DNA of 49,874 nt from a virus: IMG/VR virus record IMGVR_UViG_3300020213_000041, positions 1 to 49,874 of that record; one strand, written 5' to 3'. The translations under genes were made by a program, and so were the position numbers. Positions 1 through 49,874 of this stretch are shown piece by piece. Under the pieces are notes generated by a model that made no database searches, had not been told where the DNA came from, and saw nothing but the letters and a program-made list of their open reading frames with translations. How positions within the stretch are numbered: position 1 is the first letter of the stretch; the number at the start of each line of letters is the position of its first letter.

Positions 1-270
1 GGCGACCGGATGACCGCGGCGACCGGATGACCGCGGCGACCGGATGACCGCGCGGCGACCGGATGACCGCGGCGACCGGATGACCGCGGCGACCGGATGA
101 CCAGGCGACCAGGCGACCAGGCGACCGCGGCGACCGGATGACCGCGGCGACCGGATGACCAGGCGACCAGGCGACCGCGGCGACCGGATGACCGCGCGGC
201 GACCGGATGACCGCGGCGACCGGATGACCGCGGCGACCGGATGACCGCGGCGACCGGATGACCGCGGCGA
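1..270. repeat. 17-bp tandem repeat array (minisatellite)
   Basis: The array is built from the unit GGCGACCGGATGACCGC, repeated about a dozen times. Several units are replaced by shorter AGGCGACC half-units, and two carry an extra GC. Both halves of the unit share the pattern GG-N-GACC, so the array is itself a nested repeat. It runs into the first base of the window and may continue beyond it. It lies just upstream of the small terminase gene, where packaging sites are often found. A role as terminase-binding iterons is inference. No open reading frame of interest crosses it. Confidence 0.9.
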
Positions 271-320
271 CTTGGGACCATGTGTCTCCACTCACGATAG
301 CAGTGTAAGGTAAAAATATC

Positions 321-815
321 ATGCCACTTATCCATCGAAAAAAGCCCGCACCCGCACCCGCACCCGCACCCGCACCCGCGCCCGCACTTGACGCGCCCGT
401 AAAGAAGACTCCTACCTTCACAGGTTCGTCTAAAAAGCAGATGAAGCGCGCACAGGAAATGGTCGCGGAAACTGGCACGGACCCCGTGATATTCATGCTC
501 AGGGTAGTGGCTGGTTTGCCCGTCGAGTGCCCAGTGATGGGGCCTAACGGTCAAGTGGTCCTGGACGCGACGGGCAAGCCGCAGCTAACGACGATGCTAC
601 CAAGTATCGCTATGCGCATCGATGCCGCAAAAGCCGTGTCCCCCTACATCCACTCCAGGCTGGTCAGTACCCAAGTGACAGGAGCAAATGACGGACCAAT
701 CGGCATTCAAATTCCGACCGACGCCATCCTGAAGGACCCGGACATGAGTGCCCGTCTGTCCGAATTGGCGCTCCTGGTCGCCCAACACGGACCCCAGGAC
801 GAAGTACTCGATTAG
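321..815 (+). CDS. Putative small terminase subunit
   Basis: This 164-aa protein sits directly before the large terminase gene, the usual place for the small subunit that recognises packaging DNA. Residues 8-22 are an Ala-Pro run encoded by seven CCCGCA-type hexamers. A basic segment follows (SSKKQMKRAQEM), then a segment around residues 98-118 (IAMRIDAAKAVSPYIHSRL) of the kind common in phage DNA-packaging proteins. No clear N-terminal HTH motif is visible. The upstream Shine-Dalgarno is weak (TAAGGT, about 10 nt before the ATG). The call rests on position and the middle segment; a head-associated role is the alternative. Confidence 0.6.
   Translation: MPLIHRKKPAPAPAPAPAPAPALDAPVKKTPTFTGSSKKQMKRAQEMVAETGTDPVIFMLRVVAGLPVECPVMGPNGQVVLDATGKPQLTTMLPSIAMRIDAAKAVSPYIHSRLVSTQVTGANDGPIGIQIPTDAILKDPDMSARLSELALLVAQHGPQDEVLD
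345..386 (+). repeat. CCCGCA hexanucleotide repeat inside terS
   Basis: Seven tandem hexamers, six CCCGCA and one CCCGCG, encode the Ala-Pro run near the N-terminus of the putative small terminase. Gain or loss of a unit would keep the reading frame and only change linker length. Confidence 0.9.
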
Positions 816-850
816 CACAAACCTCCTGATTCCGCCGGTCTTCCGGCCAT

Positions 851-928
851 CACTGAAGCACACCGTCTTAGGACCTGGAGAGGCTGTGAGGCCTGGGGAG
901 ATCGCAGGTAAAACGGTGTGCTCCAGTG
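851..928 (+). other. Imperfect inverted repeat between terS and terL
   Basis: AGCACACCGT at 857-866 is the exact reverse complement of ACGGTGTGCT at 913-922. The pairing extends outward through CACTG (851-855) and CAGTG (924-928) with small bulges. The loop of about 46 nt contains further GGCCT/AGGCC-like pairing. It lies in the roughly 250-nt gap between the two terminase genes. It could be a structured mRNA element controlling terL, or part of a packaging site. No poly-T follows, so it is not a typical terminator. Confidence 0.55.
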
Positions 929-936
929 AAGCCGGT

Positions 937-974
937 TAGGGATGCGCACATGTACTAGGGATGCGCACATGTAC
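937..974. repeat. Two tandem 19-bp repeats upstream of terL
   Basis: TAGGGATGCGCACATGTAC occurs twice back to back (937-955 and 956-974). Each copy contains the palindromic core GTACATGTGC-like half-sites around ACATGT. Tandem sites between the terminase genes could be binding sites for the small terminase or for a regulator; the function is not shown by sequence. Confidence 0.85.
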
Positions 975-1066
975 GCGTGCCGTTCATATTTCTAGCTTAT
1001 GCCCCACATTCTATTTTTGTCAAGCCTCCGTGCCTAAGTGCTTCTCTCACGTATTATCAACAGTTT

Positions 1067-2647
1067 ATGGTGGACCGAATGACGAAGCAGGCATCGCCCG
1101 CGATTGATCCGGCACTGCTACAGAACCTATGGAGGCTGACCCCAGCCAGCCTTGCGGTACGGCTGACGAACCGGGACCCCAGACCCTGGATAGCAGCTCC
1201 CCACGTCCGAATGCTGTCGGACTATATAGTCCATGCGGTAGCCGGACGGCACCCGCGCATTATCCTCAACATGCCACCTAGGCACGGGAAATCTGAACTG
1301 GTGAGCAAGTGGGTTCCCGCGTGGTTTTTGGACAATTGGCCGCATAAGACGGTCATAAACGCGGGATATGGCACCCAATTTGCTGAAGAGTGGGGTAGAA
1401 AGGTGCGCAACATTGGCGCGCAATTCGCAGGTCAGCTGAGATTCAAGCTGTCCGCTGACAGCAAAGCCGCGGGCCGCTGGAACACGACAGCAGGGGGCGG
1501 AATGTATGCTACCGGCATCGGGGGCGCGATCACGGGCCGGGGTGCGGACCTGCTGTTAATCGATGACCCCGTAAAGGATCATGCCAGCGCAAACAGCCTG
1601 ACCGAGCGGGACCGGGTGTGGGACTGGTACAGTAACACCGCGCGTACCCGCCTCATGCCTGGTGGCGCGGTAATCCTGCTGATGACCCGGTGGCATGAGG
1701 ACGACCTAGCGGGCCGTCTGATCGAAGCAGCTGCTAACGGGACCGGGGAGCAATGGACATTGCTAAACCTGCCAGCAATCTGGGACAAAACCTCTGAAAT
1801 GCAGGGGCCGTGCCCGTTGGGCCGCAAGCTGGGTGAGGCACTCTGGCCCGCAATGCGTAGTCCTGACTACCTGCAGGCCCTGCAATTAGGACTATCAGAG
1901 GAAGCCTGGGAATCGCAATATCAGGGACGGCCCGCTAACCTAGTCGCGGCGGGCAACACATACCGCGCGTTCTACGGGCGTAAGCATGTCCGTCCATTGG
2001 TGTTTGACCCCCGCCGTCCGCTGGTATGGTCGTTGGATTTCAACGTTGACCCGATGTGTTCCACGATCTGTCAATGGCATGAAGAAGACACACACTATAC
2101 CTACCTGACGAATCAGAGGCGACAACAAATCAGCGTGCTACAAGAGATTTGTTTACCAAACTCGACAACCCTGGAAGCGTGTGAAGAGTTCGTTAACCGG
2201 ACGCTGGAATACCGGAAGGCAAAGATGGGTTACCCGATTACGCTGCGGATTTACGGCGACAGGTCGGGCCAGTCCCGGAAGACGGTAGGCGACAGCGACT
2301 ATCGGGCTATCGGGGATTTTTTCAAGCTGCATCCTGAGTACCGGGTCACATTCCACCTGTCAAAATCTAACCCATCAGTCCGGGATAGGGTAAACTCCGT
2401 CAATGCAATGCTTTGCAATGCAGCCGGTGAAGTCAGGACGCTGATTGACCCGTCATGTAAAGAGCTAATTGCTGATTTGGAGCAAGTAAAGTGGAAGCGT
2501 GACTCCAGTGGCAACACTACGGGACAGATCGATAAATCAGATATGAACCGGACGCACGTTAGCGACGCGTACGGTTACTTCGTCCAGAAACAGTTCGACA
2601 GTGCAGGAACATCACAGTCCGGGATTCAGCCCGGCATCATGCAATAG
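1067..2647 (+). CDS. terL: Terminase large subunit
   Basis: This is the ATP-driven DNA packaging motor and nuclease. From the ATG at 1067 the protein has 526 aa. It shows a Walker A-like PPRHGKSE at about residues 70-77, a Walker B LLLIDDP at about 162-168, and a C-terminal RNase H-fold nuclease with the acidic site WSLDFNVDP (D near 324). Later acidic motifs are YGDRSG and HVSDAYGY near the end. The frame is open back to a GTG at 977, but that stretch is hydrophobic, lies beside the repeats and has no good ribosome site. ATG 1067 or 1079 is therefore preferred. It lies downstream of the putative small terminase and upstream of the portal gene. Confidence 0.93.
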   Translation: MVDRMTKQASPAIDPALLQNLWRLTPASLAVRLTNRDPRPWIAAPHVRMLSDYIVHAVAGRHPRIILNMPPRHGKSELVSKWVPAWFLDNWPHKTVINAGYGTQFAEEWGRKVRNIGAQFAGQLRFKLSADSKAAGRWNTTAGGGMYATGIGGAITGRGADLLLIDDPVKDHASANSLTERDRVWDWYSNTARTRLMPGGAVILLMTRWHEDDLAGRLIEAAANGTGEQWTLLNLPAIWDKTSEMQGPCPLGRKLGEALWPAMRSPDYLQALQLGLSEEAWESQYQGRPANLVAAGNTYRAFYGRKHVRPLVFDPRRPLVWSLDFNVDPMCSTICQWHEEDTHYTYLTNQRRQQISVLQEICLPNSTTLEACEEFVNRTLEYRKAKMGYPITLRIYGDRSGQSRKTVGDSDYRAIGDFFKLHPEYRVTFHLSKSNPSVRDRVNSVNAMLCNAAGEVRTLIDPSCKELIADLEQVKWKRDSSGNTTGQIDKSDMNRTHVSDAYGYFVQKQFDSAGTSQSGIQPGIMQ

Positions 2648-2657
2648 AGTGTAAACA

Positions 2658-2975
2658 ATGCAGGCTTTAGCATTAGGCAAAATCGCGGTCCCGGTGCCGG
2701 GCACCCCTGTCCAGGTGGCCGCATCGGGCTACGCGTGGAAGGTGCGTATCCAGGCCGATATCGCGGCGACGGGCAGGGTGTACGCGGGCACCGTGGCCTT
2801 GGTGGCCGCTACCGGAGTCGGGGTTATCGCGCAATTCGCCCCAGCCGGGACGGCCCAGCCGGGGGTGTGGGAGATTGACGCGGGCGACGGTGGCAACAGC
2901 ATCAACCTGTCAGCACTGTACGTTGATGCGGCAGTGGCAGCGGAAGGCGCGCTGGTGACGGCATGGTTACGATAG
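2658..2975 (+). CDS. Small head-associated protein of unknown function
   Basis: This 105-aa Ala/Gly/Val-rich protein has no membrane segment and alternating beta-type stretches, such as GYAWKVRIQADIAATGRVY. It starts 10 nt after terL and its end overlaps the start of the portal gene by 13 nt, so it is translated with the packaging operon. Short beta-rich proteins in this position are often capsid decoration or fibre-base proteins. No family-specific motif was recognised, so this role is only suggested by location. Confidence 0.6.
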   Translation: MQALALGKIAVPVPGTPVQVAASGYAWKVRIQADIAATGRVYAGTVALVAATGVGVIAQFAPAGTAQPGVWEIDAGDGGNSINLSALYVDAAVAAEGALVTAWLR

Positions 2976-4561
2976 ACACGGGCGGTTCCCTGCGGCGCAA
3001 AGACGTAGACGCAAAACACCCGGAGTACAACGCCAGCGCGTGGGAAGACACGAGGCTGCTGTACGAAGGAGGGCTGGCAATTTGGGAACATCGGGGCCGG
3101 TTTCTGAAACAGCGCCCCCGCGAAGACAGTACGCTGTATCAGTACCGCCTGGAGCATTTCTGTTATGAGAACCACTTAGGCACTGGTTTAGGTTGGCACG
3201 AAGCCGAAATGTTCAAACAGGATCCGACAATTGATATCAAGCTGACAGGTGCGAAGGGGGAAGCAACAGATGCACCCCTACCTGCCGATCAGGCCGCATT
3301 CTGGACCCGGTTCCTGGGAGATTGCACTCGGCACGGGACCACTTTTGTCGATCTATTCCGGGTCGTCTTCACGGACCTGCTGCTGTATCAGTGTAGCTGG
3401 GTCCTGACGGACCTTCCCACGCGGGACGAATCACAAAAGCCTGGCAGTCTGGCTGAAGAGAAGAAGGCAGGCTTATTGGACCCGTACCTGACCCACGTAA
3501 GCCCCCAATCATTGATTAATTGGGACTGCGATGCGCAAGGGAACCTAACATGGGCCGTGATCTATGCGAAGGTCAGTACGCAGTCATTTGGAGCCGGGGC
3601 CGGGGCCGGAAGCCTGGAACGCTGGACCTACTTTGACCGGCAGGGATACCGCGTCTATGAGGCACCCGTAAAGCAGGAAGTCACAAGTGACGCGGACCAA
3701 CAGCCGATCACGATGGTACGTGAGGGCTACCACGCGTTAGCTGCCCAGGGCAGGTTGCCATTGCGCCGGATTCAGGTGCCTAAAGGCTGGTGGATGGGCA
3801 ACCGGACATACCTTCCCGCAATCGAGCATCTAAACGTGTCCAATGCTCTGAAATGGTCCCTGTTCATGGCAGCGCTGGCTATGCCGGTGGTCATAACAGA
3901 CGATGAAATGTCCGATCTGACGCAATCAGAAGCGGGGTTCATCAAGCTGTCAATGGGGAGTGACTACAAGTTCGCGGAACCACAGGGTCACTCATGGGAA
4001 TACCTGACGCGGCGCGCGGAAGCGCTTAAAGAAGACATCTACCGAAGCATGTATCTGGTAGCCCAGGCCCGGTCTAACAGCGCAACGGCCAGCGCCCAGT
4101 CAGGCGTGTCCAAACAGCAGGACATGCAGCCCAGCCATGACGTGCTGGCTGGCATTGGGGACATCTTACGCGCCGGGATGCAGTGGGTGTTAGGCGACGT
4201 GGCCACGGCCCGCGCGACGGTGCCGGGGTATGAGCGGGACGCTAGGCTGTTGTTCGACGTGCGGGGCTTTTCATTCGATGAGGAAGTGAATCAAGCCCAA
4301 ATCGAAACGGTGACCGGGTTGTACGCGCTCAATATCCCCAGTAAGACGCTGGAAAAGGAACTGGACAAGCGGGTAGCGCGTGCCGCAATGCCGGACCTGA
4401 ACCCGTCCATACACGAGTTGATCTGTGCAGAGATTGACGCGGCCCCCAGCCGCGCTGAAACGGCGCGCATGAGGGCTGAAGAGGACGCAGCGCGCATGAG
4501 TGCACAGCTAGAAGCGGCAGTACTCGATGATGACGATCACGAGGCACCTAACATTTCGTAA
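2963..4561 (+). CDS. Portal protein (DUF4055-like)
   Basis: This 532-aa protein has the size and position of a phage portal, the dodecameric ring at the capsid vertex through which DNA passes. Features resembling the DUF4055 portal family include the N-terminal pattern DVDAKHPEYNASAWEDTRLL. Mid-protein there is a segment on the location of the failure-prone portal core (PYLTHVSPQSLINWDCD), and then the helical stem region LKWSLFMAALAMPVVI. The C-terminus is an acidic, Arg/Ala-rich helix ending in DDDDHEAP. The start codon overlaps the preceding gene. The family assignment is from recognition of the pattern, not from a search. Confidence 0.82.
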   Translation: MVTIDTGGSLRRKDVDAKHPEYNASAWEDTRLLYEGGLAIWEHRGRFLKQRPREDSTLYQYRLEHFCYENHLGTGLGWHEAEMFKQDPTIDIKLTGAKGEATDAPLPADQAAFWTRFLGDCTRHGTTFVDLFRVVFTDLLLYQCSWVLTDLPTRDESQKPGSLAEEKKAGLLDPYLTHVSPQSLINWDCDAQGNLTWAVIYAKVSTQSFGAGAGAGSLERWTYFDRQGYRVYEAPVKQEVTSDADQQPITMVREGYHALAAQGRLPLRRIQVPKGWWMGNRTYLPAIEHLNVSNALKWSLFMAALAMPVVITDDEMSDLTQSEAGFIKLSMGSDYKFAEPQGHSWEYLTRRAEALKEDIYRSMYLVAQARSNSATASAQSGVSKQQDMQPSHDVLAGIGDILRAGMQWVLGDVATARATVPGYERDARLLFDVRGFSFDEEVNQAQIETVTGLYALNIPSKTLEKELDKRVARAAMPDLNPSIHELICAEIDAAPSRAETARMRAEEDAARMSAQLEAAVLDDDDHEAPNIS

Positions 4562-4702
4562 AACCCCTGTTATCACGTTATTACGAAGCAGCACACAGGT
4601 AATCCGGGGTCAGAAATGCACGCCCTTGGTTTATGCTATGTGTGGACAGACAAGCGGCTGCACTAAGCCGCTGCAACATGCACTCAAAAGGAACACAAGG
4701 CA
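4562..4702 (+). other. Intergenic leader before scaffold gene
   Basis: This 141-nt gap contains a small hairpin, AAGCGGCTGC/AAGCCGCTGC-like, at about 4651-4675, and an AAAGGAACA ribosome site upstream of the ATG at 4703. No convincing promoter pair was found. A different-frame open stretch through this region is a shadow of the scaffold gene. Confidence 0.4.
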
Positions 4703-5341
4703 ATGGACCCTGAACAGCTTAAAGCGCTGTTTGCTCAGTTACTGCAGCCGCTACAGTCCAAACTGGACAGCATGGGGGCGATGGTGGACGCACTACAACA
4801 GACAAAAGCCACACCGCCCCCGGCTAAGGAAGAAGTACCCCCGAAGAAGGAAGACACAACCCAGCCCCCGGCTAGCACGGACCCCGCGCTGAACGCGCAG
4901 GTCGCGGAAATGAAACGCTTCATTGAAGCTGACCGTAAGAAGGTAGCGTCAATGGAAGAACGTGAAAAAGCCGCGAATGAACGCGCCGATCAGGCGGAAC
5001 GCGGGTCAATTGTTGACCGAGCCTTATCAGGCTTCCAATTTCGTGAAGGCACGGCACGCGAAACCGCAATCACCCTGCTGAGGCCGCATATCAAGCGGAA
5101 CGAAGCCGGGCAACTGATCGCGGGCGACAATCTGACGGTAGAAGCCTTCGTAAAGGACTTCATCCCGCAACAGCATGACTACCTACTGGCTCCCATGGGT
5201 GGCCCTGGGGGCGCGGGCGTGGTACCCGGTAGCACCTTTGCAGGTGGCCGGAAAACGATTGACCTTAACGACATCAAAGCGGGCATGAGTGCGGACGTTC
5301 GCGCTGAAGCCGCTGCAGCAATCCAGGCTGCGCTACAGTAA
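4703..5341 (+). CDS. Scaffold-like capsid assembly protein
   Basis: This 212-aa hydrophilic protein lies between the portal and coat genes, the usual place of the scaffold. Residues 35-60 are rich in Pro, Lys and Glu. They are followed by a long predicted coiled coil (NAQVAEMKRFIEADRKKVAS, then MEEREKAANERADQAE, about residues 70-108). The C-terminal part contains a Gly-rich linker (MGGPGGAGVVPG) and a final Ala-rich helix. This organisation is typical of internal scaffolding proteins that guide coat assembly and leave the mature head. There is no protease motif. Confidence 0.72.
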   Translation: MDPEQLKALFAQLLQPLQSKLDSMGAMVDALQQTKATPPPAKEEVPPKKEDTTQPPASTDPALNAQVAEMKRFIEADRKKVASMEEREKAANERADQAERGSIVDRALSGFQFREGTARETAITLLRPHIKRNEAGQLIAGDNLTVEAFVKDFIPQQHDYLLAPMGGPGGAGVVPGSTFAGGRKTIDLNDIKAGMSADVRAEAAAAIQAALQ

Positions 5342-5382
5342 GCGCGCCCTAACAACACACTTCAGGAGAAACTTACTTAGTT

Positions 5383-6285
5383 ATGCCTTCTATTACTTCC
5401 GCAAATGTCGCTAACGCGATTGTCAAGCTGGTGGCAGCTGACGCCCTGCCCGCGCTGGCCGCGAATCTCATCATGGGCCACCTTGTTAACCGCAGCTTTG
5501 AGCCTGTTTTGGCCCAGGCCGGTGACACCGTGAACGTCCCGATTCCGCCCGCGCTGGTTGCCAATGACATCAGCGAAGGGTCCGCGGTTGCTACCCAGGC
5601 CGTAAACGCCGGGAACGCCGCAATCGTGCTGAACAAGCACAAAGAATCGAGTTTCACGATTCCCGATGTGACGAAGGTTCTGGCCGTGCCGGACCTGCTG
5701 GCTCTGTACCTGCAGCCCGCGATTATCGCGGTTTGCGAAGCCATCGAAACGGACTTGCTGGCACTGTACCCCGGTTTCACTACCAACGCAGCACTCGGAA
5801 CCCCTGGCGCGGACCTGACAGAGACTGTGATTGACAACGCCGAAACCATATTGTTTAATGCGAAGGTTGGGACACGGGACAAGTATCTGGTAGTTAGCCC
5901 CGAAAGCTACTCCATATTGCGCCAGTTGCCGCGTTTCAGCGAGGCTCAGACCTACGGCAGCGGTGATGCAATTATCCGGGGTTCCATCGGCAAGCTGAAG
6001 GACTTCAATGTGTTCCGATCCCAGTTGGTTGTGAAGACGGGTAGCACGCCCTTGACTACGCACAATCTCGCATTCGCGAAGGATGCTATCGGGCTGGTGA
6101 CGCGTCGCCTACCGAAGCCCCTGCCGGGCACGGGTGCGGTTGCGGAGTACTCCGAAATGGGGAACTTCGGCGTCCGCATCGTCATGAGCTACGCGCCGAA
6201 CACCCTATCCCAACAGTTCACGGTTGACGTGTTGTATGGATGCGCGGTACTTCGCAACGCATTCGGCCAGCGGATCACGGCCTAA
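5383..6285 (+). CDS. Major capsid protein (P22 coat-like)
   Basis: This 300-aa coat protein starts at an ATG preceded by CAGGAGAAA, a strong ribosome site. The N-terminus (ITSANVANAIVKLVAADALP, then the LANRSFEP-like LVNRSFEPVLAQAGDTVNVP) is the hallmark pattern of P22-type coat proteins of the HK97 fold. Mid-protein segments such as GTRDKYLVVSPESYSILRQL and the C-terminal GVRIVMSYAPNTLSQQFTVD fit the same family. It should assemble the icosahedral shell with the portal and scaffold upstream. The length is shorter than P22 coat (430 aa), which fits a version without the extra insertion domain. Confidence 0.87.
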   Translation: MPSITSANVANAIVKLVAADALPALAANLIMGHLVNRSFEPVLAQAGDTVNVPIPPALVANDISEGSAVATQAVNAGNAAIVLNKHKESSFTIPDVTKVLAVPDLLALYLQPAIIAVCEAIETDLLALYPGFTTNAALGTPGADLTETVIDNAETILFNAKVGTRDKYLVVSPESYSILRQLPRFSEAQTYGSGDAIIRGSIGKLKDFNVFRSQLVVKTGSTPLTTHNLAFAKDAIGLVTRRLPKPLPGTGAVAEYSEMGNFGVRIVMSYAPNTLSQQFTVDVLYGCAVLRNAFGQRITA

Positions 6286-6311
6286 ACCCCGACAAACAAG
6301 GCAACCCTCAA

Positions 6312-6635
6312 ATGAACATCACAGAACAAGCTGTAAAGCGCCGGGTCCTGCGGACTGACTTAGCAGCGACGCACAAAGACGGATGCTGCCTCATTATGTC
6401 GCTGGATTCCGATACCCACGGGACAACCCCTGGGGTGATCGCCGAGGTTACTCTCGACAACGCGGCGCGATGCATCGTACAGGGTAGCCACCGGCTGGCT
6501 ACTCCCGATGAAGTGAAGGCACACCGGGCTGATATGGCCGTCCGCATCGAAGCATCGAAGCGTGCGGCACTGGCCCAGCCGGAACTGCTGAAGGCTTTGC
6601 TTGGAAAAGCTATCGAACAGACCGGCAAGCAATAG
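6312..6635 (+). CDS. Small protein downstream of coat, unknown
   Basis: From the ATG at 6312 (24 nt after the coat stop) the protein has 107 aa. An upstream in-frame GTG-type start inside the coat gene is unlikely. It includes VKRRVLRTDLAATHKDGCCL near the N-terminus and an Ala/Arg-rich C-terminal helix. No known motif was recognised. It is co-transcribed with the coat gene and is followed by an intrinsic terminator, so it may be the last gene of the head-shell transcript. Confidence 0.65.
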   Translation: MNITEQAVKRRVLRTDLAATHKDGCCLIMSLDSDTHGTTPGVIAEVTLDNAARCIVQGSHRLATPDEVKAHRADMAVRIEASKRAALAQPELLKALLGKAIEQTGKQ

Positions 6636-6674
6636 GAAACACCAAAGACGGCCCGGCTACTGTCCGGGCTTTGC

Positions 6675-6722
6675 AGCCCCCGGCTACCGTGTGACAGCAC
6701 GGGGCCGGGGGCTTTTTTTTGT
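6675..6722 (+). terminator. Rho-independent terminator after coat operon
   Basis: AGCCCCCGGC (6675-6684) pairs with GCCGGGGGCT (6704-6713), followed by a run of T residues through 6720. It separates the coat operon from the head-tail joining genes. The same 10-bp stem sequence is used in the terminator at 28454-28485. Confidence 0.92.
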
Positions 6723-6743
6723 TTGCAGGAAAGGAAAACGGGA

Positions 6744-7685
6744 ATGCTCTGGACAGACGGCAACTGGATTACTACAGCGGATATGGTGTCGCTTGATAAC
6801 GAAGTGCTGGCCGTGTCCAGCGCGGAATCAATTACCCTTGATCAGACGATACGGCGGGCGATAGAAGAAGCCGGGGACGCGCTGCTGAAGCACATGCTGG
6901 CATATGGGGGCACCCCATGGGGCAATGGGTCAGTGAGCGGGGGTCACTACGCGGCGGTTATGAATACCGGCATTCCGCAGGCGATGAGGGCGCGCGTTAT
7001 GCTGTCCCAAATCGTGGTATCCAGCCCATACGGGCCGGGAGTCTGGTCACCGCTGAAACGCTGGGCGGTTTATTGGGCCCTGATGCTGTTCTATCGCGAC
7101 GCGGCGATGGCCACCACGAACGGACGCTATGCCGGGAAGGCCGAATTGTATCAGAGGCTTCTGCACAGCCAGTACTGGGAAGCGGTACGCGCCCAGGGCC
7201 TGCCGGTTGTCCGCACCCCTATGCCCTCACCAGGGGCGCTCTATGAGCCGGAAACGGGGGTCTGGGGCTCTGACAACGTGTCCCTAGTCAATGGACCGGG
7301 GACGGTCGCGGACGACTATGACGTGGCTATAGCGTGGATTGATGACGGCAACGTGCAGTCACAGCCCGCGGCGCCGGTTACGGTCGAACTGATAGCGGGC
7401 AAAGTTGTTAGCTTTGATATCGCGTCACTGACGGCCCCCACGGGCGTAGTCCCTGCGGCTCTGCGCTCCCAGGGCGCGCTGTTGGGCTACGGGCTGGCGG
7501 TCGGATGGCATGTGTACGTGGGCCTGACGGGCGGGACAATGTACCGGCAAACCGCAACCCCTCTGCCTATGGCGCAGACTACGTACACGCTGGCCGGGGA
7601 CCCGGTAGCCGGGACCGCGCAGGCCGGACAGGGACAGTTTGCTGACCACTACATAGCATTTACACGCTGGAATCAGCGGGGTTAA
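6744..7685 (+). CDS. Head/tail-joining region protein, unknown
   Basis: The ATG at 6744 is preceded by AGGAAAGGAAAACGG and gives 313 aa; a TTG at 6723 would add seven residues inside the terminator tail. The N-terminal half is helical, with the pattern QTIRRAIEEAGDALLKHML, which resembles head-completion adaptor proteins. The C-terminal half is beta-rich (SLTAPTGVVPAALRSQGAL). No defined family was recognised. The position between coat and the minor head protein suggests a connector role, which is inference. Confidence 0.7.
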   Translation: MLWTDGNWITTADMVSLDNEVLAVSSAESITLDQTIRRAIEEAGDALLKHMLAYGGTPWGNGSVSGGHYAAVMNTGIPQAMRARVMLSQIVVSSPYGPGVWSPLKRWAVYWALMLFYRDAAMATTNGRYAGKAELYQRLLHSQYWEAVRAQGLPVVRTPMPSPGALYEPETGVWGSDNVSLVNGPGTVADDYDVAIAWIDDGNVQSQPAAPVTVELIAGKVVSFDIASLTAPTGVVPAALRSQGALLGYGLAVGWHVYVGLTGGTMYRQTATPLPMAQTTYTLAGDPVAGTAQAGQGQFADHYIAFTRWNQRG

Positions 7686-7686
7686 A

Positions 7687-8511
7687 ATGCAACAGGAACG
7701 GGCAATTGATAATCTGGTAGCCTTCTTTGAAACGCAAGTAGCACACATGGTCGAACAGGCGCGCCGGGAGACTGTGCACGCCGTGGTAGATAAGCTGGCT
7801 ATGACAGACGGGGTAATCGACCGCACCGCGCGAAACGTGCATGTCCTGCAAACAATCGAACGGACCTTCCAGCGCGCGATGGCTGACGCGGGGTACCTAG
7901 CTTTGGTGAGCTCCTATGTTAAGAGTTTCAAAGGTCAGTTCCAGTTCTTCCGCAACGTGTTGGAAGAACTGGGGGCCCAACTAGGCCGTGAGATCACGGT
8001 CGCATTCGGTGCGCGGGATAAGGCATCGTTTCTGCGTCAGATGGGGGTGTATAAAGACATGTTGCATGAAGCGGTAGCTATACAGGCTCGGGCGGCGCAG
8101 CAGCAGGCACTGTTTAGCGTGGGCGCGCTCCGGGTGTCCTATCTGACAGTCATGATTGCAAAGCAACTCGACATGACTGCGGCGCGCGCGTCCAGCCTCG
8201 CGGATACGTCCCTATCGACGTTCTACCGGACTATTGCTGACCATGGCTATCAGCAGATCGAAGCCAAGTTAAGCAAAGATATCGGCCTACTGTACAAATA
8301 CGGCGGGCCGAGCGATAAGCTGACCAGGCCTAAGTGCCGGGAGTGGCTGCTAGCGACGCGGGAAACGGGTTTCACCCGTAAGCAGATCAACGCGCTATCG
8401 AACGGCCAGCTAGCCAATGTCTTTGTGACGTGTGGCGGGTATCGCTGCAGGCACCAATGGGTCCCGCAATTCAGCCTGAAGGCTAAAGAAAAAGAGGGCG
8501 TACCAGTATGA
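7687..8511 (+). CDS. Minor head protein-like
   Basis: This 274-aa protein starts 1 nt after the previous stop. The N-terminal two thirds are helical. The C-terminus carries CREWLLATRETGFTRKQINA followed by VTCGGYRCRHQWVPQF. The ending GxxCRHxWVP resembles the C-terminal signature of minor head morphogenesis proteins of the Mu F/SPP1 gp7 type, which bind the portal and aid head assembly. The N-terminal part does not show the rest of that family clearly, so this is a partial match. The stop overlaps the next gene's start (ATGA type). Confidence 0.62.
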   Translation: MQQERAIDNLVAFFETQVAHMVEQARRETVHAVVDKLAMTDGVIDRTARNVHVLQTIERTFQRAMADAGYLALVSSYVKSFKGQFQFFRNVLEELGAQLGREITVAFGARDKASFLRQMGVYKDMLHEAVAIQARAAQQQALFSVGALRVSYLTVMIAKQLDMTAARASSLADTSLSTFYRTIADHGYQQIEAKLSKDIGLLYKYGGPSDKLTRPKCREWLLATRETGFTRKQINALSNGQLANVFVTCGGYRCRHQWVPQFSLKAKEKEGVPV

Positions 8512-9164
8512 TTACCAAATCGATTCAGCGCAAATTGACTAAGTGGGCAAAGGGGGTGGCTATCGCTACCCAGTTAACTAAAGCGGAGCTGCTGCTAGCC
8601 GGGAACTATGTAAAGGCCCAGATCCTGGATCGGACCGCGCGCCACCTGGACGCGGACGGAAAACCGTTTGCGCCCTACTCCACAAAAACCCCTGTCTACT
8701 GGAACCCGTACACGGGGAGCAAGGATGGCACGCAACAGCGTAGGGCGTCCACGCGCATGATAAAGAAACTTGGGGGGTCCGGGAGGACGGGCATTATCCG
8801 CGATGAGCGGGGCAAGTTATTAGGCAGGCGGTCCGGGAACATTATCCGGTTTGAACATTATGCTGCGTTTAAACAGGCACTGGGGCGTAGTGGGGTCGAT
8901 CTGATCGGTCCGCGTGCCCCGCATATGCTCCAAGCTATGACTGTACGCGTCGCTGAAGACGGACGGAGCGTTATCGTAGGCATTTACGATAAGCCTGCGG
9001 CACGGGCGATTGGGCATCAGTACGGCAATCCGAGACGCCGGCTTCCCCAGCGCAAGTTTCTAGGGGCGACTGTAGATGACCGGGAGCATCTTCTGAAGCT
9101 GTTAAGTGCACAGATGCGTGGTAGAATAAGGGCGGTCACGGCGCAACTGCGGTCTTCCCGCTGA
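8508..9164 (+). CDS. Tail completion/virion morphogenesis protein
   Basis: This 218-aa basic protein overlaps the preceding gene by 4 nt. It contains HLDADGKPFAPYS in the first third. Near the end it has HQYGNPRRRLPQRKFLG, a pattern typical of the phage virion morphogenesis family (P2 gpS/Mu gpG type), which finishes the head-tail connector. Position between the minor head protein and tail terminator fits this role. Confidence 0.7.
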   Translation: MITKSIQRKLTKWAKGVAIATQLTKAELLLAGNYVKAQILDRTARHLDADGKPFAPYSTKTPVYWNPYTGSKDGTQQRRASTRMIKKLGGSGRTGIIRDERGKLLGRRSGNIIRFEHYAAFKQALGRSGVDLIGPRAPHMLQAMTVRVAEDGRSVIVGIYDKPAARAIGHQYGNPRRRLPQRKFLGATVDDREHLLKLLSAQMRGRIRAVTAQLRSSR

Positions 9165-9189
9165 CTAACTCTCTAACTCATAGGTATAT

Positions 9190-9690
9190 ATGGCACAAAT
9201 TTCAGCGCGGGCGCGCGCGGCCCTGCTGGGGGCTTTATCCGCCCGCTTCAATCCGTTGCTGTCTGCACTGGCCGGGGACTATGGCGTAGATCCGTTCACA
9301 CTCGATTTTATTTCTGTGCCAAAGTCACAGAACGTTTTCCTGGGCGCTATAGATCCGTCGGACCTGGAAGCGACAACGGTTTACAAACTGCCGGTGCTGG
9401 CTGTCTATACCAGCGCTAGCGTGAATCAGCGCAAACAGCTACCCGCTACCTTCGCGGGCATAGTCCGCATGGGCGCGGATGTGGCTTTGTCTTGGCGGGG
9501 TGGTAGCGCTCAACAGGACTTTGAATCTTTGGGAGACGCTATCGAGGATGTAATGAATCAGATAGCAAATGAGCTAGCCCAGGCGGGCTGGGTAGTGACC
9601 ATGAGTATGGACCGCTCCCCCGTCAAACGCGGACAGCAGAACTGGTACCAACTGCTGCGCTTTTCATTTCTGTTTGAGGTACTCGCATAA
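9190..9690 (+). CDS. Putative tail terminator
   Basis: This 166-aa protein lies between the completion protein and the tail tube. It has an alpha/beta pattern: a long N-terminal helix, then strands such as ATTVYKLPVLAVYTSAS, a helix DFESLGDAIEDVMNQIANEL, and a final strand WYQLLRFSFLFEVLA. Size and order of elements match small tail-terminator proteins that cap the tail tube. No diagnostic motif is known to me for this family, so the call leans on synteny. Confidence 0.58.
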   Translation: MAQISARARAALLGALSARFNPLLSALAGDYGVDPFTLDFISVPKSQNVFLGAIDPSDLEATTVYKLPVLAVYTSASVNQRKQLPATFAGIVRMGADVALSWRGGSAQQDFESLGDAIEDVMNQIANELAQAGWVVTMSMDRSPVKRGQQNWYQLLRFSFLFEVLA

Positions 9691-9700
9691 GAAGGGGGAA

Positions 9701-10021
9701 ATGGTGAAAGACTATCGCTTTGTTGGTTTGGAGTGCAGCATTGGGGGCCGTCAATATGATCGCTTCGGGATGCGCGCCCAGTTTGATCTGTCGCTAGCCC
9801 AGGACGTGCTGTCCGGGGGCGCGTGCTTTATCCCGGATTCGGACTATCTGGCACTGGGTATCAGCGACGCGGACGCCCAGCGCTACGGCTACGCGGGCGG
9901 GTTCCCGGAACCGCCGCAAACCTTCCGCAATGCGCGGGCCGCAGCCCAGGCGCGGGCGCGGGAATTGATGTCTGACATAACGTTGCTGCATGCGTATCAT
10001 GACGCGGCGCAGCAGGCTTAA
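9701..10021 (+). CDS. Small tail-region protein, unknown
   Basis: The ATG at 9701 follows GAAGGGGGAA, a strong ribosome site, and gives 106 aa. The frame is open a little farther upstream, overlapping the previous gene, but that start lacks a ribosome site. The protein has a beta-rich first half and an Ala-rich C-terminal helix (NARAAAQARARELMSD). No family was recognised. Confidence 0.65.
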   Translation: MVKDYRFVGLECSIGGRQYDRFGMRAQFDLSLAQDVLSGGACFIPDSDYLALGISDADAQRYGYAGGFPEPPQTFRNARAAAQARARELMSDITLLHAYHDAAQQA

Positions 10022-10033
10022 AGGAATCAACAA

Positions 10034-11095
10034 ATGAGTTATGCGCTAGCACGTCTTGAACGTATTTATCTGCAAATTCAATCTGCCTTCGGTACCGTGC
10101 CTAACAGTACGGGCACCGCGACGGTTGGCAACTCTAACGCCTGCCGCTTCATGCGGGCTACGTTAGAAAACATGGTGGCCCCGATCACACGGCCCGATAA
10201 GACAGGCACTCTGTCCCGGACGCAGGGCGGTAAGGGCCGGACTCATGGTAGTTGGTCCGTCGAAATGTCCCTAGCACCTAACGGCGTCGCGGGCGTCAAG
10301 CCGGATTCTGACCCGATCATTCAATCGGTGTTTGGCGCAGCCGGGGCCGTGACCACGGCAACGGCGGGTAACGGCTTTCCGTCCGGCACAGGTGTTGTGG
10401 ACGGCGCAGCGGCCTACAAGTACACGCTTAACGATGCGATTATCCCGTTCGCGTTCTGGGACTTTCGCCAGCCCAGCACGATTGACCAGCGGTTAGGAGT
10501 GGGATGCGTTCCCACTCGCATGACCTTCAATCTAGGGCAGGACGGCGCGTCAACCACCACGGCGGAAGGCGAATGCATGGGTGTGCTGTCGTCCAATCAG
10601 TTCGTCTCGACTGACGCGCAACTGAGGGCCGGTCTGACCGCGTTTCCCGTCGAACCGGCATCCCCTGTTACCAATGGTGGACTGGTGCCTGGATTCGTGG
10701 GTAAGGCGATTATCAACGGTACCGAAATGCTTACGCTGCGGAACGCCAGCATTGAAATTGCGGCGGGCGGGACGGTCGTGAAAGATACGTTCGGCTACTA
10801 TCGGCCTGTTGACGCTGAACGCGATGCCAGGGTGGTCAGTAATCGCTTCAGCCTCTATGAGGACGACACAGCGGCGTTCATCACGCTGGAAGCCGCAGCA
10901 CTGGCCCAGACGGCCATTGATACGGTGTATGTGTGCGGCACGGTGCCGGGCAGCATGGTTGTCCTGCATTGCAAGGGCGTCCAGGTGCAGGCCCCGAAGC
11001 GTGAGGAAGAACGCCGCTTTACGGCGTCATTCAGCGGCGAAGCCAGCGCTTCCACGCTGGCCCTGCGCGATGAGCTCACACTCTGGTTCGTCTAA
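10034..11095 (+). CDS. Major tail tube protein
   Basis: This 353-aa protein precedes the tail chaperone and tape measure genes, the fixed position of the tail tube. Its N-terminus (MSYALARLERIYLQIQSAFG) and the region KGRTHGSWSVEMSLAPNG resemble siphovirus tail-tube proteins with a beta-sandwich fold. The second half (about residues 215-350) looks like an added beta domain that could decorate the tube. It is preceded by AAAGGAATCAACAA. Confidence 0.75.
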   Translation: MSYALARLERIYLQIQSAFGTVPNSTGTATVGNSNACRFMRATLENMVAPITRPDKTGTLSRTQGGKGRTHGSWSVEMSLAPNGVAGVKPDSDPIIQSVFGAAGAVTTATAGNGFPSGTGVVDGAAAYKYTLNDAIIPFAFWDFRQPSTIDQRLGVGCVPTRMTFNLGQDGASTTTAEGECMGVLSSNQFVSTDAQLRAGLTAFPVEPASPVTNGGLVPGFVGKAIINGTEMLTLRNASIEIAAGGTVVKDTFGYYRPVDAERDARVVSNRFSLYEDDTAAFITLEAAALAQTAIDTVYVCGTVPGSMVVLHCKGVQVQAPKREEERRFTASFSGEASASTLALRDELTLWFV

Positions 11096-11116
11096 CCGCG
11101 CGTCCGTTTTGTCATC

Positions 11117-11140
11117 GGGCTGGCTTCGGTCAGCCCTTTG
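11117..11140 (+). terminator. UUCG-capped hairpin after tail tube gene
   Basis: GGGCTG (11117-11122) pairs with CAGCCC (11131-11136), and the pairing continues through to a C(UUCG)G tetraloop. It is followed by TTTGCTATT. This very stable hairpin is probably an attenuator or partial terminator that lowers expression of the chaperone relative to the abundant tube protein. A run of ten C residues (11146-11155) follows. Confidence 0.6.
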
Positions 11141-11180
11141 CTATTCCCCCCCCCCAACCTTTCCACTAAGGAGCCTTCCG

Positions 11181-11753
11181 GTGTATACCTACCGTCCTAC
11201 AATTACTTTTGAGTCCCAAGTCTTCCCAGGCGTCAGTTTCACGCTACGCAAGATGAGCGAAGCGAGACGCGCTGAGTTTACCCTTGCTACATCTGATATG
11301 CAATCCCGGCTGTTAGCACTGACGCGCGAATCCAGCGCTTTGTTGGAGTCCCTACCGCAGGGCGCGGAAGTTATCGCGCCGGACGCAGCTGCTACCATCG
11401 AAGACCTGCACGTGAAAGTTACATCCTTAATCGCCCAGGAACTGAACCCCGCTTATGTTCGCTGGGGCCTGAAGTGCATCGCGGGCCTGGACCTGGAAGA
11501 CGATGAAGGCAACAGCGCCGCATTGACTACGGCGGAAGCGCTGATAGCGGACGGCCCACCTGAACTATTCGCAGAGATATGCGGGGCCGTTCGGTCTGCG
11601 TCCAGCATGACCGAAGCCGAACTAAAAAACTTCGTGCTGCCTACCATTTTTGGCGTACAGACGGCTGGCAGCGCCCCGAATTCGAGTGCGCTGAATGTCA
11701 GCGACGCGGGTACTTCCGAAGCCGGAACTGTAGCCGATACTTCCCCGATCTAG
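11181..11753 (+). CDS. Tail assembly chaperone, short form (G)
   Basis: A GTG start at 11181, preceded by AAGGAG, gives 191 aa. The protein begins with a strand region and the pattern LRKMSEARRAEF, followed by a helical body. It is the shorter product of the tail chaperone pair that coats the tape measure protein during tail assembly. Codons 148-150 contain the slippery sequence A AAA AAC (11624-11630) in correct phase for a -1 frameshift into the next frame. The upstream part of the open frame overlaps the tail tube gene and is not coding. Confidence 0.82.
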   Translation: MYTYRPTITFESQVFPGVSFTLRKMSEARRAEFTLATSDMQSRLLALTRESSALLESLPQGAEVIAPDAAATIEDLHVKVTSLIAQELNPAYVRWGLKCIAGLDLEDDEGNSAALTTAEALIADGPPELFAEICGAVRSASSMTEAELKNFVLPTIFGVQTAGSAPNSSALNVSDAGTSEAGTVADTSPI

Positions 11754-12058
11754 TTACGCCGGGGGACAGGTCGCGAGGCTGGGTCCCGCCTTACCGGACA
11801 GGCAAAGGGACACCTTATCAGGGCCTGGACTGCACGCTGAACGAATGCCCTGTATCGGCAATAACCCCTGTTTCACGGGAACTGGTACAGATCTATGCAA
11901 GGTCCTTGCAGATGCACAAATCGCAGGGTGCTTCCCTGTACGGTCCGTCGATGCGGGACTGGCCGTCTCGCACGGTGGACGCTTTTACTTGTCTGGAGTC
12001 AGCGCGCGTCCTGACGGATAACGCGCAATCACGGGCAGAACATGACGATAGTAGGTAA
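11181..12058 (+). CDS. Tail chaperone, -1 frameshift product (GT)
   Basis: Ribosomes slipping back one base at A AAA AAC (11624-11630) continue in the frame that ends at 12058, giving a G-T fusion of about 292 aa. The T part reads LRAAYHFWRTDGW just after the shift. It then has a Cys pair region (FECAECQRRG) and the segment LNECPVSAITPVSRELVQIY, resembling T-type extensions in other siphoviruses. It ends 3 nt before the tape measure start. The T frame has no convincing start of its own, which supports frameshifting. Coordinates span both frames. Confidence 0.82.
11624..11630 (+). promoter_or_regulatory. Slippery heptamer A AAA AAC (-1 frameshift)
   Basis: In the chaperone frame the codons are CTA AAA AAC, so the heptamer A AAA AAC is in the X XXY YYZ phase used for -1 frameshifting in many phage tail chaperone genes. 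The downstream -1 frame stays open for 143 codons. Confidence 0.88.
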
Positions 12059-12061
12059 TCT

Positions 12062-15049
12062 GTGGTAGAACGGGATAGCCTAGAGCTCCTAATCGAAATA
12101 CAAACGAAGGGTCATGAACTGCTGGCTGCGCTGGCGCGGTCAACTAAGCAGGTAGAAGACGCACAGAAAGGTGCGACAGCTGCTGGTAAAGGACTAGAAC
12201 AGCAGACGGTCCGCACTGGCGAGTCAATGCAGGGAGCGGTCCTGCGCGCCCAGCTACTCGCTAGCAGCATTATAGCCGTAGCACGGGCCGTGAAGGAGTA
12301 CAGCGTGGGCGCCGCGCTATACGCGGCGCGTACAGAGCAAATCGCGGCTGTGATGGATAATCTAGCCCGTGTCAACGGCATGAACGTCCAATCCGTCAGG
12401 CAGGTTGCGGATGGCATCAAGCAACTGGGTATCACTACTCAGGAAAGCCGGAACGTCATTAACCTGATGATCAGTGCCCAGTTGGACCTTAGTAAGGCCC
12501 TGGATTTGACGCGGATGGCGCAGAACGCCGCAAAAGTGGAAGGCATATTGTCTTCGGACGCCCTGCGAAAAATGGTGTACGCTATTAGTTCGGCCCAGCC
12601 GGAAATGCTGCGCACGCTGGGTATTCAGGTGTCTTTCGAGAACGCATATATCGCGGGTGCGAAGGCTTTAGGGAAGAGCACGGTAGCCCTAACAGAAGCA
12701 GAAAAAACGCATATTCGTCTTAATGCGGTGCTGGCCAGGTCGCCACTGATTGACGGCAGCTATATTATGTCGCTGACCACCAGCCTGGGCCAGATGCGGT
12801 CCCTACAACGTTACACCGATGACCTGAAGAACAGCTTAGGGCAGGGCCTGCAGCCTGCGCTGTTTGACATTATCAGCGCCATGGAGCGTCTGACCAAATA
12901 CGCTCAGTCAAATATCGAGTCATTCCAAAGCATGACAGCGGGCGTCGCCGCGCTAGGCGTCGCGGGCGCGGTCTTTGCCTCTACCCCGTTCTTACCCACG
13001 CCCGCGCGGGCTGGAGCCGCTGCCATTGCGGGCGGGGCCACATACGTATTCCTGGACCAGGACCCGGTGCAAGCGTCAGTAGATAAGTTCCAGGGCGCAA
13101 TGCAGAAGCTGGAAGACCAGCGCCACGTAATGTCCCAGCAGCTAGTACTGGGGCTAATCAATGACAAAGACTTCGCTACGTTCAGTGGCCAGTTACCCGC
13201 CTTCCGCGAACTGTTGCGGGCGCGATTCATTGAAGAGAACGCGGCTCTGTATAAGCAGCGCTGGGAGAAGTTCTCAACAATGAAGCCCCCGGGGACCGGG
13301 GCAAATGTCGCAAAGCTACTCTTAGGGGATTTAGGAGTAGGCATCGGTGCCGGGTACGAACAGGCAAAGCGCGACGCACAGATACCTGACAGCTTCGATC
13401 TGGGCGCCGGGGTAAAGGTCAGCCGCGAAGACCTGCTGGCCGTGATGGGCGGTAAGGCGGTCCAGTTTGATGCGGCGGGTTTAAGAGCGAATAATCCCGC
13501 AATGGCTACCACACCCAGCACAACTGGCGGGACGGGGGCAAAGGCCCAGCAGGTCAAAGACCACGTTGACCGGCTGATAGCCCGGCTGCAGGCTTACGGT
13601 CTGACTGAGCTACAGAAGTTCGAGGTAGACATAAATGCCGAATTGGCGCGCCTTGATCACGACGGGGCCACCCCACAGCAGCTACGTCGGGTCCGTAACG
13701 TGGCCAGCGGCGCGAGGATAGACCGCTTCTTACCGGGCACGCGCAACCCCCTGGACATGGCCGGGCTATCACAGGTACAGCTTGCCGGGCAGCTACCGGT
13801 TCAGGCGACATCGGTATCCGTCAACGGAGGTGCGGCTGAATCCGGCATAGCCACCTTCCGCGAACGGTCCGTATTGGCTTTACGTCAGTCCGTGGCCCAT
13901 CAGGAACAGATAGTGCGGCTGATGGCCGGGCCTGGTGGTGAGGTATCCGCAATCAATACAATCACAGCCCTGCGGATCGACGCGGCGAAGCAGGAATACC
14001 AGATCACGCGGGACCGGGCAGAATTTGAAGCGTCACAGCATCAGATTCAGCGGGACCGGGTGTTACAGCTTGCCCAGCTACAGCACGCGGAACTGGAGCG
14101 GTATAAGCAGGCCGCTGGAAGTATCTACGATGCCATGGTCACAAAAGGGATATCCGGTATCGGGGACTTTCTGAAGGGTCAGATTCATGTTGTGGGCCGG
14201 ACGGCATTTGTCAATCTTGCCGGGGAAGCGCTGCGGACGGGTAAGGACGCCTTGAATCTGGGTGCTATGGTTCCGGGTCAGGTAGGTAAAGACGGCAAGC
14301 TAACGGGCATTGGGCGGGTGCTGGCAGGTACTCCGTTGGGAGTTGACCAGACGAAGCTGGCAATGGAACAGAACAACGCGGAAACGAGGCTGAACACCCA
14401 GGCGGTACGCGAGAACACAGCATCGCAGCGCGGGTCTGGCGGTGCCGGGGGTAGCGCTGACCTAGCACAGACCGCAGGCGACGCGCTGGAAGCGGGCGGG
14501 GCGAAGCTGGCGGGCAAATTACAGCGGGTACTGACCAGTACGCTAGCTATCGGCGCAGGCGCTTACGGTGTTGCGTCAGGCGTGCAGCAGGGTGGCGTCC
14601 GAGGCGCACTGAACGGCGCGGCGGGCGCGGCGGGTATGGCCTCGGGACTGATAGGGTCCGGCTTGTTCGGTGCATCAGCAGCCGCGGGGCCGTACGGTGC
14701 GATTTTCGCAGGCGCGGCCCTGGGTCTGACCATGTTAGCCGGTATGTTTAAACAGTCTAAAGCGGACTTTGACGAAAAACAGACGGACACCCTGAACCGT
14801 AACAGATACGATGCACCCACGGCGTCTAACCGGGTGACTGACATCAGCGGTAGCGCGGTTGATTACGACTATACGGGGCGTTTGCGGTCGGTGAATGACC
14901 GGCCTACAGTTGTCCAGTTTCACGTAAACGCGATGGACGCGAAGTCATTCCTGGACCGGTCCGGGGACATTGCGGACGCATTGCACAAAGAATTACGGCT
15001 GGGTAACCGGGTGAGCCTGGATATTCAGCAGGCAATTCTGGGGGCATGA
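12062..15049 (+). CDS. Tape measure protein
   Basis: At 995 aa it is a long helical protein that sets tail length. The first 100 residues form coiled coil (LLAALARSTKQVEDAQKG). There are hydrophobic segments at about 290-330 and a Gly/Ala-rich membrane-like block at about residues 820-900 (GAAGMASGLIGSGLFGASAA). It starts with GTG just after the chaperone fusion and is followed by the tail-tip genes. If standard scaling of about 1.5 A per residue applies, the tail would be around 150 nm; this is an estimate. Large antisense open frames inside it are by-products of high GC content. Confidence 0.93.
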   Translation: MVERDSLELLIEIQTKGHELLAALARSTKQVEDAQKGATAAGKGLEQQTVRTGESMQGAVLRAQLLASSIIAVARAVKEYSVGAALYAARTEQIAAVMDNLARVNGMNVQSVRQVADGIKQLGITTQESRNVINLMISAQLDLSKALDLTRMAQNAAKVEGILSSDALRKMVYAISSAQPEMLRTLGIQVSFENAYIAGAKALGKSTVALTEAEKTHIRLNAVLARSPLIDGSYIMSLTTSLGQMRSLQRYTDDLKNSLGQGLQPALFDIISAMERLTKYAQSNIESFQSMTAGVAALGVAGAVFASTPFLPTPARAGAAAIAGGATYVFLDQDPVQASVDKFQGAMQKLEDQRHVMSQQLVLGLINDKDFATFSGQLPAFRELLRARFIEENAALYKQRWEKFSTMKPPGTGANVAKLLLGDLGVGIGAGYEQAKRDAQIPDSFDLGAGVKVSREDLLAVMGGKAVQFDAAGLRANNPAMATTPSTTGGTGAKAQQVKDHVDRLIARLQAYGLTELQKFEVDINAELARLDHDGATPQQLRRVRNVASGARIDRFLPGTRNPLDMAGLSQVQLAGQLPVQATSVSVNGGAAESGIATFRERSVLALRQSVAHQEQIVRLMAGPGGEVSAINTITALRIDAAKQEYQITRDRAEFEASQHQIQRDRVLQLAQLQHAELERYKQAAGSIYDAMVTKGISGIGDFLKGQIHVVGRTAFVNLAGEALRTGKDALNLGAMVPGQVGKDGKLTGIGRVLAGTPLGVDQTKLAMEQNNAETRLNTQAVRENTASQRGSGGAGGSADLAQTAGDALEAGGAKLAGKLQRVLTSTLAIGAGAYGVASGVQQGGVRGALNGAAGAAGMASGLIGSGLFGASAAAGPYGAIFAGAALGLTMLAGMFKQSKADFDEKQTDTLNRNRYDAPTASNRVTDISGSAVDYDYTGRLRSVNDRPTVVQFHVNAMDAKSFLDRSGDIADALHKELRLGNRVSLDIQQAILGA

Positions 15050-15050
15050 T

Positions 15051-15404
15051 ATGGCATCTTTTCCGCCATTGCGCAGCGGGGTAGTGGGTATGTACCCCGC
15101 TACCCTGGGTCTGGCATATCGTACTGAGATCGTCCAGTTCGTGAATGACACAGAGCAACGCTGGGCGACGCGGCCCGCGCTGGGCGACTTTGAGTTAACT
15201 TTTACCGATCTGAACGGCTATGATTTATCCATCTTACGGGACTTTTTCAGGTCCACTAAAGGCGCGTTTGATGCTACCTGGACTATGGACATAGGCGCGT
15301 ATCACTGGCCGAACTGTTACTTTACCCAGGACGACTTTACGGCGATAGAAGATAAGCCGGAACGTTACACAGTCATGCTGAAAGGCAGACAGGTACGCTC
15401 ATAA
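15051..15404 (+). CDS. Minor tail protein, distal tail-like
   Basis: This 117-aa beta-rich protein begins 1 nt after the tape measure gene. The pattern ALGDFELTFTDLNGYDLSIL followed by FFRSTKGAFDATWTMD resembles the N-terminal domain found in tail-tip proteins of the DUF2460 type, in which a strip of protein connects tube and hub. The next gene has a longer, related-looking segment (SELLTLRLFYESMKGRYGEF), so the two may be paralogues. Confidence 0.65.
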   Translation: MASFPPLRSGVVGMYPATLGLAYRTEIVQFVNDTEQRWATRPALGDFELTFTDLNGYDLSILRDFFRSTKGAFDATWTMDIGAYHWPNCYFTQDDFTAIEDKPERYTVMLKGRQVRS

Positions 15405-15405
15405 T

Positions 15406-16251
15406 ATGCCTACTCCTTACTTCCCGCAGCTTAACGCGGCGGGCTTGATAACCCAGCGGCCCTACCGGACCGGGCTGCAGTACAGTACGTCAACCATAGA
15501 TATGCCATGCGGTCAGAGGCAGGCGTGGGGATGGCGCGGTATGGGCCTGTCCGGCTTCCCGGCTGGCCCCCTGGGCCGGTGGGAGCTACAGTATCCCGCA
15601 ATCAATGATTCAGAACTGTTGACGCTGCGCCTCTTCTACGAGTCGATGAAGGGCCGCTACGGTGAGTTCACCTACCTTGACCCCGCGGGGAACTTGGTAC
15701 CGGCATCTGAAGACTTCACGGACACATCCTGGACGCGTCAGACGCTGTTATCGGACGGTCTGAGCATTGACCCGTTCGGCGGGGTCCGGGCCCAGTACTG
15801 GACAGGTGATGCTGCTGACAGTATGCTCTGGTCAACCGTGCTACCAGATGGGGGCGCGTCAGGCTATGTATTGTGTGGGTCCGTGTGGGCGAAGGCTCAC
15901 AGCGCGGGCCAGCAGCTAGCAATAGGCTTTGTTGATTACGCCTTCGGACTGCTGGGGCATACGGTTCATGCACTTCCCCAAGCCGTATGGGTGCGCATTC
16001 AGCACACAATTACGCTAGCCAGCTCTAGCGATATCCGCTTGCGCATCGGGGGCGTAGGGACATGGGGGACTACCAGCGTGTCTCTATTCGGGGCGCAATG
16101 TGTCCCGATGCCAGGCCCAGGCGGGTATGCGCGCACCCCAGGCGCGCCAGGCCTGGCATCGCGATGCCGATTCGATAGCGACATTTTTGCCCCTAAGTAC
16201 TTGGGGCCAAATCAGCATTCTTTGACCCTGCCAATTGTGGAGACTTACTAA
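15406..16251 (+). CDS. Tail-tip protein with beta-sandwich extension
   Basis: This 281-aa protein has an N-terminal part like the previous gene: ELQYPAINDSELLTLRLFYE and SMKGRYGEFTYLDPAGN parallel the spacing FELTFTDLNGYDLSILRDFF and STKGAFDATW. After about residue 105 comes a carbohydrate-binding-like beta-sandwich (VLCGSVWAKAHSAGQQLAI, then VWVRIQHTITLASSSDIRLR). It probably sits at the tail tip, and the extension may contact the host surface. The stop overlaps the start of the next gene. Confidence 0.65.
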   Translation: MPTPYFPQLNAAGLITQRPYRTGLQYSTSTIDMPCGQRQAWGWRGMGLSGFPAGPLGRWELQYPAINDSELLTLRLFYESMKGRYGEFTYLDPAGNLVPASEDFTDTSWTRQTLLSDGLSIDPFGGVRAQYWTGDAADSMLWSTVLPDGGASGYVLCGSVWAKAHSAGQQLAIGFVDYAFGLLGHTVHALPQAVWVRIQHTITLASSSDIRLRIGGVGTWGTTSVSLFGAQCVPMPGPGGYARTPGAPGLASRCRFDSDIFAPKYLGPNQHSLTLPIVETY

Positions 16252-19200
16252 TGCCTGTTGGAACGATTAATGCAGCTAAGGAGCTCGCGCAGACTTACCA
16301 GCCGTTACTGCTGGCAGAGTTTACCTTCCAGTCTGGAGCCGTGTTGCGCGTCGCGTCGCACCCCCTGAACCCGTCGGAAGGGGGCTACCAATACGGAGGA
16401 TACGACTGGCTGGCACGCGTGATGTCCTACGACATCACGGCTACCCAGGCTCTGGCAGAGTCAGGCATTGATTACACGCCCCAGGTGTCGGTGACGCTGG
16501 CTGACGTTAACCGAGACATCTGGGCCAATTACGAACAGCCCTACGGTTTCAAGGGCGCGATGCTAACAATACGGTTCGTGTTCTGGAACGTGGGATCTAA
16601 TGAATTCTCTTCAGATTCTCTGGTAAAGTTCGTCGGGGTCTGCGGGTCCCCGCAGGTTGACACGGACACGTTGACTGTGAGTGCTACCAGCTTAATGAAT
16701 ATGTCCCAAGCGATGCTACCTCAGGTCCGCGTTCAGAAGAGATGCCCGTGGATATTCCCGATCACAGCAAGTCAGCGACAGGAAGCGGCTGACGATGAAA
16801 GCAGCCCGTTCTATCAGTGCGGTTACAGCGTCGATGCAACGGGCGGTAATGCGGTAGGCAACCTCAACGGAAGCACACCGTACAAGTCCTGCAACTACAC
16901 ATATACGAACTGTATCAATCGCCTGGGCCGTGCCGGACAATATATCGAAGAAGACGGCGCGATGCGCCCTACGGGCCGTTTCGGCGGTATTCAAGAGAAC
17001 CCACCTAATGTCTCATGGTCACGCGGTTACGTGTCGGGTAAGTGGGAAGAGATCACCACATCCAGCAATGAAGCCAAATATGGGGACTTGATACCATTAC
17101 ACTACGGTGAAGGCTGGACAGACCCTCTTATCCTTAGTACGCAGGGCAGTGACGCCAATTTTACGAAAATCACTATGGTACTAGGATGGGGCGCGTTTAG
17201 TGATGTCAGCCGCGTGCTAGTCAATGGCGTGTTGATTCCCCATACTTACAATGACGGCATCATGGCGCATGTTCCAGAGGGTATCAAAAACGCTACGGAA
17301 GCCATGCTTGGCGGCTGGTGGGTAGCCATTAGCGGCGGGAGCCGTAACGGCAATGTGGACCCGGATATCTCAGTTCTACAGCAGCCTGACCCCTACGGAA
17401 ATCTGTGTGTGATTCAGGCTGTTGTCCCGCGCAAGCTGGCTGATAGCTCTACTAGCCCGCGCGTCCAGGTGCTGGCAAAAGGCCCCAAGCTACGTGTATG
17501 GTACTTTGCAGACCCTGGAATCGGGGCCGTGATGGATTCCGATACCGGGTTATGGTGGCGTGCAGAGTATACGGACTTAGTGGCCTGGGTTATGTTGGAC
17601 GTGCTGACGTGGGCGCACTGGCGTTACCGGGATATCGACATTCCATCCTTTATCAACTATGCCGCACATTGCGGAGCTACCATAGAATATAAAAATCACT
17701 TCGGCGTGACGGCGACCGGCCAGCGGTACACATGCACCCTGATCGTGCGGCAACGCCGCAGCGCGGCTGAGATTGTGCGAGGACTGCGGAACGCGGGGAA
17801 GGCCCTGCTGTATCTGGATACCAGCGGTAAGTTGACGGTGAAGGTCAAAGAAACGCTAGCCGGCCAGCAACCGGCCCCCGTGGCCGGGAGTAACTACAAT
17901 ACGGCAATTGCGTCAACGTTGGTTAATGCTAGCGTAGCTAATGGCTATGTCGCGTACAGCTTCGATGAGTCAAACATAGCGAAACGCAGCGATGGTAAGA
18001 CACCCACGCTGATAGTCACACAGCGTGGCGTGCAGGAAACGCCTAACCGGGTCAACTTCCAATTCCAGGACCGGGACAATCACTTTGTCCCGGACACGCT
18101 GGCTATCATTGACGCGGAAGACGTGGCGCGTGTCGGGCAGGAAGTAACTGGTCAGATGGCGATGGAAGGTATCAACAGTCTGGACCAGGGCCGCAGGTGC
18201 GCAGGTACCTGGATGGCTGAAAACTATCGCGGCAACTCGCGTTTAAGCGGGTACGGCGAAGCGATTGGGGACACGGGCGGAACGACGGTTTACGAGTGGG
18301 AGACCACCTTCAAAGTCATTCACCTGAACATCGGGGACATTTGCCAGTTAAGCTACCAGCAACTAGCGGTCAGTAATCAGTTAGTCCGCATTATCAAAAT
18401 CCAGCCAAGCAGCAACTTCAGCCGCTGTAAGGTGACCGCGTTACACCACAATGACCGCTGGTATCATGACGAGTACGCGCAGGACGACGGCCCGCTATGG
18501 AAGCCGGACTTCCGCAACCGGGAGCTACGGCCCGCGATGGCGTGGTGCCCGTTCGCCCAGCAGCCCCCTGTCTATGACGCTATGCGGGATACGAGTGACT
18601 GGGGCTTTTCAATCGCTCAGGACTACGAAACGGCTGCGGACGGAACCGCGATTGCAAAGCTGGTCATCGGGGGCCGAATGCCTGTGAATGTGTTCAGCGT
18701 GGATGCGGTTCCGCCGTTCGTGGGCCTACAGGGAACAACAGCGGCAACAGGCGGTACCCTTGCGGGGGGCCGCAGCTATTGGTTTATGGTGTGTGCGGTC
18801 GATGCGGCAGGCAAGCTGTCCGCACCGTCCCGCATGATGACGATTGCGGTGCCCAGTGGCACAAACACAAACACGGCGACAATCCCGCTGACGTACTGGC
18901 CCAGCGGCGCGGCGGGTTACAAAGTCTTCGGGGGCCACACACCCAACAGGTTATCCTGGCAGGCTGAAGACATCGGGACGCCTTCAAGTGTCACGCTGAC
19001 TGGGCTATTTACTGCTACCTGGGGCGTCCCGGATAGCGAGTTCAACTCCTTGTTGGTCCGCGCGAAGCGGGTCATTCACGGGGGCGTCTGGGGGCAGGTT
19101 GTAACGGCGATAGACACGGATACCGTCACTGTCGCGGTGTTGCCTAACGCGGGTTTCGCGGTCAATCAATGGGCGGGCTACACCCTGTCCCTGATCGGTC

Positions 19201-20357
19201 AGAAAGATGCGGACGAGGTACCATTGCCCATCTGGAATGCAACTATTGCAAGCAATACGGCGGATGGCGTGCTAACTCTCGCAACTCTACACCCGTACAC
19301 GGCGAATGTGATCCACGTTGGGGACGTTGTAGTGTGCCGCTTCCTGCCGACAGTAGGCAGCGACGGGACAGGTAACTATATTGAAGATGCTGGCCTTATC
19401 AACATGCTGGGGGGTGTGGGCCCGGTGTTTACGGTGGCCGGTGCGACTAATGCCAGCCCGATTGTCATTACTACGGATGTGGCGCACCCGTTCCAGTCCG
19501 GGGACACGGTGTACGTGGATGGTGTAGGGGGGAACACAGCCGCTAACGGCGCGTTTACCGCCGTTAAGCTGTCGGATTACACCCTCAGCCTGACCGCGAC
19601 AACCGGCACGGGCGCATATACCGGGGGCGGGACAATCCGGGAAATGCAACAGGGTTTGCTGCCGGGCACGGAAGACGGCATGGTGTTGTTCTTCACCGCA
19701 GGGACTGGCAAAGGGATGACTGTTAAGGTGAAGAGCAATACCGCGACGCGATATTACGTCGATGGTAAATGGCCTGTGACCCCGGACGTTACTAGCCGTT
19801 TTATTGTACTGGAACCGGGCTGGCAAGTGGAAGCCGGGCAGCAGGGCGTCAATAACGCACTCTCCAGCACGCTGGTACAGACGGTCCTGGAAGGGTCGAA
19901 CTATAGGGGCCGTCAGATGTTTGTCCAGGGCTTCACGGTCGATGGTGGGGGCGATGAGTCACCAGCTGCGGATAGTCCCTTCCGCGAGATCTACGTCTTC
20001 GGTGGGGAAGGCGCGGGCGGGTACAGCGGGGCGGTATACCTGTTGTGGGACGGCCCCTGCGCTATCGGTAGCGACCTTGCGCCGGTATTGACGTTGCACA
20101 GCACGTCCCGCGCGGTTGCGGTCCGCGCGGAAGTCAAGCAGGCCCCAACCGGCGCGGACTTGACATGCAGGGTTAATATTGGGGTGGACGCGTGGATGAC
20201 GCTGGTTATTCCAGACGGTCAGACGGTCGTCGAAGCGACATCCGTACAGATTGACGCAGCCGTAGACCTGACGGCAGACACGCGGATTAAGCTGGACATT
20301 TTGACTGTGGGCACCACTACCCCAGGGCAGGACCTAACGGTTACGATCTACATTTGA
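16251..20357 (+). CDS. Tail hub/central tail-tip protein
   Basis: At 1368 aa this is the likely hub protein at the tail tip, equivalent in position to lambda gpJ. The N-terminal 170 residues resemble the DUF2163-type tip domain (LLLAEFTFQSGAVLRVASHP). The region about 440-560 (WVMLDVLTWAHWRYRDIDIP, then TCTLIVRQRRSAAEIVRGLR and LLYLDTSGKLTVKVKE) resembles the hub domain of siphovirus tip proteins. Fibronectin-like and beta modules fill the C-terminal part, including one module (about 1060-1120, HPFQSGDTVYVDGVGGNTAA) that recurs in the next gene. It may also open the tail for DNA release. Confidence 0.78.
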   Translation: MPVGTINAAKELAQTYQPLLLAEFTFQSGAVLRVASHPLNPSEGGYQYGGYDWLARVMSYDITATQALAESGIDYTPQVSVTLADVNRDIWANYEQPYGFKGAMLTIRFVFWNVGSNEFSSDSLVKFVGVCGSPQVDTDTLTVSATSLMNMSQAMLPQVRVQKRCPWIFPITASQRQEAADDESSPFYQCGYSVDATGGNAVGNLNGSTPYKSCNYTYTNCINRLGRAGQYIEEDGAMRPTGRFGGIQENPPNVSWSRGYVSGKWEEITTSSNEAKYGDLIPLHYGEGWTDPLILSTQGSDANFTKITMVLGWGAFSDVSRVLVNGVLIPHTYNDGIMAHVPEGIKNATEAMLGGWWVAISGGSRNGNVDPDISVLQQPDPYGNLCVIQAVVPRKLADSSTSPRVQVLAKGPKLRVWYFADPGIGAVMDSDTGLWWRAEYTDLVAWVMLDVLTWAHWRYRDIDIPSFINYAAHCGATIEYKNHFGVTATGQRYTCTLIVRQRRSAAEIVRGLRNAGKALLYLDTSGKLTVKVKETLAGQQPAPVAGSNYNTAIASTLVNASVANGYVAYSFDESNIAKRSDGKTPTLIVTQRGVQETPNRVNFQFQDRDNHFVPDTLAIIDAEDVARVGQEVTGQMAMEGINSLDQGRRCAGTWMAENYRGNSRLSGYGEAIGDTGGTTVYEWETTFKVIHLNIGDICQLSYQQLAVSNQLVRIIKIQPSSNFSRCKVTALHHNDRWYHDEYAQDDGPLWKPDFRNRELRPAMAWCPFAQQPPVYDAMRDTSDWGFSIAQDYETAADGTAIAKLVIGGRMPVNVFSVDAVPPFVGLQGTTAATGGTLAGGRSYWFMVCAVDAAGKLSAPSRMMTIAVPSGTNTNTATIPLTYWPSGAAGYKVFGGHTPNRLSWQAEDIGTPSSVTLTGLFTATWGVPDSEFNSLLVRAKRVIHGGVWGQVVTAIDTDTVTVAVLPNAGFAVNQWAGYTLSLIGQKDADEVPLPIWNATIASNTADGVLTLATLHPYTANVIHVGDVVVCRFLPTVGSDGTGNYIEDAGLINMLGGVGPVFTVAGATNASPIVITTDVAHPFQSGDTVYVDGVGGNTAANGAFTAVKLSDYTLSLTATTGTGAYTGGGTIREMQQGLLPGTEDGMVLFFTAGTGKGMTVKVKSNTATRYYVDGKWPVTPDVTSRFIVLEPGWQVEAGQQGVNNALSSTLVQTVLEGSNYRGRQMFVQGFTVDGGGDESPAADSPFREIYVFGGEGAGGYSGAVYLLWDGPCAIGSDLAPVLTLHSTSRAVAVRAEVKQAPTGADLTCRVNIGVDAWMTLVIPDGQTVVEATSVQIDAAVDLTADTRIKLDILTVGTTTPGQDLTVTIYI

Positions 20358-20364
20358 GGCAACT

Positions 20365-23300
20365 ATGTCAGCGGAACAGATTATGAAGTTGCAGCCTAAC
20401 CGCACAATTGCGCTGAAAGGCTTTGATCGGCGCGGCGCGGCTGCGGCGCTTCACAGTGCCACTACAACAGGTTTTCAAGTTAGCGGAGTCCTGCGGGACT
20501 TCGCCGACTTTGCCGTGGTAGATCTATGGGACGCTGATAACCCCTATGAACATTTCACTATGCGGTATCTGCCTGATTTTGACTTCACTAACATGGTATT
20601 GGAATTCGATCTGCATTATGACGGACTGCAGCCCATCGACAGCCCAAAGAACCCCTGGATAGCATGGCACGGACTGTCCGCAATCGTGGTCAATCCTGAC
20701 GGTAGCGAAACGGGTGCCGTTATCCCGTTCAGTGAGTGCGCTATGCTGCAAGCTGGGACGTTCAGTCCGGCTAGCGCAACATGGGAAGTCTACGGCGCAG
20801 CCGGGGCCGGGGACCGGATAGCATGGTTTTACTTAGATCATGTGTTTGAAGTCACCTGGACCGGCCCGTTCTCCGCTAATTATCTGTTCTATTGGCAGAA
20901 TGACCCAACCTATAACCATTACGTCCGGGTCCAGTCCGGGGCTTTTGACCAGACTTATGCGGTGCTAGAGAGTATTGCACTTAATGGGACCGGGGCCGCG
21001 TCCAGCATCGCATATCAGATCAATGCGGATACGGCCTGCCCGCTAGAAGCCGTTTGGGACACGGCAAACGGTATCACGCTGCAGCCGAGGTCCCTTGACC
21101 GCGCTATGGTGTCGCTGACCGCAAGCGATGGCAACGCGGGCGCGACGGTTGAAAACATCGGCCTGACCCCGGCATCTATCGCGGTAGAAGTGGCCAGACA
21201 AATTAATCGGTATAACTGGCCTCTGGCACAGCCTGCAATAGCGATCATGGCCGAAGCGTCCGGGGATGATCTGACCATTACAGCGGCACGATATGGCCGC
21301 GTAGATGTGGCCGGAACCGCTGTTACCTGGGCCTGGGGTGACCGCTTCGGGGGCATTGCTCCCGGATCTACCGTCTGGATTAACGAGACAGCGTACACGG
21401 TATCCACCGTGGATTCCCAAATCGGTTTGACGCTGACAGCCAGTGCAGGGACGCTGACTGACGCGCGCTATCTGGCGGAACGCGGGGGCCGGGACGGGAA
21501 CTTGATTCAGGTGCAATGCCGTGCCTTCGGGGGCGTCGCCACTACCGGAAACTCCCTAAATGTCCAGATCAGGCACCATAATCAGATGCTGTCTGGCGGG
21601 TCATCTGACGTCACATGGCGTATTACGGTGCCCTTTACCGAGATGGCCGCGTCGAAACTGCGGAAGCTATGGATGACGCTAGCACCCGCGCTGGCGGACG
21701 GGGCCTATGGGGATACCGAGTTTACCGCGACTATCAGTAATTGGACTGTGACGGACCCGGACGGGCATAGACCCCTGAAGGTGGCCGGGCCGGGTAGTGT
21801 GCGATTAGGAAGCCGGGATGACTGGGCAAAGTATCAGGGCGGGCCGTGGTCAGAGTGGGTTACGGGTGTCACCCCCGGCAGCAACTGGTACTATCGCGGC
21901 GCGGCCCGTGCGACGGGCGCGGCGGGGGCTATGGTCAATTTGCAGTACACCTGTCAACACACCCACAATCTCTATTTAGGGACCGATCTGTTCACAGATC
22001 GCGGCATCGTCGCCGTGACGGTTGACGGCGTGCCTGCGGCGACGATTGACACGTATCTAGCAACAGACGCCCCGATAGCTACCAGACGCCTAATCCAGGC
22101 CGCTGTATCGCCGGGCTCGCATGTGGTACGTGTGGTCAACACTGGCACAAAGAACGCAGCCAGCAGCGGCTGGAACGCGATTTTCGACTATCTGGATGCG
22201 GCTGTCCTGTCGGATGTGCCTGACCCGGTGGCCGTGACTATTACGGCCAGCCCCGCGATTGACTGGGATACGGATCATACCTACAAATTACCGCCCGCGC
22301 GGCTGACGTGGAACCTGGACCGGCTGGGGCTGCGCGGGGACATCAACGAGTATATAGGCGTGTTCTGGTGGGCGCAGAGAAAGCGGGTAGCAGGCACCGC
22401 GAGGCGCTGGGATGTGGAACTGTCGGGGACGTGGCCTGTAGGGTCCGCGATCACGCTTACCGTGTCCGGCATCGCGGTGACAAAGACGGTCACCGGGTTA
22501 GACGCGGGGGACGGGGACGCAGCATGTATGACGGTGATTGCCCAGTCCGTTGCGGACGGGATCAACACTACCTTTGTGGGCGTGTGGGCGGAAGTGACCG
22601 GCGCCCTGCTGAATGTCATTACGGTCCGGCCCAGGACTGCTATGTTCTGGTTTACCCGGGACGTGTTGGTGTCGTCAACTGGCAGCGCATCTGCGACGGC
22701 TACCGGCTCCCTAGATCCGGGGTCAGAAGGCGTTTGGGAAATTGATCTAGCGCAGACACCCGCGCTGAACAAAGCGGCGCGGGACTGGCACGCTGACTTG
22801 TTCGCGGACGTGCAAGCGCGAGGCTGGACGCTCACGCTGGCCTACTCCATGGAGCTCCTAAACCCCCCTGAAGACCCAGGCGCGGGGAAACACTTCGCGG
22901 CCCGCTACGCGTCAGGTCTTCAGGTCCTAACCTCTACGGGATTCGGTACCGAAGCCCAGGCGACGATTACGGATGTCACACCCGGTACCCCACCCACAAT
23001 TGAAGCATCAGGGCACGGCTACAACACAGGGGACGATATCACGGTTTCGGGCGTGGTAGGGGTCACGGGCGTCAATGGCCGTCATACAGTAACGCGTTTA
23101 AACGCGGATGAGTACACACTAGACGGGGTTACCGCGTCCGGGACCTTCGCGGCTTGGACGGCGGTTTCCGGCCTGCCGGTGCCGGGCAGCGTGCGCCATC
23201 TGCGGACGACGCACTGTACCTTCAGTCCGTCTATGAGTGACTATCAGAAAGATGTCTACGCGTACAGCGCGGGGCTGATGGACGCGGCGGGCCTGACGCC

Positions 23301-24186
23301 GTGGCTACAGTTCGGGGAGTTCCTCTGGTGGTTCTTCAGCCGGACTGCGGCATCTGTAGAAAATGCAACAGCAACAACCCCTATCCAGATCGCCTGGACT
23401 GGACACGGACTATCGACAGGTCAGACGGCTATAGTCACGGGCGTACGCGGCCTTTCTGGGGCTAACGGGACGTGGCCTGTAAGTGTAACAGGGGCGAACA
23501 CTTTCACGCTGGACGGGTCCATCGGGTCAGGGGTTTATGTGCCGGGTACAGGGTCACTTCGTACCGGGGGCATGGGATACTATGACGGTGCGACGGCTGC
23601 GGCTGCGGTAACGTCGCTGGGGCGGGTGCTGGCCACGTTCCACACGCAGGACGACAGCCCGGCAATCAACGGGGGCGCGGATGTTGCCTTACTAGCAGCG
23701 CTGCTACAGACGCATGTGGACGCTATCCGCGTGCATGTGCTATCCAGCTACGCGGGGGCGAAGTTTGAATGGTTGCACGCAATGGACGTGAACGCAGCTA
23801 CGTGCTATCACACGCTGGACTTTCCGTATCCGCAGGGCGGGCGGTTAAATCACGCGGTCAATATCCCCCCTTCCTGGACGGTGAAGGCCGGTTCCGGTCT
23901 GGACCGTATCAAGATGGAATCCTTGTCATGGGGCGCGACCTATCGCAACATCGATCAGGCGAAGGCCGCGATTAGCTGGCCGTATACGGTGCCGCAGGGA
24001 TGGCCGCTGGCTGATTGCCGCTACTTGATACCTGTCTTTAACGGGGGCTGTCCCTGGCAACAGGAATACAGGCACTGTCTTAAGGACGCTGTACCGCATG
24101 TGAATTTCTGGGCTTGGGACCATATTAGTTTGCTGTCTCTACCGCTACCGCTGCCGATCTTACGCGGCAACGCGCGGCTAACGTAA
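20365..24186 (+). CDS. Large tail fibre/tip protein, TIM-barrel-like C-term
   Basis: At 1273 aa this follows the hub protein and most likely forms a tip or fibre. The N-terminal half consists of beta modules, including jelly-roll-like stretches. After about residue 650 there is a region with glycosidase-like TIM-barrel features: WHADLFADVQARGWTLTLAY, AGLMDAAGLTPWLQFGEFLWW, and DAIRVHVLSSYAGAKFEWLH. Two copies of a small beta module with GHGYNTGDDITVSGV and GHGLSTGQTAIVTGV interrupt this region. Whether the barrel is catalytic cannot be said; no clear catalytic acid pair is assigned. It probably determines host contact. Confidence 0.65.
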   Translation: MSAEQIMKLQPNRTIALKGFDRRGAAAALHSATTTGFQVSGVLRDFADFAVVDLWDADNPYEHFTMRYLPDFDFTNMVLEFDLHYDGLQPIDSPKNPWIAWHGLSAIVVNPDGSETGAVIPFSECAMLQAGTFSPASATWEVYGAAGAGDRIAWFYLDHVFEVTWTGPFSANYLFYWQNDPTYNHYVRVQSGAFDQTYAVLESIALNGTGAASSIAYQINADTACPLEAVWDTANGITLQPRSLDRAMVSLTASDGNAGATVENIGLTPASIAVEVARQINRYNWPLAQPAIAIMAEASGDDLTITAARYGRVDVAGTAVTWAWGDRFGGIAPGSTVWINETAYTVSTVDSQIGLTLTASAGTLTDARYLAERGGRDGNLIQVQCRAFGGVATTGNSLNVQIRHHNQMLSGGSSDVTWRITVPFTEMAASKLRKLWMTLAPALADGAYGDTEFTATISNWTVTDPDGHRPLKVAGPGSVRLGSRDDWAKYQGGPWSEWVTGVTPGSNWYYRGAARATGAAGAMVNLQYTCQHTHNLYLGTDLFTDRGIVAVTVDGVPAATIDTYLATDAPIATRRLIQAAVSPGSHVVRVVNTGTKNAASSGWNAIFDYLDAAVLSDVPDPVAVTITASPAIDWDTDHTYKLPPARLTWNLDRLGLRGDINEYIGVFWWAQRKRVAGTARRWDVELSGTWPVGSAITLTVSGIAVTKTVTGLDAGDGDAACMTVIAQSVADGINTTFVGVWAEVTGALLNVITVRPRTAMFWFTRDVLVSSTGSASATATGSLDPGSEGVWEIDLAQTPALNKAARDWHADLFADVQARGWTLTLAYSMELLNPPEDPGAGKHFAARYASGLQVLTSTGFGTEAQATITDVTPGTPPTIEASGHGYNTGDDITVSGVVGVTGVNGRHTVTRLNADEYTLDGVTASGTFAAWTAVSGLPVPGSVRHLRTTHCTFSPSMSDYQKDVYAYSAGLMDAAGLTPWLQFGEFLWWFFSRTAASVENATATTPIQIAWTGHGLSTGQTAIVTGVRGLSGANGTWPVSVTGANTFTLDGSIGSGVYVPGTGSLRTGGMGYYDGATAAAAVTSLGRVLATFHTQDDSPAINGGADVALLAALLQTHVDAIRVHVLSSYAGAKFEWLHAMDVNAATCYHTLDFPYPQGGRLNHAVNIPPSWTVKAGSGLDRIKMESLSWGATYRNIDQAKAAISWPYTVPQGWPLADCRYLIPVFNGGCPWQQEYRHCLKDAVPHVNFWAWDHISLLSLPLPLPILRGNARLT

Positions 24187-24208
24187 ATAGTTTAACTGAA
24201 GGTAGCTT

Positions 24209-25378
24209 GTGAGCCGATCACAACACAAAGAAGAAAAGCGTCTATGTCCATCGTGCGGGCTGGAAAAAACCTTTCCTTCCCGCAATGAAACCTGCAGCCG
24301 CGATTGTGCGCAAGGTATGCAGAAAAGCGCAGGCGCCGCGCTGGACAAGCGAATCGCAAAATATTTGGGCAAAGTGGGCCATACGTCGATAGTAGCCCTT
24401 GCAGACCACTTTGACCGCAGCCCCCGCACCGTGCAAACCACGCTGGAAACATTGCGCCAGCAGGGCGCCTATGTGCAGGTCGATGCTGACGTGGTAGCTA
24501 TGCCGCAACAGATTCGGCCTGGCAATGCCATGGGCGGGCCGCTTGTGCATGACATCAGCGAGTATGAAGATGGTTGGTTCCAATTTGGCGCGTTAGGGGA
24601 CAACCATCTAGGGTCAAAGCACGAACGGCTGGACGTGCTGACCGCAGCCTATGACCTGTACGCGGCGGAAGGTGTGCGAACGGTCTTCAACACGGGCAAC
24701 TGGATTGAGGGCGAAATGCGCCTGAATTTCCATGACGTGAAGATTCACGGACTGGACGCCCAGCTTGATTACATGCTGGAACACTACCCCCAGCGTAAGG
24801 GGGTGACGACCTACTTTGTCGCGGGCGATGATCATGAAGGCTGGTACCAGCGTAATTCCCGGCTGGAAGTCGGACGGCTGTTACAGCTTCGCGCCGAGGC
24901 CGCTGGCCGCAAGGACCTGCAATACCTGGGCTACGTGGAAGCGGACATTGACCTGAAGACCAGCGGGGGCCGCTCAAAGCTAAAGGTCATGCATCCGGGG
25001 GGCGGTAGCGCTTACGCGTATAGCTACGCGCCGCAAAAGATTGTGGAGTCCTTCCAGGGCGGCGAAAAACCGGACATTTTGCTGATTGGTCACTATCACA
25101 AGTTTGAGTACTGCTACCCGCGCGGGGTGCATGTGGTTCAGACCGGATGCACTGTTGACCAGTCTATCTTCATGCGGAAACAGAAAATCAGCGCACATGT
25201 GGGCTTTACGCTCTGCCGCTTGAATCAGTCCCCGTCGGGCGTGGTCAACCGCTTCCAAGTCGAATGGTTCCCGTTCTTTGACCGGGGCTTCTATGGTACG
25301 GCACGGCGTAACTTTGGCCTGACCCCGGCACCTATGCCGGTCCGCAAGGTGCGCGGCGGGCGGGTACTCGCAGCGTGA
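24209..25378 (+). CDS. Zn-finger/HTH/metallophosphoesterase fusion
   Basis: A GTG start at 24209 with GAAGG upstream gives 389 aa with three parts. Residues 13-33 hold a Cys4 motif (C13, C16, C29, C33). Residues about 45-95 look like a winged helix (TSIVALADHFDRSPRTVQTT). Residues 122-389 form a calcineurin-like metallophosphoesterase with GDNH (130-133), GNW (163-165, where the usual Asp is not obvious), GDDHE (206-210), MHPGGG (261-266) and GHYH (294-297). The family includes nucleases and phosphodiesterases acting on DNA or nucleotides. It lies between tail and lysis genes, an unusual place, and could act on DNA during infection. Function is inference. Confidence 0.8.
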   Translation: MSRSQHKEEKRLCPSCGLEKTFPSRNETCSRDCAQGMQKSAGAALDKRIAKYLGKVGHTSIVALADHFDRSPRTVQTTLETLRQQGAYVQVDADVVAMPQQIRPGNAMGGPLVHDISEYEDGWFQFGALGDNHLGSKHERLDVLTAAYDLYAAEGVRTVFNTGNWIEGEMRLNFHDVKIHGLDAQLDYMLEHYPQRKGVTTYFVAGDDHEGWYQRNSRLEVGRLLQLRAEAAGRKDLQYLGYVEADIDLKTSGGRSKLKVMHPGGGSAYAYSYAPQKIVESFQGGEKPDILLIGHYHKFEYCYPRGVHVVQTGCTVDQSIFMRKQKISAHVGFTLCRLNQSPSGVVNRFQVEWFPFFDRGFYGTARRNFGLTPAPMPVRKVRGGRVLAA

Positions 25379-25770
25379 CGCGGCGGGCGATTCGCCCGCT
25401 CACACAGCCAGCAGGTAGCGGCCTTTGCGGGCAGACGTGCGTAGCTATGGCAGCTGGCGTGTCGCTACAGCGTGCCATTGAAGCCGTGGGTCATCAGAAA
25501 GCACGCGGTACTCATACACGCGAAATCATCGCGGGTCTGCGGGCTCTGGGGGTAGGGTGCGCTGATCGGTTGCGCCGGGTCAGCCGCGCTAAACCCCTGT
25601 TACCGCCCTTCGCCGTTGTCGCGGCCTGTCGCATCAGGCCCGCGGCGCCCGCGCTATGGCACTGGCTTTTAGTCTGGGATGGGGTAATATATGACCCCGG
25701 CCAGGTGTGGCCGGATGCGTACAAAGACTGGCGCTTCACAAGTTATCTGGAGCTATTCCCAAACGAATGA
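25375..25770 (+). CDS. C39/papain-like cysteine peptidase
   Basis: This 131-aa protein starts at a GTG overlapping the previous stop. It has SGLCGQTCVAM, placing a nucleophilic Cys at residue 18 at the start of a helix, followed by LWHWLLVWDGVIYDP with His 96 and Asp 107. The Cys-His-Asp order and the Gln-Cys-like context match C39-type/papain-like peptidases. Next to an M15 peptidase gene it may be a second lysin cleaving the peptide stem of peptidoglycan, or process a virion protein. No signal peptide is present, so export would need a holin. Confidence 0.65.
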   Translation: MTRRAIRPLTQPAGSGLCGQTCVAMAAGVSLQRAIEAVGHQKARGTHTREIIAGLRALGVGCADRLRRVSRAKPLLPPFAVVAACRIRPAAPALWHWLLVWDGVIYDPGQVWPDAYKDWRFTSYLELFPNE

Positions 25771-26150
25771 CGAAAGACTTTCAGTTGTCGGAATTCGCCT
25801 GTAAATGCGGCTGCGGGCAGGCTTTGATTAGTGCCGAACTGGTCAACGGCTTGCAGGAACTGCGGGACCTGCTGGCCGGGCCGATTGTCATTACTTCCGG
25901 CTACAGGTGCCCGGCCCATAACGCCCGTGTCGGGGGTGCTAAGCAATCCCAGCACACCAGGGGCGCCGCTGCGGACATCCGGGTTCCGGGTACCCGTGTC
26001 CGGGACCTATACCGCCGTGTTCAGGAGATACCGGCCTTCCGGGGTGTCGGGGTCAGTGATGAAGGCGGGTTTATTCATGTGGACATACGCCACACCCCTG
26101 CGCGCTGGTGCTATAAGCATGGCAGGCAGTGCCGCTGGTTCGATCTGTAG
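25767..26150 (+). CDS. Endolysin, peptidase M15A
   Basis: The ATG at 25767 overlaps the previous stop (ATGA) and gives 127 aa. An upstream in-frame start within the previous gene is not needed. It shows the zinc-binding motifs of M15 D-Ala-D-Ala carboxypeptidases/endolysins: SQHTRGAAAD (His 63, Asp 70) and GFIHVDI (His 104). Before them comes VITSGYRCPAHNARVGG, the typical lead-in. The N-terminus has CKCGCG. Such small enzymes cut peptidoglycan cross-links at lysis. Confidence 0.9.
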   Translation: MTKDFQLSEFACKCGCGQALISAELVNGLQELRDLLAGPIVITSGYRCPAHNARVGGAKQSQHTRGAAADIRVPGTRVRDLYRRVQEIPAFRGVGVSDEGGFIHVDIRHTPARWCYKHGRQCRWFDL

Positions 26151-26411
26151 TCACACACATTCGCATTAAAACCTAACCCTCTGATTATGTGCTAGTTGGT
26201 AAGTGTTTCGGTCTATGATTAGGGGTCTGAATGGCCTGTTTTCTTGCACCCTTGTCCTAATATGGGGGTGCTTTCTGAGCAACAAAGGAGGTGTTTGACT
26301 ATGGAAGACTTCCCGCAATTTCCCGGATTCCCGCCCCCGTGCTGGATGTAACCGCATCGGCACGCCGTTAACGTTCCGGTTTCAGTGAGACGTTGAAGGG
26401 ATTTTTGAATT
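26151..26411 (+). other. Intergenic segment with possible promoter
   Basis: This 261-nt stretch is lower in GC than its surroundings. It holds a -10-like TAATAT at 26258-26263 with no strong -35, and the micro-ORF at 26301-26351 described separately. The end contains GAAGGGA as ribosome site for the gene at 26412. Nothing else is visible. Confidence 0.4.
26301..26351 (+). CDS. 16-aa micro-ORF with strong ribosome site
   Basis: ATG at 26301 is preceded by AAAGGAGGTG at ideal spacing, one of the strongest Shine-Dalgarno sites in the window. The frame encodes MEDFPQFPGFPPPCWM, Pro- and Phe-rich, then stops. It could be a leader peptide or a translated micro-protein; Pro-rich endings can stall ribosomes. 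Coding is plausible only because of the ribosome site. Confidence 0.4.
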   Translation: MEDFPQFPGFPPPCWM

Positions 26412-27083
26412 ATGCGCCACAGACGCGCTATCCGCAATAGCGGAAGATATCGATACCCTTTACCGTTGGTGCTGGCCGGAACGCTATGGCGTGTGGCTTT
26501 AGCGTGCCTGCTGGGGATGAGCACTTATCAGGTCTATCGGGTACCGGACCGTATGGTAACGGAAGTACAGCGGACCCGGACCGCGCTACAGACGGAAGCG
26601 CAAAAGACCCGGACCGCGCTACAGATGGAACTACGCGACACACGGACCGCGCTAGCAACAGAGATTGACAAGACACGGAAAGAAGCGCTAGATCGCGCCG
26701 ATAGGCTAGTCACGGCCAGCGAAGGCACGTTAAGCAAAATCAATGACACGCTGGGTAGTGCCCAGCCCGTTCTGGCTAATGCCGCGTCCCTGACCGCCCA
26801 GGTGGACAATGCGGCCCGGCCCCTGCTGGATTGCAAGGGTAACGGTGCATGTCTACCTGCACAGACGATGGCATTAGTCGGGTCCGCGCGGTTCACCATG
26901 GGGCAGATTGCGAAGGCCACGCCCGCGTCAGCCCAAGCGACGGTGAAGCTACAACAGCACGCGGCTGGCATCGCGGAAGACGTGCATAAGGTAACCCGCG
27001 CGATTACAGCGCCGGTCCCACTCTGGAAGAAGATTTTATGGGGCGTAACGGGTACAGCCGGACGCCTGAAAGGTTGGTTCTAA
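26412..27083 (+). CDS. Membrane-anchored coiled-coil protein
   Basis: This 223-aa protein has a basic N-terminus, a transmembrane helix at about residues 17-37 (LPLVLAGTLWRVALACLLG), then four 11-residue repeats starting near residue 53 (TRTALQTEAQK, TRTALQMELRD, TRTALATEIDK). These suggest a hendecad coiled coil. A Cys pair follows (DCKGNGACL). The C-terminus is amphipathic. In a lysis region this layout could suit a spanin-like or membrane-spacer role, but no family was recognised. Confidence 0.68.
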   Translation: MRHRRAIRNSGRYRYPLPLVLAGTLWRVALACLLGMSTYQVYRVPDRMVTEVQRTRTALQTEAQKTRTALQMELRDTRTALATEIDKTRKEALDRADRLVTASEGTLSKINDTLGSAQPVLANAASLTAQVDNAARPLLDCKGNGACLPAQTMALVGSARFTMGQIAKATPASAQATVKLQQHAAGIAEDVHKVTRAITAPVPLWKKILWGVTGTAGRLKGWF

Positions 27084-27542
27084 ATGAAGAGTGCATTTCT
27101 TGCCCTGCTGTTAGCCGGGGTGTCATACGCGCAAAGCGGCCCGGCTGAAGCGCAATACTTCGTAGCCGGGGGCGCGGGTTTCAATCGCTATGCTGTACCC
27201 GCGACGTCAGGCTTTCTGACGCTGGGCGTCCGTGTTGCTGAAGGCAGCTATACCTATACAGCGGTCAGCATGACCGATACCAATAGCACTATGGCCCAGG
27301 GAATCCTGAAAGTGTTAGTACGGCAGGACGGCTTTACATTGGGCGTCTTGGGGGACGCGGGCATTGCGTCAGGCGAAGGCGCGGTAGGTCCGGCCTTCGC
27401 GGGCGGTACTATCCTGACCTTCGATGTGTCCCGCTGGACCCGGACCCCGAAGACTTGGGTTACCGCGTCAGTCAAGCTGATGAAGACCAGCCTAACCGAA
27501 GTACAGCCGCTGTTCGTCTTCGGATTGGGGAAGTCATTCTGA
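27084..27542 (+). CDS. Secreted outer-membrane barrel-like protein
   Basis: This 152-aa protein starts directly after the previous stop. It has a signal peptide (KSAFLALLLAGVSYAQ, cleavage likely after residue 17). It then shows alternating strands (GFLTLGVRVAEGSYTYTAVS, FTLGVLGDAGI, TWVTASVKLM) and ends in FVFGLGKSF, with the terminal Phe expected for proteins inserted by the BAM complex. An eight-strand barrel would fit the length. Phage barrels of this sort (for example lambda Lom) alter the surface of the host, sometimes blocking superinfection. This role is inference. Confidence 0.65.
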   Translation: MKSAFLALLLAGVSYAQSGPAEAQYFVAGGAGFNRYAVPATSGFLTLGVRVAEGSYTYTAVSMTDTNSTMAQGILKVLVRQDGFTLGVLGDAGIASGEGAVGPAFAGGTILTFDVSRWTRTPKTWVTASVKLMKTSLTEVQPLFVFGLGKSF

Positions 27543-27709
27543 TGATGAAGAACGACAGTATTTCGACGCTGGCCGGGGGCGGCGCCGGGCTGGCCATGCT
27601 GGCTACCGTACGTTGGGAAGTGGTGCCGCAGGGTGAATGCGTCAAGATCGGCTTAGCGGTCCTGCTAATGCTGATGGGGTACTTTTTTTATCGGGAGCCT
27701 AAACCGTGA
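27542..27709 (+). CDS. Small membrane protein, holin candidate
   Basis: The ATG at 27542 overlaps the previous stop; another ATG follows at 27545. The 55-aa product has a mild hydrophobic segment near residues 8-22 (STLAGGGAGLAMLATV) and a strong one near 34-48 (KIGLAVLLMLMGYFFY), with a charged C-terminus. Two-helix proteins of this size in lysis cassettes are often holins, but single-span alternatives are possible. Confidence 0.6.
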   Translation: MMKNDSISTLAGGGAGLAMLATVRWEVVPQGECVKIGLAVLLMLMGYFFYREPKP

Positions 27710-28134
27710 CTGAACAGGACTTGATCGAACGGGTAGCGCGCGCGATTGCGCATCAGGAAGACTTTTTCAAGGTTTCTAAGCTGCCAACCGTCAGCCAGCG
27801 ATGCAACAATCCAGGCAACCTCACACACTGGAAAGACGCTGCGGGTCAGCCCTACCCGGACGCTAACGGATATGTGCAGTTCCCCGACGTCCATGCGGGC
27901 TGGCGTGCCCTAAAAGCCCAGTGCAAAATCAATGTGCTGAAGCGCCGCTTGACCTGGGCCGAATTTTTCAGGGGCCGTCCCGGTGCCTATAGGGGATTCC
28001 TGCAGCGCGGGGCCAGTGACCCACTGCTGTACGCGGGCCGCGTTATGACTCAAGTGCTAGGCGGGGTTAATGAAGCGGTTACCATTCATACCCCCATAGC
28101 AGCATTGCTGGATGACGGGTATGCCCGAGCATGA
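27706..28134 (+). CDS. Muramidase/transglycosylase-like protein
   Basis: This 142-aa protein starts at a GTG overlapping the previous stop. The segment AIAHQEDFFKVSKLPTVSQR followed by CNNPGNL is typical of a phage family related to structural transglycosylases (for example PRD1 P5/P7-type annotations), in which the acidic residue near the N-terminus (E or D) may be catalytic. It may cut glycan strands during entry or lysis. No signal peptide is present. Confidence 0.6.
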   Translation: MTEQDLIERVARAIAHQEDFFKVSKLPTVSQRCNNPGNLTHWKDAAGQPYPDANGYVQFPDVHAGWRALKAQCKINVLKRRLTWAEFFRGRPGAYRGFLQRGASDPLLYAGRVMTQVLGGVNEAVTIHTPIAALLDDGYARA

Positions 28135-28448
28135 CCGAGCATGACCCTTTATTGTTGGACACCCTGCGCAACCTACGTGACGCGGTGGAGCGGGTCCAGG
28201 ATGGCATGGACCAGATGCGGGACCGGCTGGACGTAGTGGCAAATAGCATGGACCGCAGGCTGTCCGATGAAGTAAAACCCCTGTCCCTGCGCATTACAGT
28301 ACTGGAACAGGGACAGGAAGACTTCCACATGGAAGTGAAACGCGACGCGCGCAAATGGGGCGCTATCGGCGGGGCTAGCGCCCTGCTGACTGCAGCCGCT
28401 ACAGCGGTAATCGCGTTCTTAAGCAAAGCCCTTGCGGGCGTCAAATAG
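28131..28448 (+). CDS. Coiled coil plus C-terminal TM protein (XhlA-like)
   Basis: This 105-aa protein overlaps the previous stop by 4 nt. Residues 8-50 form a coiled coil (LRNLRDAVERVQDGMDQMRD). Residues 76-100 form a membrane helix (AIGGASALLTAAATAVIAFL) with a Lys-containing end. The order coiled coil then C-terminal helix resembles hemolysin XhlA-type proteins that work with holins and endolysins. It is the last gene of the rightward block. Confidence 0.65.
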   Translation: MTEHDPLLLDTLRNLRDAVERVQDGMDQMRDRLDVVANSMDRRLSDEVKPLSLRITVLEQGQEDFHMEVKRDARKWGAIGGASALLTAAATAVIAFLSKALAGVK

Positions 28449-28493
28449 AAATAAGCCCCCGGCACCTTCGCGGTAGCCGGGGGCTATTTCTAT
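28446..28493. terminator. Bidirectional terminator between convergent blocks
   Basis: AGCCCCCGGC (28454-28463) pairs with GCCGGGGGCT (28476-28485). The stem extends outward through ATAGAAAT/ATTTCTAT with one bulged A. T-rich tracts on either side allow termination in both directions. It sits exactly where the rightward and leftward blocks meet. Confidence 0.88.
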
Positions 28494-28496
28494 TTG

Positions 28497-28700
28497 TTAA
28501 GCGTCTTTTTTGCGGGCTTCCGCGCCCAGGCGTGCGACAGCCCGTCTGACCGCAGCCGGGACCCGGAACCGGGCCTCACGGTGCCGTAGGCTGTCCGTCC
28601 GGTAGCCGGTGCGCCGTGCTAGTCGCGCCGGGCTACAGTGACGCCGAGCTCCCTGTTCAGACGCGCATGGGGTGCCGCAGCGGGGACAGGGGGGCATCAT
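28497..28700 (-). CDS. Small Cys-containing basic protein, unknown
   Basis: This 67-aa protein starts with CPRCGTPC, a zinc-ribbon-like half motif, followed by HC later. The rest is Arg/Ala-rich. The upstream sequence CTGGAGG gives a good ribosome site before ATG 28700, which supports coding. It is the last gene of the leftward block, downstream of the attP region. Function unknown; DNA binding is possible. Confidence 0.62.
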   Translation of the reverse strand: MMPPCPRCGTPCASEQGARRHCSPARLARRTGYRTDSLRHREARFRVPAAVRRAVARLGAEARKKDA

Positions 28701-28798
28701 GTAGTAGGTACCTCCAGGTAGGCCTTATACCCTTCTAGTGCGCTGTTCCATAGAGTCATGCTCTCATTGTATGCACAGCCAGGTCGTGCCGTAAGCCC

Positions 28799-29010
28799 TG
28801 TGCTAACGATTGTGCTAAACGTAGCACAAAATGGGAGCAAGGGACAGGAACCCGGAACCCGGAAGTTATTGATTTTATTGGTGTGGGGTACTACGGAAAG
28901 GTGAAAATTCCTGATTACGAATCAGCCGCTTACAAAGCCAGTATCTTTTTGTTTTCAACACTTTACGGCAGACGTAAAGTGTCTTTGTGCTAGCTTTGTG
29001 CTAATAGCAC
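28799..29010. other. Probable phage attachment site (attP) region
   Basis: A 15-bp palindrome CTGATTACGAATCAG (28911-28925) plus CCGCT gives 20 bp (28911-28930). On the minus strand this reads as the anticodon arm and flank expected for a tRNA-Thr(CGU) gene. On both sides are copies of TTTGTGCTAA-like motifs: 28799-28806, 28810-28818, 28822-28830 (inverted), 28984-28992, 28995-29004, and TAGCAC at 29005-29010. A core flanked by arm-type repeats near an integrase gene is the classic attP layout. An inverted repeat ACACTTTACG/CGTAAAGTGT (28958-28982) lies inside the right arm. No gene was seen in this 370-nt gap apart from these elements. Confidence 0.72.
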
Positions 29011-29032
29011 CCGGACACCACCACAAAAAGAA

Positions 29033-29063
29033 AATCCCCAGACCCGTGAAAGGTCTGGGGATT
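29033..29063 (-). terminator. Terminator downstream of tRNA-Thr
   Basis: AATCCCCAGACC (29033-29044) pairs with GGTCTGGGGATT (29052-29063). On the minus strand the stem is followed by TTTTCTTTTTG, so it should end the tRNA/integrase transcript. Confidence 0.85.
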
Positions 29064-29074
29064 GGAAATCTTTT

Positions 29075-29150
29075 TGGAGCCGGGAACCGGGGTCGAACCG
29101 GCGGCCTCATGATTACGAATCAAGCGCTCTACCATCTGAGCTATCCCGGC
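29075..29150 (-). tRNA. tRNA-Thr (anticodon CGU)
   Basis: The minus strand folds into a full cloverleaf. The acceptor stem is GCCGGGA/TCCCGGC, the D arm contains AGCTCAGATGGTAGAGC, and the anticodon loop is TTCGTAA with anticodon CGT. The T arm is GCCGGTTCGACCCCGGT-like, and CCA is encoded at the 3' end (29075-29077 on the plus strand). The anticodon stem has one U-U mismatch. It reads ACG codons. Its anticodon arm shares TGATTACGAATCA (plus strand) with the nearby attP core. Confidence 0.95.
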
Positions 29151-29173
29151 CACACGGCCTAGGGTATCATCCG

Positions 29174-29299
29174 TCAGGACCGGTAGTCTACCGAGTCCTC
29201 CTCATCGCGTGTCAGGCTAGGTCCGCGCAGCCAGTCCACCACGCCCAGCACCAGCCCTGCCACCAGCACCCCGGCCTGAATCCACGCCCATAGGGTCAT
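29174..29299 (-). CDS. 41-aa membrane protein overlapping int
   Basis: ATG 29299 overlaps the integrase stop (ATGA), so translation is coupled. The product starts MTLWAWIQAGVLVAGLVLGV, a clear transmembrane helix, followed by VDWLRGP and an acidic tail with DEEDS. It is probably a small inner-membrane protein. Function unknown; a superinfection-exclusion role would fit but is speculative. Confidence 0.62.
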   Translation of the reverse strand: MTLWAWIQAGVLVAGLVLGVVDWLRGPSLTRDEEDSVDYRS

Positions 29300-30444
29300 A
29301 TACCAGCCGCTTTCCCCCGGACGTACCGGCCCAGCTTTTCCGCCGCGTCGCGCAGGTCCGTTTCGTCCACAATATTGTAGCGTTCGAACACGCTATCCGT
29401 CAGGTGACCGCTGATGCGTTTCGCAATCGCCTGCGGGACCCCGGACCGGATCAGGTTACGCACCCCAGTACGCCGCAGATCGTGAAAGGACTTCGCGATA
29501 CCAGTAGATTCCTGGGCCGCGTCGAATGCTTTGCGAATCTCGACTACACGCTGCCCTCTGCGCGCGCTGGCACGTCCAGGGGTGATCGCGCCGTGACGGA
29601 AAAAGACCCATGGACTACTGGGGCATAGTAACGCGTGCCGTGATTGCTGGCTGACTAGTACCTCGTACAGGTCGCCGCTCGTGCCCACGGGAATCAGCCG
29701 GGCTTGACCGTTCTTCGTTTCGCCCTGCCGTAATTTGACTATGCCGCGCGCGAGGTCCACTTGTTCCCAGCGAAGGCCGGTTATCTCGCTGTACCGGCAC
29801 CCGGTCCAGTAGCCGAAAACAAAGACCGGCCTTTCGTCTGCCGGTAGAGCGTCCCGGAAGCGCTGATATTCGTCATGCTCCCAAAACCCTTCGCGCACAT
29901 TGTTTTCCTCTAACACGACCTGCCGGAAGGCAGGGACGCTGGATGCATTGACGCGGCCAGCCGCGACGGCCAGCGAGTACCCGCGCCGCAATAGTGCCAT
30001 GTGTCGATTGATCGACGCATCCGACATACCCGCGGCCCGCTGGGCGCTGATATAGTGCCTCAGGTGTGAGACTGTGACACTAGCAGCGCGCTGGGAGCCG
30101 ATACCAGGTATCAGGTGCTGTGTGATGATGGGGCCTGCGGACTTGCCCACGTCGCGGCCTTTCAGCCTGTAGTCGTCCAGCACGTCCTGCAATATGTCTG
30201 ACACTAGAACCCGCTCCGCTTTGACGGTCGTAAAGGTGCCGGTCTGGGCTTCACTGATGCGTCGCTTTAGGTGTGCGACCGCTTCGTTATATTTGATGCT
30301 GCCTGCTGACTCCCGGACCTGCTGACCATTCAGCGAAAATGACACATACCAGCTACCGCCTGTCTGACGGCGGTAAAGCTGACCGAGGCCGCGAATCTGT
30401 ACGCGGTTGGCTTCGGGTTCTGTCGTGTTCTTTGTCCGTGGCAT
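29296..30444 (-). CDS. int: Tyrosine integrase
   Basis: This 382-aa protein has an N-terminal region with a small DNA-binding domain, a SAM-like core-binding domain (about 80-180), and the tyrosine-recombinase catalytic domain. Catalytic residues visible are R217 (TGCRYSE), K244 (GETKNGQ), H321 and R324 (FHDLRRTG), H347 (ISGHLTD) and Y356 (FERYN). It would recombine the attP at 28.9 kb with a host site. The candidate promoter (TTGACC, 16 bp, TAATGT) lies right before the ATG, so the mRNA may be almost leaderless. A TTTGTGCTAA motif overlaps the -10. Confidence 0.94.
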   Translation of the reverse strand: MPRTKNTTEPEANRVQIRGLGQLYRRQTGGSWYVSFSLNGQQVRESAGSIKYNEAVAHLKRRISEAQTGTFTTVKAERVLVSDILQDVLDDYRLKGRDVGKSAGPIITQHLIPGIGSQRAASVTVSHLRHYISAQRAAGMSDASINRHMALLRRGYSLAVAAGRVNASSVPAFRQVVLEENNVREGFWEHDEYQRFRDALPADERPVFVFGYWTGCRYSEITGLRWEQVDLARGIVKLRQGETKNGQARLIPVGTSGDLYEVLVSQQSRHALLCPSSPWVFFRHGAITPGRASARRGQRVVEIRKAFDAAQESTGIAKSFHDLRRTGVRNLIRSGVPQAIAKRISGHLTDSVFERYNIVDETDLRDAAEKLGRYVRGKAAGI

Positions 30445-30482
30445 GGTTCAACATTAGCACAAAAACAGCAATGGTCAACGGT
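30445..30482 (-). promoter_or_regulatory. Candidate int promoter with TTTGTGCTAA site
   Basis: On the minus strand TTGACC is separated by 16 nt from TAATGT, only a few bases before the int ATG. The sequence TTTGTGCTAA (30454-30463) covers the -10 and equals the repeats flanking attP. Binding of integrase or a repressor here could regulate int. Confidence 0.5.
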
Positions 30483-30502
30483 TTTATTTTGTGCGCGGTA
30501 GG

Positions 30503-30775
30503 CTAGCTCTTGTGTCTGTCAATCCACTGCTCCAGGTCGCGACGGTCGAACATCACGCGTGCATCACCACGGACAACCGGAATGCCACCAGCCGCAGCAA
30601 GCTGTCTGGTGGCCGTTTCGGTTCGGCCCAGGTACACTGCGGCCTGTTTGACGGTCAGCAACCGGGGTTCCGGGGTCCCGGCCCTGGATTCCAGCAGCGG
30701 GCGCAACCGCTCTACCACCGCGTCTGCTATTGCGGCCATCATGCTATCCATTGCACACCAACTTTCAATCCCCAC
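30503..30775 (-). CDS. Excisionase-like HTH protein
   Basis: This 90-aa protein has a C-terminal HTH_17/MerR-like domain: LLTVKQAAVYLGRTETATRQ followed by LAAAGGIPVV and VMFDRRDLEQWIDRH. That is the pattern of excisionases and other recombination directionality factors. It lies immediately upstream of int. ATG 30751 is an alternative start giving 82 aa; the first residues are the less certain part. Confidence 0.75.
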   Translation of the reverse strand: MGIESWCAMDSMMAAIADAVVERLRPLLESRAGTPEPRLLTVKQAAVYLGRTETATRQLAAAGGIPVVRGDARVMFDRRDLEQWIDRHKS

Positions 30776-30788
30776 GCTACGCGATAGC

Positions 30789-31010
30789 TCATATGTGCTT
30801 CGCGTCCTGATAGCAGAGAATGTATGGCCGGTCCTGCATGGGCCTGGTGTCGCGAGGCTTGGCCGTGTAGATGGTTGACCACAGCCCGCGATAGTGCTTT
30901 TCCATCCAGGCCGCGACGATACAGTTATCCTTCGCGTCGATCTGCTGATGATAGCCTGCCATCAGGGTTCCGCAGCCGAACGTGACATAAAACGTTCTCA
31001 TAGGTGTCAT
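30789..31010 (-). CDS. Small hypothetical protein
   Basis: The ATG at 31010 follows AGGAGATAAAAGC and gives 73 aa; an in-frame start at 31028 within the upstream gene is less likely. It contains RTFYVTFGCGTLMAGYHQQI and KHYRGLWSTIYT. No domain was recognised. It sits between the beta-helix protein and the excisionase. Confidence 0.6.
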   Translation of the reverse strand: MTPMRTFYVTFGCGTLMAGYHQQIDAKDNCIVAAWMEKHYRGLWSTIYTAKPRDTRPMQDRPYILCYQDAKHI

Positions 31011-31014
31011 GCTT

Positions 31015-32019
31015 TTATCTCCTAACATTGTCCGTACCCCATACAGCCGGGTGTGTTGGTGGCATCAGCGGGCCCCAGCTTGTCTCTAAGTGAGCCGGAC
31101 CCCCGGTCCATTCGCGATGGTAGCGGTCTAACAGAATTCCGACAGCGGGCGATGGATCCCAGGACGGGTCCCACGTCGGGGGCCGGTCAAATGACGGTAC
31201 CTCCAGATAGATAGCCTGCGGAAAAGTCTTCATACCCTTCGGAGGCTGGACGTGTAGGGACTTCTCACAGTAGTACGCCTGGGCCATGCGGATGTGTACA
31301 TAGTCTGTGTGCCGCAACAGATAGCCGATCTGGCCGGGCGCATTGCTGCATAGGACGCTGGTCTGTTCCAGCACGTTCGCGCTGGAGCCGATAGACCCAA
31401 CGTCAGGCGCGCCCAGGATGAAGCCTGCGCTGTTGGGCTCTGTCAGTTGCACCCGGATTCGTGCCAGATAGTTCCCGCCCGCGCCCACCGCAACCCCTGA
31501 CTGTGCGGCCCGCGTGCTTCGCAGTTGCACCGCGTATTCCAGGGGGCGCGTAATGCTGACCCGCTGAAAGTCCGAATGGACAACATGCAGTGCAAGTATC
31601 CCGTTACAGCGCGCATTGCATTCAATCGCGAGATTGCGGACTTGAACAGACGTGATTGGCCCGCGTATCTCTATCATGGGTTTGCCAGCCGCGCCGCGCC
31701 ATTCCAGGACGGTCCCTGCCGGGTTATAGGCCAACTCACCGGAGTTAGCGCCCATGCCCTGACCTTCGATAATCAGCGCATGTTCCGTGCTGTTGCTGGC
31801 CGATGTCCCGTTGCCGATAACAATAGTGTCATAGATCAGCACGCGGCCATACGGAAACACGCGATGCAGGGGAGCCACGGTAGTGGACCGCAATTCAGCC
31901 GCTTTGACACGGGGCGTCTTGCTGTCAGATTCCAGCGGTACCGCAGATCCAATGCGGGACACCTGGGCCGTCGCGACGGACGCCACCAGTAGCAGGCAAA
32001 GTATGATGTGTTTAAACAT
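31015..32019 (-). CDS. Secreted beta-helix protein
   Basis: This 334-aa protein has a signal peptide (HIILCLLLVASVATAQ, cleavage likely near residue 19). Repeated short strands follow, such as PMIEIRGPITSVQVRNLAIE and VVHSDFQRVSITRP, in a right-handed parallel beta-helix style. Cys residues could form disulfides (ECNARCNG). Upstream AAAGAGAG is a ribosome site. No catalytic residues of pectate lyases are assigned. It is not part of the virion operon, and looks like a moron gene exported by the lysogen or infected cell; an exopolysaccharide or surface role is inference. Confidence 0.62.
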   Translation of the reverse strand: MFKHIILCLLLVASVATAQVSRIGSAVPLESDSKTPRVKAAELRSTTVAPLHRVFPYGRVLIYDTIVIGNGTSASNSTEHALIIEGQGMGANSGELAYNPAGTVLEWRGAAGKPMIEIRGPITSVQVRNLAIECNARCNGILALHVVHSDFQRVSITRPLEYAVQLRSTRAAQSGVAVGAGGNYLARIRVQLTEPNSAGFILGAPDVGSIGSSANVLEQTSVLCSNAPGQIGYLLRHTDYVHIRMAQAYYCEKSLHVQPPKGMKTFPQAIYLEVPSFDRPPTWDPSWDPSPAVGILLDRYHREWTGGPAHLETSWGPLMPPTHPAVWGTDNVRR

Positions 32020-32058
32020 TGCTTCTCTCTTTGCAAACTAACATGCGGTGCCTAGCGG

Positions 32059-32658
32059 TCAGAGGCACTTGCGATGTGTCTGTGTTGATTTTGTGGCGTT
32101 TAATTCTCTGTGCAAGCGTGTGACCGCGCGCCGTAGGCGCTTTTCTAGCACGTTCGGCCAGTAGCCGTTAGCGTTAAGCGCATCTGTCGGATTCCACATG
32201 TCCAGGTACACGCGGAAAGCCTTAACCCCTTCTATATCGCTGACGATGCACGGCTGAATGTCGCCGAAACCGCGCGGGCCGGTATCTGCGCAGCCTTCTA
32301 TATTCAGCGCGCGGATGTCCGCGCATTTAATAACCGCTTCCTGATCGGGAGTAGGCATACGTAGGCCCAGATTCGCGTAGATGCGCCGCATGATGCGGTG
32401 TTCCAGCGCCCGCTGGGAGCGGGTCTTCATGGGTGACGGAATGTCATTGACGCACACTTCCGCCGCGTCATGCAGCAACGCGTCAGCTTCAAGTTCAGGG
32501 GGTACCAGATCGGCCACCAACAGCAGGTGCATACCCACCGGCCACCACATACCCCCGGAGCCGCAGAAACGCGGAATTCTCATTGCAGCTACCGCGATAT
32601 CATTCAGGCTTGGGACCCCGAAAGCCTGGGTTACCCACGTTCCGCCGTACGTAATCAT
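32059..32658 (-). CDS. HD-domain nucleotide phosphohydrolase
   Basis: This 199-aa protein is like YfbR-type HD phosphohydrolases. It has RFCGSGGMWWPVGMHLLLVA with His 44, ALLHDAAEVCVNDIPSP with His 63/Asp 64, and ADIRA with a late Asp near 113. Related enzymes dephosphorylate deoxynucleotides or hydrolyse dATP. It may tune nucleotide pools for phage replication. The start overlaps the preceding zinc-ribbon gene by 59 nt, but the N-terminal segment TYGGTWV fits the family, so this start is kept. Confidence 0.75.
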   Translation of the reverse strand: MITYGGTWVTQAFGVPSLNDIAVAAMRIPRFCGSGGMWWPVGMHLLLVADLVPPELEADALLHDAAEVCVNDIPSPMKTRSQRALEHRIMRRIYANLGLRMPTPDQEAVIKCADIRALNIEGCADTGPRGFGDIQPCIVSDIEGVKAFRVYLDMWNPTDALNANGYWPNVLEKRLRRAVTRLHRELNATKSTQTHRKCL

Positions 32659-32782
32659 CAGTCTTACCTTCCTTCTTCTTCGTCCATTCCATCGTGTAAT
32701 GTCGTCCGCAATGTACGCAGACCCCCGGCCCTTCTGACGCGGCCTTTGTTGGCTTTCCGCAGGAACATTCAGCGTGATACAT
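32600..32782 (-). CDS. Zinc-ribbon small protein
   Basis: From ATG 32782 it has 60 aa with CSCGK and CVHCGR, an obvious two-pair zinc ribbon, then a basic tail. It overlaps the end of the SNF2 helicase gene by 14 nt and the HD gene by 59 nt. Small zinc ribbons next to helicases may be partners; no function is known. Confidence 0.55.
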   Translation of the reverse strand: MYHAECSCGKPTKAASEGPGVCVHCGRHYTMEWTKKKEGKTDDYVRRNVGNPGFRGPKPE

Positions 32783-34340
32783 ACGGCTCCAAGCCAACGA
32801 ACTCTTTCCAGTTAGATGCTGTAATCACCTTGCTAATGTCCAGCTTCCGACGCAGGGCTTCTACTACTTTTTCGTCCTGGGTCCCGCGCGCAATGAAGTC
32901 TGTGTACGTCACCGATTTACTCTGTCCAATGCGGTGTGCACGGTCTTCGTTCTGGCAGCGGGTGTCCAGGTCGTAATCGTTCGCAAAATAGAACACATGC
33001 CCTGCCTGGGTAAGCGTGATGCCACGCGCGCCGGTCTTATTCGCGACGAAAAACCGACACGGGTCAGATGGGTTCTGGAACCGGGACAGGGCCGCGCGCC
33101 GGTCTTCCATCGACGTTTCGCCGTAGTACGTGACCACGGCTTCCGGCCCGTATTGCTCCGCTATCCGCGCCGCGATCTGCCTGACATTGTAACGGTACGT
33201 CGCCCAGATGATCGCCTTACCGGCTGATTCGTCCAGGGCTTCCATAAGTGCTTCCATGCGCGGGTTCACTTCCTCAAACGGTATCACCTGTCGGTCATCC
33301 GACACCATGAAGCCGCATAGAATCTGTTGCAACCGTAGCATCTGTGTGATGACCAGACCCGCCGTACTAACCCCTGCGTCGCCCTCTAGGGGTTTCTGTA
33401 ACACCTCCTCTATAGCCACCGTGGCCATGCTCTGCATGTCGCGATAGGCTGACGCTTGCTGTTTGCCCAGGTCCACATAACGCGGTGGCATGTATACCTT
33501 CGGTGGCAGGTCCAGGCAGTCTTCTTTCTTAACAATGAATGCGAATCGCTGTAAGATCCGGTTCAACTCTTCAAGGTTCTGGTAGCCCGTAACTTTGTGA
33601 AACTTGCGGTTCCCTACCCGCATCGGGACCAGCTTTGCAAAATGTGCGCGATAGCTGTAATAGCTGCTGTAGCCCAGCGCTTCCGGGTCCAGGAACGCGC
33701 ATTGACTGTACAGGTCAAGTGGTCCGTTGACGGCGGGCTGGCCGGTCAGGATGCGCCTGTACGGTGCCAACAATCGGGCCTTCATTAATGCCTTCGTTCG
33801 CGTCGCAATGGGGTTCTTTATCGTGGTCGATTCATCGACGGCTAGCAGGGCGTTATGGCTGGTCAGGAAGTCCTGCAAGCACTCAAACGCGCGATTGTGC
33901 TGTAGGTCCCGGCCCAGGGCTTCTACATTCATCAGGAGTACATGCAGATCCATGTTCCCGTCGCGCCGGTTCAGCCGGGCCAGCGCGTCTTCGTCCGCGC
34001 GTTTGGATTCGGCGGTCCAGACGCCCACGCGGTACCGAATGTGGGCTGGCATGTGGGCGGGGAGCTCAGCGTCGCCCCAATTGCGATATACACCCTTCGG
34101 TGCGATTACTACCAGGGCGTCTATGCGGTCAGCATCATACAGCCATGCCGCAGTGTCGATAGTAATCTTCGTTTTACCGGTACCTTGCTCGGCAAAGATA
34201 GCGTACGTGTTTTTATCTCTCTGAGCGTACCAGCATTCTAACTGGTGATTGTACGGACGACACTTGAAGGGATAGGGTAGGGCTCCTTGCGCGATGTTGC
34301 TATTTACCATGCTCTCGCTCACTCCCGGCCCCAGTTCCAA
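32769..34340 (-). CDS. SNF2-family helicase
   Basis: This 523-aa ATPase has a Walker A AEQGTGKTKI (about 49-58), a Walker B-type LLAVDESTTIKN (DEST in place of DEAH), and RILTGQPAVNGPLDLYSQ, motif III of the SNF2 group. The second RecA domain carries IIWATYRYNVRQI and VFYFANDYDLDTRCQNEDRA ending in HRIGQ, motif VI. It lies in a replication/recombination operon and probably remodels or translocates on DNA during replication. Confidence 0.88.
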   Translation of the reverse strand: MELGPGVSESMVNSNIAQGALPYPFKCRPYNHQLECWYAQRDKNTYAIFAEQGTGKTKITIDTAAWLYDADRIDALVVIAPKGVYRNWGDAELPAHMPAHIRYRVGVWTAESKRADEDALARLNRRDGNMDLHVLLMNVEALGRDLQHNRAFECLQDFLTSHNALLAVDESTTIKNPIATRTKALMKARLLAPYRRILTGQPAVNGPLDLYSQCAFLDPEALGYSSYYSYRAHFAKLVPMRVGNRKFHKVTGYQNLEELNRILQRFAFIVKKEDCLDLPPKVYMPPRYVDLGKQQASAYRDMQSMATVAIEEVLQKPLEGDAGVSTAGLVITQMLRLQQILCGFMVSDDRQVIPFEEVNPRMEALMEALDESAGKAIIWATYRYNVRQIAARIAEQYGPEAVVTYYGETSMEDRRAALSRFQNPSDPCRFFVANKTGARGITLTQAGHVFYFANDYDLDTRCQNEDRAHRIGQSKSVTYTDFIARGTQDEKVVEALRRKLDISKVITASNWKEFVGLEPYVSR

Positions 34341-35281
34341 AGCGCCGTGTCCAGTGCGTACACCTTCGGGGTGAAGCCGTCCGCATCTACCGGCTGGCTG
34401 GCCAGCGCTTCCGCGCTGATGGCTAACCGGCTGTCGATCATGTCAATTAAGTGCGCTACCTGGGCTTCACGCGTCGCGGGCAGGACAGCCGCGCCCCACT
34501 CCCGGATTCCATGATGACTCGCGATGATATGGGCCACATGATCCCGCGTCGCTTCGTCCAGCAGTTCGCAGTGTTGTGACCACATAATTTCCCCCTGGAT
34601 AATGTGGCCCAGCAACGCGCCGCGCCGGGTCACCCCAATAGACTCGCTGTAGCTCAATTCGTCCAGCTTGCCTAAATCATGCATAATCATCCCGGCCATT
34701 AGCACGTCACGGTCCAGATCCGGGTACACCTTGCAGACCGCATCCACTAGGCCGCAGAGATTCAACGTATGCTCTAACAGCCCTCCCAGGTACGCCTGAT
34801 GAATCTTGCGCGCAGCCGGGGCGTCCCGCAGCCGGTCCCGGATTCCGTGAGCCGGGTTCTGAATCATGTTCAACAGCGTGTCCTGCAGCCGTTGCTGTTT
34901 GATCGTATAGACCCACGATTCCAGGTCAGCCAGCATCACATCCCGGTCCCGCTTTGACGCGGGTATGAAGTCTTCAATGGTCACTTCAGCCCGCTCCAGG
35001 ACCCGGAGCCGGACCAGCTTAAGCTGTACCGCGTCGCGATAGATCCCGGCCACCGCGCGGACCTTCACAAAGTCCCCGGCTTTGCAGCCGGTAAAGTCAG
35101 ATGGTATATCCCATAGCTTCGCGTCTACCGCGCCAGTGCAGTCTCCCAGCATCAGCGATAGATACGGCTTCCCGCCCTTCGCTTCTTTGCGCGCGACTTC
35201 CCGCACCTGGAATGATTCATCGAATAGTCCTCCATCAGCAATGATCTGATCGGCGTACAAGACCTTCATAAGTCGAAACAA
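34319..35281 (-). CDS. YhaM-like OB/HD 3'-5' exonuclease
   Basis: This 320-aa protein has an OB-fold at the N-terminus (KPYLSLMLGDCTGAVDAKLW) and an HD domain (GGLLEHTLNL, GMIMHDLGKLDE, IIASHHGI). This order matches YhaM/CBF1-type 3'-5' exoribonuclease/DNases of bacteria. It overlaps both neighbours slightly, in a helicase-nuclease-helicase operon. A first ATG gives MFRLMKV; the start may be the second Met. Confidence 0.84.
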   Translation of the reverse strand: MFRLMKVLYADQIIADGGLFDESFQVREVARKEAKGGKPYLSLMLGDCTGAVDAKLWDIPSDFTGCKAGDFVKVRAVAGIYRDAVQLKLVRLRVLERAEVTIEDFIPASKRDRDVMLADLESWVYTIKQQRLQDTLLNMIQNPAHGIRDRLRDAPAARKIHQAYLGGLLEHTLNLCGLVDAVCKVYPDLDRDVLMAGMIMHDLGKLDELSYSESIGVTRRGALLGHIIQGEIMWSQHCELLDEATRDHVAHIIASHHGIREWGAAVLPATREAQVAHLIDMIDSRLAISAEALASQPVDADGFTPKVYALDTALWNWGRE

Positions 35282-36789
35282 TTCCCCGTTCTGGGCTGCA
35301 ACAGATACAGCGTATTACGCGCCCGCGTTACCCCGACATACCAAACCCTGCATTCGTCGTCTGCCTTACGGTCCATTTCTAGCCTCGTCCGGGACGACAT
35401 ATCCGTTAGCAACAGCACGTTGTCCGCTTCCCCGCCCTTCGCCGCGTGGATCGTACTAATACGAATTCGTGGCGTGCCGGTCAGCGTTTCCCCCTGCTTA
35501 CGGGCCGCGATGAAATACGCGCGGTCCGCGTCGTTCACACGGTCCAGCATGTGATGCCAGATCGGCGGGTTCGACGGGAAGCCCCATTCCTGCATCAGGC
35601 CGATAGTCACGGGCTGGTCAGCCGGGTGCTTACGCAGGGCCTTACGCACCCTCTGATCCACCGTCGCAACACTGATGAATTTCAGTACCGCTTCTACGTC
35701 TTCTTTCTTGCTCTCGACACCCCTGCATAGCCGGGTGTACGCAATCACCGCGCGTAGCGCCTGGCCGTTCAGGGGGTTGTCCCTGCCCACGGATTCATAG
35801 CTGTAGCCCCGCACCCGGCATATCGCTTCCAGTTCGTCTAGCATGTACCCATTACGTGCTAGCAGCAGCCATGATCCGGTACCAGGCCCCATGTCTATCT
35901 CTTCCGGGTCCGTAGCGTAGCGCACAGACCCCGGCTCTTTGCGGGGCGTCCAGGTCTTCGGGGTCCGGGTCCCAATCTGTTGCACAATGCGGTCAGCCAC
36001 GGTGTGCACAGAACCCGGTATCCGGTACGATTGCCCCAGCACCCGGATGCTACCCCGCAGGGCCATGAAAGCGTCAACGTCCGCTCCAGCCCATCGGTAT
36101 ATCGCTTGGTCATCGTCCCCCGCGATATAGACCCGCCGCGCCCGCTGGGCCACCGCGTCCACCGCGCGCCATTGCAGCGCGGACAGGTCTTGCGCCTCAT
36201 CGACAATCAGCGCGTCCAGCGGTGGGACCGTGCGCGCGGCCTGCGCGGTGAAACGCTGCAGCATGTCCGTATAGTCCACCAGCCCGCGCTGGACTTTGTA
36301 CCGTTCCAGCGCGCGTGCTAGCTGGTCTAGCTGACCATACGAAATATCTGGTTCGTCCGCATCGTCATAGACGCGCGCTAGGGGCCGATCACTGACGCGC
36401 GCCAGACCTTCAAGAAACAGCATCCGGTCTCCGGCATCCATTCCATATAGTTCATCGTCCAGGCCCCTGGACCCCTTCAGGTCCAGGCCCAGCCGGTCGC
36501 CTAACTCCCGGTAGTGTTTGCTGCTCATGACCCCATCGGGCCGCAGGCCCAGGCGACGAAAACACAGACTGTGTATCGTGCGATAGTACGGCAGCTCGGA
36601 CGGCGCAAAGCTGAAGCGCTTACAGGCGCGCTCAGTAGCTTCTGACGCGGCCTTCTTAGTGAATGCCAGAAACGCGATGTTCTGGGGATGAACCCCGGCT
36701 TCCAGTTCCTGCTGCATGATTGACAGTAGGGCTGTGGTCTTCCCGGTACCGGGCGGTCCTAAGATCACGCTTAGTTCGGGGTGCGTCAA
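35266..36789 (-). CDS. UvrD/Dda-like superfamily 1 helicase
   Basis: This 507-aa helicase has Walker A GPPGTGKTT (12-20), motif II DEAQDLSALQW (about 197-207), and GDDDQAIYRWAGAD, motif III. It has RISTIHAAKGGEADNVLL (motif V) and a C-terminal YVGVTRARNTLYLL (motif VI). It is smaller than UvrD and may unwind DNA for the phage polymerase. It overlaps the next gene by 4 nt. Confidence 0.92.
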   Translation of the reverse strand: MTHPELSVILGPPGTGKTTALLSIMQQELEAGVHPQNIAFLAFTKKAASEATERACKRFSFAPSELPYYRTIHSLCFRRLGLRPDGVMSSKHYRELGDRLGLDLKGSRGLDDELYGMDAGDRMLFLEGLARVSDRPLARVYDDADEPDISYGQLDQLARALERYKVQRGLVDYTDMLQRFTAQAARTVPPLDALIVDEAQDLSALQWRAVDAVAQRARRVYIAGDDDQAIYRWAGADVDAFMALRGSIRVLGQSYRIPGSVHTVADRIVQQIGTRTPKTWTPRKEPGSVRYATDPEEIDMGPGTGSWLLLARNGYMLDELEAICRVRGYSYESVGRDNPLNGQALRAVIAYTRLCRGVESKKEDVEAVLKFISVATVDQRVRKALRKHPADQPVTIGLMQEWGFPSNPPIWHHMLDRVNDADRAYFIAARKQGETLTGTPRIRISTIHAAKGGEADNVLLLTDMSSRTRLEMDRKADDECRVWYVGVTRARNTLYLLQPRTGNCFDL

Positions 36790-38384
36790 AACAACCCGCC
36801 TTCTTTGTCCGCGTCTACGGCATCCGGGACCGGCACCGCTTCAACGCGCGGGCTGAATTCCGGTACAGACCAAAGGTTGACAAATCGCGTACCTACGCGC
36901 TTACCTTCATGGCTCACATACGCCTTGTTCCCCTTCGTCCGCTTCATCTTGAGTACCTTTGCGATCTGTTGCACCTTCAGGTCTTTGAACCCGACACGGC
37001 CCAAAAACTTTAGCAGATCCGCAGTCCTAAAGTATGTCCGGCCTTCCAGTGTGTAGGGCTTACCAAGCAATACCTCTTCGATAGTTTGTGCCTGGGTCCG
37101 CCCAGTGCAAAATTGCTCTAACAAGTCCCAAAACATGCCTTCTATTGACGCGTCTTCCGGGGGCGGGTCCAGGCGGTCAACACCTTCCAACAGGCTATTG
37201 ATGGTCTGTTGCCAGACGATGCGGCTTGGCATCTGAGGCATGATGTCAAGCTGATCCATGCACTTCTTCTGAAACGATGCCGGGTCCTGGAGTTCGTCCG
37301 TACTCATTTCAAGTGCTAGTACGTCCCCGTCCCTGTTTGTTACGTCCAGGTACCACACCGGGGGCACGGTTAATAGCTTGCGTAGCTGTCCTAGCACGGG
37401 TAACGCGGACCCGCCCCCGCCTACCCCGAACTTACGGGACCTGCACTGTACCGCGTTACAATGCGGTGCTAGCGGGTGCTTACTACATGGGTAGTGATAC
37501 TCTTTGCCGCGCGCCAGCGACTGTTTCACCGTCCGCACTTCTTCCACTGGCAGCGGTTCACTGAAAAACTGATTGTTAGCGCCGTCTACCCGGTCCGCCC
37601 AGTCATTAGGGTGCGCTTTGCGCATGTACACGCCCAGGGCGAATAACCCCTGATTCCGGGTCCCTTCCGGGAAGCCCAACTGAATTAGATGCTGTAAGCA
37701 CGGTGGGCCGTCAGGCAGGACTTGTATTTCATCTGTCCGCTTCTTACTCTCCTTTCCCTCAAACCATCTGAGCGGCGCATGGGCGCGCAACGCCTTCGCT
37801 TTGTGCAGGAAGTCGTTCATGGTGTACGGGTCACCATGCGGATTGATCGCGTAGCGGTTCGTTTGGTCGCCCCCGAAATAGGGCATATTAATCCAGGACC
37901 CCAGGTCCCGGCTGTCACCGCTCAACTGGCTTTGCTTGGGGAATATCTCACTGTTCCCGTGGCCAAGGCGCGCCGCTATGTCCCGCAAGCGGGTTTGCAT
38001 CAGGTTTGCCGGGACCGCGACATCAGCGAACAGGAATACGTGTAACCCACCTGATTTACTACGGCATGGAATCAGGGGTAGCTTCCATTCCAGTAGCTGG
38101 CGCGCCACAGCGCAAGGATCCAGGGTGCCGTATACGTCGATATCGATAGCGCCAAAAAAGCAGGTGTTATCATCGCGAATGGGAATGATGCCGATACCAT
38201 TGATACCCAGCAGATGCGCAGCCCATAGCTCATCTGTGACAGGTTCCCGCTTTGTCAGGGGATCACCTGTGCGCTTACCGTCGCCTCGTGTCTTGTCAAT
38301 GTTATTGTACGTCCCGTGCGCCCGCTCCATGCCCTCAAACAAGGCTCGGAATTCTGGGGCCAGATCGTGCTGTTTCCGGCTCAT
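36786..38384 (-). CDS. TOTE-type archaeo-eukaryotic primase
   Basis: This 532-aa protein matches the AEP primase of TOTE conflict systems and related phages. It shows FFGAIDIDVY with the catalytic DxD at 81/83 and SKSGGLHVFLF (109-119) supplying the His. Later it has a Cys/His cluster (PCSKHPLAPHCNAVQC, about 290-305) that may bind zinc. The C-terminal region (about 330-500) has no recognised domain and may bind DNA or a helicase. It probably makes primers for the family-B polymerase at 41-43 kb. Confidence 0.85.
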   Translation of the reverse strand: MSRKQHDLAPEFRALFEGMERAHGTYNNIDKTRGDGKRTGDPLTKREPVTDELWAAHLLGINGIGIIPIRDDNTCFFGAIDIDVYGTLDPCAVARQLLEWKLPLIPCRSKSGGLHVFLFADVAVPANLMQTRLRDIAARLGHGNSEIFPKQSQLSGDSRDLGSWINMPYFGGDQTNRYAINPHGDPYTMNDFLHKAKALRAHAPLRWFEGKESKKRTDEIQVLPDGPPCLQHLIQLGFPEGTRNQGLFALGVYMRKAHPNDWADRVDGANNQFFSEPLPVEEVRTVKQSLARGKEYHYPCSKHPLAPHCNAVQCRSRKFGVGGGGSALPVLGQLRKLLTVPPVWYLDVTNRDGDVLALEMSTDELQDPASFQKKCMDQLDIMPQMPSRIVWQQTINSLLEGVDRLDPPPEDASIEGMFWDLLEQFCTGRTQAQTIEEVLLGKPYTLEGRTYFRTADLLKFLGRVGFKDLKVQQIAKVLKMKRTKGNKAYVSHEGKRVGTRFVNLWSVPEFSPRVEAVPVPDAVDADKEGGLF

Positions 38385-38401
38385 GCATTCCCTTTCAAAG
38401 C

Positions 38402-38434
38402 AAAAAAAAAGGGCCGCGCGTTAACGCGGCCCTT
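38402..38434 (-). terminator. Terminator downstream of SSB-like gene
   Basis: GGGCCGCG (38411-38418) pairs with CGCGGCCC (38425-38432). On the minus strand the stem is followed by nine T residues. It splits the SSB-like operon from the primase/helicase operon. Confidence 0.9.
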
Positions 38435-38467
38435 TCGTGACTCACTCCTGGTCACCTGGTCATCCGG

Positions 38468-39292
38468 TTAGAACGGCACATCATCATCCGCCTGGGGCTG
38501 GACCGGTCCATCAGGGGATTCCTTCACTTTCCCGGCCAGCACCGCATCCCGGTACAGCTTAGCGGCCTGATAGGTGGTCACATCGGTAATCCGGCCCCCG
38601 TCTTCAAAACGCAGTTGCTGGTAGGTCTTCGCGGTCCGCTTTGACGTGTCCAGGAAGCTCGACACCTTGTAGGAGTGTGAGTAGATCGGTGCCTGCGCGC
38701 CGTTCGGAAGTTTCTTGCTGGTTACAAGATGCATCCATTTCCTTGCCGCGCCCAGCTTGGAACCTGTCAGCGCCAGAATCCCCCACTGCATCCCGCCGAG
38801 CTCATCGGCCAGCAGGCCGTGAAATTTCGCGGTTTCTTCCAGCGTGTTCCCGGAGTCATTGACCAGCACGATTCCGCCATCGGGGGTTTCTTTGCGTGTC
38901 GCGCCGTCCAGTATTGCCTGATTCATCGGGTGATCGGTGACTTTACCCTGCTGGTTGGGGCGCCACTCTGCAATGACCTTCTGGTAGTTGACCGGAACAA
39001 ACAGGGCCCACTTACCCTTGCTACTGCGGATGTCCACCACTTCCCTCGTTACGTTGTTCAGGAGCATACCGGGTACCGCGTCTGCTATGAATGCCTGATT
39101 GCCTTCTTCGCATTCGGGGGAGCCTTTCTGCAACAGCTTCATGAACGGAATCGCAATGTCCGCAGCCGTAACGTCTTCCAGACCTACGCCCGCGTCTTCG
39201 GTCATCAGCGCCATTAGGGCCGCTTGCGATTCCGCCGCGCTTATGAGGGCGCCGTGTTCCACCGGGACTAGTGCTGTTTCTTCGTTTACCAT
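38468..39292 (-). CDS. SSB-like protein with acidic C-terminal tip
   Basis: This 274-aa protein has a beta-rich core (KWALFVPVNYQKVIAEWRPN, GGMQWGILALTGSKLG, and AARKWMHLVT). It ends in QPQADDDVPF, very similar to the DDDIPF tip of single-stranded DNA-binding proteins, which recruits replication partners. This family is common in phages beside replication genes. The role as ssDNA-binding protein is strongly suggested by the tip and location, but the fold is inferred. Confidence 0.72.
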   Translation of the reverse strand: MVNEETALVPVEHGALISAAESQAALMALMTEDAGVGLEDVTAADIAIPFMKLLQKGSPECEEGNQAFIADAVPGMLLNNVTREVVDIRSSKGKWALFVPVNYQKVIAEWRPNQQGKVTDHPMNQAILDGATRKETPDGGIVLVNDSGNTLEETAKFHGLLADELGGMQWGILALTGSKLGAARKWMHLVTSKKLPNGAQAPIYSHSYKVSSFLDTSKRTAKTYQQLRFEDGGRITDVTTYQAAKLYRDAVLAGKVKESPDGPVQPQADDDVPF

Positions 39293-39300
39293 GGTTGTCT

Positions 39301-39927
39301 TTACCCTTTCGTCTTTTTCGCCTTCACCGGCTTGACTTTTGCCAGCCGGACCTTATGTACTCCAAACACATCTACAGGGAGCCCGGTAGCCTTCTCTAGC
39401 TGTTCCCGTACAAACGCCTTCAGCGTCTGAGGGTGAATCTGTTCAGTTTGGCTATACGGAATCCCCGCTTTGTTCAGCCCTGCCATAACCCGCTGGGCTT
39501 GCGTTTCGTCGCCGCGCGCGAAGGCCAACCTTACTTCCCGCTTGATAAGGTCGCCGTGTCCGTTTGACCGTACCCAGGCAAATGCCGCATCGCGCCGAGC
39601 CTGTAACTTTGGGTCGTCCGTGCTGGCATTGGGCAGGTTCACATAGTACTCATCCCCCAGCGTCACGCGGGACCCGTCCGGGAGCCGTACCTCAGATAAC
39701 CCGGCTGCTGCCAGCGCGTCCGGTAGCAACGTTTCCGCTACTCGCTGCAGTTGCCCCTTCACGTCAGCCAGGGCGCGTTCCTGGACAGCTACAGCCTGTT
39801 CCAGGCGCACTTGTTCAGCGGCCAGCGCGCCTACCGTCTTCAGCTTCTCATCGTCCAGCAATGCCAGCGCGTCCGTTTCCGCGTCAGAGGCCATGAGTGA
39901 CAGCAGGTCCCCGTCCCCGTCAATCAC
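39301..39927 (-). CDS. Replication-region protein, coiled coil, unknown
   Basis: This 208-aa protein has an N-terminal helical region (LKTVGALAAEQVRLEQAVAV), a small beta segment (VRLPDGSRVTLGDEYYVNLP), and a Lys-rich C-terminus (KVKPVKAKKTKG). It sits directly upstream of the SSB-like gene, 8 nt apart, and overlaps the next gene. No function was recognised; DNA binding is suggested by the tail. Confidence 0.65.
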   Translation of the reverse strand: MIDGDGDLLSLMASDAETDALALLDDEKLKTVGALAAEQVRLEQAVAVQERALADVKGQLQRVAETLLPDALAAAGLSEVRLPDGSRVTLGDEYYVNLPNASTDDPKLQARRDAAFAWVRSNGHGDLIKREVRLAFARGDETQAQRVMAGLNKAGIPYSQTEQIHPQTLKAFVREQLEKATGLPVDVFGVHKVRLAKVKPVKAKKTKG

Positions 39928-40240
39928 TTTTCACCGCCTTACGAAACAGATCGACAGCCACCGGATAGTAGATGTAATTCTGCCGGTCCCACTTCAGGAC
40001 CTGGAAGCGACCTTGATTGATCTCAGAGGCCACCGCGCAGGCTAGCCCGATAGCCACCGGGTCCCCAATCAACAGTAGATAGTCCGCATCAGTGAACGCG
40101 GCCAGGGCCCGCTGTAGCTTGCGTGTTGTGGGACCGGCTGACAGCACAACATCCCCAGGCGGCAACAGCACGTACAACTCACCAAAGCGCAGGGCGTCAA
40201 TGACGTTACACCGCATGACTTCCTGAACCACATAGACCAT
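39920..40240 (-). CDS. Conserved phage hypothetical protein
   Basis: This 106-aa protein has VYVVQEVMRCNVIDALRFGE and FQVLKWDRQNYIYYPVAVD, patterns common in phage hypothetical proteins found near replication genes. A 16-bp palindrome lies upstream. No function is known to me. Confidence 0.65.
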   Translation of the reverse strand: MVYVVQEVMRCNVIDALRFGELYVLLPPGDVVLSAGPTTRKLQRALAAFTDADYLLLIGDPVAIGLACAVASEINQGRFQVLKWDRQNYIYYPVAVDLFRKAVKSD

Positions 40241-40271
40241 GTTTTTTTACTCTCTTTTGTCGCGCCCACAG

Positions 40272-40287
40272 TAGCACGCGCGTGCTA
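40272..40287. promoter_or_regulatory. 16-bp perfect palindrome, possible operator
   Basis: TAGCACGCGCGTGCTA is a perfect palindrome between two leftward genes. Its half-site GTGCTA matches the core of the repeats around attP and at the int promoter. Operator function is a guess. Confidence 0.4.
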
Positions 40288-40322
40288 GTATTTTGCGCCC
40301 CTGACACGCGCCTGACCCTGAT

Positions 40323-40763
40323 TTAACAGGGGTTTCCGTGATTTATCGGGCGTGTGAACAGCACTTCTATCAGAAGCGACCAGGGGTAAGGCATATGCAT
40401 CGTGAGTACCGGGGCCGCGTCGCGATAGTCCACCGATATACCGCCGTCTGACAGCAGCGTGCATCGGTCCGTCCAGGCACGCGGCCAGCCAGCCCAGACA
40501 TAGAAGGTGGCACCCTTACGCGCGAAGACAAACACCCTGCCCCCGGCCCGCGCGCGTTTCTGCAGCCATGCTGGTTGAAAGGGTTCAAAGCGTATCCGGT
40601 TCCCCTTTACCAGCTTGGTTTCTATCCAGGATTCTGTACCGTTTAAGCATCCGTTGACATCTGGCATCCCGGCCCCTACCAGATTCTCTAGCCTCATCCA
40701 ATGCACGCCTGGACTGTGTGCCGGGTCCCGGAGCGGGGCACTGACTTGCTTTGCTTCGGTCAC
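40323..40763 (-). CDS. PD-(D/E)XK (VRR-NUC-like) nuclease
   Basis: This 146-aa protein starts at a GTG. It contains RLENLVGAGMPDVNG, a spacer, SWIETKLVKG, and PAWLQKRARAGGRVFVFAR, the G-x-PD...E-x-K pattern and following helix of phage VRR-NUC/Holliday junction nuclease-like proteins. It probably cuts DNA branches or ends during replication or packaging. Only the core is present, without added domains. Confidence 0.78.
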   Translation of the reverse strand: MTEAKQVSAPLRDPAHSPGVHWMRLENLVGAGMPDVNGCLNGTESWIETKLVKGNRIRFEPFQPAWLQKRARAGGRVFVFARKGATFYVWAGWPRAWTDRCTLLSDGGISVDYRDAAPVLTMHMPYPWSLLIEVLFTRPINHGNPC

Positions 40764-40810
40764 CCGCGCCGGACCCAGTGGCCTAACGCCCAGAACAAAC
40801 AGTTACTCAT
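40760..40810 (-). CDS. 16-aa ORF, possibly a gene remnant
   Basis: The ATG at 40810 overlaps the upstream stop, and its stop overlaps the GTG of the nuclease gene. The product MSNCLFWALGHWVRRG looks like the beginning of a common short phage protein (FWALGxWxRxGGYL-type). It may be a truncated remnant acting as translational coupler. Confidence 0.35.
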   Translation of the reverse strand: MSNCLFWALGHWVRRG

Positions 40811-40964
40811 CACTGGTTACCAACAGGTTGTTAGCGTCCACTTCCCCGCATCGCTGGGCGTATTCCAGCGCCTTCTGTTCCGCGTCTTCGGGGTCAACCG
40901 CAATGATGCGGACAACAGATGGAAGGGTCAGCGTGATACGCCCGCTGACGCAATACTCAGGCAT
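40803..40964 (-). CDS. 53-aa hypothetical protein
   Basis: ATG 40964 overlaps the previous stop by 8 nt. The product has SGRITLTLPSVVRIIAVDPE and an acidic helix with EQKALEYAQRCGEVD. The pattern of a strand followed by DPExAExxALE is frequent in small phage proteins. The same frame stays open upstream, but that part is Arg/Ser-rich and looks non-coding. Confidence 0.55.
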   Translation of the reverse strand: MPEYCVSGRITLTLPSVVRIIAVDPEDAEQKALEYAQRCGEVDANNLLVTSDE

Positions 40965-41172
40965 TGAACGCCGCACAGATGCGCGCCCAGATCGACAGGT
41001 GGGCCGTTGCCTGCGGCTGGGGCAGAGCCCAGACAATCTCACCTTTGATCCGCGTGACGATGCCTGCCTTACCCGATAGCTCGATGTGCTGGCCCTTCCG
41101 GTACCCGTGCCCGGCTCCCAGGTCCAGGCGAATGCTTTTCCCCGTCCCGCCTTCAATCTTCTTTCGTACCAT
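40957..41172 (-). CDS. KOW-like small protein (possibly longer by frameshift)
   Basis: From ATG 41172 it has 71 aa. The segment GYRKGQHIELSGKAGIVTRI resembles a KOW/SH3-type domain. An upstream ATG at 41240 with a good ribosome site (AAGGGAG) starts a frame reading MNEIRYGAAGSGAEELVYGR. A -1 shift at the A-run 41177-41181 would join both into about 95 aa (RKKEMVRKKIEGG at the join). Whether this is a sequence error, mutation or programmed frameshift cannot be told. Confidence 0.6.
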   Translation of the reverse strand: MVRKKIEGGTGKSIRLDLGAGHGYRKGQHIELSGKAGIVTRIKGEIVWALPQPQATAHLSIWARICAAFNA

Positions 41173-41250
41173 TTCCTTTTTCTCCCATAGACCAACTCTT
41201 CAGCACCGCTACCAGCAGCGCCGTACCTTATTTCATTCATTGAGGCTCCC

Positions 41251-43083
41251 TTATGAGTCAAACAAAGTATGCTGTTCGTGCCCGATACTGAGTAACACTC
41301 TATGCGCCTCATCTATGTACCATGTATGATCCACATCAGCCGGAAACTTGTCAGGCAGTTCCATCAGGGATTTGCTACCGTCAGACTTCGGGACTTTGTA
41401 GCCCGACTTTTTATAGTTCAGGACCCCTGAGTTGCTGTCCATGGAGTAATACCACCTGACAACTTTTCCCACATACTCACCGTTGCGCGATGCGCCTCCC
41501 CGCACAGTGCGGACGGCGGTAAACTTGCGGATATCTCGACACGCCACAATGGTGTCTTCCACCGGCACCCGGTCCCGTAACAGCTTGATAACCGCTTCCG
41601 TGACCACCGTAGTACAGGGGTTTTTGTGCAGCCGGAAGATTGCCGGGCCGTCCGTTAGCCCGTCCCACGGGCACGTATACAAGCCCTTGCCCTTCACCTT
41701 CCCGTCAGTCTTGATAGCAATGTAGTTATTCACATCTTTGCTATAGACCGCGCTATAGTGGGCTTCTTCAGTCAAAAACCCCGTTGATCGCTCCCAGCGC
41801 GTAATGGCCTGCTGTAGCTGCTCCAGCCTGGGCCTGGTGCAACGAATCAACACCCCGTCCGTGTTAGCGGATACAACCCGGATACCTTCCGCTTCTATCT
41901 GTTCGATCAGCATCAGCAGTGCTAACTGGCCGGTTAGCGTTACCTGAATCAGCAGGTCCGGGCTGTACAGCGATGACCACTGACTCCCCAGCTTGCCATA
42001 GCTCCCATTAATCGCAATCTTCAGCGATTCCGCCGTGGTCTTATCGCCAGCCCGCTTCGCTGCCAGCCGTCGTTCCACCAACGAACGGTAGACGGTCAGG
42101 AACGCTTCCCCCAGGTGCTGCGGGTACAACCCCTGACCCAGGATGATCGACGGGTAGTAGCTAGTTACGTCGCGGTCAATCAACAGCACGTCTTCCGATG
42201 CGACGTGCATAGTCTGTGTCTCACTCGAATGCAGGCCCCCGATACCGATACGGTACAGCGCGCTATTGATCTGCACGTCCCGGCCAGACAAAGAAGCGGG
42301 TAGCTCGATTGCCCCTTTAGCTCCTACCACGAATTCCGCATCCCGGATGATTGCCAGGAGCTCCTGCAACTGGGGAAGGTCAAAGCTGATATAGTCAGGC
42401 ACCCGGTATCGGTATGCCCTCCCTATCAGACCCTGGGGCCTCTGGGGCCGGACGCCATTAATCTTCTCTACTTCAGCCGCGATCACGGCTTCAGCGACCT
42501 GTGCATCAGACTTGCTCCGCAGGTCCTGCCGGTACGTCAGGCTTAACTCTGTCCGCAGGTCAATCTGGGGGCGCAACTCATTGTGAAGCAGTTCCGTGTT
42601 TGCTAAATCATTTAAACAGTACTCAGCTATCAGGGCCGCTTGCTCTGCGGTCAGTTCGGTGCTGGGGTCAATCGGCAAGTCCTGCAGCTTCTTTGCGTGC
42701 ATCCGGGCCGCGTACAGCTTCAGGGAGGCGTCCAGGGGGGCAATAGGCTTCAGGTCCACATGATCCCAGGGCGGGCACGCTAGGCCGTGTTCTTCCGCGA
42801 TATCGCGGGGCCGGTAGCCCGCTATAATCTGGTCGCTGACTTCTTTTATAGCAAGGGTGCTGTAGCCTTTCAGCGCTAACTGAATCATCGTCAGATCGTA
42901 TTGAGACGAATTGAAGCCGTACAGCGTGGAATTAGTCAGCGTGTGCAACAGCAGCGCTCTATCCAGCGTCCGGTTGGGACTGATCTGTACCCGGATTACT
43001 GCGTCAGCCCCGATCTCTTTGAACAGAGCCAGAAAGAAGTTTGGGTACACTTCCACGTCAAAGACGCGTAAGGTGGTGGCCAT
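41251..43083 (-). CDS. Family B DNA polymerase
   Basis: This 610-aa polymerase has a 3'-5' exonuclease with FDVEVYP (D9, E11), YGFNSSQYDL (N58, D63), and YCLNDLANTE (Y155, D159). The polymerase domain has motif A DRDVTSYYPSI (D305 region), motif B KIAINGSYGKLGS (about 355-367), and motif C SANTDGVLI (407-410, where the usual DTD is NTD, leaving the catalytic second Asp). At 610 aa it is compact, like phi29-sized polymerases but without an obvious terminal-protein gene nearby. It is the main candidate for phage DNA replication. Confidence 0.92.
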   Translation of the reverse strand: MATTLRVFDVEVYPNFFLALFKEIGADAVIRVQISPNRTLDRALLLHTLTNSTLYGFNSSQYDLTMIQLALKGYSTLAIKEVSDQIIAGYRPRDIAEEHGLACPPWDHVDLKPIAPLDASLKLYAARMHAKKLQDLPIDPSTELTAEQAALIAEYCLNDLANTELLHNELRPQIDLRTELSLTYRQDLRSKSDAQVAEAVIAAEVEKINGVRPQRPQGLIGRAYRYRVPDYISFDLPQLQELLAIIRDAEFVVGAKGAIELPASLSGRDVQINSALYRIGIGGLHSSETQTMHVASEDVLLIDRDVTSYYPSIILGQGLYPQHLGEAFLTVYRSLVERRLAAKRAGDKTTAESLKIAINGSYGKLGSQWSSLYSPDLLIQVTLTGQLALLMLIEQIEAEGIRVVSANTDGVLIRCTRPRLEQLQQAITRWERSTGFLTEEAHYSAVYSKDVNNYIAIKTDGKVKGKGLYTCPWDGLTDGPAIFRLHKNPCTTVVTEAVIKLLRDRVPVEDTIVACRDIRKFTAVRTVRGGASRNGEYVGKVVRWYYSMDSNSGVLNYKKSGYKVPKSDGSKSLMELPDKFPADVDHTWYIDEAHRVLLSIGHEQHTLFDS

Positions 43084-43085
43084 GG

Positions 43086-43451
43086 TTAGCCCTTTGCTCT
43101 TGCAATCTGGGCGGTGTAATCAGGCAGATCGTCAAGCTCCGGGTGTGTGGCCTCCAGGTGCATCAAAGCGTCTAGATTGAATCGAGCCGCTGCAAGGTGA
43201 TCTTCGTCCCGAAGACCTAGTTTGTATTGGTTCAAATGTCGAAAGGCCGCATCCAGACAGCGGGAGAACGGCATCCCGGATTCCCAGTTGCGCGGAAGAT
43301 ACTTCGCGGCACCCGCTTCCAGCCGCAGGGCCGTGCGGTGATCCGCTATCGGGGACAGCAGGTCATAGCGGCCTTTACCCGTCGCGGGTTCCCTGATGGC
43401 CCCCGTCTCAAACGAGACACGGCTACCCTCATCTTTAATACCAAAGGTCAT
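43086..43451 (-). CDS. dATP/dGTP diphosphohydrolase-like protein
   Basis: From the ATG at 43451 it has 121 aa; longer upstream reading would run into the direct repeat. It matches the DUF5664/MazG-like family: FETGAIREPATGKGRYDLLS, then GAAKYLPRNWESGMPFSRCL, and HLNQYKLGLRDEDHLAAARF. Family members remove dATP or dGTP, a step used in phages that change their DNA bases, but also found elsewhere. It ends 2 nt before the polymerase gene and is probably translated together with it. Confidence 0.75.
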   Translation of the reverse strand: MTFGIKDEGSRVSFETGAIREPATGKGRYDLLSPIADHRTALRLEAGAAKYLPRNWESGMPFSRCLDAAFRHLNQYKLGLRDEDHLAAARFNLDALMHLEATHPELDDLPDYTAQIARAKG

Positions 43452-43493
43452 TTTAAGGGAACTACTTTTCTCTCTATACGTGAAAAATGAAAA

Positions 43494-43531
43494 GGCCGCT
43501 GATTCGGTCAGACTAGCTGTCCGCAGCGGCC
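43494..43531 (-). other. Transcript-start hairpin in left repeat
   Basis: On the minus strand GGCCGCTG pairs with CAGCGGCC, followed by TTTTC. It begins only a few bases after the -10 box (43538-43543), so RNA from this promoter would fold at once. It could be an attenuator or a put-like antitermination element. The dATP/dGTP hydrolase gene follows. Confidence 0.6.
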
Positions 43532-43537
43532 ACATTG

Positions 43538-43565
43538 ACTATAGCGCGGGAAGTGCAAAAGTAAA
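43538..43565 (-). promoter_or_regulatory. Candidate promoter in left repeat
   Basis: Minus strand: -35 TTTACT (43560-43565), 16-nt spacer, -10 TATAGT (43538-43543). It would drive the hydrolase/polymerase operon to the left. Confidence 0.55.
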
Positions 43566-43610
43566 GGCCGCATAACCTGTAACTGATTGAATCAGCGGAC
43601 TATGCGGCCT
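43565..43610 (-). terminator. Terminator hairpin in left repeat
   Basis: AGGCCGCATA pairs with TATGCGGCCT, with an inner CTGATTCAATCAG hairpin. On the minus strand TTACTTTT follows. It lies immediately after res. Confidence 0.65.
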
Positions 43611-43630
43611 GACGGAAGGGTGTGAACGAA

Positions 43631-46141
43631 CTATGCGCGTTCCTTGTCGCGCATGTCGTCCACAAGAGCAAGCCGCTTTGTCCGGCTGATTGCCTCGGTG
43701 GCGAGTTCAATGAACTGCTGTGGATTGCGCTTGAAGTCGTCAAGCCGCTGACTGCCAGTCAGAATGCGCACCAGGCTTCGGCGCGTCAATTGCGTCTTGT
43801 CCTGAAGGTCGGTCAGGACATCCGGCAACTCAATATCGCTCTCTTCAATCACAATTGGCGCATCCGACGCGGTTTCTTCCGCGCTCACGGCGCCGCGCCC
43901 GATGGCGAGATCGGCCTTGCGGATCTGCACGCGAGTTTTTGTCACAGGCGGTCCATTGCGGATGGCTTCGGCGCAATCCGCGACAAGCTTTTCGTTGTCG
44001 AATTGCACGCGGTAGGTTGTCTTGTGTAGAATCGCTTTGCGCGTCGGGATTGGACGGCGTTCGTCAGCATTCTTAATGTCCAGCTTCCCGGCCAGCTTGC
44101 GGAGGATTTCATTCACCTGCGGCAGTTGCGCCGTGAAGGCGTCCGGCAGCTTTACCGCGCCATCCTTCAGCGCCTTTCGTAGCGTGTCCTGTACTTTGCC
44201 CTTCGCATCGACATATCCAGCGTCCTTCAAATGTGACCAGATAGCCTCAGACTGCGAAACGCCGAGTGCAGTAGTCTGGCCTTGCGCGTCCGTCACGGGG
44301 ATTGCGGCAAATTGGTACGTTTCGACGATGCCGAAACAGATACCTGTATCCTTCTCAATCTCCTTCTGAAGATTTTCGGCGAACTCTTCATAGCCTTCAG
44401 TGGCGACGACGGTGAGAGTATTGATCTCAAGTCCGCGTAGGCGTTCGCCATTCTGGTTGACGCAGAGCCGGAGGCCGCGCCCGATGGTCTGACGGCGCTC
44501 GCGTTCCGTCCCAATTTCGCGCAGGGCACAAATCTGGAAGATGTTCGGGTTGTCCCATCCTTCGCGCAAGGCTGAATGAGAAAAGATGAACTTCAGCTTG
44601 CTATCGAAGCTCAGCAGCTTTTCCTTGTCGCGCATGATGAGGCTGTAGGCGCGCTCCGCATTGTCGCGGCTCACCTGGTTGCTCTCGGATGTCTCTGTCC
44701 ATTTCTCTTTCTTGTCGATAGAGAAGTACCCGTTATGGACTTCGGTCGCATCGGACTCTTCCTTGAAAAGAGTGTTGTACTTCGCCAGCTTGGCGGCTTT
44801 CCGGTATTCTTCCTCGAACATCACCGCGTACTTGCCCTTTTGAGCCGTCCCGTCTTCGGTATAGCGACGGTAGTGTTCAACGGCGTCGATGAAGAACAGG
44901 CTCAGCACCTTGATGCCTTGCGGGCGCAAGCGAAGTTCCTTGTCGAGATGCTCCGTGATTGTGCGGCGGATCATCAGCCGCTTCAGCGCGTCGCCGTCCA
45001 CATCGCCAATTGATTCCCCCGGACGCATCGGCTTTTCAAGGTTGTTAAGTTCCAGATATTTATCACCGGCCTTGCAGCCGATGTTCTGCACCAAACAATC
45101 GGCGTAAACAGCGCGCCCGGTTGTTTGCTCCAGGTCTTCGCCGGGCTCGACCGTGACCAGCTCGCGGCTGACGGCAGTGCCGCGCTGGAAATCCAGCTCG
45201 ACCTTCGCGGTGAACTTGCCCTTTTTGTTGCTCGTGGACAGCAGCTTGATATAGGGCTTGTTGTGCCCACCCTCGACTTCGAGCGACGCCACTTCGATTT
45301 GCTTCACAAGCTTCTGTTCGTAGGCGTCAACAGCATCAAGGCGGTACACCATATGGTGCTTGTCCGCATGGGTCGCGGAATAGCGGAGGGTGCAGAGCGG
45401 GTTCATCGCGCTGATCGCTTCCTTGCCGCGCCCTTCTAAGCCGCCATCCACGGTCTGTGGTTCGTCCACAATCAGGATTGGGCACGTCGCGCGGATCAGG
45501 TCAATCGGCTTCTCTCCGCCCGTCTTCTCTGTGTCCTTGTAGAGGTTGTTGACATCTTTTTTGTTGATGGCCCCGACCGTCACCACCATGATGTGGATAT
45601 GTGGGCTGGTCGCGAAGTTGCGCACCTGCCCGAGCTTGCCGGAATCGTAAAGGAAGTACTCGAAGGGCGTGTTGGCATATAGGGCGCGGAAATGGTCTTC
45701 AGTAATCTGGAGCGTCTTGTAAACGCCTTCCTTGATCGCGACGGTGGGCACAACGATGACAAACTTCGTGAATCCGTATCGGCGGTTCAGCTCGAACACC
45801 GTGCGCAGGTACACATAGGTCTTGCCCGTGCCGGTTTCCATCTCAATAGTGAAATCGCCGGAAGACAGGGACGCAGAGGGGCGAAGGCCGTTCTTGATTT
45901 GGATGTCGCTCAAATTGGTCAGCAGTTCATCGTCAAGCAGTTGCAAGCGATTGCCGATACTAAGCCCGCTTTGCGCGAAGGCAAGGGCTTGCTGAGGTCC
46001 GATCGCATCGCGGGTGACGGTAAATTCCGTCCGGAAGACTTCTTGCCCGCGAAAAAGGTCGCATACCGCGTCAATCGCGGCGCGCTGATAATCAAGCCGG
46101 TCATCGGTGTATGGGTTTTCAAAGTGGAGCTTCATGGCCAT
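43631..46141 (-). CDS. res: Type III restriction subunit Res, nuclease-deleted
   Basis: This 836-aa protein has all main SF2 helicase motifs: METGTGKTYVY (101-111), LIVDEPQTVDGG (motif II, DEPQ), RYSATHADKHH (motif III), and QTIGRGLRLC (motif VI, about 562). Type III Res proteins normally have about 970-1000 aa with a C-terminal PD-(D/E)XK nuclease. Here the sequence after FIELATEAISRTKRLALVD jumps to DMRDKERA and stops. The latter resembles the segment that in full-length Res follows the nuclease core. So the nuclease appears deleted, and the end is set by the phage repeat. ATP-driven DNA movement may persist without cutting. It starts a few bases after mod. Confidence 0.85.
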   Translation of the reverse strand: MAMKLHFENPYTDDRLDYQRAAIDAVCDLFRGQEVFRTEFTVTRDAIGPQQALAFAQSGLSIGNRLQLLDDELLTNLSDIQIKNGLRPSASLSSGDFTIEMETGTGKTYVYLRTVFELNRRYGFTKFVIVVPTVAIKEGVYKTLQITEDHFRALYANTPFEYFLYDSGKLGQVRNFATSPHIHIMVVTVGAINKKDVNNLYKDTEKTGGEKPIDLIRATCPILIVDEPQTVDGGLEGRGKEAISAMNPLCTLRYSATHADKHHMVYRLDAVDAYEQKLVKQIEVASLEVEGGHNKPYIKLLSTSNKKGKFTAKVELDFQRGTAVSRELVTVEPGEDLEQTTGRAVYADCLVQNIGCKAGDKYLELNNLEKPMRPGESIGDVDGDALKRLMIRRTITEHLDKELRLRPQGIKVLSLFFIDAVEHYRRYTEDGTAQKGKYAVMFEEEYRKAAKLAKYNTLFKEESDATEVHNGYFSIDKKEKWTETSESNQVSRDNAERAYSLIMRDKEKLLSFDSKLKFIFSHSALREGWDNPNIFQICALREIGTERERRQTIGRGLRLCVNQNGERLRGLEINTLTVVATEGYEEFAENLQKEIEKDTGICFGIVETYQFAAIPVTDAQGQTTALGVSQSEAIWSHLKDAGYVDAKGKVQDTLRKALKDGAVKLPDAFTAQLPQVNEILRKLAGKLDIKNADERRPIPTRKAILHKTTYRVQFDNEKLVADCAEAIRNGPPVTKTRVQIRKADLAIGRGAVSAEETASDAPIVIEESDIELPDVLTDLQDKTQLTRRSLVRILTGSQRLDDFKRNPQQFIELATEAISRTKRLALVDDMRDKERA
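46064..46100. repeat. Res 5' segment duplicated upstream of mod
   Basis: TACCGCGTCAATCGCGGCGC and following bases (28 bp identical, then one inserted T and 8 more matches) recur at 48196-48232. The second copy lies between the right 146-bp repeat and the mod start. Confidence 0.85.
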
Positions 46142-46143
46142 AC

Positions 46144-48180
46144 CTAGAGGCTCCTCACGTTGTCAAGACCATGCTGCTGGAGAATGGCCGTCAGGTTCAT
46201 TTTGGCGACATCATCCGCAAAGGCGCTATCGCGGAACACGATAGTGGTGTCGCCAGCGGGCGACAACGTCTTGTGCCAGGCGACGATGCCAAGCGCCAGC
46301 GGCTCCACTTCGGACGCGGCGATTTTTTTCGCCATGCAGGCAAGCATCGTGCCTGCTCCGACGCTATGCACGGCCTTACCGGCAATAGTTTTCTGCTCCA
46401 TCGGCACCGTTAGGTCGAGGCCGAGTTTCAACAGAATCTCGAATAGGATGTCCTGTTCTGTGCGGTCACTCTTCAGGTGTTCTACGGACTCTTCGAGAGT
46501 TTTCGGCAAATCATCGCGATTAGGTTCCCAGACACGGATGTTGCTTGTAGAGAGTTTGAACACACGAAAACCTAGATCACCGGCAAACATCGGGTTTTCT
46601 TCCCTAACTTTTGTGCCAGCCCGACGCAGGCGTTCCTTGGTGAGTTCCGCAATATTTCTCGGGACATTCAATTGGTCGCATATAGCTGCAGCTGCTTTTT
46701 GGGCTTTGTCATTAGGGTCAAGAGGCTCCGGCAACTGAAACGTGATTACGCGACGATTTCCGCCATCTGCCATATTTTGCTGCATCACAGCCTGTCCGAG
46801 AGATCCCGAGCCAGCAAAGAGGTCCACTATGACGTCAGTACCACTCGTACCAAACACGATGCAGGTTTTGAGGAAATGTAGAGACTTCGGATAATTGAAG
46901 ACATGTCCTGGCATTATTTCTCTTAAAGCAAGCGTTCCGCTACCGGTTGAGAATTTACCGCCAGTCCATATTGATTTCAGCTTTGAAGTTCTCTCTAAGA
47001 CATCTCCATCCTCCATATCCAATTCAGCTTTGTCCTCGTCCTCCTCAAGGGAATCTCCGACTGAAATGGATGGATCGAGATAGACGCGGTAATCCACGTC
47101 TAACCTTCCGCTTCGTTCAGATCGTTTTGCGTGCAGCCAATCTATATGCTTCCCAACCCTCTCTTTTCCCCATCGCCAGTTTCCTTCCACTCCATCACCG
47201 CGAAACGGAAGAATTTCGACATCAGCTTCGCTAGACCGCCTCAGGGCGCATTGCTGGTTGTTCCTATTCCAGTAAATCGGAAAGAACGCGGTGGGACGAT
47301 CTTCGCGCCTATCAGCACTGCCGTGTTTTCTCAGATCGCGCAAGGCGTATTTCCGGCCTTCAGAGTCTTCATGTTTGAAGACAGCTTTTTGCTCCTCGGT
47401 GAGAGGTAGTCCTTTGGAAACAAAATCCGGGCCACTCCCGTAGATGACGACATACTCATGGCAGGCCGCTATATGCGGCTTATCGTTGATGCCCCCTTGG
47501 TGACGGACGACAGTGATAGTCGCAATGTGGTTTTCTTCGCCGAAGATTTCGTTCGCAACCGCACGAAGGTTGTTTAGCTCTCTATCATCGATCGAGATGA
47601 AGACTACGCCGTCCCTTTTCAAGAGCCCGCGCGCAAGCCTAAGGCGCGGATACATCATATTCAACCAGTCAGTATGGAAACGGCCAGAGGATTCCGTGTT
47701 GGAAGCGATTTTGTGACCGGTGCTGTCCACCTGTCCCGTGATCTGGAGATAGTTTTTGATGTTGTCCTGAAAGTGGTCCGGATAGACGAAGTCCTTGCCC
47801 GTGTTGTAGGGCGGGTCGATGTAGATGAGCTTCACCTTGCCCGAATAGCTCTTTTGCAGCAGCTTCAGGACTTCAAGGTTGTCACCCTCTATCATCAGAT
47901 TGCGCGTGGTATCCCAGTCCACGCTGTCTTCCGGGCACGGTAGCAGGGTGCCCGTAGATGGCGTCAGCGCGAGTTGGCGGGCGCGGCGCTTGCCATGCCA
48001 GTTGAGGCCGTATTTTTCGTCCCGCTCTTCAACAGTTCCACCAAGCAGTTGCTTGAGTACCTCGAAGTCCAGCTTGCCTTCCGTAAAGGCTTCCGGGAAC
48101 AGCGTCTGCAACTGGCCGATGTTCCCCGCGACGATGTCAGGGGAGTGGGTTTCCGGGTCTTGAGCGGTGAGTGGTTTCAT
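46144..48180 (-). CDS. mod: Type III DNA methyltransferase Mod (N6-adenine)
   Basis: From ATG 48180 (MKPLTAQDPE) it has 678 aa. The catalytic motif DPPYNTGKDF (122-131) comes before the AdoMet motif VDLFAGSGSLGQAV (about 430-443), the beta-class order of type III Mod enzymes that methylate adenine. The target recognition domain lies between them. The C-terminus ends in ILQQHGLDNVRSL, as expected for a complete Mod. The longer open frame to 48228 begins inside a copied piece of res and is not needed. It is followed by res in the same operon. It may protect phage DNA from a host enzyme of the same specificity. Confidence 0.93.
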   Translation of the reverse strand: MKPLTAQDPETHSPDIVAGNIGQLQTLFPEAFTEGKLDFEVLKQLLGGTVEERDEKYGLNWHGKRRARQLALTPSTGTLLPCPEDSVDWDTTRNLMIEGDNLEVLKLLQKSYSGKVKLIYIDPPYNTGKDFVYPDHFQDNIKNYLQITGQVDSTGHKIASNTESSGRFHTDWLNMMYPRLRLARGLLKRDGVVFISIDDRELNNLRAVANEIFGEENHIATITVVRHQGGINDKPHIAACHEYVVIYGSGPDFVSKGLPLTEEQKAVFKHEDSEGRKYALRDLRKHGSADRREDRPTAFFPIYWNRNNQQCALRRSSEADVEILPFRGDGVEGNWRWGKERVGKHIDWLHAKRSERSGRLDVDYRVYLDPSISVGDSLEEDEDKAELDMEDGDVLERTSKLKSIWTGGKFSTGSGTLALREIMPGHVFNYPKSLHFLKTCIVFGTSGTDVIVDLFAGSGSLGQAVMQQNMADGGNRRVITFQLPEPLDPNDKAQKAAAAICDQLNVPRNIAELTKERLRRAGTKVREENPMFAGDLGFRVFKLSTSNIRVWEPNRDDLPKTLEESVEHLKSDRTEQDILFEILLKLGLDLTVPMEQKTIAGKAVHSVGAGTMLACMAKKIAASEVEPLALGIVAWHKTLSPAGDTTIVFRDSAFADDVAKMNLTAILQQHGLDNVRSL

Positions 48181-48245
48181 TGTGTGTGTGTTCCCTACCG
48201 CGTCAATCGCGGCGCGCTGATAATTCAAGCCGTGAAAAAGGAAAA

Positions 48246-48283
48246 GGCCGCTGATTCGGTCAGACTAGCTGTCCGCAGCGGCC
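48246..48283 (-). other. Transcript-start hairpin in right repeat
   Basis: Same GGCCGCTG/CAGCGGCC hairpin as in the left copy, now leading into the mod-res operon. Confidence 0.6.
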
Positions 48284-48289
48284 ACATTG

Positions 48290-48317
48290 ACTATAGCGCG
48301 GGAAGTGCAAAAGTAAA
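48290..48317 (-). promoter_or_regulatory. Candidate promoter for mod-res
   Basis: Minus strand TTTACT (48312-48317), 16-nt spacer, TATAGT (48290-48295). It is the duplicate of the left-copy promoter and would transcribe mod and res. Confidence 0.55.
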
Positions 48318-48362
48318 GGCCGCATAACCTGTAACTGATTGAATCAGCGGACTATGCGGCCT
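48317..48362 (-). terminator. Terminator hairpin in right repeat
   Basis: AGGCCGCATA/TATGCGGCCT stem followed by TTACTTTT on the minus strand, downstream of the genes at 48391-49195. Confidence 0.65.
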
Positions 48363-48390
48363 GACGGAAGGGTGTGAACGAACTATTTCC

Positions 48391-48600
48391 TCACACCTTT
48401 ACATAATGACATTGCCGGTCCGGTTTGACGCTTTCGAGTTCAGATGCCAGCCGTCGGATGCTCTGAACGGCGCGCTGTAGCTCGAATAGTTTTAGGCAAT
48501 ACGGGCAGGCCCCGATAATTGCACACTGTCCCCCGTTGTCGGGGTTGTATCGTGTGTGCTTCGGGCACCGCGCGTGCCACCGAATGACACCCCGGTACAT
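48391..48600 (-). CDS. Small Cys-rich protein, zinc-binding candidate
   Basis: This 69-aa protein has ARCPKHTRYN and QCAIIGACPYC, Cys/His pairs suited to bind zinc, then a helix (LFELQRAVQSIRRLASELES). It starts 1 nt after the previous stop. Function unknown; a DNA- or RNA-polymerase-binding role would fit the regulatory block. Confidence 0.6.
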   Translation of the reverse strand: MYRGVIRWHARCPKHTRYNPDNGGQCAIIGACPYCLKLFELQRAVQSIRRLASELESVKPDRQCHYVKV

Positions 48601-48601
48601 G

Positions 48602-49195
48602 CTACACCGCTTCCTGATATTCCGGGTCCGCGTCCTGGGCGATCATTGGGGGCTTCGGGACCGGGAACCGCAGATACGGCGGACTAGCCGGGGTCTGCGG
48701 GGGTGGGGGAGTGGTTCTCTTGTCGTTCTGGCCGGGGTTAAAGTAGGAGTGCAACGGGAAAAGCCCGTACGGTTCTGTTTCGGCGAAGGCCCTGCCCAGT
48801 TCGGCTTCGATACGGTAGCACGCATGAAAGAAGTTGCCCCGATCCATGCCCATGCGACGGCAACACGCCTTCCAGTCCGCGCCCAACAAATAGTGGAACT
48901 TGAACAACTGATGATCCGCCGCGCTCAACGTGCGCTTACACATCAGCACAAAGTCAGCCATATACTCTTCCGGGAAGCGGCTGAACATCAGTGGAGCGCT
49001 ATGCGTAGCATTCATGCGTGGCGCAGCCTCACTGATAACGCGGAATCGCCCCAGGCACACGCGGAAAATCTCGCGTCTGACGCACTTGCAGGGCCGCAAC
49101 TCGGCATCCCGTCTCATCGTCAGACCGATACCTTTGCATGTTGTACAATCACTCTTCGCTAATGGCAGCGTAACAGAACGGTCCCAATTCAGCAT
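48602..49195 (-). CDS. Zinc-finger plus HTH regulator-like protein
   Basis: This 197-aa protein has a DnaJ-type Cys motif at the N-terminus (CTTCKGIGL and PCKCVRREIF). It then has a helical region that reads like a sigma region-4 HTH: DHQLFKFHYLLGADWKACCR, followed by RMGMDRGNFFHACYRIE. The tail is Pro-rich (TTPPPPQTPASPPYLRFPVP). Related phage proteins are often near late regulators. A role in transcription control is likely but unproven. A strong promoter lies at 49314-49341 with a leader of about 110 nt and ribosome site AAAGAGAG. Confidence 0.68.
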   Translation of the reverse strand: MLNWDRSVTLPLAKSDCTTCKGIGLTMRRDAELRPCKCVRREIFRVCLGRFRVISEAAPRMNATHSAPLMFSRFPEEYMADFVLMCKRTLSAADHQLFKFHYLLGADWKACCRRMGMDRGNFFHACYRIEAELGRAFAETEPYGLFPLHSYFNPGQNDKRTTPPPPQTPASPPYLRFPVPKPPMIAQDADPEYQEAV

Positions 49196-49313
49196 GGTGA
49201 TAATAGCTCTCTTTATTTTGTGATTTTGTATGGAGGAAGGACAATCTGGACAGTTCGATTCAGATTTACGCTTTGGGTTTGAGCGTCCCGGTTACGTTTG
49301 CCTTCTGAGTAAT

Positions 49314-49341
49314 AGTATAAGTCCACACCTAATTTTTTCAA
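49314..49341 (-). promoter_or_regulatory. Strong sigma70-like promoter
   Basis: Minus strand TTGAAA (49336-49341), 16-nt spacer, TATACT (49314-49319). Each box differs from consensus by one base. It drives the regulator-like gene and those after it. An overlapping open frame (49213-49398) is rich in Lys/Arg and probably not coding. Confidence 0.72.
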
Positions 49342-49394
49342 CTTTTTTTTGCGATCAGTTGCCCTGCGCCTTCGCTGTGAATTCGGCCAGCTTT

Positions 49395-49511
49395 TCACAG
49401 TGTGGTTTGCATTTCCAGAATCCAGCCGGGACTGAAAATGTCTGGCCGGGATTGCAGCCGGTCCATGTCTTTGTTCAGTTGCGCAACGCGCAGGCGGTCA
49501 TATTCGTTCAT
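49395..49511 (-). CDS. 38-aa ORF, possibly frameshifted
   Basis: ATG 49511 overlaps the previous stop (ATGA-like coupling) and gives MNEYDRLRVAQLNKDMDRLQ and 18 more residues. Another frame, open from about 49474 to 49355 but without a start, reads GCNPGQTFSVPAGFWKCKPH and then CEKLAEFTAKAQGN, which looks more like a real zinc-knuckle protein. A frameshift may join the two. Confidence 0.4.
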   Translation of the reverse strand: MNEYDRLRVAQLNKDMDRLQSRPDIFSPGWILEMQTTL

Positions 49512-49734
49512 TGTCTTTACCGTTTAGGTACCGGAGCAAGGCTATGAGGGCGGTGGCAAAGGTTACGTCGGCAGCATCGGATGCGGCTTGGGCTGTGTCT
49601 CGGGTTTCGCGCGCGGCGTGGGCTGTGGCAAAGGCTACGTCGGCAGCATCACTTGCGGCTTTGGCTGTGGCGAAGGCCGCGGCCAATGCTGCTGCGGATA
49701 CGGCGTCGCTGGTATCTGGCCTTTTTTTTATCAT
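49498..49734 (-). CDS. Ala-rich repeat protein
   Basis: This 78-aa protein is rich in Ala, Asp and Thr with repeats AASDAADVAFATAHA and AASDAADVTFATALI, about 34 residues apart. The regular spacing suggests a helix bundle or coiled coil. DNA at 49557-49595 repeats at 49828-49866 in the next gene. The start overlaps the stop of that gene. No function was recognised. Confidence 0.6.
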   Translation of the reverse strand: MIKKRPDTSDAVSAAALAAAFATAKAASDAADVAFATAHAARETRDTAQAASDAADVTFATALIALLRYLNGKDNERI

Positions 49735-49866
49735 GCTGCTACTGCTCCTTGTCTGGTGTCGTCGGCTGCTACGCGGGCACGTTTTAGGGCCGCGTAGGCG
49801 TAAAAGAAGGCTACGCGGGCGGTGTCAAAGGTTACGTCGGCAGCATCGGATGCGGCTTGGGCGGTG
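49557..49866. repeat. Dispersed 39-bp repeat in Ala-rich genes
   Basis: AAGGTTACGTCGGCAGCATC followed by GGATGCGGCTTGGGC occurs at about 49559-49593 and 49830-49864. A diverged copy, with AAGGCTACGTCGGCAGCATC, lies at about 49633-49671. The copies encode the AASDAADV units. Confidence 0.8.
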
Positions 49867-49874
49867 GCTAGGGT
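49731..49874 (-). CDS. Ala-rich repeat protein, partial (window edge)
   Basis: The window ends inside this gene. The visible C-terminal 47 residues include TAQAASDAADVTFDTARVAF and RVAADDTRQGAVAA before the stop at 49731-49733. It is a paralogue of the neighbouring gene, sharing AASDAADVTF and its DNA sequence. The start lies beyond the window. Confidence 0.55.
   Translation of the reverse strand, partial: TLATAQAASDAADVTFDTARVAFFYAYAALKRARVAADDTRQGAVAA

Follow-up and report, generated by a model that had tools for sequence, protein, structure and literature searches.

How can a phage take in a bacterial gene pair at the boundary between two of its operons while sparing the signals of both, and what does such a pair become in its new setting? 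The question is raised by IMGVR_UViG_3300020213_000041, a linear IMG/VR-type virus record whose 49,874 nucleotides, taken at full length, make up the window analysed here. One strand carries the terminase, portal and capsid genes, and the opposite strand the integrase, helicases, primase and polymerase, a gene content that justifies the label of phage given in a preliminary description of this DNA; the integrase implies that this tailed phage is temperate. A complete tRNA-Thr (CGT) gene (29075-29150) adjoins the tyrosine integrase (29296-30444), the usual layout when attP lies within a tRNA gene, and the top matches of this attP-like stretch reach only 84% in a sample of 399 genomes. About 80 viral contigs, mostly of 40 kb, share synteny over the replication block (31015-43083: a VRR-type nuclease, three small genes, a primase and two helicases), the first helicase often being inverted. 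At the left end of the record (1-316), a 17-bp unit (GGCGACCGGATGACCGC) and a degenerate variant of it form an array, and the right end (49538-49874) consists of alanine-rich imperfect direct repeats, at which the assembly probably stopped.

A foreign gene pair between two copies of a repeat

The locus is bounded by a 156-nt direct repeat, R, whose two copies start 4752 nt apart and differ by one mismatch (BLAST E = 1e-78 and 2e-77). This mismatch is close to the inner edge and leaves 146 bases identical, which agrees with what had first been described, and a search of the whole 49,874-base record found no third copy. Between the copies there is only mod and res, both on the minus strand (Table 1); they fill the interval, with the res stop codon inside the left copy, so that the cassette does lie exactly between the repeats, as had been claimed.

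Table 1. Features of the mod-res locus and its flanks (positions in the window)
Feature	Position	Strand	Basis
Phage DNA polymerase, following the diphosphohydrolase gene in the downstream operon	41251..43083	-	family match
dATP/dGTP diphosphohydrolase-like gene (PF18909), downstream of left R	43086..43451	-	family match
R, left copy (predicted signals: promoter between two hairpins, the first a terminator following res); leader of the diphosphohydrolase/DNA polymerase operon	43479..43634	-	repeat search, BLAST, folding, consensus match
Sigma70-like promoter, left R (TTTACT-16-TATAGT)	43538..43565	-	consensus match only
TAG stop codon of res, belonging to R; native 34-41 C-terminal residues lost	43631..43633	-	sequence and alignment
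res-delta (836 aa): ATPase core and spacer of a type III Res, with an in-frame deletion of the endonuclease core	43631..46141	-	profile and alignment
res deletion junction (VD|DMRDKERA), where KRLALVD meets DDMRDKERA after the loss of about 108-114 codons	43655..43663	-	alignment
Source of the filler inside res (36 bp)	46064..46099	-	sequence match
mod (678 aa, full length): type III N6-adenine/N4 DNA methyltransferase with the motifs DPPY and FAGSGS	46144..48180	-	family match, motifs
Filler between R and mod: 37 nt matching res codons ~14-27 at 97%, with one base inserted	48196..48232	-	sequence match, E 3e-12
R, right copy: starts 4 bp past the g48391 stop; mod-res leader	48231..48386	-	repeat search, BLAST, consensus match
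Sigma70-like promoter, right R (TTTACT-16-TATAGT)	48290..48317	-	consensus match only
g48391, 69-aa phage gene upstream of right R, without family	48391..48600	-	

That mod-res came into the phage from outside is borne out by the composition check proposed at the outset: the codon-usage z is 9.1 for res and 9.0 for mod, against at most 2.1 for each of the 26 other phage genes, and the tetranucleotide distance of the cassette exceeds that of all 97 same-size windows of the phage. Neither mod nor res was present at any of the 31 polymerase-bearing, 81 primase-bearing and 9 diphosphohydrolase-bearing loci of relatives; a search of the whole records of 28 of those relatives, several of which may be fragments, returned no Mod match while its positive control worked, and no Res match came from the record of L003, the closest relative, whose polymerase is 61% identical. 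Matches of region 42500-49200 to phage records (blastn) were limited to conserved patches of mod-res, and g48602, a 198-aa neighbour, had no relatives among viral contigs. Reading the locus as an insertion rests on composition and on distant relatives that lack the pair. The expectation that related phages would carry a single R and no mod-res held for its second half: mod-res is absent from the relatives examined, and R was found in none of the retrieved loci, nor did an exact 28-base segment of it match any viral contig. No direct repeats of at least 40 bp bracket mod-res at the other mod/res loci examined, so R-like flanks are not usual for type III cassettes.

The duplicated boundary and its junctions

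Read on the minus strand, R contains in order a hairpin, GGCCGCATA, with a T-rich tail, the predicted promoter and a second hairpin, GGCCGCTG, again with a T-rich tail, each copy holding two GGCCGC-stem hairpins with a predicted promoter in between. The pattern GGCCGC...GCGGCC is matched five times in the window, a number reached by none of 100 shuffles, and R folds better than all of 200 shuffled versions (z -3.8); no Rfam family was found in the region. A predicted phage terminator (38401-38435) has the same GGCCGC stem, with nine T. These hairpin and promoter-like signals, together with the occurrence of the same stem in a terminator elsewhere in the phage, lead us to consider R as phage-style boundary DNA, in support of its earlier description as phage-type regulatory DNA. 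Left R ends 27 bp ahead of the diphosphohydrolase start codon, and the flanks of g48391 and of the diphosphohydrolase, joined without the cassette, would form an intergenic region of 187 bp. Transcription would be driven from R, whose terminator, promoter and leader hairpin are predicted signals, and the view that the insertion duplicated an intergenic region and left the flanking operons with their signals is supported. An antitermination role of the HK022 put type was entertained for R as a further reading.

The junctions do not make the clean capture scar that had been proposed, as one of them contains a 36-bp filler derived from res and at the other res is truncated, its last codons, CGC GCA, being followed by a TAG that is part of R. 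By inspection, overlaps at the cassette junctions amount to one or two bases at most. For the internal deletion of res, a GGACG-like microhomology could have been used, its exact extent being conjectural since even the nearest donor shares no more than about 75% identity in Res. Filler, truncation and small overlaps suit non-homologous joining with templated filler, not transposition. A transposon or other site-specific mobile element would be expected to hold a transposase or recombinase and to show terminal inverted repeats and a short target duplication, a picture that the cassette does not fit: the 156-bp direct repeat is too long for a typical duplication, and site-specific transposition was rejected in view of the fact that nothing besides mod and res lies between the copies of R. 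The filler and its source also form direct repeats around mod alone, and recombination between them would drop mod and leave res behind R.

A Res deprived of its nuclease

Both partners of a type III system are readily recognized. Mod has the N6/N4 methylase fold with its DPPY and FxGxG motifs (PF01555, 1.9e-24; PADLOC MTase_III, 2.8e-201; EcoP15I Mod, E 6e-52), and Res has the SF2 ATPase (PF04851, ResIII, 1.8e-10; PADLOC REase_III, E = 0; EcoP15I Res, E 1e-63). The latter, however, is much shorter than the open frames of 992-1115 aa seen in relatives with 65-76% identity (about 1000 is typical), and can be aligned up to residue ~831 of their proteins. The residues that it skips contain in these relatives the endonuclease core YNPDWAV...YFVVETK (NPDW...VETK), and the window's DDMRDKERA corresponds to the conserved DDLRDKExA motif that directly follows VETK (DDLRDKESA or DDLREKERA in relatives). 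The Pfam family RE_endonuc (PF19778) is absent from the window Res and matches three relatives at 1e-34 to 1e-35; the Res of EcoP15I aligns over the deleted part (YSPDFA...FIIETK). In EcoP15I, the endonuclease comes after a helical spacer whose end lies near residue 810 (PMC4490356), so that the deletion takes the endonuclease domain and leaves motor and spacer. The nuclease motif is intact in all 14 complete Res found in phages and viral contigs (L032, L033, L035-L040, L164, with an ESK variant, and L165-L169), and the ExK motif is seen in 12 of the 13 near-complete cellular relatives, the thirteenth, L139, giving no clear reading. In the viral contig L041, positions 10004-11910 hold the N-terminal part of mod followed only by the C-terminal end of res, nuclease motif included, and this would be another decayed type III locus, of a different kind.

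The C-terminal PD-(D/E)XK endonuclease was looked for and is missing, and for this reason we do not class the cassette as type III restriction-modification. The earlier reading as a type III restriction-modification cassette, with PF19778 absent and the core deleted, cannot be that of a working system, and the term defence module fits poorly a Res that has lost both its endonuclease core and its C-terminus. As this nuclease-less protein is still labelled REase_III at E = 0, the PADLOC label is no test for the presence of a nuclease.

Since the DNA-cutting part of the operon was removed, methylation without cutting is to be expected, and the cassette probably marks DNA that it cannot cut. The Mod dimer of EcoP15I has been described as able to work as a standalone methyltransferase (PMC4490356). 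The predicted product here is a Mod methyltransferase with a Res ATPase and spacer unable to cut, which should retain methylation activity and bring some benefit. Its most likely role would be to methylate the DNA of the phage and of the lysogen without restriction, either as an epigenetic mark or as a shield against a type III enzyme of the host with matching specificity; protection from such a host enzyme would be the simplest benefit, and epigenetic regulation is possible. The in-frame remnant of res may simply be decaying.

Several known systems come to mind. EcoP15I and EcoP1I, the mod-res of P1, have homologous Mod and Res ATPase by sequence, and P1 is likewise a phage; the window cassette differs from them in lacking the endonuclease domain and in having a copy of a duplicated block of phage regulatory DNA at either end. 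Type III mod genes with an inactive res, of the phasevarion type, are found in Neisseria, Haemophilus and Moraxella, where they give methylation without restriction, whereas the present cassette is phage-borne, shows no phase-variable repeat tract and has had its nuclease removed by a large in-frame deletion. It would also qualify as a phage moron, being of foreign composition, absent from relatives and placed between phage operons with its own predicted promoter and terminator, except that these signals were not imported with the genes but come from the phage's own boundary, duplicated over 156 bp. Finally, it is expected to act in the manner of orphan phage methyltransferases, with a type III system as its origin. 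Such enzymes, the subject of a survey (PMC10477858), act against host restriction, and modified phage DNA is expected in both cases, while here a type III Mod comes with a retained Res ATPase and is not a lone methyltransferase.

Probable capture of the cassette and its meaning

We consider it likely that mod-res was captured non-homologously at an operon boundary, with duplication of R and loss of the nuclease, to give a methylation-only cassette. A bacterial type III mod-res operon would have entered the temperate phage between g48391 and the diphosphohydrolase/polymerase operon, the joining having duplicated the boundary block R with its terminator, promoter and leader hairpin. Copying from the phage through R into mod-res, followed by a template switch back to a point upstream of R, would create R-mod-res-R in one step, as would the fill-in of a long staggered break. 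Because this block was duplicated, every operon would keep its signals: g48391 its terminator and the replication/polymerase operon its promoter, with mod-res gaining both a promoter and a terminator. The replication block would tolerate only insertions that preserve its neighbours' signals. The capture would have left the res-derived filler ahead of mod and truncated res at R, and an additional in-frame deletion would have taken out the endonuclease core.

Exactly the same arrangement, with near-identical copies of R, would result from Campbell-type homologous integration, a circle with one R and an already truncated mod-res having recombined with the single R of the phage, which would make R a site of exchange between related phages. 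The fusion of the truncated res to R is in keeping with an older junction moved as a unit, yet R was absent from the retrieved loci, and an exact 28-base segment of it from viral contigs, and a prior illegitimate event joining R to res is still required; we see this course as rather unlikely. It predicts the same map as one-step capture and the data do not separate the two, capture needing fewer unseen molecules. One might also imagine that R belonged both to an empty phage and to a separate mod-res molecule that the assembler joined in a mixed population, as a perfect repeat of 146 bp is about one read length and a phage with R plus a mod-res circle with R give the same assembly graph. Against such an artefact, which seems very unlikely, the copies of R differ at one base, the res deletion preserves the frame, and R abuts both ends of mod-res in every graph solution, so that the fusion of R to res and the filler stand in any case.

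What the cassette does admits other readings too. An intact type III system, turned by the lysogen against other phages, would account for the two genes standing in operon order with the motifs of Mod and of the helicase intact, and P1 has a complete Res; here, however, Res is without the endonuclease core and C-terminus kept in every complete phage relative found, and this reading, which has scarcely any chance of being right, is refuted unless the missing nuclease is provided in trans or misassembly created the deletion. It is distinctly unlikely that the nuclease-less Res was retained on purpose, Mod and the Res motor sliding on DNA so as to mark or block it without cuts (for example for competitor exclusion or for regulation of lysogeny), with the whole cassette gained or lost via the copies of R, and mod alone via the 36-bp repeats.

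This locus is a rarely legible snapshot of a phage gaining two bacterial genes. Its duplicated boundary illustrates how an insertion can spare transcription on both sides, and the filler, the truncation and the microhomology-sized overlaps point to non-homologous joining. Calls of phage-encoded restriction-modification systems that rest on the annotation of mod and res can be wrong, REase_III being very strongly scored by PADLOC even here. The locus also suggests a path by which a defence system may be turned into a protective methylation module, through the removal of its nuclease alone.
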